From an uncultured Clostridia bacterium (GTDB lineage: Bacteria > Bacillota > Clostridia > Oscillospirales > Acutalibacteraceae), in the NCBI GenBank assembly GCA_946186665.1, contig CAMHOE010000008.1, positions 1-64,000 of the forward strand: 64,000 nt of DNA, read 5' to 3'. Of this stretch, positions 1 through 64,000 are shown piece after piece. The stretch's first letter is position 1. Every line of letters starts with the position of its first letter. The position numbers and the translations under genes were made by a program. The notes beneath the pieces were generated by a model, which was given only the letters and a program-made list of their open reading frames with translations, was not told where the DNA came from and searched no databases.

Positions 1-25
1 TGATCTCTATTTTTATATTTAATTA

Positions 26-139
26 CTATATCTTTTTGCAGTGTAGACCGCCATATTGAGTTATAATGATTTTGGCAAGCTTAGGATTTGTTTGTCTGAT
101 ATTTACAGGATATTGCAGTTTTTTCTCGTATACCCACAT
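26..139 (-). pseudogene. cotJC: CotJC (manganese-catalase-like spore coat protein), 5' fragment
   Basis: Directly after cotJB, an ATG with a strong ribosome site (AGGAGAGGTGAT) opens a reading frame starting MWVYEKKLQYPV and running to ITQYGG. This is the typical start of CotJC, the di-manganese catalase-like coat protein of the CotJ operon. After about residue 31 the match stops and the frame ends six codons later (LHCKKI, then TAG at 26-28). A full CotJC is about 190 residues. The rest of the family sequence is not downstream, but its C-terminal part lies on the other strand at 9757-10224. The terminal sequence AAAGATATA is also found at the 3' end of the serine recombinase gene at about 9.2 kb. 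Identity as a CotJC start is clear. Whether the break is decay or a regulated rearrangement is open. Confidence 0.85.
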
Positions 140-143
140 ATGA

Positions 144-395
144 TCACCTCTCCTGATTGTCCCACGGCCACGGATCAGAGATCCATGCCCATCTGTTGCC
201 GGATTCGTTCATTGGACTGAGAGGACCAAACTTTTCCTCAAACTCCCTGCGAAGGACAGCGCTCTTATCCTTATATGAAGCAAGGGCATCTGCCGCACTT
301 GTGTCATCAGGGTGAGTATCCAGATAAATATGCAGTTCAGTCACAGCAAAATCATAGGACGATAGTTTTTGCAGCATACGTTCACGTTCAGACAA
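144..395 (-). CDS. cotJB: Spore coat protein CotJB
   Basis: About 83 residues. The core (MLQKLSSYDFAVTELHIYLD, then THPDD, with a C-terminal GNRWAWISDPWPWDN stretch) matches the small CotJB family encoded between CotJA and CotJC in spore formers. I chose the TTG at 395, because AAGGAGGGG lies six bases upstream of it; an ATG at 428 is possible but has no ribosome site and would overlap cotJA more. The gene overlaps the end of cotJA by a few bases and is followed after four bases by the cotJC start, so the three are translationally linked. CotJ proteins belong to the inner spore coat. The precise function of CotJB is not known. Confidence 0.85.
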   Translation of the reverse strand: MSERERMLQKLSSYDFAVTELHIYLDTHPDDTSAADALASYKDKSAVLRREFEEKFGPLSPMNESGNRWAWISDPWPWDNQER

Positions 396-594
396 TCTTA
401 TCCCCTCCTTTATTACAATCCGGATCAAATGGTTTATTCAGCTCCGGAAACATGGTACCCGTTCGGATACCATGCTCCGGAGAGTATAGCTTACTTGCAT
501 TCTGAAACGGCACATAAGCCATCGCAACAACAGTGTCATCGGGCAATGGCTCAATAAAGAAAGCTGAGTTCTGAAGCTTCCTGATAACATCCAT
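388..594 (-). CDS. cotJA: Spore coat-associated protein CotJA
   Basis: A 68-residue protein with the CotJA hallmarks VAMAYVPFQ, then YSPEHGIRTGTMFPEL followed by NKPFDP. The ATG at 594 is preceded by AAGGAG at eight bases; an in-frame GTG nine bases upstream lacks such a site. It is the first gene of the leftward cotJABC operon. In Bacillus this operon is transcribed in the mother cell under sigma-E. I could not find a convincing sigma-E promoter upstream, so regulation here is inferred only from the family. Confidence 0.88.
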   Translation of the reverse strand: MDVIRKLQNSAFFIEPLPDDTVVAMAYVPFQNASKLYSPEHGIRTGTMFPELNKPFDPDCNKGGDKIV

Positions 595-700
595 AATAAA
601 CACTCCTTATGATACATTCCAATCAGCCTTTAATTATAGTTGACGACATAAAGCTTTGGTGATTTTATGACATCTCACACTTCTGTAAATTTGTAATTTT

Positions 701-746
701 GAATGTGGAAAGTGGAATGGCGGCAGGATTTTGCTGAAGCGAAAAC
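701..746 (+). repeat. Dispersed GTGGAA / TTTGCTGAAGCGAAAA repeat, copy 1
   Basis: The stretch begins GAATGTGGAAAGTGGAATGG and ends with TGCTGAAGCGAAAAC, which can form a short hairpin. Similar sequence occurs at 49797-49852 (opposite strand) and, less completely, at 54793-54846. It lies in the roughly 430-base gap between cotJA and the helicase promoter, in which I see nothing else definite. Confidence 0.55.
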
Positions 747-1028
747 CTATATAGTAAAACTTTTTTAAACTTATAATTTGATCTGAAGCTTTGGACTTTG
801 AATTATCTGACCACTTACCACTGACAATAAAATCAGGATAGGCTGATATTATCCTGTAGTTATATAATATGTCTGACATTTTTCATTGTTACAATACAGA
901 AAAAACGGCAGCTGATACAATAATGATAGTATGCATACAAGAGGCTACTGACAAATATTCTCGACAGTCCGACTCTGCAATAATTCTGTAACCGAATTTA
1001 CAGCAAAAGATCACGAACGTCTCGCCGG

Positions 1029-1058
1029 TTGACAAATGGGGTGAAAAAATGGTAGTAT
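1029..1058 (+). promoter_or_regulatory. Predicted sigma-A promoter of the helicase gene
   Basis: TTGACA (1029-1034) and TAGTAT (1053-1058) are separated by 18 bases. Transcription would start near 1065, which leaves too short a leader for the ATG at 1070 and supports the ATG at 1094 as the translation start. Confidence 0.65.
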
Positions 1059-1093
1059 AGTGGGGTGAGATGAAAAAAGAGAAGAGGTTTTTA

Positions 1094-2842
1094 ATGAAGG
1101 AAATCAGTATGAGATCGGGATTTGATGAGCTGATGCTCGATTCAAGAATAATGCGTGCGCTGGATGAAATGGGCTTTGAACAGCCTACCGAAATACAGGC
1201 ACAGTCCATACCGCTGATAAGAAATGGCGCAGATGTTATCGGACGCTCTCAGACCGGTACAGGTAAAACTATGGCATTCGCTATACCTGCAATAGAAAAA
1301 ATTGACGTAAACGAAAATAAACCAACTGTGCAGGTGCTTATTATGTGCCCTACACGTGAGCTTGCTCTTCAGTGCAGTGAGGAGATAAAAAAAGTTACTA
1401 AGTACATACATGGTATCCGGCCTGTAGAAGTTTACGGCGGCGCACCTATGGACAGACAGATAACAAGACTTAAACGTGCAAATATCGTTATAGGTACACC
1501 CGGCAGAATAATGGATCATATGAGACGCAGGACTTTAAAACTTGATAACGTCAAACTTGCGGTCCTTGATGAAGCAGATGAAATGCTCAGTATGGGCTTT
1601 AAAGAGGATATGGAAACTATCCTGCGTGATACTCCTGACAGCCGACAGACTGTACTTTTTTCTGCCACTATGCCGCCCTCAATAATGGCAATTACAGAAG
1701 AGTTCCAGCATGATCCTGAAATCGTTCAGGTCAGCAGAAAACAAGTGACACTGGATAATATCGTACAAAGCTATGTGGATGTTCCTATGGGACGCAAGTC
1801 CGATGCTCTGAAGCTTCTGCTGTATTATTATGAACCGTCACTTTCTATGGTTTTCTGCAATACCAAAAAAATGGCTGATGAGCTTACTGAAAGTCTTCGC
1901 AAAAGCGGTTTTAATGCCGATGCTTTACACGGCGATCTGAAACAGTCACAGCGCACAGCTGTAATGGATAAGTTCAGATGCGGGTCTACTTCAATTCTTG
2001 TTGCTACTGACGTTGCCGCAAGAGGAATCGATGTCAATGACGTTGAATATGTTTTCAACTACGATATACCGCAGAATAACGAATACTATGTTCACCGTAT
2101 AGGCAGAACCGGACGTATCGGAAAGAACGGAACGTCTGTGACTATATGCAGCGGCAGACGTCAGGTAGCAGAACTTACAGGTATTGTACGTGAACTGAAA
2201 TGCAGTATCAGTGAGATACCGGTTCCTACAAGCAGTGATATCAGAAGCCGTCAGAGTGAAAAAAATGCGGAAAGCGTTATATCTGTGCTTGAAAGCGACA
2301 AGGGCAGCTCCTACAATGATATGGTCAATCTCCTGCTTGAAAAGGGATACTCACTCTTTGATATAGCTTCTTCTGCGTTACAGATGAATTTCAGAAAACA
2401 GGAAATACAAATAGCCGATATAAAACAGGAACGCAAGAAATACGGCAAAAATGCCAATGTGGATTTCAGCAAGATAATTATTGATATAGGACGTTCAAGC
2501 CGTGCGGCGCCAAATCACCTTGTGGCTTCTATCACCGAAAGAAGCTCACTTCACGGCAGCGATATCGGAAAAATAGAAATATATGACGAATACTCTGTAG
2601 TGTCCGTTCCATCATCTTCCATAGAGGATGTTATAGACCGTATGTACGGAGCAAAGGTATGCGGACGTCCTGTAAAAACACGTCCATATTTAGACTCTCC
2701 GTCACGCCGTTCGTATAATAATTCTCACAGCTCTAAGCGTTCTTCCGCTAATAAACGCGGTTCAGACTCTAAACACTCTGCATACTCCAGCCGAAAACGA
2801 TCCTCCAGGCAGACTAATACTTCCACTCGCCGGCGCGGATGA
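1094..2842 (+). CDS. DEAD-box ATP-dependent RNA helicase, CsdA/DeaD type
   Basis: 582 residues. The N-terminal half has the complete helicase motif set: Q motif (GFEQPTEIQAQ), motif I SQTGTGKT (residues about 52-59), PTRELA, TPGR, DEAD (about 159-162), SAT, then ARGID and HRIGRTGR in the second RecA domain. Around residues 470-540 is a DbpA/CsdA-like RNA-binding domain (VASITERSSLHGSDIGKIEI onward). The tail is rich in Ser and Arg, as in DEAD proteins that bind structured RNA. The family unwinds RNA in ribosome assembly, mRNA decay and cold adaptation. I chose the ATG at 1094 because AGAGG lies five to six bases upstream; an ATG at 1070 would add eight residues. The exact subfamily (CshA or DeaD) cannot be fixed from sequence reading alone. 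Confidence 0.93.
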   Translation: MKEISMRSGFDELMLDSRIMRALDEMGFEQPTEIQAQSIPLIRNGADVIGRSQTGTGKTMAFAIPAIEKIDVNENKPTVQVLIMCPTRELALQCSEEIKKVTKYIHGIRPVEVYGGAPMDRQITRLKRANIVIGTPGRIMDHMRRRTLKLDNVKLAVLDEADEMLSMGFKEDMETILRDTPDSRQTVLFSATMPPSIMAITEEFQHDPEIVQVSRKQVTLDNIVQSYVDVPMGRKSDALKLLLYYYEPSLSMVFCNTKKMADELTESLRKSGFNADALHGDLKQSQRTAVMDKFRCGSTSILVATDVAARGIDVNDVEYVFNYDIPQNNEYYVHRIGRTGRIGKNGTSVTICSGRRQVAELTGIVRELKCSISEIPVPTSSDIRSRQSEKNAESVISVLESDKGSSYNDMVNLLLEKGYSLFDIASSALQMNFRKQEIQIADIKQERKKYGKNANVDFSKIIIDIGRSSRAAPNHLVASITERSSLHGSDIGKIEIYDEYSVVSVPSSSIEDVIDRMYGAKVCGRPVKTRPYLDSPSRRSYNNSHSSKRSSANKRGSDSKHSAYSSRKRSSRQTNTSTRRRG

Positions 2843-2876
2843 TAATTTTCGGATATATCTAAGGAGAGAATGAATA

Positions 2877-3569
2877 ATGAAAAAACTATTATGTGTATTA
2901 TTACTCTCTGCAACAGTATTACAGTTATGCGCCTGCTCAGGAAATACTGAACAGTCATCAGTAAGTGAAGCTCCAGTCGTCAGCTACTCGGACAGTGACG
3001 ACTCAGACAACAGTTCCAACCAGACTGACAGCTATGATGATCATTCTGCTGTTCTTTCCATAGTTTCAGAAGAAAGCTCTGTTTCTGATATTTCATACGA
3101 TACGAGCGAAGAAGACTATGAAAGCTCAGCTGAGATCAGACCTCCTGTCGGAGTGAGCATTGAGCCGGGCGGAAAATTCAAGTTCACCTCCAGTGTTCTG
3201 TCACTTTCCGTTACCTTCCCTGATGAGTTCTGTATAATCAATGATGACTATTCTCCCCAGTATGGGATATACCTGCAAAATACCTCAGGCACTGCTACGC
3301 TTCTCCTTGAAGCTGTTGAGGATGAGACTCTTACACATAGACAGTTAGCAGGATATCTGCGTTCGCAATATCCTGATTCTGAGGTATATATAACAGATAA
3401 AAAAGAAGTTCTCTGTCAGTTAGCGACCACAGACAAAAACGGGAATTCTGTATATGTTATGCAGAAATTCCAGACCAGATCAGGCGGCTACAATAAGATA
3501 GTGCTTTGCTGCAAGCCTGACGAAAAAAGCAAATACACACCTGTATTCAAAGATATAAGATTTTCATAA
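2877..3569 (+). CDS. Putative lipoprotein with Ser/Asp/Glu-rich linker
   Basis: 230 residues, not recognised as a named family. The first 20 residues form a signal peptide ending in a lipobox (QLCAC), so the protein should be anchored to the outer face of the membrane through Cys-20. Residues about 21-90 are a low-complexity acidic and Ser-rich linker. The remainder (from FKFTSSVLSLSVTFPDEF to the end) looks like a compact beta-rich domain. The start has AAGGAG at eight bases. It follows the helicase after 34 bases and precedes the thioesterase by 16 bases, so the three may be co-transcribed. Confidence 0.7.
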   Translation: MKKLLCVLLLSATVLQLCACSGNTEQSSVSEAPVVSYSDSDDSDNSSNQTDSYDDHSAVLSIVSEESSVSDISYDTSEEDYESSAEIRPPVGVSIEPGGKFKFTSSVLSLSVTFPDEFCIINDDYSPQYGIYLQNTSGTATLLLEAVEDETLTHRQLAGYLRSQYPDSEVYITDKKEVLCQLATTDKNGNSVYVMQKFQTRSGGYNKIVLCCKPDEKSKYTPVFKDIRFS

Positions 3570-3585
3570 AAGGAGCATAAGTAAA

Positions 3586-3990
3586 ATGGGAAAATTTTCA
3601 AGCCTGAAAGAAGCGCAGGATTTTTTTGTAAAAGACAGATTCGCTACCGTCAACGGTATGAGAATTGATGAACTGAATGACAACACCTGCGTTTGCAGTG
3701 TGGATATAACAGACGATCACCGCAACGCTATAGGCGGCGTTATGGGCGGCGTTATCTTTACACTTGCAGATCTGACCTTTGCAGCAGCTTCCAATAATGC
3801 GCATTTCCCCACTGTTGCTCTGGATGTAAACATCCATTTTCTGAGCAGCACAAAAGGCAGCAAGCTTACAGCAAGATCGGAATGTATAAAAAACGGCAGA
3901 ACAACAAGTGTTTATAATATCACCATAACCGATGATACCGGACGTGATGTTGCTATGTTTATCGGCACAGGCTATAAACTGCAAAATTAA
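3586..3990 (+). CDS. PaaI-family hotdog-fold thioesterase
   Basis: 134 residues, the usual size of a single hotdog domain. The segment HRNAIGGVMGGVIFTLADL is the typical helix region of PaaI/YdiI-like acyl-CoA thioesterases, with the Asp of LADL in the expected catalytic position, followed by strands (VALDVNIHFL, SECIKNGRTTSVYNI). The family hydrolyses acyl-CoA thioesters; the substrate cannot be told from the sequence. Ribosome site AAAAGGAG precedes the ATG. A hairpin terminator follows at 4095. Confidence 0.85.
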   Translation: MGKFSSLKEAQDFFVKDRFATVNGMRIDELNDNTCVCSVDITDDHRNAIGGVMGGVIFTLADLTFAAASNNAHFPTVALDVNIHFLSSTKGSKLTARSECIKNGRTTSVYNITITDDTGRDVAMFIGTGYKLQN

Positions 3991-4000
3991 TATTAAACAA

Positions 4001-4044
4001 GTTTTCGAACCCCAAAGGCACTTCCTGCGGGCGCCTGCGAAAAC
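4001..4044 (+). repeat. Dispersed repeat with GTTTTCG/CGAAAAC ends
   Basis: The ends GTTTTCG (4001-4007) and CGAAAAC (4038-4044) pair. Read on the minus strand, the inside (GCGCCCGCAGGAAGTGCC, then TTTGGGGTTCGAA) is nearly the same as segments of the tandem repeat at 45643-45674 and 45791-45822. It is short, non-coding and of unknown role. Confidence 0.55.
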
Positions 4045-4094
4045 TTACCGCCATTATTCATTTTTAAGTTTTAAGTATTCATTAAAACAATAAG

Positions 4095-4145
4095 GCTCCC
4101 CGTACTTTATGTATGAAACAAAACTTGGGTACGGGGAGCTTGTTA
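4095..4145. terminator. Bidirectional hairpin terminator between thioesterase and rluD
   Basis: GCTCCCCGTAC (4095-4105) pairs perfectly with GTACGGGGAGC (4129-4139), followed on the plus strand by TTGTTATTATTC. It sits between two convergent genes. The 22 bases just before the stem (from about 4073) resemble those before the hairpin at 30205. Confidence 0.75.
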
Positions 4146-5069
4146 TTATTCTATTGTTTTAATAAAATCAGTAAAGTATTCAGGCAAAGGAGATGACAGC
4201 GTGATCGTCTCTCCAGTACGAGGATGCACAAATGAAATATAGTACGCATGGAGACATTGCCCACCAAGCTTTACAAGATATTTCTTTCCGCCGTAGACCG
4301 GATCACCTGCAACAGGATGTCCTATGTATGACATATGCACCCTTATCTGATGTGTACGGCCTGTTGTGAGGGTCAGTTCAACATGAGTGTATCCCTTGAA
4401 ACGGTTCAGTACTTTATAATGGGTTATTGCTTCTTTGGAGTTTTTCATTGTTACTGCCATTTTCTTGCGTTCTGTGGGGTGACGGCCTATAGGAGCGTTG
4501 ATAGTCCCCTCTTCATTCTTTATGATGCCGCAGACTATTGCCTGATATTTTCTTGTAAAGCTGTGTTCCTTTATCTGTTCTGCAAGAAGTCTGTGGGAAA
4601 AATCATTCTTTGCAACTATCAGCAGACCGCTTGTGTCCTTATCTATCCTGTGCACTATTCCGGGACGCATTACACCGTTTATACCGGACAAGGAACTTCC
4701 GCAATGGTAAAGCAGTGCATTGACAAGTGTGCCGCTGTAATTGCCCGCCGCAGGATGGACTACCATTCCTCTTGGTTTGTTGACTACAAGAAGGTCATCA
4801 TCTTCATATGGAATATCAAGCGGGATATTCTCAGCAGCTGCTTCATATTCAACCGGCTCAGGAACCTCAACACAAATGCTGTCGCCTGAACATAGTTTAT
4901 AATTTTTATTGGCAGGCTTTCCGTTAACGGTAACACGAGCTTCAGCAATAAGCTTTTGCAGCGCCGAACGTGTAAGATCATCGTCTTTTTCTGCAAGGTA
5001 TTTATCTATGCGAACTCCCATATACTCTTCGCTGACCGAAAAAATCTTATTTTGCATCATGCTCACCAT
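4146..5069 (-). CDS. rluD: 23S rRNA pseudouridine synthase, RluD family
   Basis: About 307 residues. An N-terminal S4 RNA-binding domain (VRIDKYLAE to VNGKPANKNYKL) is followed by the catalytic domain with the HRIDKDTSGLL motif, whose Asp is the nucleophile of the RluA/RluD family, and RTHQIRVHMSYIGHPVAGD. RluD makes pseudouridines in helix 69 of 23S rRNA; paralogues modify other sites, so the exact target is inferred. I chose the ATG at 5069, nine bases after AGAGG; ATGs at 5060 and 5111 are alternatives. It overlaps the end of lspA by 23 bases, the common lspA-rluD arrangement of Firmicutes. Confidence 0.9.
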   Translation of the reverse strand: MVSMMQNKIFSVSEEYMGVRIDKYLAEKDDDLTRSALQKLIAEARVTVNGKPANKNYKLCSGDSICVEVPEPVEYEAAAENIPLDIPYEDDDLLVVNKPRGMVVHPAAGNYSGTLVNALLYHCGSSLSGINGVMRPGIVHRIDKDTSGLLIVAKNDFSHRLLAEQIKEHSFTRKYQAIVCGIIKNEEGTINAPIGRHPTERKKMAVTMKNSKEAITHYKVLNRFKGYTHVELTLTTGRTHQIRVHMSYIGHPVAGDPVYGGKKYLVKLGGQCLHAYYISFVHPRTGETITLSSPLPEYFTDFIKTIE

Positions 5070-5616
5070 CGGAAATTTCCTCTGACTGTTCTTCTGCACT
5101 GTCAGTTTCATTATCTGTTATCTCTTCCCCATTTTCAGAAGCTGCTGACGGTTCTGTTTTATCTGATGTGTTATCTTTTGTCTGCATAAACAGTACGATA
5201 ACAAAAAGCACAGCACCTATTGTAATACAGTAGTCCGCAAAATTGCACACAGGCGGAAAGAACGAAACGGAAAGATAATCTACAACATATTGTCTGAATA
5301 TTCTGTCGATAAGATTGCCGATACCTCCGCCTATCATGAGTACAGCAGAAGCAGCAAAAAGAGGCCCTGTAAACTTTTTTTTGACTATAAGATATATAAA
5401 AACTGATATCAGCAGGGCAGTAATAATTGCAAAGACAATAACATGGTCCTGAAACATTCCGAATGCAACGCCGCGATTTTCCACATAAATAAGAGAAAGC
5501 AGACCATCTATCACGCTTGCGCTTTTCACAGGCTTGAGATATTCAACTATAAAATATTTTATCAGCTGATCTATTCCCGCAACGACCGCAGACAAGCCCA
5601 ATATCACACCTAACAT
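5047..5616 (-). CDS. lspA: Lipoprotein signal peptidase (signal peptidase II)
   Basis: 189 residues with four membrane segments. The conserved motifs are visible: DQLIKYF, VENRGVAFGMF, GGGIGNLIDRI with the first catalytic Asp, and CNFADYCI with the second. LspA cleaves prolipoproteins before the lipid-modified Cys, and this window encodes several such lipoproteins. I chose the ATG at 5616 because GAGG precedes it by five to six bases; a longer frame upstream has no ribosome site. Beyond the last membrane segment is an unusual acidic, probably disordered tail of about 40 residues ending EHDAK. Confidence 0.93.
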   Translation of the reverse strand: MLGVILGLSAVVAGIDQLIKYFIVEYLKPVKSASVIDGLLSLIYVENRGVAFGMFQDHVIVFAIITALLISVFIYLIVKKKFTGPLFAASAVLMIGGGIGNLIDRIFRQYVVDYLSVSFFPPVCNFADYCITIGAVLFVIVLFMQTKDNTSDKTEPSAASENGEEITDNETDSAEEQSEEISDGEHDAK

Positions 5617-5704
5617 ATTATCCTCATTCCTTTCACAATTTCTAAATAAAGCACATTCATTATACAATACTTTCATCTCACTGTCAACGGCGGCGGGTGA
5701 CTCC

Positions 5705-5931
5705 GCACACGTCAATCTAATTCAGACATCAAAATGATACAAAGTTTAATAAGATGTCATTTTGAGCGTTAAGCGAATAATCTTTGAGTGACTTATGCAC
5801 ACTTTACTATGCCTGTCAGGTTTAATTAATTAGAAAAAACGCACTTTAAGCCCTTTCGGCAAGCTCAAGAAAGAAGGTTGATTCTGAAAAGTAACAAAAT
5901 AATTTCCAAATTAGATTGACGTGTGTGCAGG
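5705..5931. repeat. MITE-like element with 17-bp terminal inverted repeats
   Basis: CACACGTCAATCTAATT near 5706-5722 is matched by its reverse complement AATTAGATTGACGTGTG near 5912-5928, about 190 bases apart. The inside carries no ORF. The 3' neighbour GCAGGCTCTGCGC also occurs in the 148-bp tandem repeats at 45.7 and 45.8 kb. The size and ends fit a small non-autonomous element, but no target duplication was identified. Confidence 0.5.
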
Positions 5932-6003
5932 CTCTGCGCGGCTTGAAGTGTTGGGAGAAATGTGGTAGAATAGGTATTATTAAAATAAATGGAGGTAAAT
6001 TGT

Positions 6004-7380
6004 ATGAAAAATACAGAAAAAACTATGGAAAAAATCGTTGCCCTCTGTAAGGGCAGAGGTTTTGTTTATCCCGGCTCTGAAATATATGGAGGCCTTGCTA
6101 ATACATGGGACTACGGTCCTCTGGGTATGGCTTTGAAAAATAATATCAAGTCGGCTTGGCTGAAAAAATTCGTACAGGAAAATAAGTATAACGTGGGTCT
6201 TGATGCGGCTATCCTCATGAACCCTCAGACTTGGGTGGCATCCGGTCATCTTGGCGGTTTCTCTGACCCCCTAATGGATTGTAAGGAGTGTAAGACAAGA
6301 CACCGTGCGGATAACCTTATCGAGGACTTTGACGGTACAAATGTTGCAGGCTGGTCAAATGAGCAGATGATGGACTATATCAAAGAAAAGGCTATCCCCT
6401 GCCCTGACTGCGGTAAGCATAACTTTACAGATATCCGTCAGTTCAACCTTATGTTCAAGACTTTTCAGGGCGTTACTGAGGACAGTAAAAATGAACTCTA
6501 TCTTCGTCCCGAAACAGCTCAGGGTATCTTTGTAAACTTCGCTAACATACAGAGAACAAGCCGTAAAAAAGTTCCCTTCGGTGTTGCTCAGATCGGTAAG
6601 TCATTCAGAAATGAGATCACACCCGGTAACTTTATTTTCCGTGTACGTGAGTTTGAGCAGATGGAGCTTGAATTCTTCTGCAAGCCCGGCACTGACCTTG
6701 AGTGGTTCGAGTACTGGAGAGGCTTCTGCCGTGACTGGCTGTACTCTCTGAACATAAAAGAAGAAAATCTCAGACTCCGTGATCATGATCCTGAGGAGCT
6801 GTGCTTCTATTCAAAGGCAACTACAGACTTTGAGTATCTCTTCCCCTTCGGCTGGGGCGAGCTCTGGGGCGTTGCAGACAGAACAGACTACGACCTTACT
6901 CAGCATATCAATACAAGCGGTAAGGCACTTGAATACTTCGATCCTCAGACAAACGAAAAATATGTTCCTTATGTTATCGAGCCGTCACTTGGTGTTGAAC
7001 GTCTTTTCCTTGCGATAATGGTAGAAGCTTATGACGAGGAACAGCTTGATGAAAAGGACAGCAGAGTTGTTCTGCACCTTCATCCTGCACTGGCACCATT
7101 TAAGGCGGCTGTACTTCCTCTTTCCAAAAAGCTTGCTGATAAGGCTGATGAAGTTTATACAATGCTCTCCAAGAACTTCATGGTAGAGTATGATGATGCT
7201 GGTTCTATCGGTAAACGCTACCGTCGTCAGGACGAGATCGGTACCCCCTTCTGCATTACCTACGATTTTGACAGCGTTGAGGATGGATGTGTGACCGTTC
7301 GTGATCGTGATACAATGGCTCAGGAAAGAGTTGCTATTGATAAGCTTGTTGACTATCTCAACGAAAAAATAGCTTTCTGA
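6004..7380 (+). CDS. glyQS: Glycyl-tRNA synthetase, single-chain class II type
   Basis: 458 residues, the dimeric (single-polypeptide) GlyRS. The signature begins [15 protein letters not shown] and continues with the tryptophan-rich WDYGPLG. A Cys-rich insertion (CKEC and CPDC) fits a zinc knuckle. The class II motifs [22 protein letters not shown] and EPSLGVERL, and the C-terminal anticodon-binding domain (from [12 protein letters not shown]), are all present. It charges tRNA-Gly. The ATG at 6004 is preceded by GGAGG at eight bases; an ATG at 5989 is upstream of this ribosome site. The short leader holds no recognisable T-box. A strong terminator follows. Confidence 0.96.
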
Positions 7381-7416
7381 TACTTATAAATAAAACAGAA
7401 CATGCAACTTGTTGAT

Positions 7417-7453
7417 AAAAACCGCTAAGCACTATGTTTAGCGGTTTTTTGTA
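7417..7453 (+). terminator. Intrinsic terminator of glyQS
   Basis: ACCGCTAA (7421-7428) pairs with TTTAGCGGT (7437-7445), followed by a T run. The 200 bases from here to the recombinase start show no clear gene. Confidence 0.8.
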
Positions 7454-7652
7454 TATTTTTTAAATGTGTCGGATATATTGCGCTCCGGTCGTTCAATTAC
7501 TTTTATAGCTCTGAAGTCTTATGTTCCGGAGGCTGCGTCACTGTTAAACAATATCGGACAGTTGATAATGATAAAATGATTGTATGAATATATGTTTTCA
7601 TCGTTGCTTTGATATAACGACAGATATGATCATCAGAAAGGTGCTGAAAACA

Positions 7653-9218
7653 GTGTCATACTGTATTTACCTCAGAAAATCAAGAGCTGATGCAGAAGCT
7701 GAGCTGCGCGGTGAGGGTGAAACTCTTGCACGACACGAAAAAGCCCTGACTGCTTTTGCTGAACATTCAGGGCTTAAAGTCACAGCTATATATAAAGAGA
7801 TAATCAGCGGCGAAACGATTGCTGCCCGACCTCAGATGCAGCGGCTGTTATCTGAGGTCAGTGAAGGACTGTGGGATGGCGTTATCGTTATGGATGTTGA
7901 CCGTCTTGCTCGCGGCAACAGTATAGATCAGGGCATTATATCTCAGACCTTTCTATACGCTGGAACAAAGATAATCACGCCTGCAAAAACATATGATCCT
8001 GCCAATGAGTTTGACGAAGAATATTTCGAGTTCGGGTTGTTCATGAGCAGACGAGAATATAAAACCATAAACAGACGTTTGCAGCGTGGAAGAATAGCGA
8101 GTGTAAAGGAAGGCAAGTATATCAGTAATAAAACTCCCTTTGGCTATGAAAGGGTGAAGCTCCTGAACGACAAAGGTTATACCCTCTCTCCTGTTCCTGA
8201 GCAGGCGCAGGTAGTAAAAAGCATTTTTGAATGGTACACAGACGGTAAGCTTCAGGAAGATGGAACACGCCGCCGGATAGGTGTATCTCTTATTGCAAGA
8301 GAACTTAACGAGAGAAAAATATCCACAAGAGATGGCGGTGTATGGACAGCGCCCACAATACGTGATATGCTTATAAATCCGGTTTATATCGGAAAAATAC
8401 GTTGGAACTGGCGTCCGCAGAAAAAGAAGATGATAAACGGCAGTATTGTAACTGAACGTCCAAGAAGCTCTGATTGTCAGATATTTGACGGTATTCATGA
8501 AGCGATAATTGATGAAGAGACATTTAACACTGCACAGGCATTCATGAGCAAAAACAGCAACCGCCCAATAAGGGGGGACAAAAAAACTCAGAACCCCTTA
8601 GCAAGTCTTGTAGTGTGCGGATCCTGCGGAAGAAAAATGCAGCGTCGTCCAAACCCCAAAAATCCGGATATGCTCATTTGTGCCGAACCCAATTGCAGTA
8701 ATCACGCATCATACATTTATCTGGTAGAGCAGCGTGTACTGGAATGCCTTAGAAAATGGTCAGACGAGTTTGAGATAACAATAAATAGTAATGATAAGAT
8801 CGCCGTTACAAACACTGATGAACAAAGAGCCGAGCTTTCAGCGGTTGTAAAGAGTGAAGAAAAAGTAAACTCTCAGCTTGACAAAGCATTTGAAGCTTTT
8901 GAGACAGGTATCTATGATGCGGAAACATTCAGACACAGAAGCGATATCCTCAGGCAGCAGCTCCGGGAGCTGTCAGCTAAAAAGACCGAGCTTCAAAAAA
9001 GCATTGACAAGGCAGAAGAAAACGAGAGAGTAGTAAAAGCGTTCATACCAAAAGTCAGGAAAGTAACTGCCATATATAACGATCTTTCAGATCCTCAGGT
9101 AAGGAATGATATGCTGAAGGAGGTAATTCATCATATTGAGTACGTCAAAGAGACACGTGGACACGGTCATGAGGAAGAGTTTTCCATAACTCTTTTTCCA
9201 AAGCTTCCAAAGATATAA
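7653..9218 (+). CDS. Large serine recombinase (site-specific integrase/invertase)
   Basis: About 521 residues. The N-terminal resolvase domain carries the catalytic Ser in YLRKSRAD and the Arg in DRLARG. It is followed by a recombinase domain (TPFGYERV to IGKIRWNW), a zinc ribbon (CGSCG and CAEPNC, residues about 325-350) and a C-terminal coiled coil of about 100 residues. This is the architecture of phage-type integrases and of SpoIVCA, which excises skin from sigK during sporulation. I chose GTG at 7653, preceded by AGAAAGGTG and matching the usual start just before YCIYLRKS; the frame is open from 7584. No excisionase or phage gene is nearby. Its 3' end is repeated at 9691-9756, directly against the cotJC fragment. 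Base use is not obviously foreign. Confidence 0.9.
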   Translation: MSYCIYLRKSRADAEAELRGEGETLARHEKALTAFAEHSGLKVTAIYKEIISGETIAARPQMQRLLSEVSEGLWDGVIVMDVDRLARGNSIDQGIISQTFLYAGTKIITPAKTYDPANEFDEEYFEFGLFMSRREYKTINRRLQRGRIASVKEGKYISNKTPFGYERVKLLNDKGYTLSPVPEQAQVVKSIFEWYTDGKLQEDGTRRRIGVSLIARELNERKISTRDGGVWTAPTIRDMLINPVYIGKIRWNWRPQKKKMINGSIVTERPRSSDCQIFDGIHEAIIDEETFNTAQAFMSKNSNRPIRGDKKTQNPLASLVVCGSCGRKMQRRPNPKNPDMLICAEPNCSNHASYIYLVEQRVLECLRKWSDEFEITINSNDKIAVTNTDEQRAELSAVVKSEEKVNSQLDKAFEAFETGIYDAETFRHRSDILRQQLRELSAKKTELQKSIDKAEENERVVKAFIPKVRKVTAIYNDLSDPQVRNDMLKEVIHHIEYVKETRGHGHEEEFSITLFPKLPKI

Positions 9219-9412
9219 GAATGACTTATATACTATGAAAATAAAATCGGATTGTAGAGGATTTTGCTATTGACTTAGAACGTTTTGTATAAAGTCATCA
9301 TTAAGTTTCAGGTTATACTTTTCAAAATGATAGATTTCGGATTCATATCTATACACTTATACTCTGTACTCAGCAAGCTTGCTACTGTCGCTGATGGGCT
9401 GTATACTTGAGT

Positions 9413-9589
9413 TCATGGCTCCTCCTGCTCACGGCGCATATGCTCTTTTTTCAGATAGTCCCGGAATGCTATTTCTCCGCAGTTTCTGCGAATTTGTTCC
9501 AGTTCTTCCTTCGTTTTTACAACCCAACTGTCATCGATATAATCTATACCTTTTCCGAGTCCGTGATCAATGGTCATTACTATTGCCAT
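9413..9589 (-). CDS. Small hypothetical protein (58 aa)
   Basis: Starts MAIVMTIDHGLGKGIDYIDD and ends in a charged helix (KEHMRREQEEP). AAAGGAGC precedes the ATG at 9589 by six to seven bases, a good ribosome site for such a short frame. It has no membrane segment and no motif I recognise. It lies between the serine recombinase and the second copy of the recombinase 3' end, so it is probably cargo of, or an accessory to, the same element. Confidence 0.55.
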   Translation of the reverse strand: MAIVMTIDHGLGKGIDYIDDSWVVKTKEELEQIRRNCGEIAFRDYLKKEHMRREQEEP

Positions 9590-9690
9590 ATTAACAGCTC
9601 CTTTCAATCATTTGTATGTACGTCTGGCGCGTTTTAGGCACTGTATATTTTGGCGAAAATGAAGAGGACGCTATGAAATGTGCAACGGAT

Positions 9691-9756
9691 ACGGTCATGA
9701 TAAAGAGTTTTCCATAACTCTTTTTCCAAATCTTCCAAATATATAAGAATGACTGA
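9691..9756 (+). repeat. Degraded second copy of the recombinase 3' end
   Basis: ACGGTCATGATAAAGAGTTT, then TCCATAACTCTTTTTCCAAA and TCTTCCAAATATATAAGAAT match 9163-9225 (the last codons and stop of the recombinase) with a few changes, at an offset of about 528 bases. The copy stops exactly where cotJC sequence starts. This suggests a recombinase element once ended here, with its integrase 3' end at the attachment site. Confidence 0.75.
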
Positions 9757-10224
9757 TATCTTACTGGTACAGAAGAATTGGGACATCTGGAAATGGTGGG
9801 GACAATAGTATATCAGCTCACAAGGAACCTGAGTATGGAGGAAATCGAGAAGTCAGGCTTCGGAGATTATTTCGTTGACCATACAACGGGAATATATCCT
9901 GTATCAGCAAGCGGTACTCCGTTTTCAGCGTCTGCACTACAGGTGAAGGGGGATATTATCACAGATCTTCATGAAGATTTAAGTGCCGAACAAAAAGCTC
10001 GTACGACTTATGATAACATACTGAGATTTTGTGACGACCCCGATGTCAAGGATGCCATCAGGTTCCTGCGCGCAAGAGAAGTTGTGCATTATCAAAGATT
10101 CGGCGAGGCACTGCGGTTAGTGACAGATAAACTGGACAGCAGGAATTTCTATGATTTTAATCCGGAATTTGATAAATGCAGGGTTAAGGAAAACAAAAAC
10201 AGCAAAAGCAATACAAAAAAATAA
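9757..10224 (+). pseudogene. cotJC: CotJC (manganese-catalase-like spore coat protein), C-terminal fragment
   Basis: From GTEELGHLEMVGTIVYQLTR onward the frame follows the CotJC/manganese catalase family, including YFVDHTTGIYP, DLHEDLSAEQKARTTYDNIL, a His/Glu-containing REVVHYQRFGEAL segment and the ending FYDFNPEFDK, plus a Lys/Asn tail. A TGA lies just upstream (9754-9756). The only start within the frame is a TTG at 9778 without a ribosome site, so as it stands this is probably not translated. Together with the 5' fragment at 26-139 it gives most of a CotJC, lacking roughly 25-30 residues between QYGG and GTEEL. The two pieces are on opposite strands 9.6 kb apart. Confidence 0.85.
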
Positions 10225-10408
10225 TCTATCACATGGCAGGGATTTGCGCTTAACGTATACCCCTGCCATTATATTTAACTACAGACTTGTGGAAAATGTT
10301 CTGCTAAATTATCTGATACAAATACCCACTCTTGAGTCTTTTGAACAATTATCTTGTATGTATTTCAGAACGCTACAAAATTTAACATCAAATGTCAAGT
10401 GCAGTTGG

Positions 10409-10437
10409 TTGAAACATGTAAAATCATGATGTATAAT
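10409..10437 (+). promoter_or_regulatory. Predicted sigma-A promoter of the XRE-ABC operon
   Basis: TTGAAA (10409-10414) and a perfect TATAAT (10432-10437) with 17-base spacing. The spacer holds an imperfect palindrome ACATG-taaaat-CATGATGT, a possible operator for the regulator encoded directly downstream. Confidence 0.75.
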
Positions 10438-10461
10438 TATAACTGTAAGGAGGTCGATACC

Positions 10462-10899
10462 ATGAGTGAATACCTGAGAAAGATCAGACAACAAGCCAAA
10501 ATGACACAGGAAGAGCTTGCTCAGATGATGAATGTATCAAGACAGTCGGTGGCAAAATGGGAAAGCGGAGATAGCGTTCCTGATGTGTTAAAATGCAGCG
10601 AGCTTGCTAAAATTTTTGACATCAGTATAGAGGATGTCGTTCTGATGTTCATGAACAAGGATGAAATATTGGATTATAAACCTAAAAGAAAGTTCATTTT
10701 CGGAAAATGTGTAATAGATGATAACAAGATAGTTATTCCGGATGAAGCAATGGAAGTGTTCGGATTAAAAAACGGAAGCGAGCTTGTATTGCTGGGAGAC
10801 TTGCAGCAGGGACTAGCGATGGTTCCTCTTGAAAGTATAAATGATTTTATGAAGGCATTTAACGAAGCACCTACATATGGAGGGGAAAACAACGTATGA
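10462..10899 (+). CDS. XRE-family transcriptional regulator with AbrB/SpoVT-like C-terminal domain
   Basis: 145 residues. Residues 1-60 are a helix-turn-helix (TQEELAQMMNVSRQSVAKWE). After a linker, the segment VIDDNKIVIPDEAMEVFGLK, then NGSELVLLGD, resembles the swapped-hairpin AbrB/SpoVT fold. The ATG at 10462 has AAGGAGG at eight bases. It overlaps the ABC ATPase gene by four bases, so it most likely senses a signal that controls this exporter and, given the operator-like palindrome in its promoter, itself. The ligand is unknown. Confidence 0.85.
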   Translation: MSEYLRKIRQQAKMTQEELAQMMNVSRQSVAKWESGDSVPDVLKCSELAKIFDISIEDVVLMFMNKDEILDYKPKRKFIFGKCVIDDNKIVIPDEAMEVFGLKNGSELVLLGDLQQGLAMVPLESINDFMKAFNEAPTYGGENNV

Positions 10900-11627
10900 A
10901 AACGATAATCAAAACCACAGATCTGACGAAAAAGTTCGGTACAAAAACCGCTGTAGACAAGCTTAATCTGGAGATATTCGAGGGTGAGATCTTCGGGCTG
11001 CTGGGTGTTAACGGAGCAGGAAAAACAACAACTATCCGTATGCTTACTGGTCTTTCCGCTGTGACCGACGGAGATGCTCATATTATGGATTACAGCATAA
11101 AAAAGGATCTTCAGGAAATAAAGAGACTGACAAATATTTCTCCGCAGGAAACTGCTGTTGCGGGTAACCTTACTGTCAAAGAAAACCTTGACTTTATGGG
11201 AAAGATATACGGCATGAACAAGGAAGATACCAAAAAGAATATTGAGAAGCTATTCAAATCTCTGGAGCTTGAGGAGGTTCAGAACCAAAAAGCAAAAACA
11301 CTTTCCGGAGGCTGGCAGAGACGTCTTAGTATTGCAATGGCGCTTATAACCGACCCGAATATAATCTTTCTGGATGAACCTACTTTGGGTCTGGATGTCC
11401 TTGCAAGAAGAGAGCTTTGGAAAATAATCAGCTCACTTAAAGTCAAGGTAACGGTAATACTTACAACACATTATCTTGACGAAGTAGAAGCACTTTGCGA
11501 CAGGATCGCAATAATGGCAAAGGGCAATCTGAAAGCACTCGGCACAGCTGAGGAACTGAAAAAGAAAGCAGGCAAGGAAAAATTAGAGGACTCTTTTGTA
11601 GAAATCGTAGGAGGCGCAGAAGAATGA
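10896..11627 (+). CDS. ABC exporter ATP-binding protein
   Basis: 243 residues with a full nucleotide-binding domain: Walker A GVNGAGKTTT, Q-loop (NISPQET), signature LSGGWQRR (Trp where many have Gln), Walker B IIFLDEPTLGLD and the switch His in TTHYLDE. The length and C-terminal region are those of the CcmA/NatA-like drug and peptide exporters. It works with the ABC-2 permease that overlaps its 3' end by four bases. Substrate unknown; antimicrobial or multidrug export is a guess from family. Confidence 0.93.
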   Translation: MKTIIKTTDLTKKFGTKTAVDKLNLEIFEGEIFGLLGVNGAGKTTTIRMLTGLSAVTDGDAHIMDYSIKKDLQEIKRLTNISPQETAVAGNLTVKENLDFMGKIYGMNKEDTKKNIEKLFKSLELEEVQNQKAKTLSGGWQRRLSIAMALITDPNIIFLDEPTLGLDVLARRELWKIISSLKVKVTVILTTHYLDEVEALCDRIAIMAKGNLKALGTAEELKKKAGKEKLEDSFVEIVGGAEE

Positions 11628-12427
11628 GATCAATGACATTTGCATCAAGAAATATTAAAGAGCTTTTAAGAGATCCCCTGAGTTATGTATTCTGTCTGGC
11701 ATTTCCGATAGTAATGCTCATAGTAATGACCATAGTAAATTCAGCGATACCGGAAAATCCGATACCTGAAGGATTGCCAATAGACGACAGTGCCGTCATG
11801 GTGCCGACTGTCTTTCAGATAGCAAAGCTCACACCGGCAATAGCAATATTCGGTATGACGTTCATAATGCTGTTTACGTGTATGAGAGTTTCATCTGACC
11901 GTGCAGGTGCTTTTCTTACAAGACTGTATGCGTCACCTATGAAGGGTACGGATTATGTACTTGGCTATATTTTCCCCTTTGCGCTGATCGCCTTTGCCCA
12001 GATCGTAATAACGTATATCGCAGGCGATATCATAGCTGTAGTTGACAGCAAGGATACCTTCAACGTTCTTAATATGCTGATATCAATTCCGCTTTTTATT
12101 CCGTCTGTTCTGTTATTTATCGGCACAGGAATACTCTTCGGAGTTCTGTTCAATGACAAGGCTGCTCCGGGTGTTTGCTCTGCTGTAATTACAGGTGCTG
12201 CACTGCTGGGCGGTATTTGGATGGATGTTGACCAGATGGGTGGAGTATGGCTCTCAATATGCGATAAGCTTCCCTTCTACTATTGCGTAAGAGCTGCTCG
12301 TTTTGCTTTGGCAGGTGATTTTCAGGAAATGCTCTTCCCCCTTCTCATTAGCAGCGCATATGCAGCAGCAATATTTATTATATCAATTATAGCTTTTGTC
12401 AAAAAAATGAAGAGCGATAAGAAATAA
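11624..12427 (+). CDS. ABC-2 type transporter permease
   Basis: 267 residues with six predicted membrane segments and the ABC-2 arrangement: a short cytoplasmic start (SRNIKELLRDPLSYVFCLAF), a first membrane segment, an extracellular loop (about residues 35-60), then five more segments. The frame overlaps the ATPase gene, forming a two-component exporter. A terminator follows nine bases after the stop. Confidence 0.88.
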   Translation: MRSMTFASRNIKELLRDPLSYVFCLAFPIVMLIVMTIVNSAIPENPIPEGLPIDDSAVMVPTVFQIAKLTPAIAIFGMTFIMLFTCMRVSSDRAGAFLTRLYASPMKGTDYVLGYIFPFALIAFAQIVITYIAGDIIAVVDSKDTFNVLNMLISIPLFIPSVLLFIGTGILFGVLFNDKAAPGVCSAVITGAALLGGIWMDVDQMGGVWLSICDKLPFYYCVRAARFALAGDFQEMLFPLLISSAYAAAIFIISIIAFVKKMKSDKK

Positions 12428-12435
12428 AAAAATTC

Positions 12436-12470
12436 CGGGATGTGGTAAACAAATCACATCCCGTTTTTAT
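12436..12470 (+). terminator. Intrinsic terminator of the XRE-ABC operon
   Basis: CGGGATGTG (12436-12444) pairs with CACATCCCG (12455-12463), followed by TTTTTATTTC. Confidence 0.85.
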
Positions 12471-12546
12471 TTCATTTTGAACTTTGAGCTTTGGAATATG
12501 AACTGAAAACTTATTACCAGAATAAAAAAGTTTTCTGAGTATAATA

Positions 12547-12585
12547 AAACACCGCTTTACCTTAAGGGTACTGCGGTGTTTTTAT
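12547..12585. terminator. Bidirectional terminator, downstream of the V-ATPase operon
   Basis: AACACCGC pairs with GCGGTGTT around a 17-base loop, with an A run on the left and a T run on the right, so it can act in both directions. On the minus strand it lies about 85 bases after the end of ntpD. Confidence 0.7.
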
Positions 12586-12670
12586 CATTATCTGAAATAT
12601 TATCAACACAACAAGATAATAAATAAACAAAAGACGAGTTCAGGAGCTGACCCCTGAGAAATCCTGAATA

Positions 12671-13330
12671 TCAATATTTTTCAGAGTAGTGGTGCGCTTT
12701 TTCAAGAAGCATATCCTTGACCTTCATGAGTCGTGTACGGCTGCTTCTGTCGTTTTCTTCAAGCTTCATGGCAATGTACTTGATGGTGTCCTCGTAACGG
12801 GGGATCATAACGTGCTCCAGAGAATTAACTCTGCGGCGTGTGCGCTCTATTTCAGCTGCCATTAGCTCACAGCTTTTTTCTGTTTCAGCAAGCTTTATCA
12901 GATCCGGCATGAGGTCGTTCAGAGATGTCACAGCATCATCAAGCTCAAAGGATGTGAAGGCAAAGCCGTAAGGGAATATATCGCCCTTCTCCGGACTCTG
13001 GTCAACAGACGAGAAAACCGGCACATCAACACTCATGATGTTTCGGGAGGTTACTTCTACACCTGTCTGCTGCTTGGAGGACATAAGTGAGGAGTCAAGA
13101 GCTTTCTTGCTCATAACGGCACTTGCATTTACAAAGTGTGAACTACAAACCTTCAGCTCTGCTTCTATCTTTTCACGAAGCTTTTTGTTCTCCTGAACAA
13201 GCTCTATAAACTGACGCATAAGCTCGTCACGCTTGTCTTTAAGCATTTTATGTCCCCTCTTTGCGGTGACAAGCTGCTTTTTGAGCTTTGTCATCTGCAT
13301 ACGGGTGGGGTTTACATTCATTATGTCCAT
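12671..13330 (-). CDS. ntpD: V-type ATP synthase subunit D
   Basis: 219 residues, last gene of the operon. It starts NVNPTRMQMTKLKKQLVTAK, the standard D-subunit start, and consists of long coiled-coil helices at both ends. D forms the central rotor shaft inside the A3B3 head. The first ATG (13330) has AAGGAG at eight bases. Confidence 0.93.
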   Translation of the reverse strand: MDIMNVNPTRMQMTKLKKQLVTAKRGHKMLKDKRDELMRQFIELVQENKKLREKIEAELKVCSSHFVNASAVMSKKALDSSLMSSKQQTGVEVTSRNIMSVDVPVFSSVDQSPEKGDIFPYGFAFTSFELDDAVTSLNDLMPDLIKLAETEKSCELMAAEIERTRRRVNSLEHVMIPRYEDTIKYIAMKLEENDRSSRTRLMKVKDMLLEKAHHYSEKY

Positions 13331-13348
13331 TTCAATGCTCCTTGCAGA

Positions 13349-14719
13349 TCACTTGCCGTAGTATTTGTCAAGCATATCATCCTTGATTCTCTTCAGCTCG
13401 CTTCGGGGAAGAATGTGAAGGAGTCTCCAGCCTGTATCAAAAGTATCCTCTATGGTACGGTTGGTGGTATAGCCTTGTGACACATATTCCTTTTCAAAGG
13501 CTTCGGCAAATTCGGCGTATTTTTTGTCGATATCAGTAAGAGCTGCTTCACCCAGTACTATCATCAGTTCTCTTGCGTCCTTGCCTCTTGCATATGCGGA
13601 GAAGAGCTGGTTCATGGTTGCAGCGTGATCCTCTCTGGTACGACCCTCGCCTATTCCCTTGTCTTTAAGACGGGAAAGCGACGGAAGAACGTCTATGGGA
13701 GGTGTTATGCCCTTTCTGTAAAGCTCACGGCTGAGGATGATCTGTCCCTCAGTGATATAACCTGTAAGGTCCGGTATGGGATGAGTCTTATCATCTTCGG
13801 GCATTGTAAGGATTGGTATAAGTGTGATGGAACCGTCCTTGCCCTTTTGTCTGCCGGCTCTTTCATAAAGAGTTGCAAGGTTTGTATACATATATCCGGG
13901 ATAGCCTCTTCTGCCGGGAACTTCCTTACGTGCGGCTGATACCTCACGGAGAGCATCGGCATAGTTGGTGATATCAGTCATGATAACAAGAACGTGCATA
14001 CCAAGATCAAATGCAAGATATTCAGCGGCAGTAAGAGCCATTCGGGGTGTTGCGATACGTTCGATAGCAGGGTCGTTTGCAAGGTTTACAAACATCACCG
14101 TTCTGTCGATAGCACCAGTCTCACGGAAGGACTGTACAAAAAAGTCCGACTCCTCATAGGTTATACCCATAGCTGCAAATACAACGGCGAACTGCTCGTC
14201 CTTGCCGCGTACGGCTGCCTGACGTGCGATCTGTGCCGCAAGCTGTGCATGAGGCAGACCTGAAGCTGAGAATATGGGAAGCTTCTGTCCGCGCACAAGT
14301 GTGTTCAGTCCGTCTATGGCAGATACGCCTGTCTGGATGAACTCCTGCGGATAGTCACGGGCAGCGGGGTTCATGGGGGTGCCGTTGATGTCAAGACGTT
14401 TTTCAGGGATAATTGCAGGACCGTCATCTATGGGGTTTCCCAGTCCGTCAAATACTCGTGACAGCATATCGCCGGAAACCGGAAGCTCCATCGACTTTCC
14501 GAGAAAACGCACCTTGGAGCCTGCAAGATTGATGCCGGCAGCTGAATCGAACAGCTGTACAAGGGCATTTGAACCGTCTACCTCAAGTACCTGACAGCGG
14601 CGTATCTCGCCGTTTGGCAGCTCGATTTCACCCAGCTCGTTGTAGGTCACGCCGTCAACATCGCTTATCATCATAAGAGGACCTGCGACCTCTCTTATTG
14701 TACGGTATTCCTTAGGCAT
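13349..14719 (-). CDS. ntpB: V-type ATP synthase subunit B
   Basis: 456 residues, normal for the non-catalytic B subunit. It starts [20 protein letters not shown], has the B-type region [19 protein letters not shown] in place of a complete Walker A, and retains [20 protein letters not shown]. It alternates with subunit A in the hexameric head. The start codon overlaps the ntpA stop (ATGA), indicating translational coupling. Confidence 0.96.
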
Positions 14720-16485
14720 CAGTCCTCACTCCTTTCGATAACATCCTCTATCTCCTTGTCAAGAATTGCCTTGACGGATTCAAACTCGGAGTCGATGTTG
14801 TTTTCTTCTTCATATTTGAAACGTCCTATTCTCTCACGAACAGGCATACTCATAAGCATTTCTATATCTGCGCCCTTCTTCAGTGCTTCTGAAGACTTAT
14901 CATAGCACAAAAGAATTGCACGCATCATAAGTACCTGCTTTTTCAGGGATGTATAGGTATCTACAGAGTCGAACGCATTCTGGTGCAGATAGTCCTCACG
15001 GATGGAGCGGGCAGTTTCAAGCTTTAATCTGTCGTTTGCTGAAAGTGCATCCATACCTACAAGGTTAACTATTTCCTGAAGCTCGGCTTCATCCTGAAGC
15101 AGTGACATTACTCTTGTGCGAAGCTCCATGAAGTCTGATGAAGCGTTCTCTGAGTACCATTTTGCAAGCTGATCAGTGTAAAGCGAATAGCTTGTCAGCC
15201 AGTTGATAGCCGGGAAGTGTCTCTTGTATGCAAGAGAAGCGTCAAGTCCCCAGAATACTTTTACTATTCTCAGAGTTGCCTGAGATACAGGCTCGGAGAT
15301 ATCACCGCCGGGAGGTGAAACTGCACCGATAACTGAAAGTGCGCCCTCAGTATCGTCACTGCCGTTTACTATTACACGGCCGGCACGTTCATAGAACTGC
15401 GCAAGACGGCTGCCCAGATATGCAGGATAGCCTTCTTCACCGGGCATTTCTTCAAGACGTCCGGACATCTCACGGAGAGCCTCTGCCCATCTTGATGTAG
15501 AGTCTGCCATAAGTGCAACTGTATATCCCATATCTCTGAAATACTCGGCAATTGTTATACCTGTATAAATTGAAGCCTCTCGTGCTGCAACAGGCATATC
15601 AGAGGTATTTGCAATAAGAACTGTACGTTCCATAAGAGAGTTTCCTGTTCTCGGGTCTTTAAGCTCCGGGAACTCGTTGAGAACGTCTGTCATTTCGTTT
15701 CCGCGCTCGCCGCAGCCTATATATACGATAATGTCGGCAGCAGCCCACTTTGCCAGCTGATGCTGAACAACTGTCTTGCCTGAACCGAAGGGTCCCGGAA
15801 CAGCCGCAACACCGCCCTTTGCTATCGGGAAAAGCGTGTCGATAGTTCTCTGTCCTGTTGTAAGGAGAATATCAGGAGACAGCTTGCGCTTGTAGGGTCT
15901 GCCGATACGAACAGGCCATTTTACTGACATTGTGATATTCTCTTCTTTGCCGTCGTTTTCAATTACGGCAACAGTCTCATCAACTGTAAAGTCGCCTTCC
16001 TTTATGCTCTTTATTTTACCGCTGAGCTTATTCGGAAGCATTATCTTGTGGATAACGGCATTTGTCTCCTTGACGGTGCCGATAACATCGCCTGCCTGCA
16101 CCTTAGCGCCTGCCTTTACCGAAGGAGTAAAGTGCCATTTCTTTTTGTGATCAAGTGACGGCACTTCAACACCTCTTGTAAGGTTATTGCCTGCCACCTT
16201 CATAATCTCGTTCAAAGGACGCTGGATACCGTCATAGATAGCACCTATAAGACCGGGTCCCAGTTCTACTGAAAGGGGTACGCCTGTTGACTCTACCACT
16301 TCACCGGGGCCAAGACCTGAGGTCTCTTCATAGACCTGTATTGAGGCTTTATCCCCGTGCATTTCTATGATTTCACCTATAAGACGCTGCTTACTTACCC
16401 TTACAACGTCAAACATATTTGCATCACGCATTCCCTCTGCAATTACCAGAGGACCTGCCACTTTGGTTATAATTCCGCTTATCAA
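14719..16485 (-). CDS. ntpA: V-type ATP synthase catalytic subunit A
   Basis: 588 residues. The Walker A motif is [10 protein letters not shown] (about residue 234 onward), preceded by the A-subunit non-homologous insert, and followed by [11 protein letters not shown] and the [20 protein letters not shown] segment. This is the ATP-hydrolysing/synthesising subunit. A TTG start at 16485 is preceded by GAGGTG at eight bases and gives the standard first residues [18 protein letters not shown]. Confidence 0.97.
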
Positions 16486-16495
16486 GTCTTACACC

Positions 16496-16819
16496 TCAAT
16501 TTTTAAAGAGTATGTCAGAACCTACCGCCTGCTCCACAAAGGATGACAGACGTCTCTGACCTATGCCTGTGTTGCCCCTTACTCCCGGAAGAGGGATTAT
16601 CGCCGGGACAGCTCTTTCCGCAAATTTTTCTCTTTCCTTTGCGCAGGCCTCGAAGATTTCTTCCGTCATATATATTATTGCGTAATAATCATTATCGGTG
16701 ATCTGTTTGAGAAGCTGGGAGGAAGCCGCTGTATCATCACAGATAAACAGATCCATTCCTACAGCGCCAAAGCCCTTTATGCTCTCGCTGTCTCCGATGA
16801 TAGCAATACTTTTAGCCAT
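16496..16819 (-). CDS. ntpG: V-type ATP synthase subunit F (NtpG)
   Basis: About 107 residues. It starts MAKSIAIIGDSESIKGFGAV and has the small Rossmann-like F-subunit fold (YYAIIYMTEEIFEAC; VPAIIPLPGVRGNTGIG). Subunit F binds the D shaft and regulates coupling. The ATG at 16819 overlaps the end of ntpC by eight bases. Enterococcus names this gene ntpG. Confidence 0.9.
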   Translation of the reverse strand: MAKSIAIIGDSESIKGFGAVGMDLFICDDTAASSQLLKQITDNDYYAIIYMTEEIFEACAKEREKFAERAVPAIIPLPGVRGNTGIGQRRLSSFVEQAVGSDILFKN

Positions 16820-17786
16820 AGATCTCACGCAGCCTTTCTCTGATCTTGTCGGGAGGAGTATTTGTTTTCAGTCCGCTGGATACTATTGATATCAGCTTGC
16901 GCTCGTACTCGCAGCCGATGTAATATCCTAAAAGCGGTTCTGCTCCCTCGCTGGACAGTCTGCATATTTGTCTGGCAAGACGTATAAGCTTATTGTCTAC
17001 AAATTTTTCAAAGCCCGGAGCCGATTTCTTATACTCATCCATAGCCCTTGAGCAGTCATAGGCTGTTAGCTTGCCGAAGTACTTTTCAAGTCCCTCGTGA
17101 CCGCCCTGTAGAGCTGTTTTTATTACCTGAGCCTTATCAAAGCCCTCGCAGTCGCAAAGGGCGTTTTCAAAGAAATATTTTCCTGCTCCCGTCAGCGTTC
17201 CTCTGAGTGCCGTCTTGACATTTGCATAGAAAACCAATGTATCAAAGTATTCTTTCATAAAGACCGAACGTGAGCTTTTTCCGTACTCCAGAAGCTGTGT
17301 AAGAACAGCCTTGTCGATATAAGCGTCACTGAGTCTTGAGTCCTTTGTTTCCGCAAGAAGCTCGTAGGCCTTGTCAGCAGGGCTTCTGAGCCACTCCGGA
17401 AGCACATTGAAGCGGCGGTTCTCCACAGCCTTTATCATGTCCTCAGGCTTTACAATACAAGGCTCTGCAAGCAGCTCCTTGTATTTTCTGTCGGACATTA
17501 CACCCTTAAGGACAGTTTTTAAATTGTGAACATCATTTTGCAGCAGGAAGGGAGTGAACAGGTCAAAATCGGGAGCGATACTTTTTATGTATTTCCACAT
17601 CTTTCCGGCATTGCTCTCTATGACCTCATCTATTGTGCTGCCGTCACCATAGCCCTTGTCCTTTAAAAATCTTACAAGCTCGTTTTCGCCGCTCAGTGCA
17701 AGCATCTGTTCCACATCGGCGTCAGTGAGCATGGAGTTCTCTTTTGCACGGACAGAACCTATGGAAAATTCATACGATAAAGCCAT
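16812..17786 (-). CDS. ntpC: V-type ATP synthase subunit C (d-type)
   Basis: 324 residues, the expected length. All-helical protein with the family features YEFSIGSVRAKENSML, LVRFLKDKGYGD and the C-terminal GCEYERKLISIVSSGLK. It caps the c-ring and connects it with the D-F shaft. It lies 11 bases after ntpE. Confidence 0.9.
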   Translation of the reverse strand: MALSYEFSIGSVRAKENSMLTDADVEQMLALSGENELVRFLKDKGYGDGSTIDEVIESNAGKMWKYIKSIAPDFDLFTPFLLQNDVHNLKTVLKGVMSDRKYKELLAEPCIVKPEDMIKAVENRRFNVLPEWLRSPADKAYELLAETKDSRLSDAYIDKAVLTQLLEYGKSSRSVFMKEYFDTLVFYANVKTALRGTLTGAGKYFFENALCDCEGFDKAQVIKTALQGGHEGLEKYFGKLTAYDCSRAMDEYKKSAPGFEKFVDNKLIRLARQICRLSSEGAEPLLGYYIGCEYERKLISIVSSGLKTNTPPDKIRERLREIYG

Positions 17787-17797
17787 ACGATACCCCC

Positions 17798-18382
17798 TTA
17801 ATCCCTGAACAGCTCACGGTTGATAAGGTCCTCTACAGCTTCACGCTTATCCTCAAGAACTGACGAGAAGCTCATATTGTCCTCTATATCCCCGTTTTTG
17901 AGGATAAAACCGCTCTTTATACTGTTGTCGGGAGTACGGCTGAGAGACGCTCTGACACCGCTTGCTGCAAATCTCTTTTCAAAGTCATCAGGGACCCTTT
18001 TCAGATCTCTTTCGTTCAGGAATACGACTCCCTCCTTTTTTTCAAGGGTGGACGCCAGCTTATAAATAAGCTCAAAGTATTCCTTATTTCCGAGTCCGTT
18101 CATGTATTCAATAACGGCGTTTACTGTTTTGTCTATCTCTGCACGCTTTGCACGAAGCAGGATATTTCTTTTTTCAAGCTCTACTCTGCTTTTGCAGGAT
18201 CTTTGCAGCTTTTCGTTTTGCTGAGCCTTCTTTTTCTCGGCATCTTTTTTTATTTCATCTGCCTTCAGACGGGCTTTTTCAAGGATCCTGTCGCATTTTG
18301 TTTTTGATTCTGCTTTGATCTCTGCGATGGTCTTTTCACTGTCAGCCCTTATGCTTGACAGTATTTTTTCACCGCTGCTCAT
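17798..18382 (-). CDS. ntpE: V-type ATP synthase subunit E
   Basis: 194 residues. The first 100 are a long charged helix (IRADSEKTIAEIKAESKTKC onward) and the rest a mixed globular domain (NIKSGFILKNGDIEDNMSF-like end). With the small coiled-coil subunit it forms the peripheral stalk, the stator that holds the A3B3 head against subunit I. Confidence 0.88.
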   Translation of the reverse strand: MSSGEKILSSIRADSEKTIAEIKAESKTKCDRILEKARLKADEIKKDAEKKKAQQNEKLQRSCKSRVELEKRNILLRAKRAEIDKTVNAVIEYMNGLGNKEYFELIYKLASTLEKKEGVVFLNERDLKRVPDDFEKRFAASGVRASLSRTPDNSIKSGFILKNGDIEDNMSFSSVLEDKREAVEDLINRELFRD

Positions 18383-18450
18383 ACACGACCCACCTTTATT
18401 CAGTAATAGGGGCTGTCATATATTCCCCAAATGTATCTCTGCTCCTTATA

Positions 18451-18924
18451 TCAGATATCAAGTCCCGGAACAGAAATTACAACAAGAAGTGATACGATAA
18501 AGGCAAGAAGCGCATAGATCTCAACGAGTGTGATGGAAACCATTGCCTTTGAGAAGTTCTTTTCGTCCTTTGCTGTCATGGTGATACCTGAAACAGCTGC
18601 CTTGCCCTGTGCAAAGCCTGAGATCATACCGCCTATTCCTATTGCTATGGATGCAGCAACAAAAGCAAGACCTTTTCCAATTGAGGGCGGATCGCCGCCG
18701 AGTACGCCGCAGTTGATGAGGATAAGGAAGCCTACGATGAAGCCGTAAAGTCCCTGTGTACCGGGAAGAAGTGTAAGAACCAGCATCTTACCGAACATTG
18801 AAGAGTCCTCTGAGAGAACACCCATTGATGTCTGTGCAGCACTGCCCACACCTTTTGCAGAACCGATACCTGCAAACACCGTTGCTATTGAAGCCGCCAA
18901 AATTGCTAAAAACATTCCAACCAT
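18451..18924 (-). CDS. ntpK: V-type ATP synthase subunit K (c-ring), Na+-type binding residues
   Basis: 157 residues and four membrane helices, that is two fused hairpins. Only the second hairpin keeps the ion-carrying Glu (LVEIYALLAF, Glu-135). The first has LPGTQG (Thr-56, Gln-57), and Gln-106 is in GFAQGKAAVSG. These correspond to the Leu/Thr/Gln, Gln and Glu residues that bind Na+ in the Enterococcus hirae rotor ring, so a Na+-translocating enzyme is predicted. This is inference from residues; coupling ion was not tested. Confidence 0.94.
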   Translation of the reverse strand: MVGMFLAILAASIATVFAGIGSAKGVGSAAQTSMGVLSEDSSMFGKMLVLTLLPGTQGLYGFIVGFLILINCGVLGGDPPSIGKGLAFVAASIAIGIGGMISGFAQGKAAVSGITMTAKDEKNFSKAMVSITLVEIYALLAFIVSLLVVISVPGLDI

Positions 18925-18958
18925 TGTATTGTTACCTCCGTTTATTGATTAAGGAACA

Positions 18959-20950
18959 TTATTCCTCTTTGCTGCCCTTTGTCTTGAAGTTTTTGCTCTT
19001 CAGTGAAAACGGCTCAAAGGGCTTTCCGCCGCCTTCATAGAATTTACTGAACATCTCAACGTACTGCAAACGCATTGTATGTACATACGAACCCAGTGCG
19101 TTCAGACCGATTGTTATTGCATGACCCACAAGGAATATTATTATCATGAAGAATATTCCGATGACTGATGTGCCGAAAAGGGTCGAAAGCATATTGAATA
19201 CCTGAGCCATAACTCCTGTGGTAAGTCCCAGTGCAAGAAGTCTTGAATAGCTCAAAAGGTCGCTGATATAGCTTGTGATATCATACAGGGAAGCAACTCC
19301 TCCGATGAGCTTTCCGAAAATACCCTTCTTCGCTCTGCCCTGAGTAAGCACCAGTCCTACAGCAGAAGCTATTGCTATACCGCCGCCTATCGTTATGAGA
19401 AGCGGGTTTACAGCCATACCGACTGCCAGTACCGCAAAGCCGCAGAGCATCAGCATCCACAGACCGGTATCCAGAAACGCCTGTGCATACTGTTTATGCT
19501 TCAGGCACACATAGAACTTGCAGCCCATGCCCACAAGTATATGGACAAGTCCCAGTGCTATTGATAATATCATTATCATCAGCGCATCCTTCTGGGTGTC
19601 CAGAACAGGCCATGGCAGAAGCTCCTTCATGGTTACTTCATTGCCGGTGAACATCTTGTAGAACATTGCCGGAGCATCGCCAAAGATACTTCCGAACACA
19701 AGACCCCAGAACACTGTGGCGACACCGCAGTTCCTGAACAGTCTGAGATTGTTCTTCATCTTTTTGTCGGGCTTGAACACCTTTATTGCAATAGTGGTCG
19801 CTATTATCATAAGCAGACCATATCCTGCATCAGAGAACATCATGCCAAAGAAGAAATAAAAGAAAAACGCCAGTATAGGTGTAGGGTCGATATCGTCATG
19901 AGACGGCGTTGAGTACATTGTTACAATGCTCTGTGCCGGCTCTGAAAAACTGTTGTTTTTGAGCTTTATTGGGGCGTCCTCCCCTGCTTCATAAAACTCC
20001 ACAACGCAGGACGGCGCCGCCTGCTGACACAGGGCTTCAAGCTTATCACAGTCCTCCTCAGGTATATAGCCGTTCAGAACGAATATATGCTTTGACTGGT
20101 CAAGCTCCGCAATGACCCTGTATTTCTCGGAACGAAAGTAAAAATAATCCTGAGTTTCAGCTATACGCTCACGATACTTTGCGAGAGAAGCTATCTCCTG
20201 CTCCGCCTCTTTATCCTTTTGTGCAATGTCTGCACTCTTATCATTCAGACGCTTGGATTTCACGACCGGTGTACGGCTTGTGGGGTTTATCGGCTGAGAA
20301 AAACCGATAGTACGAAGCGCCTTTTCCGCCTGCGCTCTTTGTTTTTTCGGTGTAAAAAGAGTAATGCACGTCATACTCGCAGACGAGTAGAGTATCTCAA
20401 ACTCAAACACCAGTTCCGGACATTCAGCAGCAAGGGACTCGGATAATGCAGTATTATCATATGCCTTTGGCAGAGTGCCGATAAGCACAGCAGTGGTTTT
20501 CGTGTCCTTCGTATTGAGAGGGATATCAAGCTTTTTCCATGGCTCCAGCTGAGCCACAGATGTCTTGATACGCACCTGTTCGGCAGCGTAGTCTGCCCTT
20601 TGCTTATCAAGCCGGCAGAGCTTCTGACATATGCTGATAGTCTTTGCGGATTCCGAAGCTATCCTTCCGATCTCATCCGGATCTATTACTTTTCTGCCCT
20701 TAAAGCTGTCAAGCATTCCCTTCTTTTCGGGGGATATCTTTCCGAGTATTTTAAGAGCCTGTCCCATAAGCTCGGAGTTGCGTTCAAACTGCTTTATCTG
20801 TGCGTCGGTCTTCAGACGGTCAAAGCCATCCTCCGCTTTTTCGCTATGCTTTACCTGCACAAGCGCGCTGTCCTGAAGATGCTCCAGTATTCTTTTTCTG
20901 TCCTGTTTAAGAGCGATTATCCTGACAGACTTCATTTTTAGCTTTGCCAA
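18959..20950 (-). CDS. ntpI: V-type ATP synthase subunit I (a-type)
   Basis: About 663 residues. The N-terminal 330 residues are a soluble coiled-coil stator arm; the rest has seven to eight membrane segments (from DPTPILAFFFYFFFGMMFSD) that carry ions past the c-ring. The C-terminal part has TSYISDLLSYSRLLALGLTT with the essential Arg, and HAITIGLNALGSYVHTMRLQ. I chose the TTG at 20950: GGTGAT lies six bases upstream and it yields MAKLKMKSVRIIALK, the usual family start. The frame is open to 21037. Confidence 0.93.
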   Translation of the reverse strand: MAKLKMKSVRIIALKQDRKRILEHLQDSALVQVKHSEKAEDGFDRLKTDAQIKQFERNSELMGQALKILGKISPEKKGMLDSFKGRKVIDPDEIGRIASESAKTISICQKLCRLDKQRADYAAEQVRIKTSVAQLEPWKKLDIPLNTKDTKTTAVLIGTLPKAYDNTALSESLAAECPELVFEFEILYSSASMTCITLFTPKKQRAQAEKALRTIGFSQPINPTSRTPVVKSKRLNDKSADIAQKDKEAEQEIASLAKYRERIAETQDYFYFRSEKYRVIAELDQSKHIFVLNGYIPEEDCDKLEALCQQAAPSCVVEFYEAGEDAPIKLKNNSFSEPAQSIVTMYSTPSHDDIDPTPILAFFFYFFFGMMFSDAGYGLLMIIATTIAIKVFKPDKKMKNNLRLFRNCGVATVFWGLVFGSIFGDAPAMFYKMFTGNEVTMKELLPWPVLDTQKDALMIMILSIALGLVHILVGMGCKFYVCLKHKQYAQAFLDTGLWMLMLCGFAVLAVGMAVNPLLITIGGGIAIASAVGLVLTQGRAKKGIFGKLIGGVASLYDITSYISDLLSYSRLLALGLTTGVMAQVFNMLSTLFGTSVIGIFFMIIIFLVGHAITIGLNALGSYVHTMRLQYVEMFSKFYEGGGKPFEPFSLKSKNFKTKGSKEE

Positions 20951-21096
20951 ATGTTTATCACCACACTTTATTGTTTTTTGTTTTGACAGAATTGCCGTAA
21001 ATAGTAATTGCAGAAATATCCGAATTTTCAGAGCCATAGGATATAGATATCATATTCCTGCCGGCAGTCTGAAATATGCTTATACAGATGTAAAGC

Positions 21097-21411
21097 TCAG
21101 TTACCTGTCAGCATATCTACCACAAGCTTTGTAACTCTGTCACGGTTTTTTTCAGCATTTGCGGAAACAGCCGAACATTCCTTTTTTGCATCAGCCTTTG
21201 CTTTTTCAAGCTCGGCAGAGGTTTCCTCAGCCATTTTGTCCTCATGCTCAGACAGCATTTTATCTGCCTGCTTACGGGCATCTGCAACAAGGTCAGCGGC
21301 TTTTTGTTTAGTGTTCTGTTTATCAGTTTCCGCTTGCTTTTTGGCTTCGCTTTCCTTCTGAGCACATTCCTGCTCGACTTCTAAAACCGCCTTAAGCATC
21401 TCACTTGCCAT
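21097..21411 (-). CDS. V-type ATP synthase peripheral-stalk subunit (G/H-like coiled coil)
   Basis: 104 residues, nearly all one charged helix rich in Lys, Glu and Ala (VEQECAQKESEAKKQAETDK onward) with a short hydrophobic end (TKLVVDMLTGN). Position as first gene before ntpI and the size fit the second stator-stalk helix (NtpF or AhaH) that pairs with subunit E. Coiled coils are hard to assign by sequence alone, so the call rests on context. Confidence 0.82.
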   Translation of the reverse strand: MASEMLKAVLEVEQECAQKESEAKKQAETDKQNTKQKAADLVADARKQADKMLSEHEDKMAEETSAELEKAKADAKKECSAVSANAEKNRDRVTKLVVDMLTGN

Positions 21412-21466
21412 TTACATTTCTTCCTTTCCTTTTATTTCAGGCAATTCTATAAAACGCCTAACTTAT

Positions 21467-21495
21467 ATTAAACCATATATCAAAGCAAAAATCAA
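21467..21495 (-). promoter_or_regulatory. Predicted promoter of the V-ATPase operon
   Basis: On the minus strand TTGATT (21495-21490) and TTTAAT (21472-21467) are 17 bases apart, about 55 bases upstream of the first gene. Confidence 0.5.
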
Positions 21496-21594
21496 TGAAT
21501 TTTTCTAACGATATCTCCGAAAAAGTCGGAATTTTTCGACTGTTCGCAGCCTTAGTCTCCGCATACATGTAAATCATTTCTGACGACAGCTTCT

Positions 21595-21619
21595 TCGGGG
21601 GAACCCCCTTCCTAAAAAA
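21595..21619 (-). repeat. Fragment of the TTTTTTAGGAAGGGGG dispersed repeat
   Basis: Read on the minus strand it is TTTTTTAGGAAGGGGG, then TTCCCCCGA. The start matches the hairpin element at 56363-56430. It lies in the 370-base gap between the exonuclease gene and the V-ATPase operon, which otherwise holds only the promoter and terminator listed here. Confidence 0.4.
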
Positions 21620-21721
21620 CTGATTATTGCGTATTATTCAATATACTTTTATTCATAATACATTTTCTCATTTTAAAAAACACACAGAGCAATACAACAA
21701 ATTATGAAATTTTGGCTGCAT

Positions 21722-21768
21722 AAAAAAACAACAGCTCAGACCTTTCAAATCATGAACTGTTGTTTTAT
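21722..21768 (-). terminator. Terminator downstream of the exonuclease gene
   Basis: AACAACAG (21727-21734) pairs with CTGTTGTT (21757-21764) and, on the minus strand, is followed by a run of Ts. Confidence 0.65.
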
Positions 21769-21785
21769 TACACAATTATATATAT

Positions 21786-22706
21786 TTAAGCTTCAGTTTT
21801 CAAATCGGATGAGACTGTGTTCTGCAAATTTTGAGGTACTCCTGTTTGCTCTGTGTTTTCGTTGATGTCATCTTCTGGTATCTCCGTAAGCTTTTTGATG
21901 ACACTTATACCGTCATAAGAAAGCCGGAACTGTACCTTGCCTTTGTATCTTTTATTGCAGGTGTGACATTCAAAAGGCGCTGTAAATGATTTGTTTTTTG
22001 CTTTCCAATCTTCAAGCGGAGTACACGCGTTTCCGCAGTATTCACAGTACACTGTAAACTCTGTTTTGTCTATCAAGGGATTGTCAGGATTGGTGATATA
22101 TGTGTTGCGGAAATTGAGCCTACCGTAAAATTCATCATCACAGGGTTTTATATACTCTGAGAATTTCTCCTTGTCGTAAAGCTTCTTAAGACATCGGGCG
22201 GATAATATGCTGTCACCTACAGCTCTGTGGAGAGGTATGTCATCCATGTCGATACCAAGACACTCCGCCGCACCCTGAAGCGCTATCTGGTTTTTCGTGG
22301 GAAGCTCAAGCATATCCTGACAATATGCCTGAAGATCGGCGTATTGCTTCAGAAACGGTATCCGCTCTGAACCAAAATGATATTCACAGTTTGTCTCCAA
22401 AGCTTCAAGGTCGCTCCTGCTCCACGTCATTATCACGCAGCCTTCCGAAAATTTCCTGAATTTACTGACAGCATACGGAAATGTGGCACCGTATTTAAGG
22501 TCTTCGTTGGTAAGTGAAGTCAATTCCTTTACAGTTCGGTTAAGACGCTTTGTGATCTCAGGACGTATAAATATCGAAAACTGTCCTATGATATTGAGGT
22601 CGTTATCCAGCTTTACAGCACCGAATTCAATTATCTCGTTTATAAAGCATTGCTTCTTCTTACTGTATCCGCTGTTCCATTCGAGGTCAAGAATAACAAG
22701 ATCCAT
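21786..22706 (-). CDS. DEDD-family 3'-5' exonuclease with Cys-rich domain
   Basis: 306 residues. Residues 1-180 are a DEDDh exonuclease (first acidic pair in VILDLEWN; RAVGDSILSARCL near residue 160 with the last Asp), like KapD and other RNase T-type enzymes. Residues about 215-255 contain paired cysteines (CEYCGNAC and CHTCNKRY), probably a zinc site. The C-terminal tail is polar. It starts two bases after the typA stop and has only a weak ribosome site (AAGG), so it is probably translated by coupling. Substrate is not known; RNA or single-stranded DNA fits the family. Confidence 0.82.
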   Translation of the reverse strand: MDLVILDLEWNSGYSKKKQCFINEIIEFGAVKLDNDLNIIGQFSIFIRPEITKRLNRTVKELTSLTNEDLKYGATFPYAVSKFRKFSEGCVIMTWSRSDLEALETNCEYHFGSERIPFLKQYADLQAYCQDMLELPTKNQIALQGAAECLGIDMDDIPLHRAVGDSILSARCLKKLYDKEKFSEYIKPCDDEFYGRLNFRNTYITNPDNPLIDKTEFTVYCEYCGNACTPLEDWKAKNKSFTAPFECHTCNKRYKGKVQFRLSYDGISVIKKLTEIPEDDINENTEQTGVPQNLQNTVSSDLKTEA

Positions 22707-22708
22707 AG

Positions 22709-24529
22709 TTATTTTACCTTGCTCTGGGCTTTCATACGAAGCTCTTTATCAAGTATGGTCTTGCGCATACGGATAGAGCTGGGCGTTACCTCAACAAGCT
22801 CATCATCAGCGATAAATTCAAGTGACTGCTCAAGACTGAGTATCGTTGGCGGAGTAAGCTTAAGGGCATCGTCAGAGCCTGATGCACGGGTATTTGTCAT
22901 GTGCTTCTTCTTGCACACGTTAACGACCATATCCTCGTTTTTGGGGTTTGCGCCAATTACCATACCCTCGTATACTTCAACGCCGGGACCAATGAAAAGT
23001 CGGCCTCTGTCCTGTGCGGCAAAAAGTCCGTAAGCTGTACTTTCGCCTGTTTCATGCACTATCAGTGAACCTTGCAGACGGGACTGGATATCTCCTTTAT
23101 ACTCCTCATAGCCGTCAAAAATGTGATTCATGATACCGTTGCCGTTTGTATCCGTCATGAACTCTGAACGGTATCCCATAAGACCTCTGGAGGGTATCCT
23201 GAACTCTATATGTGTAACACCGGACTCACGGGTACCCATGTTCAAAAGCTCAGCTTTTCTGGGTCCTAACTTTTCCATAATAGCGCCCACATAGTTATCC
23301 GGTACCTCTATCATAAGCAGTTCCATAGGCTCCTGAAGCTTGCCGTCAATTTCTTTCATAATTACTTTCGGGCGTGATACCTGAAATTCGTAATTCTGTC
23401 TGCGCATTGTTTCGATAAGGATAGACAAATGAAGCTCACCTCTGCCGGACACCTTGAAAGTATCTGCGGAGTCTGTTTCCTCTACACGCATTGCTACATT
23501 AGTTTCAACCTCTTTGAAAAGTCTCTCACGGATATTTCTGGAGGTTACATACTTGCCCTCACGTCCTGCAAAGGGACTGTTGTTAACCATAAAGAGCATT
23601 GATACTGTAGGCTCATCTATCTTTACAAAGGGCAGCGGCTCCTGATGTTCGGGGTCACAGGCTGTTTCTCCTATGTTAAGGTCAGTAATACCGGAAACTG
23701 CAACAATATCTCCCAGCTCGGCTGTCTGTGCTTCCACACGCTTCAATCCTTCAAACTGGTAAAGCTTTGATATCTTTGCGTTCTTCCTGCTGCCGTCATT
23801 ATGACAGAGTGTTATATTCTGTCCGACCTTGCAGCTTCCTCTTTCTACACGTCCGATACCTATTCTTCCCACATACTCATCATAATCTATATTGGAGAAC
23901 AGCAGCTGAAGAGGACCTTCCATATCTCCCTCAGGGGCAGGTATCTCTTCAAGGATCTTTTCAAACAGAGGTTTCATATCGGTGCCTGTCTGGTAAGGGT
24001 CGAGAGTTGCATATCCGTCACGTGCGGAGGCATACACAACAGGGAATTCAAGCTGATCCTCATCTGCACCAAGCTCAATAAACAGATCAAGAACTTCATC
24101 AACAACCTCTTCAGGTCTTGCGCCGGGACGGTCTATCTTATTGACAACAACAAGGGGCTTCTTTCCAAGACCAAGAGCTTTTTTCAGTACAAATCTTGTC
24201 TGTGGCATACAGCCTTCAAAGGCATCCACAAGCAACAGAACACCGTCTACCATCATAAGGATACGCTCCACTTCGCCGCCGAAATCAGCATGACCGGGGG
24301 TGTCAACAATATTGATCTTTGTATTGTTGTACATTACTGCGGTATTCTTAGAAAGGATGGTTATACCTCTCTCTCTTTCGAGGTCATTGGAGTCCATCAC
24401 ACGCTCAGCTACGGCCTCATTCTCACGGAATATGCCGCTCTGATGCAGCATCTGATCTACCAGTGTGGTCTTTCCATGGTCAACGTGTGCGATAATTGCG
24501 ATGTTTCTTAAATTCTCTCTCTTTCCCAT
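22709..24529 (-). CDS. typA: Ribosome-associated GTPase TypA/BipA
   Basis: 606 residues. The GTPase domain has [25 protein letters not shown] and [10 protein letters not shown]. It is followed by the EF-G-like domains and the BipA-specific C-terminal domain ([15 protein letters not shown]). TypA binds the 70S ribosome and helps 50S assembly and stress growth. AGAGGGA precedes the ATG. Complete, with no oddities. Confidence 0.97.
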
Positions 24530-24684
24530 ATTATCCCTCTTATTGCAATAAATTTACAGAGTCAGCGAGCCGGAAGAAAACTGCCCTCACCTATCAGCTG
24601 CCAACCTGCACATACGGAGCTGCCCGTCCGGCACCGGAGTCTGATGGTGCCTTAAATATGCGATATTTTCGCTTAAACGAAAGT

Positions 24685-24713
24685 ATTATATCATATTTTG
24701 TACCGGCTTACAA
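24685..24713 (-). promoter_or_regulatory. Predicted sigma-A promoter of typA
   Basis: On the minus strand TTGTAA (24713-24708) and TATAAT (24690-24685) are 17 bases apart. The leader of about 150 nt contains GC-rich inverted segments (GCCGG near 24570 and CCGGC near 24630). Confidence 0.65.
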
Positions 24714-24750
24714 TAAAATCTGATATTTCAAAAAAATTCTGCATAAAGCC

Positions 24751-24790
24751 GAAAAAAAATCCCCAAAGCCATATGGTTTTGGGGATTTTT
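24751..24790 (-). terminator. Intrinsic terminator of the pullulanase gene
   Basis: AATCCCCAAA and TTTTGGGGATT form the stem with GCCATATG in the loop, with A and T runs on both sides. It lies 30 bases after the pullulanase stop and may also act on the plus strand. Confidence 0.8.
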
Positions 24791-24820
24791 GAAAGCGTCA
24801 GATCACTTGGATTTCAGCAA

Positions 24821-27800
24821 TCATTCAGAAGCTTTTTTCTTCCTCTTTGCAGAGATCACAACAAATGCTGTAAAGACTGCTGTAAGAACAAGTGCCCAGA
24901 AGAGAACTACGTTTGTCTGGTCGCCTGTTGCAACAACGCCTGTAGAAGTAACTGTTGCAGTCTTTGTTGTTGCGGTTGATGCTGTAACAACTGTTGAAGC
25001 TGTGCTGCTTGTGCCTGTGGGAACAGATACAGAAGAAGCCTTGCTTGTGTCAGGAGTTGAAGTAGATGTATCGGAAGACTCCTTTACAGATGTTTCAGAA
25101 GTGCCTTCGCTTGCATCCTTTGATGTGTCTGATGTTGTTGACTCATCAGATGTTGTAGAGTCGTCTGAAGTTTTGGAGTCATCAGATGCTTTGGATTCAT
25201 CAGAAGAATCAGAAGATTCATCATAGGGATACGGTGTATCAGGCTCATCTGGTACTTCTTCCTTAACAAGAACCATAGCGGAAATTCTCGGAACATTTAT
25301 TGTACCGGAAACAGTGTCAAGAACTGTTGTTCCTGCTGTTGTGTCGTTGATATAAACATCCCAGTCACCATCAGGAAGTGTAACGCTCTTATCCTCTGTA
25401 TGACCATTGTATACTACAAAGATCTGCTCTGCCTTGCCGGAGTCTGATGTGCCGTCAAGATAGTATGCTACAACGCCCTTCTCAGTGCTGTCGAGAGCTG
25501 AATGGAAGTTGCTGTCAACTGCTTCTACAGTTGTCATTCTGAGTGCGGAATGAGCCTTACGGAACTCTATAAGTCCCTTATAGTAGCTGTATACATCAGG
25601 ATATGCTGCAAGTCTTGAATAATCAAGCTCGTTTACAGAATCGGGAGATGCATAGCTGTTGTGGTTGAATGTGCCGTCGTCGTTTGTCTTTGTGCGGAGG
25701 AATTCTTCACCGCTCATCATGAAGGGTACGCCCTGTGCTGTCTGTACTATAGCTGCTGCCAGATTGTTCTGACGGATCTGATCCTCTTCGCTGTCATCGG
25801 GATTTGATGAACGGATCTTATCCCAGAGTGTAAGGTTATCGTGACAGTCTACATAGTTGATAGCCTGTGTCGGAGAAGCTGCCCATGCTTTTGAATACTG
25901 AACTGCAGCAAGAAGTGACTTGAAGAGTCCTGTGCTGCCATTTACATAGCCTTTTTCTGTAGCGTCAAATACGCTGCCCTTTATGGTATCGCGGATTGTG
26001 TCGCTGAAATATCCGATGCCGGGTGTAAGCTTTGAGTTTGGCTGTGTTGCGAGTTTAACATCTTCCTTTGTTACCTTTGTGCCTATTGACCAGCCCTCAC
26101 CGTAGATGATGATAGTAGGATCAACTTCGTCAACTGCTGCACGAACAGCGTTCATTGTGTCAACATCCATAAGACCCATAAGGTCGAAACGTAAGCCGTC
26201 AAGATGATATTCAGATGCCCAGTATTTTACTGAGTCTACGATGAACTTGCTTACCATTGATCTTTCTGTTGCAACGTCGTTGCCGCAGCCTGAACCATTG
26301 GAGCCGGGTCTGTAGAAGTAACCAGGAACAAGTCTGTTGAAGCAGTACTGAGTTGTGTATGTGTGGTTGTAAACAACGTCCATGATAACACCAAGACCTG
26401 AATCATGCAGACCTTCTACCATCTGCTTGTACTCGTTTACTCTTACTTCACCGTTGTAAGGATCTGTTGAGTATGATCCCTCAGGAGCATTGTAGTTTAC
26501 CGGACCATAACCCCAGTTGTACTGAGCCTGATCAAGCTTTGTCTCGTCTACTGAACCGAAGTCGTAGGAAGGAAGGATATGTACGGATGTTACGCCAAGG
26601 TCAACAAGGTGATCTACACCTGTGGAAACGCCTGACTCATCAACTGTACCTCTCTCTGTAAAGGCGAGATACTTGCCCTTGTTTTCGATACCGTTTGTTT
26701 CGCTTATGGAGAAGTCTCTTACGTGAACTTCGTAGATCTCCATATCTGTAACATTCTCATATGTGTGTCTTTCGTCTGCATCCCAGTTGTCAGGGTTTGT
26801 AGATGAAAGGTCGAGGATCTGTCCTCTCTGACCGTTGACACCTACTGATCTTGCATAAGGATCCACGATGTCTGCATCCTCATAGTTTTCAAATGTTGCT
26901 GTGTATGTGTAGTACTTTCTGTTGAGGTCGCCCTCTACTGTAGCTACCCATGTGCCGTTTACATCAGCTGTCATGTCGATAACCTTTTCAGCTTCGCCGC
27001 CGTTGCCTGCTGCATAGATGTTGAGCTTAAGACCTACTGCTGTAGGAGCCCATACACGGAAGAAGGTTGACTCTGCTGACCATGTTGCACCAAGGTCATC
27101 ACCTGTGTAGGTGTAAGCTTCTTCAAAAGCTGCACTTGAATAATAGTCCTCAGCCTCGATAGCAATCTCATTGCCGTAGAACATAAGTGTGTACTTCTTA
27201 GAAGGATCAAGGTTCTCAGCAAGTGTGATAACACCAGTTGTATCAGATGTCAGTTCAAATCCAGCTACAGGAACAGTGTCACCTGAAGGAGCTGTTACAG
27301 TAAACTCGCCTGCTGTTACTGCGCCCTCATCTACTACCTGATTGAAGGTGACATTTATGGTGTTTGTAACTGTTGATTTAGCTGCAATGACTTTTACATC
27401 CTTGAATGCTTCATCATCATTTACTGTAAAGTCCATTGTTCCGCTTGTGCAGAACACTTCAATAGTACCGGATACATAAGGTGTGAGATCAAGATAACGA
27501 TCATCACAGTCTGTAGGATCCTTTGCTTCCCAGTTGCCCTTTCTTACGATAAAGCCAAGCTCTGTTGTTGAACCTGAAACTGTTACGGTAGCAACTGCGC
27601 CGTCAGCGTCGCCGCTGTCAACGAAATCATAAGCTCCGCCGTCTTTGCCGACTGCCCATGACCACATGTTCCAGTCGGTGTAGTCACCATCGTCACGCAG
27701 ATAATGGAACTTCACAGTTATTTCACTTGCCGCATTTGCCAACGTCGCAGGCAGGATGAAACAGCTGAGAACCAGCATCATCGCAACAATGGAGGCTATG

Positions 27801-27829
27801 ATTCGTTTTGAATACTTCTTTGCATTCAT
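24821..27829 (-). CDS. Secreted type I pullulanase (GH13) with C-terminal wall-anchor-like signal
   Basis: 1,002 residues. A signal peptide (cleavage probably after LANA, about residue 33) is followed by beta-sandwich domains up to about residue 230, a CBM48-like N-domain (STFFRVWAPTAVGLKLNIYA) and the GH13 catalytic barrel. The barrel has the pullulanase motif YNWGYGPVNYNAPEGSYSTD, MDVVYNHT, GLRFDLMG (nucleophile Asp), IIYGEGW (acid Glu) and NYVDCHDN. It cleaves alpha-1,6 bonds of pullulan and starch. After about residue 880 comes a Ser/Thr/Asp-rich linker, then VVATGDQTN, a hydrophobic segment and KRKKK, which looks like a sorting signal with ATGD in place of LPXTG. No dockerin was seen. 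AAAGGAG precedes the ATG. Confidence 0.94.
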   Translation of the reverse strand: MNAKKYSKRIIASIVAMMLVLSCFILPATLANAASEITVKFHYLRDDGDYTDWNMWSWAVGKDGGAYDFVDSGDADGAVATVTVSGSTTELGFIVRKGNWEAKDPTDCDDRYLDLTPYVSGTIEVFCTSGTMDFTVNDDEAFKDVKVIAAKSTVTNTINVTFNQVVDEGAVTAGEFTVTAPSGDTVPVAGFELTSDTTGVITLAENLDPSKKYTLMFYGNEIAIEAEDYYSSAAFEEAYTYTGDDLGATWSAESTFFRVWAPTAVGLKLNIYAAGNGGEAEKVIDMTADVNGTWVATVEGDLNRKYYTYTATFENYEDADIVDPYARSVGVNGQRGQILDLSSTNPDNWDADERHTYENVTDMEIYEVHVRDFSISETNGIENKGKYLAFTERGTVDESGVSTGVDHLVDLGVTSVHILPSYDFGSVDETKLDQAQYNWGYGPVNYNAPEGSYSTDPYNGEVRVNEYKQMVEGLHDSGLGVIMDVVYNHTYTTQYCFNRLVPGYFYRPGSNGSGCGNDVATERSMVSKFIVDSVKYWASEYHLDGLRFDLMGLMDVDTMNAVRAAVDEVDPTIIIYGEGWSIGTKVTKEDVKLATQPNSKLTPGIGYFSDTIRDTIKGSVFDATEKGYVNGSTGLFKSLLAAVQYSKAWAASPTQAINYVDCHDNLTLWDKIRSSNPDDSEEDQIRQNNLAAAIVQTAQGVPFMMSGEEFLRTKTNDDGTFNHNSYASPDSVNELDYSRLAAYPDVYSYYKGLIEFRKAHSALRMTTVEAVDSNFHSALDSTEKGVVAYYLDGTSDSGKAEQIFVVYNGHTEDKSVTLPDGDWDVYINDTTAGTTVLDTVSGTINVPRISAMVLVKEEVPDEPDTPYPYDESSDSSDESKASDDSKTSDDSTTSDESTTSDTSKDASEGTSETSVKESSDTSTSTPDTSKASSVSVPTGTSSTASTVVTASTATTKTATVTSTGVVATGDQTNVVLFWALVLTAVFTAFVVISAKRKKKASE

Positions 27830-28002
27830 AGAAAATCTTCTCCTTTGTTTTATTCAGCAGGTGGATTTGTCATGATGACACTGCTGTTAATCATATTGAT
27901 TATATCATTTTTTATTTATAAAATAAACCACTTTTTTATTTTTTGTCAAAATAACGCATACAAAAATGTTTATCATTATTAGGCTATTTTGCACAACTTT
28001 TT

Positions 28003-28380
28003 TTACTTTTTAAGAAAAACAACAGACTTTCCGAAATACGTAAGCGTAAGCTCATCGGAGTTAAGCTTGTATTTTAAAAGTATTGTGCCGAAGCTTTCTG
28101 TGTCCACACTTATGGTATCTTCATCTACATAGTATTCACCGGAAAGTGACAGAGGGCTGTCATATACCTGAGCCTTGAGAAAAAACCTGTCGTCATCAAA
28201 TGTAAGGCTTGCATATTCTTCTCCGGAAGAGTCAAGCATTTGCCAGTCATGGCGCTGTATCTCCTCTGCGGCGGTAGTTGGAGGGGAAGCTGTACAGGCA
28301 GATGTAAATATCATTACTGATATACATATAATGTACAGAATGACTTTCTGTGCTGAAGGTTTACAGGTTCTTTTCTTCAT
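28003..28380 (-). CDS. Small putative lipoprotein
   Basis: 125 residues. A basic start, hydrophobic segment and lipobox (IFTSAC, Cys about residue 29) predict a membrane-anchored lipoprotein. The remaining 95 residues (RHDWQMLDSSGEEYASLTFD onward) look like a small beta barrel of repeated strands, reminiscent of lipocalin-like or DUF-type domains; I do not recognise the family. AAAGGAG precedes the ATG. It stands 170 bases upstream of the pullulanase gene on the same strand. Confidence 0.7.
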   Translation of the reverse strand: MKKRTCKPSAQKVILYIICISVMIFTSACTASPPTTAAEEIQRHDWQMLDSSGEEYASLTFDDDRFFLKAQVYDSPLSLSGEYYVDEDTISVDTESFGTILLKYKLNSDELTLTYFGKSVVFLKK

Positions 28381-28621
28381 ATTGCCGTCTCCTTTTATAG
28401 TTCTTCTGTTATCGTTTCCTCAGACGGGATACTATATTATATTGATAAGACGACCGGATATATGACTGCAAATAATCATGACATAGCTTTTGATAAAGCC
28501 TTGAAATCAGCAGATAAAGCGATAAACACAATTTTTTATTATCAATAAAAAACAAAAAAAATCGCATCGTTACAAATATATTTGTTAAAACAATGAATTT
28601 TGCAGGATTATAAAATAACAC

Positions 28622-28650
28622 TTGCATTTTTGGGTCAATTATATTAGAAT
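28622..28650 (+). promoter_or_regulatory. Predicted promoter of the aminotransferase gene
   Basis: TTGCAT (28622-28627) and TAGAAT (28645-28650), 17-base spacing, about 55 bases before the start codon. The rest of the 330-base gap between 28380 and 28714 is AT-rich without a recognisable feature. Confidence 0.6.
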
Positions 28651-28713
28651 AATGTAGTATTTTAAAGGATTTTTGAATTTTTCTTATTTTATGATTTTCA
28701 GGAGGAAACTGCA

Positions 28714-29991
28714 ATGTCCAATTATTCAGCTATGGATAAAAACACACTGAACGAGGAATACAAAAAGCTTATGGAAAGCTATTCAGCTTACAAGGCTCAG
28801 AACTTGACACTTAATATGGCAAGAGGTAAGCCCGGAGCACAACAGCTTGACATCTCCAATCCTATTCTGAATGTTATTACTACAGACTCTGATTTTAGAT
28901 CTGAGGACTGTCCGGATTGCAGAAACTATGGCAATCTTGACGGCACCGTAGAAGCAAGAACTCTTTTCGCAGAAATACTTGGGGTCGATAAAAAGAATGT
29001 TTTTGTAGGCGGCAACTCAAGCCTTAATATGATGTTCGATACGATCGCTTGTATGATGGAGCTTGGCTGTGCAGGTGAAAAGCCCTGGAACCAGCAGGGA
29101 AAGATAAAGTTCCTCTGCCCCGTTCCCGGTTACGACAGACATTTCGGAGTTACAGGATATTTCGGTATCGAAATGATAAATGTACCTATGACTGAAAACG
29201 GTCCCGATATGGACATTGTAGAGGAGCTGGTATCAAAGGATGCAAGTATCAAGGGTATCTGGTGTATACCGAAGTACTCCAATCCTCAGGGCATAACATA
29301 TTCTGATGAAACGGTAAGACGTTTTGCTGCTCTTAAACCTGCCGCAAAGGATTTCAGGATAATGTGGGATAACGCATATATTGTTCACGACATCAATTCC
29401 ACACCTGACAGCCTTCTCAATATCTTTGACGAACTGCCGAAATACGGTAATGAGGATCTTGTATTTGAGTTCTGCTCAACATCAAAGATAACCTTCCCTG
29501 GTGCCGGCGTTGCTGCTATTGCTGCATCAGAAGCTAATATCAATATTCTTAAAAAGCGTTATACTTTCCAGACTATCGGTTATGATAAGATGAATATGCT
29601 TCGTCATGTAAAGTACTTCAAGAACCTTGATGGAGTGCTTGAGCATATGCAGAAGCACAGAGCTATACTTGAGCCCAGATTCAATATGGTGCTTGAAACT
29701 CTTGATAAGCAACTTTCTGACTGTGGTATCGCAGTATGGACAAAGCCTAACGGCGGTTATTTCGTAAGCGTTGACGTTATGGAGGGCTGTGCAAAGAGAG
29801 TCGTTGAACTGTGTAAGGAAGCCGGCGTTGTACTTACCGGTGCAGGTGCTACCTATCCCTACGGCAAGGATCCTAAGGACAGCAATATCAGACTTGCTCC
29901 CACCTACCCCCCTGTAGAGGAGCTTGAAAAGGCTATGGATATCTTCTGTATCTGCATCAAGCTTGCAGCTATTGAAGCTCTTACAAAATAA
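28714..29991 (+). CDS. PLP-dependent aminotransferase, aspartate aminotransferase type Ic-like
   Basis: 425 residues. The fold-type I features are visible: LNMARGKPGAQQLD at the start (typical of the Corynebacterium AspT-like class), NYGNLDGTVEAR, GNSSLNMMFD, WDNAYIVHD and the PLP-binding Lys in CSTSKITFPGAG. It probably interconverts aspartate and 2-oxoglutarate with oxaloacetate and glutamate, though related enzymes take other amino acids. AGGAGG precedes the ATG. It is a single-gene unit with its own promoter and terminator. Confidence 0.88.
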   Translation: MSNYSAMDKNTLNEEYKKLMESYSAYKAQNLTLNMARGKPGAQQLDISNPILNVITTDSDFRSEDCPDCRNYGNLDGTVEARTLFAEILGVDKKNVFVGGNSSLNMMFDTIACMMELGCAGEKPWNQQGKIKFLCPVPGYDRHFGVTGYFGIEMINVPMTENGPDMDIVEELVSKDASIKGIWCIPKYSNPQGITYSDETVRRFAALKPAAKDFRIMWDNAYIVHDINSTPDSLLNIFDELPKYGNEDLVFEFCSTSKITFPGAGVAAIAASEANINILKKRYTFQTIGYDKMNMLRHVKYFKNLDGVLEHMQKHRAILEPRFNMVLETLDKQLSDCGIAVWTKPNGGYFVSVDVMEGCAKRVVELCKEAGVVLTGAGATYPYGKDPKDSNIRLAPTYPPVEELEKAMDIFCICIKLAAIEALTK

Positions 29992-30009
29992 TTGTCTTAT
30001 ATAAATGTT

Positions 30010-30050
30010 AAAGCCACCGCAGTTATTATTTTGCGGTGGCTTTATTTTGT
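30010..30050 (+). terminator. Intrinsic terminator of the aminotransferase gene
   Basis: AAAGCCACCGCA (30010-30021) pairs perfectly with TGCGGTGGCTTT (30032-30043), followed by ATTTTG. Confidence 0.85.
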
Positions 30051-30080
30051 TTTCGTACCGCTTTCTACATTAAAACTATA

Positions 30081-30179
30081 GACGTATACAGTAATAGCCA
30101 AAGCACTCCCTTAGGAGTGTGACGCGGACGGTTACGGTAATAGCTGATGCGTTCAAAGTTGTCCAGTGCGGTCACGCAC
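30081..30179 (-). repeat. Dispersed structured element, copy A
   Basis: Read on the minus strand it starts GTGCGTGACCGCAC, a small hairpin, continues with GGACAACTTTGAACGCAT, and has a second hairpin CACTCC-taag-GGAGTG followed by CTTTGGCTATTACTGTATAC. The same arrangement is present at 45436-45540, where the second hairpin has different bases but still pairs. No credible ORF. It could be a small RNA, a mobile repeat or a protein-binding site. Confidence 0.7.
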
Positions 30180-30204
30180 AGTATTCATTAATACAATAAA
30201 GCTT

Positions 30205-30253
30205 GTCCCTCAGATGGAGTTGTGTAAACTGTCATCTGAGGGACTTTTGTTTT
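30205..30253. terminator. Hairpin between the convergent aminotransferase and adhesin genes
   Basis: GTCCCTCAGATG (30205-30216) pairs perfectly with CATCTGAGGGAC (30233-30244); TTTTGTTTT follows on the plus strand, while the minus-strand side is only partly T-rich. It probably ends the giant adhesin transcript and backs up the aminotransferase terminator. Confidence 0.7.
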
Positions 30254-30290
30254 AAAGCTTTTAAATTTTCAGATCAGTACTGAACGATCA

Positions 30291-33200
30291 TCAGCAAGCT
30301 TTTTTCCTTCTGTTTGCCGCATAATACAATGCTGCAAATGCCAGCATTCCGCTGAACAGGATAGTAAGCATAGGTCTGATATCATTTGTACCGGATTCCG
30401 GAAGAACGTAGGGTTCAAATATATATTCGTTTGTGAATACAAATCTGATAACACGGTCTGCTGCATCTACCTTTTCAGGAATTGTGATGTCAAGCGCTGT
30501 GTTCTTTTCGGCATTGGCTTTTTCGAGATCTGCCTGAAGTACAGCGCCGTCATTCGACTCTGTCGTGTAGGATGCAATGTAGCTGCCCATTGCCTGTTCT
30601 TCTACCATACAGGTCATGTCAAGAGACAGGTTCGTAATTGTGAAGGATTCGCCGTGATGCAGGGTGATCGTAAAGTCCTTAGAAGAGAACGTTTCATTTC
30701 CCTGAGTTTCGGTCATGCCAAGAAGCTCTGCGAGAGTCATTTCATCAGCACCTGTGGTGTTTTCCTTTGTGTACTTTACAATGATCTCGTTATACTTCAG
30801 CTGGCTTCCTTCTGCAACATCAGATTGTGAAAGAGTGATATCATATTTGAACTCTGTCTTGCTGTATTCATCCTTCAGCAGGTTGCCATAGGTCATGTCG
30901 ATCATATTTGTGATCGTGATATCGCAGGCTGTCTTGGTGTTGGTAAAGACAACAACTACATCATCTTCTGTTGGAATCTGATGGTCACCTGTGGAAAGCG
31001 CAGTCTGTACGGTAGTATTTGCAACCGGCTCACTTTCGGTTTCGCCGTGCTTTATTACGTATGATGCAATATAAGAAGATTTACCTTCTGTAACATCATA
31101 GTGTACTCCGGCAGGGATATCATTGATCACTATAGAATCGCCGTCCCTGAGTGAGAAGCCCTCTACAAGCAGCGTACCGTCATTCTCCGCACGCAGACGT
31201 CCGAATGTTGATGTAAGTACCGTACCGGGAGTAAGACCTGAAAGCGATACACTGAATTCAAACTGGTCGTTAGTGCTGTCGGATGCTGTGCCTGCTACTA
31301 CCTTCTGGATAGTAAGATCGTGTGCAACAGTTCTTACGTTTGTGAAGGTAACGAGGATCTCTTCGCCCTTATCGGCTGTTTCAGCTCTGGTGGAGAGTTC
31401 CTTGTTTTCCTCTGTGTTGAAGTCCGCACTCTTCTTTATGTTATTTGCTCCGCTGCTGTCGGTGATGGAGTATGAAGCGACATAATCACCGGCAAGGTCT
31501 TTAATGGTATAACTGGAATCCACCGGAACAGTAAGGCTGACCAGTTCACCATTGGTAAGACCAAGCTCGATAAATGCTGTACCCGAAGATGTGGATTTGA
31601 AAACAACTTCTTCACCGTTCTTTATCATGGAATAGTAAGCATCCGGCTTGAGGTTGTCAAGATAGATGGTATACGGGAACTGTTCATCGGAGTCGATGGT
31701 TACATTTCCGGTAACAACGTTTTTCAGACTGAATGTAACAAAATCTTCTTCTATGATCTCTTCGTAGTTCTTTGTGTTTGTGAACGCTGCGGAAGAGGTT
31801 TTATCTTCTTCGATAATACCTGCTGTACCCTCAGAGGAAGAGTCATAGTCTTCATCAGCTGTTTCTGTAACGGTGTAGTGATAGTCTGCGGGAACGTCGA
31901 GGATAGTTATTGCCTCATCATCAGCAAGACGGAAGCTCACACTGCCGTTTACAAAATATACACTGATATCGCTGTCCTCGCCTTCGGAAGTCTTTACAGC
32001 CTTAAGCAGCAATCCGCCGGTCAGGTCGCCATTTTCCGCATCAGTAAGCTTTACCGTAAAGAGGAAGTCCTTTGCCTTGTCGGTTGCAGAGGTTATGTCT
32101 GTGCCGTCTTTGTTCTTCACGTCTTTTGTTACCTTAAGGCTGCCATATGCGGGCGGGTCGTCAGCGGTATTGGTTATAGTTGCTATACCGTTTGCCACTT
32201 CTGCATAAGCAAAGTTTTTGTTGCTGATCATGTTTATGGAAGTATATTTGTCAATATCGTCCTCCCATGCATAGTACTTCACACCGGGAGTCAGACCTGT
32301 GAAAGTATAGCGCCATGTTTTGTCATCGACTTTTTCAAGCGTGCAGGTTTCATTACCGGAGTTATCTACCTCAATTATCCTGATATACTCTTTGTAGGTC
32401 AGGTAGCCTTTTTTAACGTCTTTTTCATCAATAACAGCGTATTCCTTACCTGTTTTTGAGCTGTCAAACTTTGTTCCGTCGCCGCCTTCAAGAGCGGTGC
32501 AGTTGTAGAACATATAATAATAACTGGTCACCTTATCAGTATTCCACATATCAGATACTTCTATGGTTTTCAGGCTGTTGCAATTGTAGAACATATAAAC
32601 CATACTTGTAACATTTGCTGTATTCCATCCTCTTAAATCAAGAGCTTTCAATCTGCTGCAGTCTTTGAAAACATAATCACAAGAAGTTACACTGGAAGTA
32701 TTCCATTTGCTGACATCAAGTTCTGTCAGATTTGAACAGTTAATAAATAAACTACTAAAACTGCTGACTTTTGAAGTGTTCCAACCATTTATCCCCGATA
32801 TTGTTGTCAGGCTTGTACAATCACCGAACACTCTGGATATATTGGTCAGGGATGGAGTGTCCCAGCCGCTAACATCAATTGATGTAATACTGCTGCAACC
32901 GGAAAACATTCCTTCTGCATTAACCAAAGATCTTGTATCAAGATCTTTCAAACCGCTGACTGTCACCAGACTTGTACAATTCTGGAACATATATGACATA
33001 TTCGTCACTTTGCCGGTTTTCCAGTTTTCTAAGCCGGTTACAGTTTCTAATAATCTGTCTCCAGAGAATAAAGAACTTGCTTGAGTCAGTTCAGGCGTAT
33101 TCCAGTTTATTATATTAACATTGGTTAATCCGGTATCCCCATCAACTTCATTTGATTTATAGCAATTAGAAAACATATACTGCATATCAGTTAGCTTTGT

Positions 33201-36200
33201 CAGGGTCGGGTTATTAAGTGTAACTGAAGTAAGATCCGTGCAGCCATAGAACATATATCTCATGGTTGTAACTGAACGCAGATCCCAATCATTAATTACA
33301 CTAACGTCTGTTAAAGATGTGCAGCCTCTGAACATATACTCCATGGTAGTTGCGTATGTAAGGCTTAAAGAACTTAATGCACTAATATCCTCAAGGCTTG
33401 TGCAGCCATAGAACATATATGACATTTCTCGGAAAAATTTGTTCTTCCAATTTTTGATAGCATCGATGTTACTTAAGCTTGTGCAGTCCTGAAACATACC
33501 ATATGTATCCGCAGTAGTATTTGTGGAACACCAATTGCGCAAGCCATTAATGTTTTTGAGACTGCTGCAGCCATAGAACATATATCTATAGCTTGAAAGA
33601 TTCAAATTCCAATCAGTAAGTCCATCAACATTCTCTAAGCTGCTGCATCCAAAGAACATCGATCCACTCGAAGAACTCTTTGGTCTCCAGTTTCTGAGAA
33701 AATCAACATTTTTAAGGCTTTTACAATTATAAAACATATCATCTCTATCAGATACAATTGAAGCGTCCCAATCAGAAAGACCATCTAAATTCTCGAGCTT
33801 CTGGCAATTAAAGAACATAGATTTCAGATAAATATAGCTCTTATCGGGGGCAAAATACCATGTTTCCAAGCCGTCAATTGTTACTACATTTGTGCAGTTC
33901 GCGAACATGCGTTCAAGACTGTATAGCTTTGTAATATTCAATCCGGAAACATCTATGTATGTGAATTTTGAATTGTCTTTCCATAATGACGTCGTACCAG
34001 AATGTTTTAAGTATACGACATCAGCGTCTGACCACCAAAATACTGTACCAACGGATTCGTAATTTGTGCTACCTTCAGTTTTATAAACTGTAATGTCGGA
34101 ACTGTCAAACCAGGCATAAACATTACAAGCAGTAGTACCATCGTCTAATTCCATTTTAATTGATGCGTTTTCATAGGCTGTCAAAGCATCATTATTGGTA
34201 TTATCATAATGCTTAAAGGCAATGTTGTCAGGTAAGGTCATAGAACTGAGCTTTACACTGTTTGTATCACTTGAATAAATGGAGGAAAGAATGTAGGCGA
34301 CACCGGTAATAGTACCAGTACTGCTGCCTCCGGATGTTGTCGGTGCTTCTTTATACCTCAGATAACCCGGAGTTCCGCTGCTGTCACCTTCAGGTGCAAC
34401 ATATATGCATGCGTATGTTTTGTCAGATTTATTACCTACTTCAGAAGGTTTCGTTGCTCCGCCGTCACTATTCAGGTTACCGCAATAAGAAAACATTTCA
34501 TTTGAATTAGTGACCTTACTCATGTCCCATCTGTCAGATACATATATTTTTACCAACGAACCGCAACTTCTAAACATATATTCTGTATTTTTAACACTGG
34601 ATGTATTAAAACTGCTGAGATCAATAGATGTAATATTCGTACATTTAAAAAACATAGCAGTCATTGAAGTTACTTTTGATGTATCCCAGTTTACTTCAAA
34701 AGAAGTGAGAGAATAACAATGATAAAAAACATATGTCATATTCGTAACACTTGAAGTATTCCAATCCTTTATAGGTATGACATCTGTTATATTACATCCG
34801 CTAAACATGAAATACATATTACTTAATTTTGAAGTATTCCAACTGCTTAGTGCGCTGATATCTGTTAATGAAGTACAGTAATAAAACGTGTAACTCATAT
34901 CCGTTACGCTTGAAGTGTTCCAATCGCTTAGTGCGCTGATATCTGTTAATGAATTACAGTTATAAAACGTGTAACTCATATTTGTTACGCTTGAAGTGTT
35001 CCAGTTTTCCAATCCATCAACACTCGATAAAGAGGTACAATTATTAAACATGTGATTCATATCCGTTACGCTTGAAGTCTTCCAACTGCTTATAGGGGTG
35101 AGATCTGTTAAGGAAGTGCAGTTAGCAAACAGGTATTTCATAGCTGTAACATTTGAAGTATCCCAACTGCTTATAGGGCTGAGATTTGTTAAAGAAGAAC
35201 AGCCGCTAAACATGTAGCTCATATTTGTTACACATGAAGTTTTCCAACTGCTTATAGGGCTGAGATTTGTTAAAGAAGAACAGCCGCTAAACATGTAGCT
35301 CATATTTGTTACACATGAAGTTTTCCAACCGCTTATAGGGCTGAGATTTGTTAAAGAAGAACAGCTATTAAACATACCACTCATATTCTTAACATTTGAA
35401 ACATCCCAGCTGACCTTAAGACCTGAAACTGTAGTTTGCAGAGGACTGATATCTGATAATGAAGAACAAGCATAAAACATATGACTCATATTTTTAACAT
35501 TGGAAGTGTTCCAATTGCTTAACCCGCTGATATCTGTCAGACACGCCCTAATACCGAACATATAGCTCATATCAGTGACATTTGATGTGTTCCAATTCGC
35601 AAGGCTATCAACATCAGAAAAATCATGGTCACTGGTACTTCCAGTAATTTTGTTAAACATATGGCTCATGTTTACAACACTTGATGTATCCCAACCACTC
35701 AATGAGCTGAGATCTGAGAGGTATCTTACATCACTGAACATATTGTTCATATCGGTTACTTTTGAAGTATTGAAGCAGTGAAGGTCAACTGTCCTTAAGT
35801 TGCTGCAGCCACTAAACATATTGCTCATGTTCGTAACGTTTGAAGTGTTAAATTTCTCGCCTGCCGTAACAGGATAATCACCGAAATCAAGTGATGTTAA
35901 ACCGGTGCAATAATAGAACATATAGCTCATGTCTGTCACCTTGGAGGTGTCCCATCCTTTGACATCGAGTGGTGTTAAACCAGAGCAATTACCGAACATA
36001 TATTTCATGTTTGTTACCTTAGAAGTGTCCCATGCACTGACATCAAGATCTGTTAATAGCTTACAATTATAGAACATATAGCTCATGTCTGTAACATTGG
36101 AAGTGTTCCATCCGCTGACATCAAGGGTTGCCAATGCCGTACAATTGTTGAACATGTAGCTCATATCTTTGACGTGGGAAGTATCCAATTCGCTGACACC

Positions 36201-39200
36201 AAGGGTTGCCAATGCCGTACAATTGTTGAACATGTAGCTCATATCTTTGACGTGGGAAGTGTCCCATCCACTGACATCAAGGGTCGTTAATGCACTACAA
36301 AATCTAAACATACTGCTCATGTCTGTAACACTGGAAGTGTTCCACCCGCTGACATCAAGGGCTGTCAGCTTTGAGCAATTGTAGAACATATAGCTCATAT
36401 CTTCAGCGTTGGAAGCAGTCCATCCGCTGATGTCAAGTGATGTCAATGCGGTACAGCCATTGAACATATAACTCATGTCTTTGACTTTTGCAGTATCCCA
36501 TCCGTTGAGATTGATTGATGTTAACTTATTGCAATTATAGAACATATAGCTCATGTCTGTAACGTTGGAAGTATTCCATCCGCTGAGATCAAGGCTTGTC
36601 AATGCGGTACAGCCATTGAACATATAACTCATGTCTTTGACTTTTGCAGTATCCCATCCGTTGAGATTGATTGATGTTAACTTATTGCAATTATAGAACA
36701 TATAGCTCATGTCTGTAACGTTGGAAGTATTCCATCCGCTGAGATCAAGGCTTGTCAATGCGGTACAGCCATTGAACATATTGCTCATATTCTTAACATT
36801 TGATGTATCCCAGTTCAAAATATAATTGATGGAATCATTTGAGAGAGCATTACAGTTATAGAACATATAACTCATATCTTCAATGTCTGAGGCATTGATA
36901 CTATCAAGACCTATAATAGTTGTCAGTTTTTTACAGCCGAAAAACAGATGGCTTAAGTCGGTTTCTTTTGTGAAATTAATACCTGTTAAATCTATAGATG
37001 TACATTCTGTAAGATTGATCCACAAATTGTCCTGACCATCCAATAAATAAACATCTGAAACATCGGACCACCAATAGACTGTCTGATAGTCAGATGCAGA
37101 GCTACTGTTTATGTACCATGCGTAGATATTGTTATCTGTAGTACCGTCATCAATTTTTTTAGCTGTACCATTATCAATGAGAGTCTGTACGTCTTCTTCG
37201 TCTCCGTCATAATGCTCAAAGTTCTTGACATAACTAAGATAAGTATCATTGATGACCGGTCTGAGCGTACTTCCAAAATACGCAGACTTAGAAGTGTCCT
37301 TTTGACCAAGGCGTATAGTGGGTTCTGCTGTACGGGTATTATTGGTTTTCTTGTCAACCCACTCTTTTGTAATGGTTACGTTGCTGTCGTCTTTGTTTTT
37401 GAAAACAAAGTAGCCGTTGCTGTCTTTCTCAGCACCGAAAATAGATACACTGCCGTTTTCGGGAATTGTCACAACGTAATCTGTGGGGTCAAGAATGTAG
37501 CCCTCCGGAGCTTCAACCTCACGAAGTATGTATGTGCCGGCTTCAAGGTCTGAGAAAGTCGCGTTGCCGTTTGTACGGGTAACTTTTGTGGTGTCGACCT
37601 TCGTTCCGTAATCGGATGTACCGGAAAGGTTGAATGAAGCACCCTTTACCGGAAGTTCGGTCTTAAAGCTCTCTTTATGAATCGTAAAGGAATGGAATGG
37701 CTCATTGTATATTGTCAGTGTGCCGTCCTTCTCCACAGTACTTTCGCTTATGGTGAAAAGTGCGTCCTGATCGACCTTTACATCATACTCGGTTTTGCTG
37801 AGGATATAGCCCTCAACAGTGGAGATCTCTTTCATTTTGTAGCTGCCGAGTTCGACATCCTCAAAGGTAACGATACCGTCATCATCCGACACAGCATCAA
37901 GATTGATCTCGTTGCCATAGTCTGATGTTCCTTCAAGATGGAACCTTACACCCGGAATGACCTTCCACTTATTGCGGAGGTCTTTCTTATTGAAGGAAAT
38001 ATCCGTGTGTATTCTCGGCGGGTCGTCTATTTTGTAGGTCATGCCCTCAGTGACTCTCTCGCCGTCAACGGTAATGCTGCCGTCATCGTTGACAACGACC
38101 TCCATTGTGCCGTCTATCATGAGGTAGTCGCTTGAGCCTTTGTACTCTGTGAGCCTGTAGGTACCCATTTCGATATCCTTGAATGTCAGATAACCGGAAC
38201 TATCTGACGCAAGAACACTGTCGTATTCTGTACCATAAGCTGACGTTCCTTCAAGTCTGAAGGAAATGCCCTCTACAGGTGTAGTGTGATCTGTGGCATC
38301 AAGCTTCTGTATCTTAAGATCGGACATGATACGGAAATCAACGGTATCATAGCTCCATGTTGTAAATCTCGGCTCAGAAAATTCACTGTCAAAGGCACTG
38401 AGAAGTGTGCTGTACATATGTACAGAGTTATGTGTCTGGGGTGCAGCGTGAGTTTCTCCCTCAACAGGATCTCTTGAAGCCGACAACATATAGAGATATA
38501 CTACAACGGAGTCATTTGCACCAAGAGTGAAGTCACTGCCGTCTGCTTTCTTACGCAAATCTATGGCTATAGCCTTAGCTTTTGAGATATCGCCAAAGGT
38601 ATCCATAGTTTTCCATTTAGAATCGGCAAGGATGTTTACTCCCTCACCCACCTCTACTGTACTTTCAGAAAGATATACAACAGGCGCAATGCCCTTTGCA
38701 GCAGCAAGTGAAACGTCAACGGAATCCAATGTACCGTTCCAGAGGTTTTCTATACCTTCCTCTTCGCTTGTAAAGCTCTCCAGATTATCGACCATAATCA
38801 AACCCTTTGCTTTTGTCGAAAAGTCTGTAGAAAAGCGCAGACGGTATGAATAGATCTGGTTCTGACGGACTATGGTGCTTTTCTTATAGTCATCATCGTA
38901 ATAAGACTTTACCCTTTTGTTAAGTCCGCAGTTTACAGCCAGAAGTATATCTATCTTATGGGTGTATTCGGAGTAAGCAAAACGAGCAGCATCTGTATCA
39001 GGGTCAAGATTAACGAGCAGCGGCGCATCGGTTATTGTACCGCCGTCATCCGGGCGACCCTTTGCAAGCTTTGAATTGCCTGTTTCATAAACTACGCTGT
39101 TGCGCGCATAAGCTGTGTAATCGAAAAGGCTTTCCCATGAATGAAGTGTAGAGTAGGTCAGAACATATCCGGTGCTTGTAGGCTTCTTTACTTTTACTAT

Positions 39201-41453
39201 CAGAAGAGTTCTGCCGGAGTTGTTGTAGTTCATTATCTTGGAAACATCATACTGTGATTCCGACAGGTAACTGATTTCTTTACCCACACCTGTAGCTACT
39301 GCTACGGTACCGAGATCTACCTCGCCGCCGGCAGGGATAAGATCATAGAAAGTACCCGAATCCTGAGGGATATAAGCCTGACCTGTCTGAGTCATGTAGC
39401 CCTCGAACATATCGACTCTCCAGCCGACTGTTGCGATTCTTTTCAGCTTGTTGTTGGTAACAAAGGTAGAGCTTTTCTTAAGGCTTGTATCCTTCTCGAC
39501 TCCGATAATATAATCCTTTGCGTAATCATTACGTGAGAAATAAACATTTTCTTCATTGTCGATACCATCAATGCCGCAGTTGTATATTTTACCGTTTGCG
39601 ACATTTGTCATCCATACTTTTCTTGGAGTAGCAGTGACCCCATTTATAAGACCAAGTATCCTATCCGATTTTTTGATCGTACAGTACGGACGCGCATGAA
39701 TACCTGTGTAGTAAAAAGCGTTTGAAGTAATTATCTTATAGCCCACACAGCCAGCGTTAGCTGTAAACGTAATGTTTCCGTTTGTAAAGCCGGATACCTT
39801 GTCGGATTGGATTTCGCATTGCCCTGACTTAAGATGATATGTACCTATCGACGTCCAATCCGTATTGTCATTGAACTTTGCGTAGAAGAATACGGCATCT
39901 TCATCAGAATAAGTTGCTGCTGTTGTATCAAATCTCAGAGTTTCCTCGTTCCATACTGCACCGTTTGCTGAATAACTGTATCTAAGGCTTGTGATCTCAA
40001 AATCCGCAGAAGTCAGCAACTCAGAGCCTTCAGGAATATTATTTGCGTTGGTGATGGAATCGTTAAAATAGAACTGATCATCAGTTATCACGTAAGTAAC
40101 AGGCTTTTTGCCATAGCCCTGATACTTGTTTTCATCGTCATATCCGTCATCGACAAATGTCAATGGGTATACATTGCCATAGGAATGTACGTGATAATCA
40201 ATATTCTCCGAGATCTCATCGATATCACCATCGAGAAACTCATCAAGCTGGTAATTAGCTATATAATCTCTGTATGGATAGTAATCAAAGTGGTTATACT
40301 TCCAGAAGCTCGCTCCATACGTTGGATACCAGGGAGTAGGCGGATTATACGTAAATACAGCAGATGCTGTTCCTGTTGTATCGGGATCGACCTGATCTAC
40401 AGGGTCAAGCACAACATCGACCTTATTCTGTATGTGATACGTTGCATCATTAGGATAATCAGCCTTTGGGTGCTTTGTCAGAACACAGTTTATAACCTCG
40501 TTGTTCAGAGTATTCTTAAGCTTGATGACAGGACTTATTAATCCGGGGGTATATTTAGCATTATTATACCACTTTACACCGACAAAATCAGCAGTACCGT
40601 AATCTCCTGTGACAGACTCAGTATATTCAAACGTAAAGGGCTGTGTTGCATTCACATAATGAATTACTCTCCAGACAACATAATAATAATCTTCAGGATT
40701 ACTGATTCCGAAATCTGAAGGATCACCCCAGCTGTTGTTCCAGTTTGTATAATGGGTGTGAGAGTAATACGTATCTTTGGTCGTGGATGTAAGGGTCGCA
40801 AATGTATCCAGAGTCATACCCGGCGCACTATCGTAAGTGTAAAGGTTTTCATCTTGACTCTTTGAAATCCTCAGTTCAGCTCTTACAGAATCAGAGCTTG
40901 AACCATCAACATATTCATAGACCCTCTCACCCATTGAATACCTGAACTGAATGGAACCGCCATCTGCCGATGACATTTTCAAACGGTTGTATATTACAAT
41001 GTTATCCCCTTGTTCTATGTAGACAAAGGTGTTTTCGTTGTCATCATCAGATACCTCGCTCAATTCAGGAACAGACATTTCTATAACATCCGTATAGATG
41101 CCGCTTCTGTTCTTGAAAACGTGCTTCGGCAGTGTGATCCTGAAATCACCAGGTGCTATATCTCCTCCGCCGTCTTCTCCGGCAGAGATAGAATAGTCGA
41201 TCTGATATCTGGCAAACTCGATTCCTTCATCTACAGATGCAGGAGTACAAACATAGTTGGGGTCTGCAAAAGCAGCCCCGCCTATGAGGTTTATATCGAA
41301 TTTGTCAATCTTCTGCGAAGATGTCTCTGTTACCACTGTTTCCTCAGCGGTCGTGCTTACAGAAAAAGACGGTGACAGTGTGGTCAGCACGATCATGCAG
41401 ATGACCACAAATGACAAGGCTCTTCTAAATGTTCTATTTAGTTTGTTCATCAT
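30291..41453 (-). CDS. Giant wall-anchored adhesin with SpaA-like and BspA-like leucine-rich repeat domains
   Basis: 3,720 residues without a stop. Layout: signal peptide (to about residue 35); an adhesin-like N-terminal region to about residue 1040; three SpaA/prealbumin-like domains of about 90 residues (each with an EGTS/SGTS-DYG core and a GTY-RE or GSYKMKE end); a first block of some thirty 24-26-residue repeats (WDTSKVTDMSYMFYNC-LTSLD type, BspA/DUF285); a short bridge; a second block of about twenty more divergent repeats; then four C-terminal beta-sandwich domains of Cna-B/pilin type. It ends LPESGTND, a hydrophobic segment and RRKK, a sorting signal with Ser for Thr. It probably forms the tip or a long surface fibre of the pilus encoded upstream. 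The start overlaps the minor pilin gene by 20 bases and has GGAG at eight bases. Ligand unknown. Confidence 0.9.
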   Translation of the reverse strand: MMNKLNRTFRRALSFVVICMIVLTTLSPSFSVSTTAEETVVTETSSQKIDKFDINLIGGAAFADPNYVCTPASVDEGIEFARYQIDYSISAGEDGGGDIAPGDFRITLPKHVFKNRSGIYTDVIEMSVPELSEVSDDDNENTFVYIEQGDNIVIYNRLKMSSADGGSIQFRYSMGERVYEYVDGSSSDSVRAELRISKSQDENLYTYDSAPGMTLDTFATLTSTTKDTYYSHTHYTNWNNSWGDPSDFGISNPEDYYYVVWRVIHYVNATQPFTFEYTESVTGDYGTADFVGVKWYNNAKYTPGLISPVIKLKNTLNNEVINCVLTKHPKADYPNDATYHIQNKVDVVLDPVDQVDPDTTGTASAVFTYNPPTPWYPTYGASFWKYNHFDYYPYRDYIANYQLDEFLDGDIDEISENIDYHVHSYGNVYPLTFVDDGYDDENKYQGYGKKPVTYVITDDQFYFNDSITNANNIPEGSELLTSADFEITSLRYSYSANGAVWNEETLRFDTTAATYSDEDAVFFYAKFNDNTDWTSIGTYHLKSGQCEIQSDKVSGFTNGNITFTANAGCVGYKIITSNAFYYTGIHARPYCTIKKSDRILGLINGVTATPRKVWMTNVANGKIYNCGIDGIDNEENVYFSRNDYAKDYIIGVEKDTSLKKSSTFVTNNKLKRIATVGWRVDMFEGYMTQTGQAYIPQDSGTFYDLIPAGGEVDLGTVAVATGVGKEISYLSESQYDVSKIMNYNNSGRTLLIVKVKKPTSTGYVLTYSTLHSWESLFDYTAYARNSVVYETGNSKLAKGRPDDGGTITDAPLLVNLDPDTDAARFAYSEYTHKIDILLAVNCGLNKRVKSYYDDDYKKSTIVRQNQIYSYRLRFSTDFSTKAKGLIMVDNLESFTSEEEGIENLWNGTLDSVDVSLAAAKGIAPVVYLSESTVEVGEGVNILADSKWKTMDTFGDISKAKAIAIDLRKKADGSDFTLGANDSVVVYLYMLSASRDPVEGETHAAPQTHNSVHMYSTLLSAFDSEFSEPRFTTWSYDTVDFRIMSDLKIQKLDATDHTTPVEGISFRLEGTSAYGTEYDSVLASDSSGYLTFKDIEMGTYRLTEYKGSSDYLMIDGTMEVVVNDDGSITVDGERVTEGMTYKIDDPPRIHTDISFNKKDLRNKWKVIPGVRFHLEGTSDYGNEINLDAVSDDDGIVTFEDVELGSYKMKEISTVEGYILSKTEYDVKVDQDALFTISESTVEKDGTLTIYNEPFHSFTIHKESFKTELPVKGASFNLSGTSDYGTKVDTTKVTRTNGNATFSDLEAGTYILREVEAPEGYILDPTDYVVTIPENGSVSIFGAEKDSNGYFVFKNKDDSNVTITKEWVDKKTNNTRTAEPTIRLGQKDTSKSAYFGSTLRPVINDTYLSYVKNFEHYDGDEEDVQTLIDNGTAKKIDDGTTDNNIYAWYINSSSASDYQTVYWWSDVSDVYLLDGQDNLWINLTECTSIDLTGINFTKETDLSHLFFGCKKLTTIIGLDSINASDIEDMSYMFYNCNALSNDSINYILNWDTSNVKNMSNMFNGCTALTSLDLSGWNTSNVTDMSYMFYNCNKLTSINLNGWDTAKVKDMSYMFNGCTALTSLDLSGWNTSNVTDMSYMFYNCNKLTSINLNGWDTAKVKDMSYMFNGCTALTSLDISGWTASNAEDMSYMFYNCSKLTALDVSGWNTSSVTDMSSMFRFCSALTTLDVSGWDTSHVKDMSYMFNNCTALATLGVSELDTSHVKDMSYMFNNCTALATLDVSGWNTSNVTDMSYMFYNCKLLTDLDVSAWDTSKVTNMKYMFGNCSGLTPLDVKGWDTSKVTDMSYMFYYCTGLTSLDFGDYPVTAGEKFNTSNVTNMSNMFSGCSNLRTVDLHCFNTSKVTDMNNMFSDVRYLSDLSSLSGWDTSSVVNMSHMFNKITGSTSDHDFSDVDSLANWNTSNVTDMSYMFGIRACLTDISGLSNWNTSNVKNMSHMFYACSSLSDISPLQTTVSGLKVSWDVSNVKNMSGMFNSCSSLTNLSPISGWKTSCVTNMSYMFSGCSSLTNLSPISSWKTSCVTNMSYMFSGCSSLTNLSPISSWDTSNVTAMKYLFANCTSLTDLTPISSWKTSSVTDMNHMFNNCTSLSSVDGLENWNTSSVTNMSYTFYNCNSLTDISALSDWNTSSVTDMSYTFYYCTSLTDISALSSWNTSKLSNMYFMFSGCNITDVIPIKDWNTSSVTNMTYVFYHCYSLTSFEVNWDTSKVTSMTAMFFKCTNITSIDLSSFNTSSVKNTEYMFRSCGSLVKIYVSDRWDMSKVTNSNEMFSYCGNLNSDGGATKPSEVGNKSDKTYACIYVAPEGDSSGTPGYLRYKEAPTTSGGSSTGTITGVAYILSSIYSSDTNSVKLSSMTLPDNIAFKHYDNTNNDALTAYENASIKMELDDGTTACNVYAWFDSSDITVYKTEGSTNYESVGTVFWWSDADVVYLKHSGTTSLWKDNSKFTYIDVSGLNITKLYSLERMFANCTNVVTIDGLETWYFAPDKSYIYLKSMFFNCQKLENLDGLSDWDASIVSDRDDMFYNCKSLKNVDFLRNWRPKSSSSGSMFFGCSSLENVDGLTDWNLNLSSYRYMFYGCSSLKNINGLRNWCSTNTTADTYGMFQDCTSLSNIDAIKNWKNKFFREMSYMFYGCTSLEDISALSSLSLTYATTMEYMFRGCTSLTDVSVINDWDLRSVTTMRYMFYGCTDLTSVTLNNPTLTKLTDMQYMFSNCYKSNEVDGDTGLTNVNIINWNTPELTQASSLFSGDRLLETVTGLENWKTGKVTNMSYMFQNCTSLVTVSGLKDLDTRSLVNAEGMFSGCSSITSIDVSGWDTPSLTNISRVFGDCTSLTTISGINGWNTSKVSSFSSLFINCSNLTELDVSKWNTSSVTSCDYVFKDCSRLKALDLRGWNTANVTSMVYMFYNCNSLKTIEVSDMWNTDKVTSYYYMFYNCTALEGGDGTKFDSSKTGKEYAVIDEKDVKKGYLTYKEYIRIIEVDNSGNETCTLEKVDDKTWRYTFTGLTPGVKYYAWEDDIDKYTSINMISNKNFAYAEVANGIATITNTADDPPAYGSLKVTKDVKNKDGTDITSATDKAKDFLFTVKLTDAENGDLTGGLLLKAVKTSEGEDSDISVYFVNGSVSFRLADDEAITILDVPADYHYTVTETADEDYDSSSEGTAGIIEEDKTSSAAFTNTKNYEEIIEEDFVTFSLKNVVTGNVTIDSDEQFPYTIYLDNLKPDAYYSMIKNGEEVVFKSTSSGTAFIELGLTNGELVSLTVPVDSSYTIKDLAGDYVASYSITDSSGANNIKKSADFNTEENKELSTRAETADKGEEILVTFTNVRTVAHDLTIQKVVAGTASDSTNDQFEFSVSLSGLTPGTVLTSTFGRLRAENDGTLLVEGFSLRDGDSIVINDIPAGVHYDVTEGKSSYIASYVIKHGETESEPVANTTVQTALSTGDHQIPTEDDVVVVFTNTKTACDITITNMIDMTYGNLLKDEYSKTEFKYDITLSQSDVAEGSQLKYNEIIVKYTKENTTGADEMTLAELLGMTETQGNETFSSKDFTITLHHGESFTITNLSLDMTCMVEEQAMGSYIASYTTESNDGAVLQADLEKANAEKNTALDITIPEKVDAADRVIRFVFTNEYIFEPYVLPESGTNDIRPMLTILFSGMLAFAALYYAANRRKKAC
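36441..36781 (-). repeat. 156-bp tandem repeat inside the adhesin gene
   Basis: The DNA from 36441 repeats exactly with a period of 156 bases (the same TGTCAATGCGG begins at 36441, 36597 and 36753). One period is two leucine-rich repeats (52 residues). Identity at base level marks a recent duplication; other repeats in the gene are more diverged, apart from near-copies around 35170-35350. Confidence 0.85.
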
Positions 41454-42480
41454 CTGTCACTCTCCTTCTTCTTATGGTGTTACATACACAAATAACTGAG
41501 AAAATCAGAGCGCATACAAAAAGTATCATTCTTATTGACGAGTCACCGGTCAAAACTGTGGTGCTTTCCTGCTGTACAACTTCACTTGGTACGGAAGTCT
41601 GCGGCGGTGTGGAAAGCTGTGTTTGTTTTGACGACTCCGAAGGTATTGAGCTATATGAAGGTTCAGATACTCTTGATACTGTTGACAGCTCCTGAGGCTC
41701 AGAAGGTGTTGACGGCCTTGACGGCTCAGATGTATCAGACGGTCCCGACGGTTCTGAGGGGTGCGATACCTCAGAGGGTTCGGACGGTTCTGAAGGTTCA
41801 GAAGATTCTGATGGCTCGGATGTTTCAGAGGGCTCGGATATCTCCGACGGCTCTGACGTTTCAGAGGGTTCGGATGTTTCAGAGGGTTCTGAGGGTTCAG
41901 GCTTTTCCTTTACAACCGTTTTCGGTTCGGAAAGCACATCATATATCCACTCATTCGTACCGGTAAAATCATCAGGGAACGGAACAGGTATTATATAAGG
42001 TTCAAAAAGCTCGTACTTATCTGCATCCCCTGTTGAGGAAAGCTCACGTACCAGATACATACCCTGTTCCAGATCTGTAAATGTACATTCTCCCCTGCTG
42101 TCCGTTACGGCGGTCTGTTCGGCTTCACCTGCGATATCAGCGAATTTTCGTGCAAGCACTACCGATTCACTCACAGATATACCCTCAAAGGTAACATCAC
42201 GTCCGTCCTCAAGCTTTTGCAGTGACAGATAAGGCTCTGTCACTGTGTAGCTTGCGGAACCGCCGCTTACCGATAGGTCGGCAATTTTGTTTATGCCGAC
42301 CCCGGCACCTTCGATATAGATATCAACGCCGCTTTTCTGAACATAGAAAACCACGTTCAGACTTTTGCTCTGATCAGTCAGATCCGGAACTCTGTCCTTT
42401 TCTGCACAATACGCTTCGACAGGTTCGAGCATTATGAAAACAACAGCTGCTATCATTATCAATATATGTTTGATCTTCAT
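41434..42480 (-). CDS. Minor pilin / stalk protein with Ser-Pro-Glu-rich stem and wall-anchor signal
   Basis: 348 residues. Signal peptide (to about residue 26, ending EAYCA); one SpaA/Cna-B-like domain to about residue 195, with an E-box-like GMYLVRELSSTGDADKYELF; then about 100 residues of EPSEPSETS-type low-complexity stem that would cross the wall; then TVLTGDSS, a hydrophobic segment and RRRR. The anchor signal lacks a canonical LPXTG (LTGDS). In pilus operons such a short protein after the major pilin is usually the basal, wall-linked subunit. AAGGTGG precedes the ATG; 38 bases separate it from the major pilin gene. Confidence 0.82.
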   Translation of the reverse strand: MKIKHILIMIAAVVFIMLEPVEAYCAEKDRVPDLTDQSKSLNVVFYVQKSGVDIYIEGAGVGINKIADLSVSGGSASYTVTEPYLSLQKLEDGRDVTFEGISVSESVVLARKFADIAGEAEQTAVTDSRGECTFTDLEQGMYLVRELSSTGDADKYELFEPYIIPVPFPDDFTGTNEWIYDVLSEPKTVVKEKPEPSEPSETSEPSETSEPSEISEPSETSEPSESSEPSEPSEPSEVSHPSEPSGPSDTSEPSRPSTPSEPQELSTVSRVSEPSYSSIPSESSKQTQLSTPPQTSVPSEVVQQESTTVLTGDSSIRMILFVCALIFSVICVCNTIRRRRVTDDEQTK

Positions 42481-42518
42481 GCCGAACCACCTTTCTTAAT
42501 TATTGTTGTGAAGCATAA

Positions 42519-44507
42519 TCATTCTTCAACACTGTTCTTCTTCTTTTTGTTAACGAGATACAGTGTAAGGAAGCCGCCCATACCAACAGCAGCAACGATT
42601 GTCAGTGCTATTGTACCAACGCCGCCTGTTGACGGAAGTGATGCAAGCTTTGTATCTACGATCTCGGCAGGTTTATCTACTACTGTCACAGTTACTTCGT
42701 TTGTAATGGTATCAAAGCTAGTTGCTGTAGCATCTGTTGTCGGCTTCGTAACGGCAGGAGTAGTTACAGTAAATGTGGAGCTGCCTACTACATCGGTATA
42801 ATTGCCATCAGTACCCTTAACTTTGACAGTTACAGTGTAAGTTGTAAGAGTACCCTTTTCAGCAGTACCTGTACCATCAGAAAGAGTGCCTGTGATCTCT
42901 ACCTGATAATCATTCTCGTTCAGTGTATATCCATCAGGAGCAGCAGTCTCTCTGAGGTAATAAATACCTGTATCAAGACCCTTGAAGTTTATATGACCGT
43001 CTGCACCGGTTACGCACTTAGCATCCACATATCCCCATACGCCTGTTTCTGAATTTCTGCTCCAGATCTTATGAACAGTTGCAAATGCGGCGTCGTCATA
43101 AAGTGTAAACTCTGCACCTGCAAGAGCATGCTCTGACTTTACTTCAACAGTGCCATCGGTGGCATTTACAGTTTTCTTATACTTCTCGTCAGTTTCAAGT
43201 GCTTCAAATACCTTATTTATCTCATAAGTCTTTACATCCTTTGCATCAACAGTCTCTTCTCCATCTTCGGTGGTGATCTTAGCTGTAGAGTCGCCTCCTG
43301 AGCCATCAACTGTACCGCCAAGCTCGAATGTGTAGAGATATGTGCTGTCTCTCTTTACTTTCACGTTGTTATTATTGCTCGGGTCGATTGTGTAACTGAG
43401 AACTGCTGTGGTTCTGTTTGCCTGATAGTTGACATGAGCACCATCTGTGAGAACTGTATCATATGTGATCTCTATGTTATCTCCGGAGCTTCTTCTGAGG
43501 AACTCATCTGTAAACTCGAGAGTATAGGATACAGCGGATTTTGCAACATCAGCACCTGTCACTGCTGTACCAGTTGAATCCTTGTATACTATGGTGTAGT
43601 TTGTTCTTTCTGTATCGGGTGTATCAGGATTTTTATCCCAGTCACCTGTTTCTTTTGCAGGTACAGTTGCCGCATCAGCCTTAACTAAAAAATTGCTGAT
43701 ACCTGCAAAGGATGGGCTTTCAAGGTTATCCTGAATTTTGTATACAACACCATCTGCGTAATCATCAGAGTATGAAGGAATAACCATCTGATCAAGCTTG
43801 AAGGATATTTTGTCACCAATTGAGACAATATCACCCTCGGAGTTTACAGGGGCAGCTGCGGTGCCGAATGCCTCTGCACCTGTTCTTTTATTTGTGCTTA
43901 CGAAGTCTTTGTTGAAACCGGATGTACTTGACTTCAGATAAGCGTTTGTAGAATAACCCCAGTAAGAAGTCATTGATACTGTACCGCCTTCAGCCGTTTC
44001 GGCAATCCTGTCAGCGTCTTTAACATTTACAGCTACAACAGCAGGGTTGTATACAACAGAGTCTGCGCTTGTAGCAAGAACTATGTAAAGACCAGCTTCG
44101 ACAGTTGCAGTGTAGGTGGAACCACTCTTTGTCATCTTTATACCAGTAAGAGTGGTAGTGTTTGCACGAATCTTGTTAGCGATGTTCGTAATCTCATCTG
44201 CTGTGGGGTGTTCAAAGTCTCTGATTGAAGTGTTAGTACCGTCACAAAGAGTATATCCGGTAAGCTTTCCATCCTTGTATGTACCCTTTATGATCTGATA
44301 AGCTGTAACATCCAGAGCAGCAGCTGTATCATCATTCACGTTAGTAACAGTGATGGTTTTCATGGTGGTAGCAGCTGTTTCGCTTGTAGCTGTCCATGTA
44401 CCAGTTGTTATTTTTGTGTTTTCCGCAAAAGCCGGAACTGCTGCCATGGTGGAAACAGTTGCTGCTGCAAGAGCAGCTATCAGTATTTTTGTTATGCCTT
44501 TTTTCAT
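42519..44507 (-). CDS. LPXTG-anchored major pilin, SpaH/EbpB type
   Basis: 662 residues from the ATG at 44507 (AGGAGA at seven bases; the longer open frame upstream runs through the leader hairpin). Signal peptide (AAVPAFA, about residue 27), N-terminal pilin domain, a central isopeptide domain (FLRRSSGDNIEITYDTVLTD region, then a YTFEL strand), a Cna-B domain with the E-box YYLRETAAPDGYTL, and the sorting signal LPSTG followed by a hydrophobic segment and KKKK. This is the order of sortase-polymerised pilus backbones. The typical pilin motif with a VYPK Lys is not evident at its expected place (PAVVAVNVKD is there instead). No pilin sortase is in the window. Confidence 0.9.
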   Translation of the reverse strand: MKKGITKILIAALAAATVSTMAAVPAFAENTKITTGTWTATSETAATTMKTITVTNVNDDTAAALDVTAYQIIKGTYKDGKLTGYTLCDGTNTSIRDFEHPTADEITNIANKIRANTTTLTGIKMTKSGSTYTATVEAGLYIVLATSADSVVYNPAVVAVNVKDADRIAETAEGGTVSMTSYWGYSTNAYLKSSTSGFNKDFVSTNKRTGAEAFGTAAAPVNSEGDIVSIGDKISFKLDQMVIPSYSDDYADGVVYKIQDNLESPSFAGISNFLVKADAATVPAKETGDWDKNPDTPDTERTNYTIVYKDSTGTAVTGADVAKSAVSYTLEFTDEFLRRSSGDNIEITYDTVLTDGAHVNYQANRTTAVLSYTIDPSNNNNVKVKRDSTYLYTFELGGTVDGSGGDSTAKITTEDGEETVDAKDVKTYEINKVFEALETDEKYKKTVNATDGTVEVKSEHALAGAEFTLYDDAAFATVHKIWSRNSETGVWGYVDAKCVTGADGHINFKGLDTGIYYLRETAAPDGYTLNENDYQVEITGTLSDGTGTAEKGTLTTYTVTVKVKGTDGNYTDVVGSSTFTVTTPAVTKPTTDATATSFDTITNEVTVTVVDKPAEIVDTKLASLPSTGGVGTIALTIVAAVGMGGFLTLYLVNKKKKNSVEE

Positions 44508-44578
44508 TTGACATTCTCCTATCTCTGTTTGGATTTTTTTGAATACAACAGCAATATTTTTTCGGCTGACCTCCTCTG

Positions 44579-44641
44579 AAAAAATAAAACAGTTGTGTTC
44601 TCTGACTGCACCCCGAAGCGTGCAATCAGAGAGCGCAACTG
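44579..44641 (-). terminator. Terminator-like hairpin in the pilin leader (possible attenuator)
   Basis: On the minus strand CAGTTG (44641-44636) pairs with CAACTG (44595-44590), and inside it CTCTCTGATTGCAC pairs with GTGCAGTCAGAGA. The stem is followed at once by TTTTATTTTTT (44589-44579). It lies between the promoter at about 44860 and the start codon at 44507, so transcripts must pass it to reach the pilin gene. Confidence 0.7.
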
Positions 44642-44660
44642 TAGGCAATACAGAAATGAA

Positions 44661-44695
44661 CAGAATACGGGCTCATTCCGACCCGATTCATTCTG
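44661..44695 (-). other. Second leader hairpin upstream of the pilin gene
   Basis: CAGAAT (44661-44666) and ATTCTG (44690-44695) bracket a GGG/CCC inner pair. It precedes the terminator-like hairpin on the transcript and might be part of an alternating structure; no known riboswitch consensus was recognised. Confidence 0.45.
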
Positions 44696-44834
44696 TCTGT
44701 TTGACTGTTATGCCTTCTTGTCCGCTTGTTTGTCTGCACGTCAGATACTGGTCGATTTAATATTATCAATGAGCCTTCAATTCCATAGAAAAGAGTCAAC
44801 GCACGCAAGCGCATAACACTTTTCATTCCTTAAC

Positions 44835-44863
44835 ATTCTACCATATCTGACCATAATTGTCAA
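44835..44863 (-). promoter_or_regulatory. Predicted sigma-A promoter of the pilus operon
   Basis: On the minus strand a perfect TTGACA (44863-44858) and TAGAAT (44840-44835) are 17 bases apart. It gives a leader of about 320 nt before the major pilin. Confidence 0.8.
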
Positions 44864-44948
44864 CGCGAATTTAAAAATTCTCAGTATTTTCCTAAAAAAA
44901 TTATACAAATATTTTTATATTTCTTTAAGATTTACAGTCGGTCTGTAC

Positions 44949-44964
44949 AAAAAAAAAAAAAAAA
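44949..44964. repeat. Run of 16 A residues upstream of the pilus promoter
   Basis: Homopolymer of 16 As on the plus strand, about 90 bases upstream of the pilus promoter. Such runs are prone to slippage, and assembled length may itself be uncertain. Confidence 0.8.
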
Positions 44965-45180
44965 CGAGACACTGTTCGATTTAGTGATTGTTGTGAGCGT
45001 TTGCGTCCATCACAATTTTCAACTATCTTAAAAAAATAAAAGCGCGACATTTTATCCATTTATGTAAATCAAGTGGCTTTATAGGACAAATCCCCAGATG
45101 TAAAACGGTTAAGGGTGTTGTAATAACAATGTTAGTAGTTTAGCGCCAGATCTTAATAAATTGCGAGAATATATTGCGAG

Positions 45181-45219
45181 AATATATTGCGTAAAGTGAT
45201 TTTCTTTACGCAATATATT
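45181..45219. other. Perfect 16-bp hairpin in the pilus-secD gap
   Basis: AATATATTGCGTAAAG (45181-45196) is followed after seven bases by its reverse complement. Just before it, GCGAGAATATATT is repeated. The role is unknown; it lacks a clear T run on either side. The whole 44.87-45.86 kb gap has no credible gene. Confidence 0.6.
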
Positions 45220-45435
45220 TCAAAAACTAACTGTCAAATTATTTACTTTACACTTGGCTTGTTATATTTTTTTAAGTTCACGGTGAATTATGTGGAAATG
45301 AAAATAATTAATATATACATTATAATATTATATTTGCAAATTAAAATATGCAGGCGCATAAAAAAGTTGAGTAGGATAAGAAACTATAAGTCAGGAATGA
45401 ACAGCCGAAACAGCAGCCCAAAGGCTGCGCCGGCG

Positions 45436-45540
45436 GTGCGTGACCGCACAGGACAACTTAGAACGCATATAGTTTTATCTGACCTTCCGCGTCGTGCTCT
45501 TTAGAGAGCACTTTGGCTACTGCTGTACACGTCTACGACT
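45436..45540 (+). repeat. Dispersed structured element, copy B
   Basis: Begins GTGCGTGACCGCAC, then GGACAACTTAGAACGCAT, then the hairpin GTGCTCT-ttag-AGAGCAC and CTTTGGCTACTGCTGTACAC. It corresponds to copy A at 30081-30179 on the other strand. In the second hairpin at least three base pairs differ between copies while pairing is kept. Confidence 0.7.
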
Positions 45541-45557
45541 ACCCTCCAGAACTAAAA

Positions 45558-45857
45558 CCGCCCATAAGCGCACCGTAAGGGGTGTGTTGGGCGGATAAAC
45601 GCGGGCAGTGAATGTTCGGTCATATTATTAGAGTGAGCGTTAGCGCCCGAAGGAAGTGCCCTTGGGGTACGAACGTGAACGCGAATCGGGAGCGCAGGCT
45701 CTGCGCCGCCCATAAGCGCACCGTAAGGGGTGTGTTGGGCGGATAAACGCGGGCAGTGAATGTTCGGTCATATTATTAGAGTGAGCGTTAGCGCCCGAAG
45801 GAAGTGCCCTTGGGGTACGAACGTGAACGCGAATCGGGAGTGCAGGCTCTGCGCCGC
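45558..45857 (+). repeat. 148-bp tandem repeat, two copies
   Basis: CCGCCCATAAGCGCACCG starts at 45558 and again at 45706, and a third start (CCGC) is at 45854. The two units differ at one base (GGGAGCG versus GGGAGTG). Each unit holds the hairpin-like CCGCCCA...TGGGCGG and the GCGCCCGAAGGAAGTGCC segment also found at 4.0 kb. Non-coding; recent duplication. Confidence 0.9.
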
Positions 45858-45866
45858 AAAAAGTAT

Positions 45867-45895
45867 TTGACTTTTATAGACAAAAAATATATAAT
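45867..45895 (+). promoter_or_regulatory. Predicted sigma-A promoter of secDF
   Basis: TTGACT (45867-45872) and TATAAT (45890-45895), 17-base spacing, starting ten bases after the tandem repeat ends. Confidence 0.8.
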
Positions 45896-46017
45896 AATAG
45901 CTGATATGTCTGTGCGGTTTCGGTGCTTTTGGCTGATAAGGGGTTTTCCCCTCAAAAACAGCCTGAAATACAGCAAACGTTCGGACAAAAAGAAATACTT
46001 ATATTGGAGGATACCGT

Positions 46018-47367
46018 ATGAAACGAATTGGCAAGCCGGTGTTCTTTATCGTATTTATCGTTATACTCGCTCTTGCCTATACATCAATATTCGGTGTGTA
46101 TGGCGAGAATGGTGACTTCGATATCACCTACATAAAGGGTATCAACGATATTCGATGGGGCATCGACATCAACGGCGGTGTTGAGGCGGTTTTTGCACCT
46201 GCCGACGGAATCGATGCGGATGAAGATCAGATGGAATCTGTTAAGTCTATTCTTGACCTTCGTCTTGTGTCACAGAATGTCACGGACTATGAGATCTATC
46301 CCGATTACACAAACGACAGAATTACTGTCCGCTTCCCGTGGAAATCGGATGAGTCAAATTATGATCCTGACCAGGCTATCAATGAGCTTTGTGCTACAGC
46401 TGTACTGACCTTCAGGGGCGGTTCGGATGCCAGCGGTGAAGTCCTGCTTGAAGGCAGCGATGTAAAGAGCGCTTACAGCAGCTATCAGTCAACAAACTCA
46501 GGTGTTCATGAGCACGTTGTTGTTCTGGAGCTTACAGACGAGGGTACACAGAAATTTGCATCTGCAACAAGCCAGTATCTTAACCAGACAATATCTATCT
46601 GGATGGATGAAGAGTGTATCTCTGCTCCTACAGTAAATGCTGTTATATCAGACGGCTCGGCAATTATCAGCGGTGATTTTGATGCCGCAAGCTCCGCTAA
46701 GCTTGCAAGTACTATCAACGCAGGTGCTCTTCCCTTCGGACTTAATGTAGAAAGCTACAGCACTATAAGCCCGTCTCTCGGAAGCTATGCACTTGAAGCT
46801 ATGGGTATCGCTGCTTTGGCGGCTATGGCTTTCATTTTCCTGTTTATGCTCATCATGTACAGGCTGCCCGGATTTATCGCATTTATCGCACTTCTCGGTC
46901 AGATGGCGGTGGCTATTATCGCAGTATCCGGCTACTTCCCGGTATTCCCGAGCTTTACAATGACAATACCCGGTATCGCAGGTCTTATCCTTTCAATAGG
47001 TATGGGCGTTGACGCAAATATCATTACCGCAGAAAGAATAAAGGACGAGCTGTGGACAGGCAAGACTCTGGACGGATGTATCCGCAATGGTACAAAGGGC
47101 AGCTTCTCTGCTATCTTTGACGGTAACGTAACCGTTATAATCGTTGCAGTTATCCTTATTCTTGTGTTTGGTCCTGCAAATATTTTCTCGGCTATATTCG
47201 GAGTTTCTACAACGGGTCTTATCTATGCCTTCGGCTATACTCTGCTTGTGGGTGTAATTGCAAACTTCATAATGGGCGTTGGTGCGTCAAGACTTATGCT
47301 CAGGTCTATCTCAGGTCTTAAGTTCCTGAGAAATAAAAGATTATATGGAGGTAAGAAACAGTCATGA
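46018..47367 (+). CDS. secD: Protein translocase subunit SecD
   Basis: 449 residues with six membrane segments: one near the start, five in the C-terminal half. The periplasmic-type domain contains the P1 head and GGVEAVF near its start, close to the SecD D1 motif (GGxxxxL/F). The RND-like part shows GIAGLILSIGMGVDANIITAERIKDEL (motif D4; here split as GIAGLILSIGMGVDANII then the ERIKDE end). With SecF it uses the ion gradient to pull secreted proteins through SecYEG, relevant for the many exported proteins in this window. GGAGG precedes the ATG. Confidence 0.95.
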   Translation: MKRIGKPVFFIVFIVILALAYTSIFGVYGENGDFDITYIKGINDIRWGIDINGGVEAVFAPADGIDADEDQMESVKSILDLRLVSQNVTDYEIYPDYTNDRITVRFPWKSDESNYDPDQAINELCATAVLTFRGGSDASGEVLLEGSDVKSAYSSYQSTNSGVHEHVVVLELTDEGTQKFASATSQYLNQTISIWMDEECISAPTVNAVISDGSAIISGDFDAASSAKLASTINAGALPFGLNVESYSTISPSLGSYALEAMGIAALAAMAFIFLFMLIMYRLPGFIAFIALLGQMAVAIIAVSGYFPVFPSFTMTIPGIAGLILSIGMGVDANIITAERIKDELWTGKTLDGCIRNGTKGSFSAIFDGNVTVIIVAVILILVFGPANIFSAIFGVSTTGLIYAFGYTLLVGVIANFIMGVGASRLMLRSISGLKFLRNKRLYGGKKQS

Positions 47368-48494
47368 GACAAACATTCCATATAGACTTTGTCAAAAAGT
47401 CAAAAATCTTTTTCGGCATATCTCTTTGCATAATGCTCGTATGCCTTGTTCTTAATATCTTTGTTTTCCCCACTCAAGTGGATATACAGTTCACAGGCGG
47501 TACAATTATAAAGTACAGCTACAGCGGTGATGTTAAATCCGGCGATATTGAAAAAACTGTAAACGATACCCTTAAAGATATCGAGTCCCTTAAAAAAGAC
47601 TCTATCACCTATTCCTACAGCGAAAACCTCGCAGCGTCCGATAACGGACATGTTGTTTCCTTACAGTTCATCGGCAACAAGGCTGTATCTGTTGATGATA
47701 AAACAAAGATAACAGATTCTCTTACAGAAGCTTTTCCCGATAATAAATTTACTGAGTCATCTTCGTCATCAGTAGACGCATCAAAGGGAGCTAACTTCTT
47801 CTTCAAGTGTCTCGCTGCTGTTATACTCGCAGCTGTGCTGATGATATTCTATGTTGCTCTGCGATTCAGAAAGATCGGCGGTCTTTCTGCCGGTGTTATG
47901 GCTGTCGCTGCACTGGTGCATGACCTCATCATAGTATACTTTGTATTCGCAATGTTCCGTATGCCCCTTAACGACAACTTTATTGCTGTTGTACTTATGA
48001 TACTCGGTTACTCGCTGAACGATACAATCGTTATCTACGACCGTATCAGAGAAAACAGAAGAAAGTCCGGTCCTAAGGTGACTACCGGTGAAATAGTTAA
48101 CACAAGCCTTAACCAGTGTATGGTAAGAACTATCTGCACATCTATTACCACAATAGCAGCTATCCTTTCTGTACTTGTTGTTGCTCTTATCTACAATATT
48201 GATTCTATAATCAGCTTTGCACTGCCGATGATGATAGGTCTTATTTCCGGTTCCTACTCCTCTCTCTGTATAGCTGCTCCCCTTTGGGTTATGTGGAAGA
48301 ACCACAAGGACAAGAAGAGAGCTGAAGAAAGAAGCAAAGGTTCTTCTGAAGGTTCTTCAAAGAAATCTGCTAAGAACAGTAAAAAGTCCGATACCAAAGC
48401 AAAGAAGGATTCTGCAAAAGCATCTGAGTCTGAGAAAAAATCTGAGTCTGAAACTAAGTCAAAAGAAAAATCAGATGATGAAAGCGAAGATTGA
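47364..48494 (+). CDS. secF: Protein translocase subunit SecF with long charged tail
   Basis: 376 residues. It starts MRQTFHIDFVKKSKIFFGIS, has the D1-like motif VDIQFTGGTIIKY, and in the membrane half LGYSLNDTIVIYDRIRENRR, the SecF D4 motif. Six membrane segments are visible. After about residue 315 is a 60-residue Lys/Ser/Glu tail, probably disordered. The start overlaps the secD stop by four bases. In many Firmicutes SecD and SecF are fused; here they are separate. Confidence 0.95.
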   Translation: MRQTFHIDFVKKSKIFFGISLCIMLVCLVLNIFVFPTQVDIQFTGGTIIKYSYSGDVKSGDIEKTVNDTLKDIESLKKDSITYSYSENLAASDNGHVVSLQFIGNKAVSVDDKTKITDSLTEAFPDNKFTESSSSSVDASKGANFFFKCLAAVILAAVLMIFYVALRFRKIGGLSAGVMAVAALVHDLIIVYFVFAMFRMPLNDNFIAVVLMILGYSLNDTIVIYDRIRENRRKSGPKVTTGEIVNTSLNQCMVRTICTSITTIAAILSVLVVALIYNIDSIISFALPMMIGLISGSYSSLCIAAPLWVMWKNHKDKKRAEERSKGSSEGSSKKSAKNSKKSDTKAKKDSAKASESEKKSESETKSKEKSDDESED

Positions 48495-48518
48495 TCTTCA
48501 GAAAACTGACTAAAATTC

Positions 48519-48570
48519 AAAGCGCATAAACAGTGGAAGCATTCCGCAGTTTGTGCGCTTTGTTTTTGTT
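48519..48570 (+). terminator. Intrinsic terminator of secDF
   Basis: AAAGCGCATAAAC (48519-48531) pairs with GTTTGTGCGCTTT (48549-48561) with one bulge or mismatch, followed by TGTTTTTGTTT. It touches the end of the convergent gene. Confidence 0.8.
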
Positions 48571-49694
48571 TATTCAATATTTGTCTTTAAGGACGAATTG
48601 TTTTTTCGCTGACGTTCTATCCATTCCATGATAAGATTAACAGCAAAGTTTATATCATCTTCTCTGAGTGCGGTGCCTACAGGTATACCATGCCATTTTT
48701 TCATACAATTCCGACAGCAGGTCGCTGTTGCGTGCTGTGCTTTGAATACGGGATGTCCACGCATGGGAGTCTGTTTTCCGTCGTTTTTCAAAAAAGCCGG
48801 TGCAAGCCGCTGTCTTATAAAATCAAATGCGTGACGCCTTATGATATCCATTCCCTTATCGTCTATGTATTTTATGTCCTTTTCATCAAGCTTAAAACTG
48901 CTGCGAAACTCTGACGCTTCTATCCTTCGGAAAATAGTATCATATTTATTATTCACTTGAGAGCTTTGAATTGTGCTATGAAAGTTTATCCCGGCTTTTA
49001 AAGCCTGTGGCATCTGAAGCTTACGCTCTATATGGAATACTCTTCCATCCTTGCGAAAGTTTGCACCTGTCTGTTTGAAGTAAAAGGATACATTGTTTGC
49101 GATACATTGTTCCCTTGTATTGAGTATCCATGAATAATCGCATATTCTTGCCCGACTTCCGGATTCACCTCCGCAGGTGACGGCTTCAATGCCGCCGCCG
49201 GACAGATAATCAGATATTTCAATGCTTTCGAGCATCGGTTCGTGTATTATCTCTCTATGCGCTATCGGGAGACTGAGGAATACCGGCAGTCGTTCATCTG
49301 CTGTCTGTTGATTTTCACAGGTGCATATAATTGTGACATTTTCATAGCCGTCGTCCCAATCGTATGGAATACATTCCATCAGTCTATGGATACGCTTGGT
49401 TATGATCTTGAAATGCAAATCGCTGCGGCTTCTGATTATATCCCACACGGCTTCTCTCCATTGGTCAGCTTCTTCAATAAAAAAGTCAGATGTAAGGCAG
49501 ACATAAACAGGATCATCCAGACTTGTTATTTTGTATTGTTTATTCTTGTTTTTCATGAGAGGCAGATTAAAGCTTTTTGTTTGCCTGATGATATTACAGT
49601 CAAGGCCTATTTGTTCATCACGTCTGAACATATAACAATTCAGACACCCTGCGCTGAACTTATGGCAGCCGTGCCATGGATTCCATTCGGTCAT
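48570..49694 (-). CDS. DUF5131 (phage Gp37/Gp68-like) protein fused to a DUF4186 domain
   Basis: 374 residues. Residues 1-240 match the DUF5131 family: TEWNPWHGCHKFSAGCLNCY with CxxC-type cysteines, then a barrel-like region with GGESGSRAR and a C-terminal FYFKQTG. Residues about 255-365 match DUF4186 (FRSSFKL, GMDIIRRHAFDFIRQRLAP, GKQTPMRGHPVFKAQHATAT, CCRNCMKKWHGIP), which is usually a separate small protein. DUF5131 proteins are sometimes described as radical-SAM-like, but no function is established for either part. I chose the ATG at 49694, eight bases after AGGAGG. It converges with secF. Confidence 0.8.
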   Translation of the reverse strand: MTEWNPWHGCHKFSAGCLNCYMFRRDEQIGLDCNIIRQTKSFNLPLMKNKNKQYKITSLDDPVYVCLTSDFFIEEADQWREAVWDIIRSRSDLHFKIITKRIHRLMECIPYDWDDGYENVTIICTCENQQTADERLPVFLSLPIAHREIIHEPMLESIEISDYLSGGGIEAVTCGGESGSRARICDYSWILNTREQCIANNVSFYFKQTGANFRKDGRVFHIERKLQMPQALKAGINFHSTIQSSQVNNKYDTIFRRIEASEFRSSFKLDEKDIKYIDDKGMDIIRRHAFDFIRQRLAPAFLKNDGKQTPMRGHPVFKAQHATATCCRNCMKKWHGIPVGTALREDDINFAVNLIMEWIERQRKNNSSLKTNIE

Positions 49695-49796
49695 CTTCCC
49701 CACCTCCTGACTTTCTTGTTTCCCTATATATATTTTACATCAGAACAAGTGACGATATCAAGCATAAGGAAAAAAGTCTTGCTATAATTTATTTTT

Positions 49797-49852
49797 TTCG
49801 CTTCAGCGAAAACATACCATCATTCCACTTTCCACTTTTCACATTCCACATT
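49797..49852 (-). repeat. Dispersed GTGGAA / TTCGCTGAAGCGAA repeat, copy 2
   Basis: Read on the minus strand: AATGTGGAATGTGAAAAGTG, then GAAAGTGGAATGATGGTATG, then TTTTCGCTGAAGCGAA, which is a perfect palindrome. It corresponds to 701-746. It occupies most of the 200-base gap between the fused gene and the germination operon. Confidence 0.6.
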
Positions 49853-49903
49853 AAAAAATGCCGTCCTTATATATTCTGATGTTTTCAGTCATTATGAGGA
49901 TTT

Positions 49904-52015
49904 TTACACTATATTGACTGTTATATTGATATCGGCATTTTTTATAGTGCTGATGTCAATTGGTTTATTCTTATCTTTATTTGTATTATTAAGGTTTTTG
50001 TTTATGAAAAAAATATCACTGCCGCTTTGGTGTATTATCTTATCTGTACAGTCCTCTATGCGCTTATACAGTTCGCTGCGGATGAAGGCTGTTTCATCTG
50101 CTGTGTAATTTCCAACTACGTTTATTTCGCTTATAAATGTCAGTGTCAGTTCATCGTTATTTATAGTGGGTACGATCTTACTTTCGGCTTTTGCTATTTC
50201 AAGCTCTGCTTTAGAATTTTGATATGGTATTGATTCATGGTAGTCGTACAATTCACTGTTCAGTATCATCACTGCAAGTGTTTCCTCTTCCGTCAGATAT
50301 ACAGGCTTAGTGTTACTGTTTGTGAGATAACTTCCCTCTACACTTAATGCGTTTATTTTTCTGTCTGTTATTATATACGGGAAAAGTACCGCCTCAGTGC
50401 CGTAGGTCTGTGTTGAAGCGTATTTAAGGAGTGAACAGTGAATCTCGGACTGCTTTATCTCTTTGCTGTCTGCAAGAACATTTATCTCTTCCGATGTGTA
50501 GCCCATATCATTCATGGCTGAGGCTATTGTCAATGACGCAGGTTCGCTGCTTACCATAAGATTTGTGCTCTTTGGTATGCTGTTTGAATTTACAAAATAC
50601 GGGAGTATGCTTTTGTTATTATTTGCAGTCATCTCGTCCATTATTATAAAGAGACATTGATCAAGAACAAGCTTTCTGCCCCTTTGGTTTTCAAGGTCTG
50701 TGAATGCTTCCTGTACGCTTTTGCCATTTGTAAGAATAAGCTTTGTGTTATTATCGTTTTCTCTGTCGTCGGTGTCTAAGGTTATAAGGGTAATGGCAAG
50801 TCCGTTTTCAGTGCTGTCTATGCCTATTCCCTGAACAAGTATACATTGGCTGAGCTGTCGGCTTGAACAGCCTGTGAACATAAGCAATGCAAGCGTCATT
50901 ATTATTGTGATGGAAGCTGTGCGAACCACCCTTCGCGCTTTGTTTCGGACAGGTTTTTTATGCGCATATCTGTAATGGAATACCGCCGCACACGGAAGAA
51001 GAAAAGTAAATACTACCGCCAGAATAAACCAGAAGTATTTATTGAATATTGCATATCCTATACCGTCATATGGAAGAAAAGCAGCTGACAGCATTAGTGC
51101 CGAACCAACGAACACTGAAGCACTGACGTTTCTGATTTTTGGAACAGCCGTTCTTAAGCACTGTACACATGAGAGCATAAGAAGAGTGATATTACAAAAA
51201 ATACTGCACACTATTACGAGAATGAAAAACGGATCAAGCCTTTGAAGTACTCCGGAGCCTTCTAAGGCATTGTATACCTGAAACTCTCTGATATCAAGAT
51301 AACTGTCTGTAGAACCTCTTATTATAAGAAGCATTATTAACATGAATACTAAGGTCAGAACCGACCATATTATCAATCCCCGATGAAACCTTCCTTTTGT
51401 GTTTGAGGATAATATATTGACTGCCGCTGAGGAATTCATTCTGGATATAATAAATATGATACAGTCCGCCGTACCCAGAAGTGAAAGATCATTCAGGGGA
51501 AGAAGCTTTGATGAGGAATACCCCGACAGAAGGTATACCGCTGTCAGTATTGAAGCAATAACTATCAGTGCTGTTACAATGGCGGACATTCTTGACACAG
51601 CCTCTATGCCCTTTGTACAGGAATATATACAGCCTGCAATTATCAGCAAAAGCAGAAGCCTTACACTAAGCCCCTCAGGGACTGCCTGACTCATAAAGCC
51701 CAGCATTGAAGCTATTACATATACTGCGGAAATAAAAAAGTAAAAGGCATAGAAAAAGGATATGACCTTTCCTCCCCTTTTAAAATTTCTGACCGAGTAT
51801 TCGCACACAGAGACATCCTTGTTTTGGCTGGAAAAATACATTGTGGGCAAAAGCAGAACAAGACTCAGGGGCAGAGAAATTATAAGCGGAAGAACAAAGC
51901 TCCACAATCCATTTACTCCTGACATATATACAGAGTATATCATAGTAAGCGATATCCTGCAAACAAACAAAAGTGTGAACAGCTGAGCAGTAGTTATTTT
52001 TGCTTTTTCAGTCAT
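49904..52015 (-). CDS. Spore germinant receptor, fused GerB-type permease and GerC-type lipoprotein
   Basis: About 703 residues. Residues 1-360 are a ten-segment APC-type permease of the GerAB family (KITTAQLFTLLFVCRISLTM onward). After a basic linker (RNKARRVVRTA) comes a hydrophobic segment ending in a lipobox, LLMFTGCSS, which starts a complete GerAC-type domain (VQGIGIDSTENGLAITLITL; GRKLVLDQCLFIIMDE; VGNYTADE near the end). Normally B and C are separate genes. Signal peptidase II might cut at the internal Cys and yield both subunits, or they stay joined; this is inference. I chose the ATG at 52015 (GGAG at nine bases), right after the gerAA stop. Confidence 0.9.
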   Translation of the reverse strand: MTEKAKITTAQLFTLLFVCRISLTMIYSVYMSGVNGLWSFVLPLIISLPLSLVLLLPTMYFSSQNKDVSVCEYSVRNFKRGGKVISFFYAFYFFISAVYVIASMLGFMSQAVPEGLSVRLLLLLIIAGCIYSCTKGIEAVSRMSAIVTALIVIASILTAVYLLSGYSSSKLLPLNDLSLLGTADCIIFIISRMNSSAAVNILSSNTKGRFHRGLIIWSVLTLVFMLIMLLIIRGSTDSYLDIREFQVYNALEGSGVLQRLDPFFILVIVCSIFCNITLLMLSCVQCLRTAVPKIRNVSASVFVGSALMLSAAFLPYDGIGYAIFNKYFWFILAVVFTFLLPCAAVFHYRYAHKKPVRNKARRVVRTASITIIMTLALLMFTGCSSRQLSQCILVQGIGIDSTENGLAITLITLDTDDRENDNNTKLILTNGKSVQEAFTDLENQRGRKLVLDQCLFIIMDEMTANNNKSILPYFVNSNSIPKSTNLMVSSEPASLTIASAMNDMGYTSEEINVLADSKEIKQSEIHCSLLKYASTQTYGTEAVLFPYIITDRKINALSVEGSYLTNSNTKPVYLTEEETLAVMILNSELYDYHESIPYQNSKAELEIAKAESKIVPTINNDELTLTFISEINVVGNYTADETAFIRSELYKRIEDCTDKIIHQSGSDIFFINKNLNNTNKDKNKPIDISTIKNADINITVNIV

Positions 52016-52016
52016 A

Positions 52017-53546
52017 TCAGTCATCTCCATTTATTTCTGCTCCGGGAAGCTCCTGAACTCTTTCTGTTTTGTGAGAGAGTATCCGCCAGCCTGCACGGAC
52101 AATAACATCTCTGAAGGCTACGGCACTGAATGGAGTTACAGGTGTTGTATAGGGTATTCCGAGACTTGTTTTTCCGCACAGCCCCACTGCAAATACACAG
52201 AAAAACACTGCTATTCCCCATATCCCGAAAAAACTGCCTGCAAGTGTAAAGAGAAGCCTTAGAGCAGCAGACGGCGCATACAGGCTCGGAACGACGTAAG
52301 AGCTTATTGCGCTTACTGCAACTACCATAAGCGTAGGCGCTCCGATAAGTCCGGCGTTTACTGCGGTATCGCCTATCACAAGTCCGCCCACTATGCTTAC
52401 CGCATATCCTAAGGGCTGGGGCATACGCAGTCCTGCTTCACGCATTATTTCATATACAAACAATATCATTATCGTTTCGGCAGCAAGTGAAAGCGGTGTT
52501 GCTGCTATCGAACCGGCTATTTTATTGAGCATTAGTGTAGGAAACATTTCCGGGTCATATGTTCCCAGTGATACATATACTCCCGGAAGAAGCACGGATA
52601 TAAAAAACGCACAGTATTTCAGTATCCTTGTAAAAGTTGCAAAATATGCCCGATTGGAATAATCGTCCAGAGACTGGAAATGCTCCACAAAAATGTACGG
52701 CACTATAAGAGCAGATGGAACTCCGTCTATCAATATTGCTATCCTTCCTTCTGTCAGCTTACCGCACACTGTATCAGGACGTTCGGATATTCCTACACTG
52801 CTGAAGAGAGAAAAATCATTCTTTTCTTCAATAAACGGCACAAGATAACCTGCTGTAAGAACGGTGTCAAGAGGAACTTTGCGAAGTCGTTTTTTAAGCT
52901 CCGACAGTATATCAGCTGATACCGAGTCTGTAAGATAGCATAAGCCTATTTCTGTTTTGCTGGTCTTGCCCAGAGTCATCGTCTCAAATTTCAGTCTGGG
53001 ATTTTTCAGCCTTCGTCTTATAAGGGTCATGTTTACCCTGATGGACTCCACAAAGCCTTCCTTTGAACCGCGCTGTACCACATCGGATTCCGGCTCCGAA
53101 ACGCTTCTGCCTGCATAGCCCTGTATGCCTATTGCCATCATTTTTGTGCAGCCGTCTATGGCAATAACAACAAAGCCGGACATTATTTTAGCTTCAAGCT
53201 CCTCATAGGTATCTGTTTCCACAAGCTCCGCAGTACACAGAAGCTTGTATTTTATAGTGTCGTAGCAGTTTTCAGGTGAGCTGAAAAACTTATGTGAACA
53301 TACAGGGGCAAGTATGCTTTCTGCAAGTACCTGTTTGTCTATCATATTATCAATTGTAATTACAGCCGCTTTTATTCCGGAAAGCTTAAGCTCTCTTATA
53401 GTAAGGTCTGCGCTGTTCTGAAAAGCGTTCCGGAGATAGCTGAGCCTTTCATCTATGGACAGTGGACATAGTGTTTTCGTTTGTATATATGGAGCCTGCG
53501 CCTTGTCAGAGTATATTTTTCGTATCTCGTTTATTAATCTGTACAA
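52017..53546 (-). CDS. Spore germination protein, GerA/SpoVAF family (A subunit)
   Basis: 509 residues. An N-terminal soluble region (to about residue 300) with the family segments DGCTKMMAIGIQGYAGRSVS, then EPESDVVQRGSKEGFVESIR and RIAILIDGVPSALIVPYIF; then five to six membrane segments (SVLLPGVYVSLGTYDPEMFP and AGLRMPQPLGYAVSIVGGLV). GerA-type A subunits form ion channels that open when nutrients are sensed. TTG start with AGGA seven bases upstream. It is followed at once by the fused B-C gene, making a two-gene receptor. Confidence 0.93.
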   Translation of the reverse strand: MYRLINEIRKIYSDKAQAPYIQTKTLCPLSIDERLSYLRNAFQNSADLTIRELKLSGIKAAVITIDNMIDKQVLAESILAPVCSHKFFSSPENCYDTIKYKLLCTAELVETDTYEELEAKIMSGFVVIAIDGCTKMMAIGIQGYAGRSVSEPESDVVQRGSKEGFVESIRVNMTLIRRRLKNPRLKFETMTLGKTSKTEIGLCYLTDSVSADILSELKKRLRKVPLDTVLTAGYLVPFIEEKNDFSLFSSVGISERPDTVCGKLTEGRIAILIDGVPSALIVPYIFVEHFQSLDDYSNRAYFATFTRILKYCAFFISVLLPGVYVSLGTYDPEMFPTLMLNKIAGSIAATPLSLAAETIMILFVYEIMREAGLRMPQPLGYAVSIVGGLVIGDTAVNAGLIGAPTLMVVAVSAISSYVVPSLYAPSAALRLLFTLAGSFFGIWGIAVFFCVFAVGLCGKTSLGIPYTTPVTPFSAVAFRDVIVRAGWRILSHKTERVQELPGAEINGDD

Positions 53547-53724
53547 CGGTGTTCCTCATCTCTTTTTTATATGGGTGTCATCCTGCTGCGGACGTAAAGA
53601 AAACTCCCTGTGTTTAATTTTTCCCGATAATGAGAATGTATACACGTAATGTATATTTTTTTTGCTTCTGACAAAAATATCACAAGAACAGATATATAAA
53701 CAAAGCATAAGGGGCTGCCGGAAT

Positions 53725-54399
53725 ATGATCATTTCTGCTATAAGAACACTACTGCTTTATACATTTATTATTATTGCCATGCGAATGATGGGCAAACGAC
53801 AGATAAGCGAAATGCAGACAAGCGAGCTTGTTATTACTTTGCTGATGTCCAATATTGCTTCTATCCCCATGCAGGATACTGAACAATCCATGCTGAGCGG
53901 AGTGATACCTATAATGGTGCTGCTTGTATGCGAGATACTCATATCATATCTTATGCTGAAAAGGTCTAAGGTGCGGCGGCTTATCTGCGGAAAGCCTGTT
54001 ATAGTTATCAATAACGGTATCGTTGATCAGAAGGCTATGGTACAGCTGCGGATAAGCACTGAGGATCTTTTTGAACAGCTTCGTCAGAAGGATATCTTTG
54101 ATATAAATGATGTTGCGTTTGCTATTGTAGAAACAAACGGTATGCTCAGCGTTATGAAAAAAGCGGAGTCGGAAACTGTTACTGTCAGTGATATGAAGCT
54201 GAAAGCAGATAAAAACGAGTTGCAGGTAAGCGTTATCAGTGACGGTGAAATCGCAGAAGCTTCTCTCCGGTATTGCGGCATGGACAGAAAGGAGCTTGAA
54301 AAGCTGCTAAAAAAAGAGAATGTCAGTCTCGGCGATGTTTTTATCATGACCTGTGATACAAACAGAAATTACCGTATCATCAGACGGGAGGGAAAATGA
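53725..54399 (+). CDS. DUF421 (YetF/YcaP-like) membrane protein
   Basis: 224 residues from the ATG at 53725 (AAGGGG upstream). Three membrane segments near the start (AIRTLLLYTFIIIAMRMMGK; the KRQISEMQTSELVITLLMSN signature of DUF421), followed by a cytoplasmic domain (KPVIVINNGIVDQKAMVQLR; then DIFDINDVAFAIVETNGMLS). Related B. subtilis YetF/YrbG/YkjA-type proteins occur in spore formers, but the biochemical role is not settled. It diverges from the germination operon and overlaps or adjoins the DUF4363 gene. Confidence 0.85.
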   Translation: MIISAIRTLLLYTFIIIAMRMMGKRQISEMQTSELVITLLMSNIASIPMQDTEQSMLSGVIPIMVLLVCEILISYLMLKRSKVRRLICGKPVIVINNGIVDQKAMVQLRISTEDLFEQLRQKDIFDINDVAFAIVETNGMLSVMKKAESETVTVSDMKLKADKNELQVSVISDGEIAEASLRYCGMDRKELEKLLKKENVSLGDVFIMTCDTNRNYRIIRREGK

Positions 54400-54413
54400 C
54401 GGGAGGGAAAATA

Positions 54414-54794
54414 ATGTACAGGCTATACGGAGCTATTGGTGTGCTTTGCTGTGTGCTTGTATTGATATTTACGGGTTTTTATATCAATGCTCATACGGCA
54501 GCTTATGTACAGGATAAGCTGAGGGAATCATACGATGATCTGAAAAACGGAGATCTGAGCAGTGCAAAAAATAATCTTTCCCTTGCCCAGCAGGAATGGG
54601 AGGATAAGAGCCAGTGTATTCTTTTGTTTGTATCGCACGGCAAGGCAGATGACATTGAAGAAGCTATCAATACTGCTGTTGCATTTTTAGATAACGGTCA
54701 GCAGGCATTTTTTTATGAAAGCTGTTCAAAGGCTATTCTGCTGTTAGATCACTTTAAGAACGAAGAATATCCGGAGATCAATAATATTCTTTAA
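54414..54794 (+). CDS. DUF4363-like membrane-anchored protein
   Basis: About 126 residues. One N-terminal membrane segment (AIGVLCCVLVLIFTGFYI) and a helical outside domain (LKNGDLSSAKNNLSLAQQEW; ADDIEEAINTAVAFLDNGQQ). DUF4363 genes often lie next to DUF421 genes in Clostridia. Two ATGs are possible: 54396, overlapping the DUF421 stop, and 54414; each has a GGGAGGG just upstream because the sequence is duplicated. I prefer 54414 for its better spacing. Confidence 0.75.
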   Translation: MYRLYGAIGVLCCVLVLIFTGFYINAHTAAYVQDKLRESYDDLKNGDLSSAKNNLSLAQQEWEDKSQCILLFVSHGKADDIEEAINTAVAFLDNGQQAFFYESCSKAILLLDHFKNEEYPEINNIL

Positions 54795-54846
54795 ATGTGG
54801 AATTTGGAAAGTGGAATTTGGAAAATAGAATTGAGGTATGTTTTCT
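54793..54846 (+). repeat. Dispersed GTGGAA repeat, copy 3 (partial)
   Basis: AATGTGGAATTTGGAAAGTG, then GAATTTGGAAAATAGAATTG and AGGTATGTTTTC resemble the copies at 701 and 49797 but lack the TTCGCTGAAGCGAA palindrome. Confidence 0.5.
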
Positions 54847-54991
54847 ATAAGAATACAGGATATTCCAAAAATTCAAGAAATGTGCATATTTTTTCTGATG
54901 TTTTTATTGTTGACCAATCGCAGCTTCGATATTAAAATACTATATGGGTAAATATTTTCTCTATACAGCAGATAACGCAGGAGGTAAACTA

Positions 54992-56215
54992 ATGAAGAAA
55001 TTTACATTTCTTTTTATTACTGCGGCTCTGATATTGTCTTTATGTTCATGTTCAGGCAGCAGCGCAATACAGACAGACGGCGGCAATAAGGGCATTACAT
55101 CAACAGATAATACAGACAACAGCGATACTTCACTGACGAAAGGATCAAAAGAAAGCATTAATGATACCTCTGACGAGATAAGTACAGTCAGTATTGATGA
55201 ATGTGACATAAACACCAATGATATCGTTTATGACGGAGAAAATTCAAAACCGCCTTTAACAGTGAGTTTAAGTGGAAAACAGCTTGTAGAAAATACTGAT
55301 TATACTCTGTCCTATGACGATGAAACAAGCATTGGAAAGCATCATCTGACTGTTACAATGAAAGGCTCTTACAGCGGCAGTGAAACTGTGGATTACTATA
55401 TCCTCCCCCCTGCTGCTGAAATAACAGATGTATCCTCAAAGGTATCGGATATCACAATAAGCTGGAATGAGGTTCCCAATGTTGACGGCTATATCATAAG
55501 ATACTCTGAGGATAAGAGCTTACCGGACAGCAGCACCAAAACAGCGGAAACCAAAGAAACAAGCTTTACGCTTGAAGATCTTCCGGAAAACAGCACTTAC
55601 TACGTTACCGTAAGTACCACTAAAAATGCCGGAAATGAAAAACTTGTTTCCGAGCCGAGTGAAGTAATAGAAGCGGCTACGAAAAAAATTGAAGTCATTG
55701 ATGGCGTCACATACATAGATGGTGTATTGATAGCCAACAAGACTTATTCACTTCCTGAAAGCTATGGTGACGGATTGCGTGAAGAAACTCTGGACGCCTT
55801 CAATACAATGGCGGCTGATGCTCTTAACGATGGAATATCTCTGTGGATAGTTTCGGGCTTCCGCAGCTATGAGACTCAGACCTATACCTATCAGAGCTTT
55901 GTATATGACAGAGGCGTTGAAGAAGCAGACAGGGCTTCTGCACGTCCCGGTCATTCTGAGCATCAATCAGGTCTTGCAATAGATGTCAATACCACTTCAT
56001 CGGAATTTGAGGGTACTCCGGAAGCTATATGGCTTGAAGAGCATTGTGTGGACTACGGCTTCATTATCCGTTATCCCAGCGGCAAAGAGGAAATAACCGG
56101 ATACAAGTATGAACCCTGGCACCTGCGTTATCTCGGCAAGGAAAAAGCTGCTGAAATAGCCGCCTCCGGTCTTACTATCGAAGAATACTACGGCATAACT
56201 TCCAGATATTCCTGA
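54992..56215 (+). CDS. VanY-family D-alanyl-D-alanine carboxypeptidase lipoprotein
   Basis: 407 residues. Lipobox SLCSC (Cys about residue 19). A Thr/Ser/Asp-rich linker, a small beta domain (DIVYDGENSKPPLTVSLSGK), a fibronectin type III-like domain (VSSKVSDITISWNEVPNVDG onward), then the peptidase: SGFRSYETQTYTYQ, RPGHSEHQSGLAIDV (zinc His and Asp), and YEPWHLRYLG with Glu and His. VanY enzymes trim the last D-Ala of peptidoglycan stems. GGAGG precedes the ATG at 54992. Neighbouring germination and DUF421 genes suggest, but do not prove, a spore-wall role. Confidence 0.9.
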   Translation: MKKFTFLFITAALILSLCSCSGSSAIQTDGGNKGITSTDNTDNSDTSLTKGSKESINDTSDEISTVSIDECDINTNDIVYDGENSKPPLTVSLSGKQLVENTDYTLSYDDETSIGKHHLTVTMKGSYSGSETVDYYILPPAAEITDVSSKVSDITISWNEVPNVDGYIIRYSEDKSLPDSSTKTAETKETSFTLEDLPENSTYYVTVSTTKNAGNEKLVSEPSEVIEAATKKIEVIDGVTYIDGVLIANKTYSLPESYGDGLREETLDAFNTMAADALNDGISLWIVSGFRSYETQTYTYQSFVYDRGVEEADRASARPGHSEHQSGLAIDVNTTSSEFEGTPEAIWLEEHCVDYGFIIRYPSGKEEITGYKYEPWHLRYLGKEKAAEIAASGLTIEEYYGITSRYS

Positions 56216-56263
56216 ACAATCTTTAATAATGCTGAAACTTGCAGGCTGCTGAACGCTGAATAA

Positions 56264-56314
56264 AAGCACAGGCGAACTATCTCTTTACGGGATAATACGC
56301 CTGTGCTTATTTTT
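56264..56314 (+). terminator. Intrinsic terminator of the carboxypeptidase gene
   Basis: AAGCACAGGCG (56264-56274) pairs with CGCCTGTGCTT (56298-56308), followed by ATTTTTG. Confidence 0.85.
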
Positions 56315-56362
56315 GTATGTTTTTCTATTTGGGCAACAGTTATTCAGAACATGAAAAATTAT

Positions 56363-56430
56363 TTTTTTTAGGAAAGGGGTCTGGTGGATAACCCTTTGTT
56401 TTTAAACAAAGGGTTTCCTCCAGAGGAACC
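56363..56430 (+). repeat. Hairpin-forming dispersed repeat (TTTTTTAGGAAAGGGGTCTGG type)
   Basis: After TTTTTTAGGAAAGGGG, the segment 56380-56424 folds on itself: TCTGGTGGA...AACCCTTTGTTT pairs with AAACAAAGGGTT...TCCTCCAGA. A matching start (TTTTTTAGGAAGGGGG) occurs on the minus strand at 21595-21619. No T run follows on either strand, so it is not a simple terminator. Confidence 0.55.
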
Positions 56431-56454
56431 AAACGGCAAAATTGAGTGCCGTAG

Positions 56455-57000
56455 TCATATTCTTTTCTTTGAAAAGTCGTTCAGCGGAGACAGAACTACT
56501 GAACCTGTCTGCCTTGTCTGTTTCATATCTATTATACGCTGGTTTTCCGAGCCGCGGAATTTCAGAGTGATGTTTTTAAGCTCCTCTACAAAACGACCAT
56601 CTACAAGGATATCCGTACTGTCAAGTATCTCGTCAGTGAATTCGGTGTATCTGCATCCTCCCGGTATAAGGTCTTTATCATAGGTGAAACCTGTGTATAT
56701 CCATAAATTACGCTCCGGCAGCTCCGACCTCATTCTTCTTATTAGCTTTACTATCTCACATTGATTTGACGGCTCAAAGGGTTCCCCTCCGAGTATCGTC
56801 AGACCATCGTAGTAACTCTTGGAAAGCTCTGAAATGATCATATCTTCTATCTCTGCGGTGTATGGACGCCCATACTCGAAATCCCATGTTTCAGGCTGAA
56901 AACAGCCTTTGCAGCGGTTTGTGCAGCCGGATACAAAAACGCTCACTCTTATCCCTGAACCATTTGCGCTGTCTGCGGTTATGATCTGACCTATATACAT
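56455..57000 (-). CDS. nrdG: Anaerobic ribonucleotide reductase activating protein
   Basis: 181 residues. The radical-SAM CX3CX2C motif is in SGCTNRCKGCFQ (starting near residue 26), followed by the usual GGEPFEPSNQ. It uses S-adenosylmethionine and a 4Fe-4S cluster to put the glycyl radical on NrdD. It lies 52 bases after nrdD on the same strand. Confidence 0.95.
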   Translation of the reverse strand: MYIGQIITADSANGSGIRVSVFVSGCTNRCKGCFQPETWDFEYGRPYTAEIEDMIISELSKSYYDGLTILGGEPFEPSNQCEIVKLIRRMRSELPERNLWIYTGFTYDKDLIPGGCRYTEFTDEILDSTDILVDGRFVEELKNITLKFRGSENQRIIDMKQTRQTGSVVLSPLNDFSKKRI

Positions 57001-57052
57001 TTTCTCATCTCCTGATAAAACATACCTATATGATCATCGAAAATTACAGGAA

Positions 57053-59263
57053 TTACTCGTTGACTGCCGGATCTGAAAATTTGTGTGTGGATAGATGGAG
57101 AACTCTCTCCTTGATCTCCTGTGTTCTGCCCTGGTTCCAGAACTGAGAACCGATATAGCCGCAGGTCCTTCTGGCAACATTCATTTTGTTCTGATCACGG
57201 TTGTGACAGTTGGGACATTCCCAGATAAGCTTTCCGTCATCATCAGTAACTATCTGTATCTCTCCGTCATAGCCGCATACCTGACAATAATCACTCTTGG
57301 TATTAAGCTCAGCATACATTATGTTATCATAAATGAACTGCATTACCTTGAGGACTGCTTCGATATTGTCCTGCATATTCGGAACTTCCACATAGCTGAT
57401 GGCACCGCCCGGAGACAGCGTCTGGAACTCGGATTCAAGCTTCAGCTTGTCAAATGCGTTTATCTCTTCAGTTACGTGTACATGATAGCTGTTTGTAACA
57501 TAGTTTTTATCTGTTACGCCCTTTATGATGCCAAAACGCTTTTGCAGACATTTTGCAAACTTGTATGTTGTGCTTTCAAGCGGAGTACCGTAAAGACTGT
57601 AATCTATATGTTCCTCAGCCTTCCACTTTGCACAGTACTCGTTGAGCTTTTTCATGATATCAAGTCCAAGCTGCTTGCCCTCTTCTTCTGTAAGCTTCTT
57701 CTCAATGAGACTGTAAACACATTCCCAAAGTCCTGCATATCCCAGTGAAAGCGTTGAATATCCGCCGTAAAGCAGAGGGTCTATCGGTTCACCTTTTTTC
57801 AGCCTTGCAATAGCTCCATACTGCCAGAGTATTGGTGCAGCGTCTGAAAGCGTTCCTTTGAGTCTTTCATGACGTGCTCTCAGCGCTCTGTGACACAGAT
57901 CCATTCTTTCATCAAATATCTGCCAGAACCGGTTCATATCCTTTGAAGCTGACAGACCTATATCTACAAGATTTACTGTAACTACGCCCTGATTGAAGCG
58001 TCCGTAATATTTTGGCTTGCCGTTTTCATCAACATAAGGTGTAAGGAAGCTGCGGCAGCCCATACAGGTATAGCAGTGTCCGTCACCGTTTTTGTCGATT
58101 TTATTTTTGAGCATTACCTTCTCTGAGATATAGTCGGGAACCATTCTCTTTGCTGTACATTTTGCTGCAAGCTCTGTAAGATACCAGTACTTGCCGTCCT
58201 TTGTTACGTTATCCTCTTCAAGTACATATATGAGCTTCGGGAATGCAGGAGTGACCCATACACCTGCTTCATTTTTCACGCCGATATAACGCTGACGAAG
58301 GGTCTCCTCTATTATCATCGCAAGGTCTTTCTTCTCCTGCTCGTCCTTCGCCTCATTAAGATACATGAACACCGTAACAAAAGGTGCCTGACCGTTTGTA
58401 GTCAGAAGCGTTACCACCTGATACTGTATTGTCTGTACGCCTTTGGTTATCTCCTTGCGGAGTCTTTCCTCAACGATACTGTCTATCTTCTCTTCCGGAA
58501 TGATGCAGCCCATCTCTTCAAGCTCCGCCATGAACTCGCGTCTGATTTTTTCCCTTGATATCTGCACAAAGGGCGCAAGGTGCGTAAGGCTTATGCTCTG
58601 TCCGCCGTACTGGTTGCTCGCCACCTGCGCTATTATTTGTGTAGCTATATTACAGGCAGTTGAAAAGCTATGGGGCTTCTCTATGAGAGTCTCGCTTATA
58701 ACCGTACCATTCTGGAGCATATCCTCTAAATTTACAAGGTCGCAGTTATGCATATGCTGTGCAAAATAATCGCTGTCGTGAAAATGTATGATACCCTTTT
58801 CGTGAGCCTCAACTATGTCGTTGGAAAGAAGTATCCTCTTTGTAAGATCCTTGCTTACCTCACCTGCCATATAGTCACGCTGAACACTGTTTACAGTGGG
58901 GTTCTTATTTGAGTTCTCCTGCTTTACTTCCTCGTTGTTGCACTCTATAAGACTGAGTATCTTATTGTCTGTAGTATTGGAGCGGCGGATAAGAGAACGG
59001 TTATAGCGGTACTTTACATAGCATCTTGCCAGTTCAAAGGCGCCCTTCGCCATGATCTGATCCTCAACCATATCCTGTATTTCCTCTACAGATACGGCTC
59101 TGCCCATTTTCATACATTTGTACTCCACATACTCGGCAATATCCCTGATTTGCTCGGGAGTAAGGTATTTTCTTTCCGTTGCATTGTTTGCTTTGGTAAC
59201 GGCGTTTACAATTTTCTCGCCGTTAAAAATTTCCTCTGATGAATTCCTTTTTATTATCTTCAT
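57053..59263 (-). CDS. nrdD: Anaerobic ribonucleoside-triphosphate reductase
   Basis: 736 residues. ATP-cone at the start (MKIIKRNSSEEIFNGEKIVN region), then the ten-strand barrel (DLVNLEDMLQNG; SISLTHLAPFVQISREKIRR), a C-terminal zinc site (CQVCGYDG and CPNC) and the glycyl-radical loop RTCGYIG. It reduces ribonucleotides to deoxyribonucleotides without oxygen. Complete and typical. Its promoter region is shared with a divergent Crp/Fnr-family gene. Confidence 0.97.
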   Translation of the reverse strand: MKIIKRNSSEEIFNGEKIVNAVTKANNATERKYLTPEQIRDIAEYVEYKCMKMGRAVSVEEIQDMVEDQIMAKGAFELARCYVKYRYNRSLIRRSNTTDNKILSLIECNNEEVKQENSNKNPTVNSVQRDYMAGEVSKDLTKRILLSNDIVEAHEKGIIHFHDSDYFAQHMHNCDLVNLEDMLQNGTVISETLIEKPHSFSTACNIATQIIAQVASNQYGGQSISLTHLAPFVQISREKIRREFMAELEEMGCIIPEEKIDSIVEERLRKEITKGVQTIQYQVVTLLTTNGQAPFVTVFMYLNEAKDEQEKKDLAMIIEETLRQRYIGVKNEAGVWVTPAFPKLIYVLEEDNVTKDGKYWYLTELAAKCTAKRMVPDYISEKVMLKNKIDKNGDGHCYTCMGCRSFLTPYVDENGKPKYYGRFNQGVVTVNLVDIGLSASKDMNRFWQIFDERMDLCHRALRARHERLKGTLSDAAPILWQYGAIARLKKGEPIDPLLYGGYSTLSLGYAGLWECVYSLIEKKLTEEEGKQLGLDIMKKLNEYCAKWKAEEHIDYSLYGTPLESTTYKFAKCLQKRFGIIKGVTDKNYVTNSYHVHVTEEINAFDKLKLESEFQTLSPGGAISYVEVPNMQDNIEAVLKVMQFIYDNIMYAELNTKSDYCQVCGYDGEIQIVTDDDGKLIWECPNCHNRDQNKMNVARRTCGYIGSQFWNQGRTQEIKERVLHLSTHKFSDPAVNE

Positions 59264-59301
59264 AATGACATCTCCGTTTCAAAGTGTACGTTCTATATTG
59301 T

Positions 59302-59339
59302 ATATCAAAAGACTTGATATTTCTGTTGCAATTGCAACA
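59302..59339. promoter_or_regulatory. Two palindromes in the nrdD / Crp-family divergent promoter region
   Basis: ATATCAA-aagac-TTGATAT (59302-59320) is a perfect interrupted palindrome, and TGTTGCAATTGCAACA (59324-59339) is a perfect continuous one. Both lie between the start codons of nrdD and the regulator; the second overlaps the -35 box of the regulator promoter. They are good candidate operators for the regulator or for NrdR-like control. Confidence 0.65.
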
Positions 59340-59354
59340 ATTTTATGTTATAAT
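59326..59354 (+). promoter_or_regulatory. Predicted sigma-A promoter of the Crp/Fnr-family gene
   Basis: TTGCAA (59326-59331) and TATAAT (59349-59354) with 17-base spacing. Confidence 0.7.
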
Positions 59355-59408
59355 ACCAGATATAGCGTTTTGCACAAATTTTCAGCACATTATATAGAGA
59401 GGTAAACA

Positions 59409-60035
59409 ATGAATAAATATTCGGTATTCAATGAATTGACAGATGCTGAAATCAGCAGTATATCAGAAAGCTTCGGCTTTGAGGACAAGTCCTTTGGTAA
59501 GGGCGAAGTAATAATGAAGTTCCGTCCTCACAACAAAAACTCCGGAATAATCAAAGAGGGACTTGCCTACCTGATAAGCATAAACGACCGCGGAGAAGAA
59601 AATATCCTCGATTATTACGAAGGCGGAAATATTTTCGGAAGCGCATTTTCACCGGATACAAATGTAAATTTATACTTTGTGGTGGCAAAGAAAAAATGCA
59701 CTGTAAGTTTTTTTGACCACAGCTCCATGATAAAACTTTGCAGGAGCGACTGCAAAAAACATATTATATTTATCGAAAATATCATGACCACAATATCCTG
59801 CCGAAATCAGATACACATTGACATACTCTCTCAAAGAACGATTCGTTCCAGACTGACAACATATTTTGCCTACCTTTCAGAGATAAGCGGCACCAAAACT
59901 CTCAGACTGCCCATCCCCCTCTGTGACCTTGCAGAATATATCTGCACCGACAGAAGCGCCATGATGCGTGAGCTTGGTAAAATGAACGAGGATGGTCTGA
60001 TATCCTCCAGCGGTCACACCATCCAATTGCTGTAA
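59409..60035 (+). CDS. Crp/Fnr-family transcriptional regulator
   Basis: 208 residues. The N-terminal cyclic-nucleotide-binding-like barrel (SFGKGEVIMKFRPHNKNSGI; LDYYEGGNIFGSAF) is followed by a long helix and a helix-turn-helix (PLCDLAEYICTDRSAMMREL). There is no obvious Fe-S cysteine cluster of Fnr type and the cAMP-binding residues are not clear, so the signal is unknown. It is divergent from nrdDG, which suggests control of deoxynucleotide synthesis or redox response. Ribosome site AGAGAGG precedes the ATG. Confidence 0.88.
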   Translation: MNKYSVFNELTDAEISSISESFGFEDKSFGKGEVIMKFRPHNKNSGIIKEGLAYLISINDRGEENILDYYEGGNIFGSAFSPDTNVNLYFVVAKKKCTVSFFDHSSMIKLCRSDCKKHIIFIENIMTTISCRNQIHIDILSQRTIRSRLTTYFAYLSEISGTKTLRLPIPLCDLAEYICTDRSAMMRELGKMNEDGLISSSGHTIQLL

Positions 60036-60186
60036 ATGATCTCTGTATTTAATTATACCACAATATATAGTACTGTCAATATATATATTATACAAAATAC
60101 AGGACATTTAATAAAGTATTTAATACAGCATCAGTTTTATTATTGCATCATTACAAAGCAAAAGAATAAATAGCAAAGCATTTATC

Positions 60187-60244
60187 AGACATTATATGCG
60201 CAGAATCATCATAAAATGCACAGCGCATATAATGTCTTTTTTTC
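60187..60244 (+). terminator. Intrinsic terminator downstream of the Crp/Fnr-family gene
   Basis: AGACATTATATGCGC (60187-60201) pairs perfectly with its reverse complement at 60223-60237, followed by seven Ts. The remaining 300 bases up to the response-regulator gene are AT-rich; a TATAAT at 60406-60411 could be its -10 box. Confidence 0.85.
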
Positions 60245-60481
60245 TTGAATTATTTTAAGCTGATATTCATTGAAAATTAAAGCAATCGTAAAACGTGAGA
60301 AAAGTACGGATGATATCATACATACATGAAAGCAATAACAATAATTTCAAATATAAAAAATTCAGGATAACCCAAAATTTCAATGTTTTTTAAATAATCT
60401 GATAGTATAATTTAAAAGAATACATTTCATAGAAGAAAGTTCAGCAGATATATACTAATAAGCACTTTTATCATGTGTGAG

Positions 60482-60524
60482 ACTGCACAATTATCATATA
60501 TTAATATTTACAAAATTGTGCAGT
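60482..60524. promoter_or_regulatory. Inverted repeat upstream of the response-regulator operon
   Basis: ACTGCACAATT (60482-60492) and AATTGTGCAGT (60514-60524), 21 bases apart, lie 48 bases before the start codon. It may be an operator or a leader hairpin. Confidence 0.55.
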
Positions 60525-60571
60525 TGTGATATATTCAATGTGTGTATTTTTTGTTAAAGTGGGGTGATAAA

Positions 60572-61162
60572 ATGAAAATTCTTATTGCGGAGCCTGACAG
60601 AGATTTTCTTCATGCCTTCAGGAGCCTTCTGGAGCTTGACGGAAACAGGGTAACAACTATCTTTGACGGGACTCAGGTAATAACAAAGCTTGCAGCTCAT
60701 AATTATGACGTGGCGGTCATGGATATGAATATACCCCGGATATCCTATAAAGAGCTTGTTGAACTGCTGCATAAAAAGAATATCCCGGTAATTCTGCTCT
60801 CCGAAAAAAGAATAGGTATAAAAATGCTTTGCGATGATGTTCTTGGAGATGCTTATCTTTCCTTTCCGTTTCTTCCGGGGGAGCTTACAGAGCTTATTGA
60901 AAAAGTGGTATCCACGCTAAGTTCAGATGAGAAGCTAAGGTTTGCAGATGCAGAAATTGATATCCCCGATATGAAGCTTTGCACGACAGTTCCTGTGACC
61001 TGCGAAGAAACTGAGGTTTTCAGAACTCTGATGAACAAGGGAGCTGTTGATTCCAAAAAAGCAGGAAAATACATATCATCGTTAAATCACAAGCTTGAAA
61101 AGCTTAATAAAAAAACCCGCATCAGATACCTGATGAATGAGGGGTACAGGTTGGTGACATAA
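60572..61162 (+). CDS. Degenerate OmpR-like response regulator
   Basis: 196 residues from the ATG at 60572 (GGGGTG at six bases). The receiver keeps the phospho-acceptor Asp-51 (VAVMDMNIP) and Ser-77 in the Thr position, but the conserved Lys before Pro is Phe-98 (DAYLSFPF, usually DYLTKPF), and one of the N-terminal acidic pair is altered (AEPD). The C-terminal 80 residues resemble a short winged helix (ISSLNHKLEKLNKKTRIRYL; ending GYRLVT). It is followed after four bases by the histidine kinase. Lacking the Lys, normal phosphorylation-driven switching is doubtful. Confidence 0.82.
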   Translation: MKILIAEPDRDFLHAFRSLLELDGNRVTTIFDGTQVITKLAAHNYDVAVMDMNIPRISYKELVELLHKKNIPVILLSEKRIGIKMLCDDVLGDAYLSFPFLPGELTELIEKVVSTLSSDEKLRFADAEIDIPDMKLCTTVPVTCEETEVFRTLMNKGAVDSKKAGKYISSLNHKLEKLNKKTRIRYLMNEGYRLVT

Positions 61163-61166
61163 TACT

Positions 61167-62837
61167 ATGAATAAAGCACGAAAAAGATTTATAATGTTTG
61201 CCGAGTTGGCTATAATCCTGCTGCTTGCGGTGCTGCTGTCGGTAATAAATGTTATCAACTTCGCAATGGCTGCGGAGGAAGCTGATACCATTACAAAGCA
61301 GATATCCCAGAGCAACGGCTCTGTAAGGGGCGGCGGAAACGAAAATCAGAACAATAACTCTTCACCGGATGCTCAGATCTCAGGCGGTACACAGACAGAT
61401 ACTTCTTCAGACAATCTGACAGAGCCAAACAGTAATTCTGAAAACACAGAAGTTATTCAGGATAAAGCAGAAAGCTCAGATATGCAGGATACTGCAAACG
61501 GACAGCCGGAGGGTGAAATGCCCGGCGGCGAACCTCCTCAGATGCCGGAAGGTGAAATGCCCGGCGGTGAACCTCCTCAGATGCCGGAAGGTGAAATACC
61601 CGGCGGTGAACCTCCTCAGATGCCGGAGGGTGAAATGCCCGGCGGCGAACCTCCTCAGATGCCAGAGGGAAATATACCGCCTGAAAATAATGTAATCACT
61701 ACTGCTACATCGCCCACTACATCTACTGATAATACAGCAGAAAGCAGCGATACAAGTGTACCGGAGAAAAAATCCTACAAGCCCTCAGGTACAAACGCAA
61801 ACGGCAACAACGGCGGTTTTCGTCTGAATAACAAAGGAAATATGATGGGACCCAACTCAACAGAAATGAGTTCATCACTCAGATATTTTACATACGCCTT
61901 TGATGAGGATGGAAACGGCGAAAAGGTCTCATTCAGGATATCGGCGGTTACAGAGGAAGAAGCACTTGAATGGGCAAGCAGCCTTGTGAACGGTTCAACG
62001 GGATGGACAAATATCACATACCGTTACAGGGTATATACCAACAACGGAAAGACCTATGTAACAGTAATAGATCAGAGCCGTGAGCTGTGGCCATGCTACA
62101 GGATACTTATTATAACCGTGATCGGCGGAATAGTTGTAGTTCTGCTATCCCTCCTTCTGCTCGTGTTCATCGGCAAGAAGATGTTCAAGCCAGTTGAGGA
62201 TGCAGACAGAAAACAAAAACAGTTTATAGCAAAGCTTGAAAATGAATTCAAAATGCCGCTGACCATTATCAATGCAAATACGGAAACTCTTGAAAGAGAA
62301 GGCGGCACAAACGAAGAAACAAAGTCCATTAACAAACAGGTAAAGCGTATGACAAGACTTGTAAGGGAGCTTGGAGCGCTGACGGTACTTGAAGATACTG
62401 ACAAGTCAATGTCTAAGATAGATCTCTCGGATTATGTTATTGCGTCCCTTGAAAACAGCAGAAAAAAGTTCGTTGAGAAGAGAATAACTCTCGAATATGA
62501 TATTGAGTCTGAGGTCGTACTCAGCGGAGATGAAGAGTCATTCCGAAAGGTCGTGGACGAGCTTATCTCAAATTCGCTGAAATTCTCAGTTTCAAAAGCA
62601 AGCTTTATCCTTAATAAACAGAACGACAGAATAAGGTTCTATCTTTCAAATGATACGAAATTGCCGGACGGCAGCTGCGACCAGATATTTGACCGTTTCA
62701 CGACACTTGAAAACAACATTGAAACAGGCGGCGCAGGACTGGGACTTTCTTATGTAAAGGATATAGTAAGATCTCACAACGGCAGAGTCAGCGCAGAGGT
62801 CAAGGACGGAATAATGAATATCAGAATTGATCTGTAA
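61167..62837 (+). CDS. Membrane histidine-kinase-like protein lacking the phospho-acceptor His
   Basis: 556 residues. A membrane segment (residues about 9-33), an outside region of about 275 residues, a second segment (about 311-335), then the kinase core. The outside region has four tandem 13-residue repeats (EGEMPGGEPPQMP, residues about 112-165) and a PepSY-like stretch (VTEEEALEWASSLVNGSTGW). In the dimerisation helix the usual SHELKTPL reads ENEFKMPL: codon AAT gives Asn-359 where His is expected. The ATPase domain keeps the N box (DELISNSLKFS) and GGAGLGLSYVKDI but its G1 loop is unusual (SNDTKLPDG). It seems to be a pseudokinase or signalling scaffold. Confidence 0.85.
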   Translation: MNKARKRFIMFAELAIILLLAVLLSVINVINFAMAAEEADTITKQISQSNGSVRGGGNENQNNNSSPDAQISGGTQTDTSSDNLTEPNSNSENTEVIQDKAESSDMQDTANGQPEGEMPGGEPPQMPEGEMPGGEPPQMPEGEIPGGEPPQMPEGEMPGGEPPQMPEGNIPPENNVITTATSPTTSTDNTAESSDTSVPEKKSYKPSGTNANGNNGGFRLNNKGNMMGPNSTEMSSSLRYFTYAFDEDGNGEKVSFRISAVTEEEALEWASSLVNGSTGWTNITYRYRVYTNNGKTYVTVIDQSRELWPCYRILIITVIGGIVVVLLSLLLLVFIGKKMFKPVEDADRKQKQFIAKLENEFKMPLTIINANTETLEREGGTNEETKSINKQVKRMTRLVRELGALTVLEDTDKSMSKIDLSDYVIASLENSRKKFVEKRITLEYDIESEVVLSGDEESFRKVVDELISNSLKFSVSKASFILNKQNDRIRFYLSNDTKLPDGSCDQIFDRFTTLENNIETGGAGLGLSYVKDIVRSHNGRVSAEVKDGIMNIRIDL

Positions 62838-62853
62838 AACGGAGGTGAGGGAA

Positions 62854-63561
62854 ATGTCAGTTGTTTCAAATCCTGTCGTAGTAATGAAGCGATACGAAAT
62901 GAAATATATTATGAGCCCTGAACAAACGGAATACTTCAAAAAAAGCGTTGAGGGCTATATGAAAATAGATAAGTTCGGTCTTACATCTATCGCGTCCTTA
63001 TACTATGACACACCGAATTACAGATTGATAAGAACATCTGTAGAAAAGCCCCCCTTCAAGGAAAAGATAAGACTTCGTTCATATGGACTTGCCACACAGG
63101 ACTCCCCTGTTTTTCTGGAGCTGAAACGCAAAGCATACGGAATAGTTTATAAGCGGCGTGTACAGTCGACTATACCTCTGGTAAAGAAGTTCTTCTACGG
63201 TGAAGGTGATATATGCGCAGGAGGTCAGATAAACAGAGAGATAACCACGTTCCGTGACTATTATCAGACTCTTGTTCCTGCCTGCCTTATCATTTATGAC
63301 AGAATAGCGTATTTTCAGCCGGACGGAGACCTGAGACTGACTATTGACCACAACCCCAGATACCGCTTTGAGGACCTGAACCTTACCACCTCAATGGATG
63401 GCAATTCACTTCTCAAAGACGGCTATACAATACTTGAAGTAAAGGTACAGCAGGCTGTTCCATTATGGCTCTCGGATATTCTTACAAGAGGTAAGATATA
63501 TAAGGGCAGTTTTTCAAAGTACGGCGAAGCTTATAAACAGCAATTGCTGAAAGTAAAATAA
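62854..63561 (+). CDS. VTC-domain protein (polyphosphate polymerase-like)
   Basis: 235 residues. Starts with the family signature RYEMKYIMSPEQTEYF; then SLYYDTPNY, RLRSYG, FLELKRKAYGIVYKRR and a C-terminal ILEVKVQ, the tunnel-lining basic and acidic residues of VTC/CYTH-like triphosphate tunnel enzymes. Yeast Vtc4 makes polyphosphate; bacterial members are mostly uncharacterised. The ATG at 62854 has GGAGG at eight bases. It follows the kinase-like gene after 16 bases and precedes a DUF4956 gene, a common bacterial pairing. Confidence 0.88.
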   Translation: MSVVSNPVVVMKRYEMKYIMSPEQTEYFKKSVEGYMKIDKFGLTSIASLYYDTPNYRLIRTSVEKPPFKEKIRLRSYGLATQDSPVFLELKRKAYGIVYKRRVQSTIPLVKKFFYGEGDICAGGQINREITTFRDYYQTLVPACLIIYDRIAYFQPDGDLRLTIDHNPRYRFEDLNLTTSMDGNSLLKDGYTILEVKVQQAVPLWLSDILTRGKIYKGSFSKYGEAYKQQLLKVK

Positions 63562-63609
63562 GGGAAGATACAGACATACGTTTGTACCCGCAAGAAAGGA
63601 AATAATATT

Positions 63610-64000
63610 ATGTTTGATTCTATTTATACTGTAGGTCAGGAGGTTGCAGCCTCCCAGTTCTTTATAATGGCTGCTGCTTCAATAGTGACAGGTTTTATTT
63701 ACGCATGGCTCGTATCCTTCCGTATCAGAGCCAAAAAGCGCTTCTTTATTGTAACTGCTATAGTGCCTTTTATTGTTTCTGCTGTTATAACCTTTGTCAG
63801 CGGCAATATCGGAGCAGGCGTTGCAGTTGGCGGCGCATTCAGTCTTATACGCTTCAGAAGCGCTCCCGGAAGTGCTGATGAAATAACTTCCCTGCTTATT
63901 GCTATGGGTTCAGGTATCGCCTTTGGTATGGGCTACATAGGCTATGGCGTTGTAATACTTCTTGGGTTGGGCGTACTTTTCCTTGTTTTCTCTATGCTGC
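63610..64000 (+). CDS. DUF4956 membrane protein (partial, cut by window end)
   Basis: 130 codons visible. It starts MFDSIYTVGQEVAASQFF, followed by a membrane segment, FRIRAKKRFF, two more segments and GAFSLIRFRSAPGSADEITS, the DUF4956 signature, and a glycine-rich segment. AAAGGAA precedes the ATG. DUF4956 proteins accompany VTC proteins and often CotH-like kinases; their role is not established. Confidence 0.85.
   Translation, partial: MFDSIYTVGQEVAASQFFIMAAASIVTGFIYAWLVSFRIRAKKRFFIVTAIVPFIVSAVITFVSGNIGAGVAVGGAFSLIRFRSAPGSADEITSLLIAMGSGIAFGMGYIGYGVVILLGLGVLFLVFSML

Follow-up and report, generated by a model that had tools for sequence, protein, structure and literature searches.

The locus analysed here raises the question of why cotJC, a coat gene, is cut into two pieces on opposite strands in a 64,000-nucleotide stretch (the window) of an uncultured Clostridia bacterium. 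An earlier note on this DNA had described the split, with about 25-30 codons lost between the pieces and a serine recombinase near one break, and had proposed that one or more recombinase elements target cotJC or that a third piece lies outside the window. Alignment to CotJC confirmed the split and fixed the loss at 30 codons (32-61), and a full B-type integrase was located 0.5 kb upstream of the right break (Table 1). We think it quite probable that cotJC was entered by two unrelated large serine integrases and rearranged later, the elements acting in a manner similar to skin.

Table 1. Features at the two cotJC breaks, in window coordinates.
Feature	Position	Strand	Basis or detail
A-type large serine integrase, last six codons and stop (DLYFYI*), truncated by contig start	2..22	+	C-terminus likeness
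Site A half att site	27..52		attP arm TATATCTTTTTGCA, then core GACCGCC (GGCGGTC on the cotJC strand)
cotJC 5' piece, codons 1-31	47..139	-	comparison with CotJC
cotJB	144..428	-	ORF; tblastn match adjoining cotJC in relatives
cotJA	388..603	-	ORF; tblastn match adjoining cotJB in relatives
Full-length B-type large serine integrase	7653..9218	+	ORF 7584-9218; L251 homologue match starts at 7654
Phage DNA scrap	9229..9328		80% identity to part of G000:C84 (contig with phage minor head protein)
Small ORF, family accompanying B-type integrases	9413..9589	-	135 family matches in fetched loci, including duplicates of one locus
C-terminal remnant of second B-type integrase gene	9687..9746	+	in 73-nt direct repeat
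Site B half att site	9752..9777		arm ACTGATATCTTA, then core GGTACAGAAGAA
cotJC 3' piece, codon 62 to stop	9766..10224	+	codons 62-199 at 9766-10179, stop at 10224

The first base of the window is also base 1 of contig C8, one end of a contig in a 101-contig draft, and the left break lies 46 bases from this assembly edge. The search suggested in the earlier note, for a second cotJC and for the missing bases, yielded neither an intact copy nor the middle piece. A 200-aa CotJC query against the same genome returned the two known pieces, one weak match (E 0.13) and nothing more, and a pattern search allowing at most two mismatches found no match to the middle piece. As the draft is 94% complete, the absence of this piece from the genome is not proven.

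The left break is an att half-site of an A-type serine-integrase element, which places site A at cotJC codon 31. The integrase terminus left at the contig start is similar to the C-terminal ends of five A-type integrases adjoining site A (IEIYLDV*, DIDIFFYT*, IEIFFYA* twice, and TEIFLSA*), which stop about as far from the att arm as it does. Site-A breaks of relatives have arms of this type, from the 5' side in 15 genomes and from the 3' side in 9; complete 42-bp palindromes follow the A-type integrases of viral contigs L331, L332, L333, L342, and L343. Neither a site-A 3' junction nor an A-type integrase gene was found in the window's own genome, and an exact search of the viral contigs with the first 26 bases of the window led nowhere. 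Two integrases of this genome (on G000:C65 and C21) were rejected as the missing A-type gene because both are closest to the C-type, at about 30% identity.

The right break is an att half-site of a B-type serine-integrase element, with site B at codon 61. The full-length integrase carries the Pfam domains Resolvase, Recombinase, and Zn_ribbon_recom and matches the PHROG integrase category; it is 61-71% identical to 10 B-type integrases, and the distance from their end to a site-B break in cotJC is at most 35 bp for nine of them and 1.6 kb for the tenth. The integrase that directly abuts the cotJC 3' piece is the remnant, not the full-length gene, and belongs to a 73-nt direct repeat in which 9159-9231 is copied around the remnant with 92% identity. 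Site-B breaks of relatives carry the same kind of arm, and attP-like palindromes of the site-B type were read by eye in viral contigs L251, L263, and L270. A scan of 7300-10400 for sigma-70 promoters gave hits at shuffle level (9 against 7.9). Taken together, the att half-sites establish, as far as sequence can, that two unrelated large serine integrases entered cotJC at codons 31 and 61, dividing it into three pieces, of which the window contains the first and the third; the two att types at the two breaks support the idea that several recombinase elements target this gene.

Behind integrases of the A and B families, viral contigs contain complete unintegrated attP sites whose core can point either way, so that the integrase may abut either cotJC piece. 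Among the best 80 B-type integrases in named genomes, 57 have a cotJC piece between -60 and +300 bp from their end; 21 lie away from cotJC, as do most viral ones. Sister phages, whose backbone is mostly shared, bear an integrase-attP module of either the A or the B type, suggesting competition for, or partition of, sites within one gene. A 38-kb site-A element in G030 encodes terminase, portal, major head, and tape measure proteins, i.e. tailed-prophage genes, and tail and lysis proteins are among the three proteins of L251 that were tested. A search of the window for tailed-prophage genes (terminase, portal, capsid, tail) found only the phage scrap.

The same gene is broken repeatedly in the genus. 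A tally of 48 genomes gave 8 with intact cotJC and 37 in which att sequences break cotJC at a minimum of one among four recurrent sites (A-D), including 13 broken at two or three sites; spoIVA is present in 59 of 64 genus genomes, the window's own included. A separate integrase family serves each site, the families being 19-30% identical to one another, and most of the integrases found end less than 50 bp from the break. Comparison of the relatives shows cotJC to be an integration hub with four att sites and one integrase family for each, whose occupants are tailed prophages and small elements of 3-9 kb. The proposal of a third piece outside the window also gained support, since the lone A-B piece that is missing here has been kept by four genomes (G004, G006, G064, and G075). 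When piece pairs from other genomes were rejoined at the core by means of core patterns, 16 of 29 gave the expected frame, 11 gave no in-frame join, and two gave a shortened frame.

A programmed switch, in which recombination between the breaks flips the intervening 9.6 kb and thereby rebuilds cotJC, was a reading considered in the earlier note, and the opposite strands as well as the full serine integrase adjoining one break are consistent with it. However, the att halves at the two breaks differ in type, no pair of inverted repeats connects 1-60 with 9740-9780 (none of at least 16 nt joins the breaks within 1-10300), and a flipped cotJC would still miss 30 codons. Same-contig piece pairs elsewhere lie on one strand in 10 of 10 cases tested, which calls for excision rather than inversion. 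A single inverted element was rejected on the grounds of the differing att types and the lack of linking inverted repeats, and a simple inversion switch is unsupported; the switch appears very unlikely.

The opposite-strand layout of the window is exceptional and reflects rearrangement or misassembly. Misassembly or strain mixing might have moved the 3' piece of cotJC to its place behind glyS in a genome whose real order is the usual collinear cotJC5'-A-middle-B-cotJC3'; the window begins at a contig end, the draft has neither the middle piece nor an A-type integrase, and the order cotJ-deaD-...-glyS-integrase was not found in the relatives checked. Against this, a search of the genome gave no other strong match to the glyS-integrase junction DNA, which hence offers no evident repeat for a misjoin, and the 73-nt repeat around the ends of the integrases sits to the right of that junction. 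Gene order in the relatives did not settle the ancestral orientation, and we give misassembly a minor but real chance. In the reading that we prefer, with two insertions and a later change, the 30-codon middle piece would lie beyond the contig end or have been lost from the draft, and a rearrangement (or misassembly) whose ends lie inside the degraded site-B element and behind glyS would have brought the third piece to the opposite strand. A point against this reading comes from G072, where 7.5 kb separate deaD from the 3' piece of cotJC, so that this neighbourhood is not wholly new in the window's genome.

Mobile elements may instead have broken cotJC for good, leaving a pseudogene that is now decaying here and in relatives. 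One integrase reduced to a remnant, degraded phage DNA, and a missing cotJC piece would fit such a scar, but the integrase upstream of the right break is full length, and the signs of a decayed pseudogene (stops, frameshifts, relaxed codon constraint) were not found. The cotJC pieces keep their frame, with no stop in the four scored codon stretches except in one mis-extended match in G012. In codons 62-130, pN/pS was 0.197 for 22 genes that are not intact and 0.193 for 8 intact ones, with three other stretches similar, although pS is near saturation and the splits are undated, so that this constraint may predate them. We regard a dead scar as unlikely.

The small ORF beside the window's B-type integrase belongs to a family that accompanies such integrases and is a candidate recombination directionality factor; it had no match in Pfam or PHROGs, and no small partner ORF common to the A-type elements was evident. 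The motif TAGGACAA occurs upstream of 20 of 109 small-partner genes, compared with 4 of 1959 controls, and is associated with an integrase adjacent to cotJC (16/18 versus 29/87), a link that weakens to p = 0.00044 when only loci with 150 bp beyond the integrase are counted. It was missing from the seven Ruminococcus small-gene upstream regions inspected, among them that of the window. By comparison with Bacillus consensus sequences, TAGGACAA may be a promoter of the sigma-E/SpoIIID type. The SpoIIID consensus given for C. difficile (PMC5025042), KRTAACARK, matches it only partially. No clear excess of strict sigma-E or sigma-K patterns was seen upstream of the small ORF (1/112 against 0.7 and 6/112 against 2.6). 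A second motif, CATANNNT, is found there more often than in shuffles (45/108 against 13.4) and has no association with cotJC adjacency (p = 1).

By analogy, the elements inserted in cotJC may work like skin and SP-beta. The integrase and its small partner protein would excise the element in the mother cell, which does not pass on its genome, cotJC would be whole by the time of coat making, and the host would tolerate several elements in one gene. Reassembly of cotJC by mother-cell excision is what we infer as likely for the genus. Full repair in the window's strain would need excision at A plus inversion at B, a possible route through the off-contig middle piece. That cotJC is a gene in movable pieces, cut into three or four parts and rebuilt within one sporulating mother cell by two or three unrelated phage integrases that each excise their own element, one step here being an inversion, seems quite unlikely to us; if the pieces do rejoin, several unrelated site-specific recombinases have to be coordinated within a single cell to make one protein. 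Phages, for their part, would gain a landing site of little host cost, as only the doomed mother cell needs cotJC. The analysis also yields four serine integrase families with predicted attB and attP sequences, and split cotJC is found in rumen-type Ruminococcus and also across a wider range of Clostridia. Alkaliphilus transvaalensis ATCC 700919 and Caproiciproducens galactitolivorans BS-1 are cultured, environmental strains in which a B-type integrase adjoins a broken cotJC.

Several known systems are close to this one. In Clostridioides difficile, phi027 adjoins cotG (CDR20291_1465), a CotJC-like gene, and is described as adjacent to it rather than splitting it, a comparison made by description (PMC11222575, PMC12122855). 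Distantly related serine integrases are reported to share one target gene, such as a magnesium chelatase/protease or a prolyl isomerase (PMC10083194); the latter is used at a single conserved site, whereas cotJC, a short sporulation gene, offers four separate ones, and the main text of that paper contains neither the word catalase nor the word spore. Split sporulation genes rebuilt by excision have been known with a single element each. Like the cotJC elements, SP-beta in spsM, vfbin in spoVFB, and yin in yabG (PMC10747680), as well as gin in gerE (PMC5595907), are prophages or non-phage elements within a sporulation gene, but in these accounts each gene has a single site and a single element, and none of the genes is cotJC. 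In the present case, a single 600-bp coat gene has four integration sites, each with its own integrase family and often with two or three filled.

Another close counterpart is skin, which interrupts sigK in both Bacillus subtilis and Clostridioides difficile, an element with a large serine recombinase in a mother-cell sporulation gene (PMC5025042). Similar to skin, the cotJC elements combine a large serine recombinase, a sporulation gene, and att half-sites with inverted repeats: cotJC is broken by foreign elements at att half-sites in the window and in relatives, and the window holds three integrase traces by its att sites (the full gene, the C-terminal copy, and the contig-cut six codons and stop of a different family). 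A skin-like layout has both gene pieces on one strand around a single element, whereas those of the window lie on opposite strands and at two different sites. As skin is described in that paper, its target is a sigma factor and not a coat gene, and cotJC differs further in its four insertion points, four integrase families, multiple filling, and use by phages.

The gene cotJC lies in the window in two pieces on opposite strands, as the earlier note had described. The window starts at base 1, one end of contig C8, in a draft genome of 2.55 Mb (101 contigs, 94% complete). Between the pieces stand deaD, a lipoprotein gene, a thioesterase gene, rluD, lspA and glyS, then a full-length serine integrase with roughly 550 bp of element fragments; all names but the integrase's were read off translations, the thioesterase also being a Pfam match. 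An HTH regulator and an ABC transporter pair lie directly 3' of the second piece and are followed by V-type ATPase genes (names mostly from translations). Near cotJ, deaD or glyS of the relatives checked, only weak matches to the HTH/ABC set (at most 38% identity) were found.

Features of the window and of the compared loci
Feature	Coordinates	Direction	Remark
A-type integrase C-terminus	2-22		reads DLYFYI*
cotJA-cotJB-cotJC'	603-47	leftward	cotJC match ends after codon 31
B-type integrase	7653-9218		all three expected domains present
Element scrap	9229-9328		100 bp
Small ORF	9413-9589	(-)	of the family found beside B-type integrases
B-type integrase remnant	9687-9746
cotJC 3' piece	9766-10224	rightward	starts at codon 62
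HTH regulator, ABC transporter pair	10354-12427
V-type ATPase genes	12671-16485	leftward
Integrase-attP stretch, L251	10003-11667
Integrase-attP stretch, L331	10009-11579
Largest other gap, L251	7753-9879		against L331
Small ORF, L200	8506-8685
Three cotJC pieces, L226	3106-11818	all on one strand	codons 1-31, 26-65, 51-136

A search of 64 genomes of the genus with full-length CotJC showed that the ends of broken cotJC genes cluster at four places. The tally covers the 48 genomes whose cotJC pieces were fetched together with their flanks; the other 16 comprise eight with CotJC matches that were left out (one, G034, intact) and eight without a credible match. Of the 48, cotJC is intact in eight, broken inside a contig at one or more of the four sites in 37, and cut off at contig edges alone in three. 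Breaks at site A (codon 31) were counted from the 5' side in 15 genomes and from the 3' side in 9; for site B (codon 61) the counts are 10 and 10, for site C (near codon 134) 3 and 5, and for site D (near codon 178) 7 and 13. One of the five 3' cases at C, in genome G012, is a mis-extended match whose piece the CotJC search places at codon 163 and thus at site D. As scored, two or three sites are broken in 13 genomes: A and B in the window's own genome (G000), G006 and G064; A, B and D in G075 and G004; A and D in four; B and D in two; and A and C, and B and C, in one each. Recounting G012 at site D would add a further two-site genome.

The third piece that the earlier note had considered is of a kind found in relatives: the A-B piece missing from the window stands alone, with about 41-44 aligned codons, in G004, G006, G064 and G075. 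In G004 and G064 it stands between integrases of the two types, A and B (the B-type ORF is cut short in G004 and 1.6 kb away in G064), while its neighbour on the contig is only A-type in G006 and only B-type in G075. Locus L226 holds three cotJC pieces on one contig, the last ending near site C. The G004 and G015 loci (L125-L130) contain overlapping cotJC pieces inside one draft genome, possibly from mixed strains with and without the element, or from two copies.

The integrases adjoining cotJC sort by site, with one family to each. The two seed integrases matched 36 cotJC-locus ORFs (150 aa or longer), and identity is 52-99% within families versus 19-30% between them, the latter over alignments of at least 200 residues. 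Most cotJC-side integrases end less than 50 bp from the break (exceptions 159 to 4648 bp), generally with the 3' end toward cotJC. Complete palindromic attP sites stand behind A-type integrases in viral contigs L331, L332, L333, L342 and L343. For the B-type integrases of L251, L263 and L270, palindromes resembling attP were picked out by eye in the corresponding position. Among viral contigs the attP core occurs in both directions relative to the integrase gene, which accounts for integrases abutting either cotJC piece.

Among the best 80 of the B-type integrases listed for named genomes, 57 have a cotJC piece -60 to +300 bp from the integrase end, 21 have none and two lack room, and the carriers include the isolates Alkaliphilus transvaalensis, Tissierella praeacuta and Caproiciproducens galactitolivorans. 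In viral contigs the cotJC-adjacent fractions are 14/80 (B), 21/80 (A), 5/28 (C) and 2/4 (D). Where a single contig includes the cotJC ends on both sides, the element measures between 3.2 kb (L212) and 9.1 kb (L334), apart from a 38-kb element in G030 that encodes terminase, portal, major head and tape-measure proteins; the small ones carry other cargo, e.g., a response regulator or helicase-like protein (read from translations). L251 (B-type integrase and attP-B) and L331 (A-type and attP-A) align as ten collinear pieces that total about 15.5 kb, at 78-93% nucleotide identity. Among the gaps is one that comprises just the integrase-attP stretch, with flanks 91-92% identical on both sides; this swap between sister phages indicates that the same kind of phage can use site A or B of cotJC.

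Judged from the sequence, the two window breaks are integrase scars, of a different kind at each. At the left break, the C-terminal stretch resembles those of five A-type integrases compared and is followed by the arm TATATCTTTTTGCA and then the core common to cotJC. At the right break, the remnant duplicates the last codons of the B-type integrase (92% over 73 nt), which is itself 61-71% identical to 10 other B-type integrases, and 3' of the remnant stand the arm ACTGATATCTTA and the shared core GGTACAGAAGAA. The scrap just behind the full integrase is 80% identical to contig C84 of the same draft. Together, remnant, arm with core and C84-like scrap suggest that a degraded B-type prophage end adjoins the cotJC 3' piece, and two such ends possibly lie there in tandem. 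C84 itself (L462, 5.2 kb) is a phage contig with a minor head protein.

The opposite strands call for a separate explanation. A simple inversion between the breaks, which the earlier note had considered, is not supported: no inverted repeats link the two breaks, and elsewhere both pieces lie on the same strand in all ten same-contig pairs tested. A chromosomal inversion with one end inside the degraded B element would fit; the two B half-sites would then face each other in inverse order, and the integrase acting on them would produce an inversion instead of an excision. A misjoin in the draft that placed the 3' piece on the opposite strand fits too. The glyS-integrase junction DNA has no second strong copy in the window's genome. 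The relatives checked have varying neighbours of cotJ, deaD and glyS. There are two partial exceptions: G060 retains the block deaD-lipoprotein-rluD-lspA, and G072 has deaD at a distance of 7.5 kb from its cotJC 3' piece, directed away, an arrangement weakly suggesting that deaD originally stood upstream of cotJ.

Apart from the mis-extended G012 match, no stop was found in the four codon stretches scored. The pN/pS of not-intact versus intact genomes (8) is 0.101 (32 genomes) versus 0.140 for codons 1-29, 0.110 (24, genes split elsewhere included) versus 0.088 for codons 33-58, 0.197 (22) versus 0.193 for codons 62-130, and 0.133 (25) versus 0.102 for codons 138-174; since pS approaches saturation and the constraint may be older than the splits, these ratios and the absence of stops support functional cotJC pieces without proving them. 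Joined at the core, 16 of 29 piece pairs give the expected frame, two a shortened frame and 11 none, under strict core patterns from which several cores differ by one base. The gene spoIVA is present in 59 of the 64 genomes, the window's own included, which makes sporulation likely.

In an alignment of CotJC with manganese catalases, residue E35 of 1jku falls on codon 35, immediately past site A. The other three sites, B, C and D, lie in or beside the other conserved stretches (gteelgh, aaeqkar and hyqrfge), which we take to hold metal ligands. If they target the least changeable DNA of cotJC, the integrases would keep a broad host range.

The small ORF family beside B-type integrases (135 matches, duplicates included; examples in L200, L192 and L263) is often divergent from the integrase, and none of the members tested has a fitting Pfam or PHROG model; from its placement, it might encode a recombination directionality factor. 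Part of the family has a conserved ATAGGACAAA box before the gene. The motif TAGGACAA occurs upstream of 20 of 109 small ORFs versus 4 of 1959 control genes of the same loci, and GGACAA lies 41-54 bases before the start in 21 of the 27 small-ORF upstreams having it. With similar upstreams collapsed, the integrase abuts cotJC in 16 of 18 cases with TAGGACAA versus 29 of 87 without (Fisher p = 2.7e-5, or 0.00044 with only loci having room, kinship not accounted for). These upstreams hint at a mother-cell promoter with a SpoIIID-like box, a reading for which we assume the consensus sequences of Bacillus. In the window, a CATACAAAT stretch takes the place of TAGGACAA at the small ORF, so this hint is not directly transferable to the window.

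Among the titles and abstracts listed from a partly covered literature, on cotJC with prophages, recombinases or insertion and on manganese catalase with prophages, no report of a split cotJC was found, and the abstract of the regulated-gene-integrity paper reportedly does not list cotJC. Two papers report that the sporulation genes sigK, spsM, spoVFB, gerE and yabG are split (PMC10747680, PMC5595907). According to two further studies, phage phi027 of C. difficile adjoins a CotJC-like gene, and one of them found a smaller fraction of cells sporulating once the phage was cured (PMC12122855, PMC11222575). For the putative promoter upstream of the small ORF, the analogy is CD1234 of the C. difficile skin element (PMC5025042).
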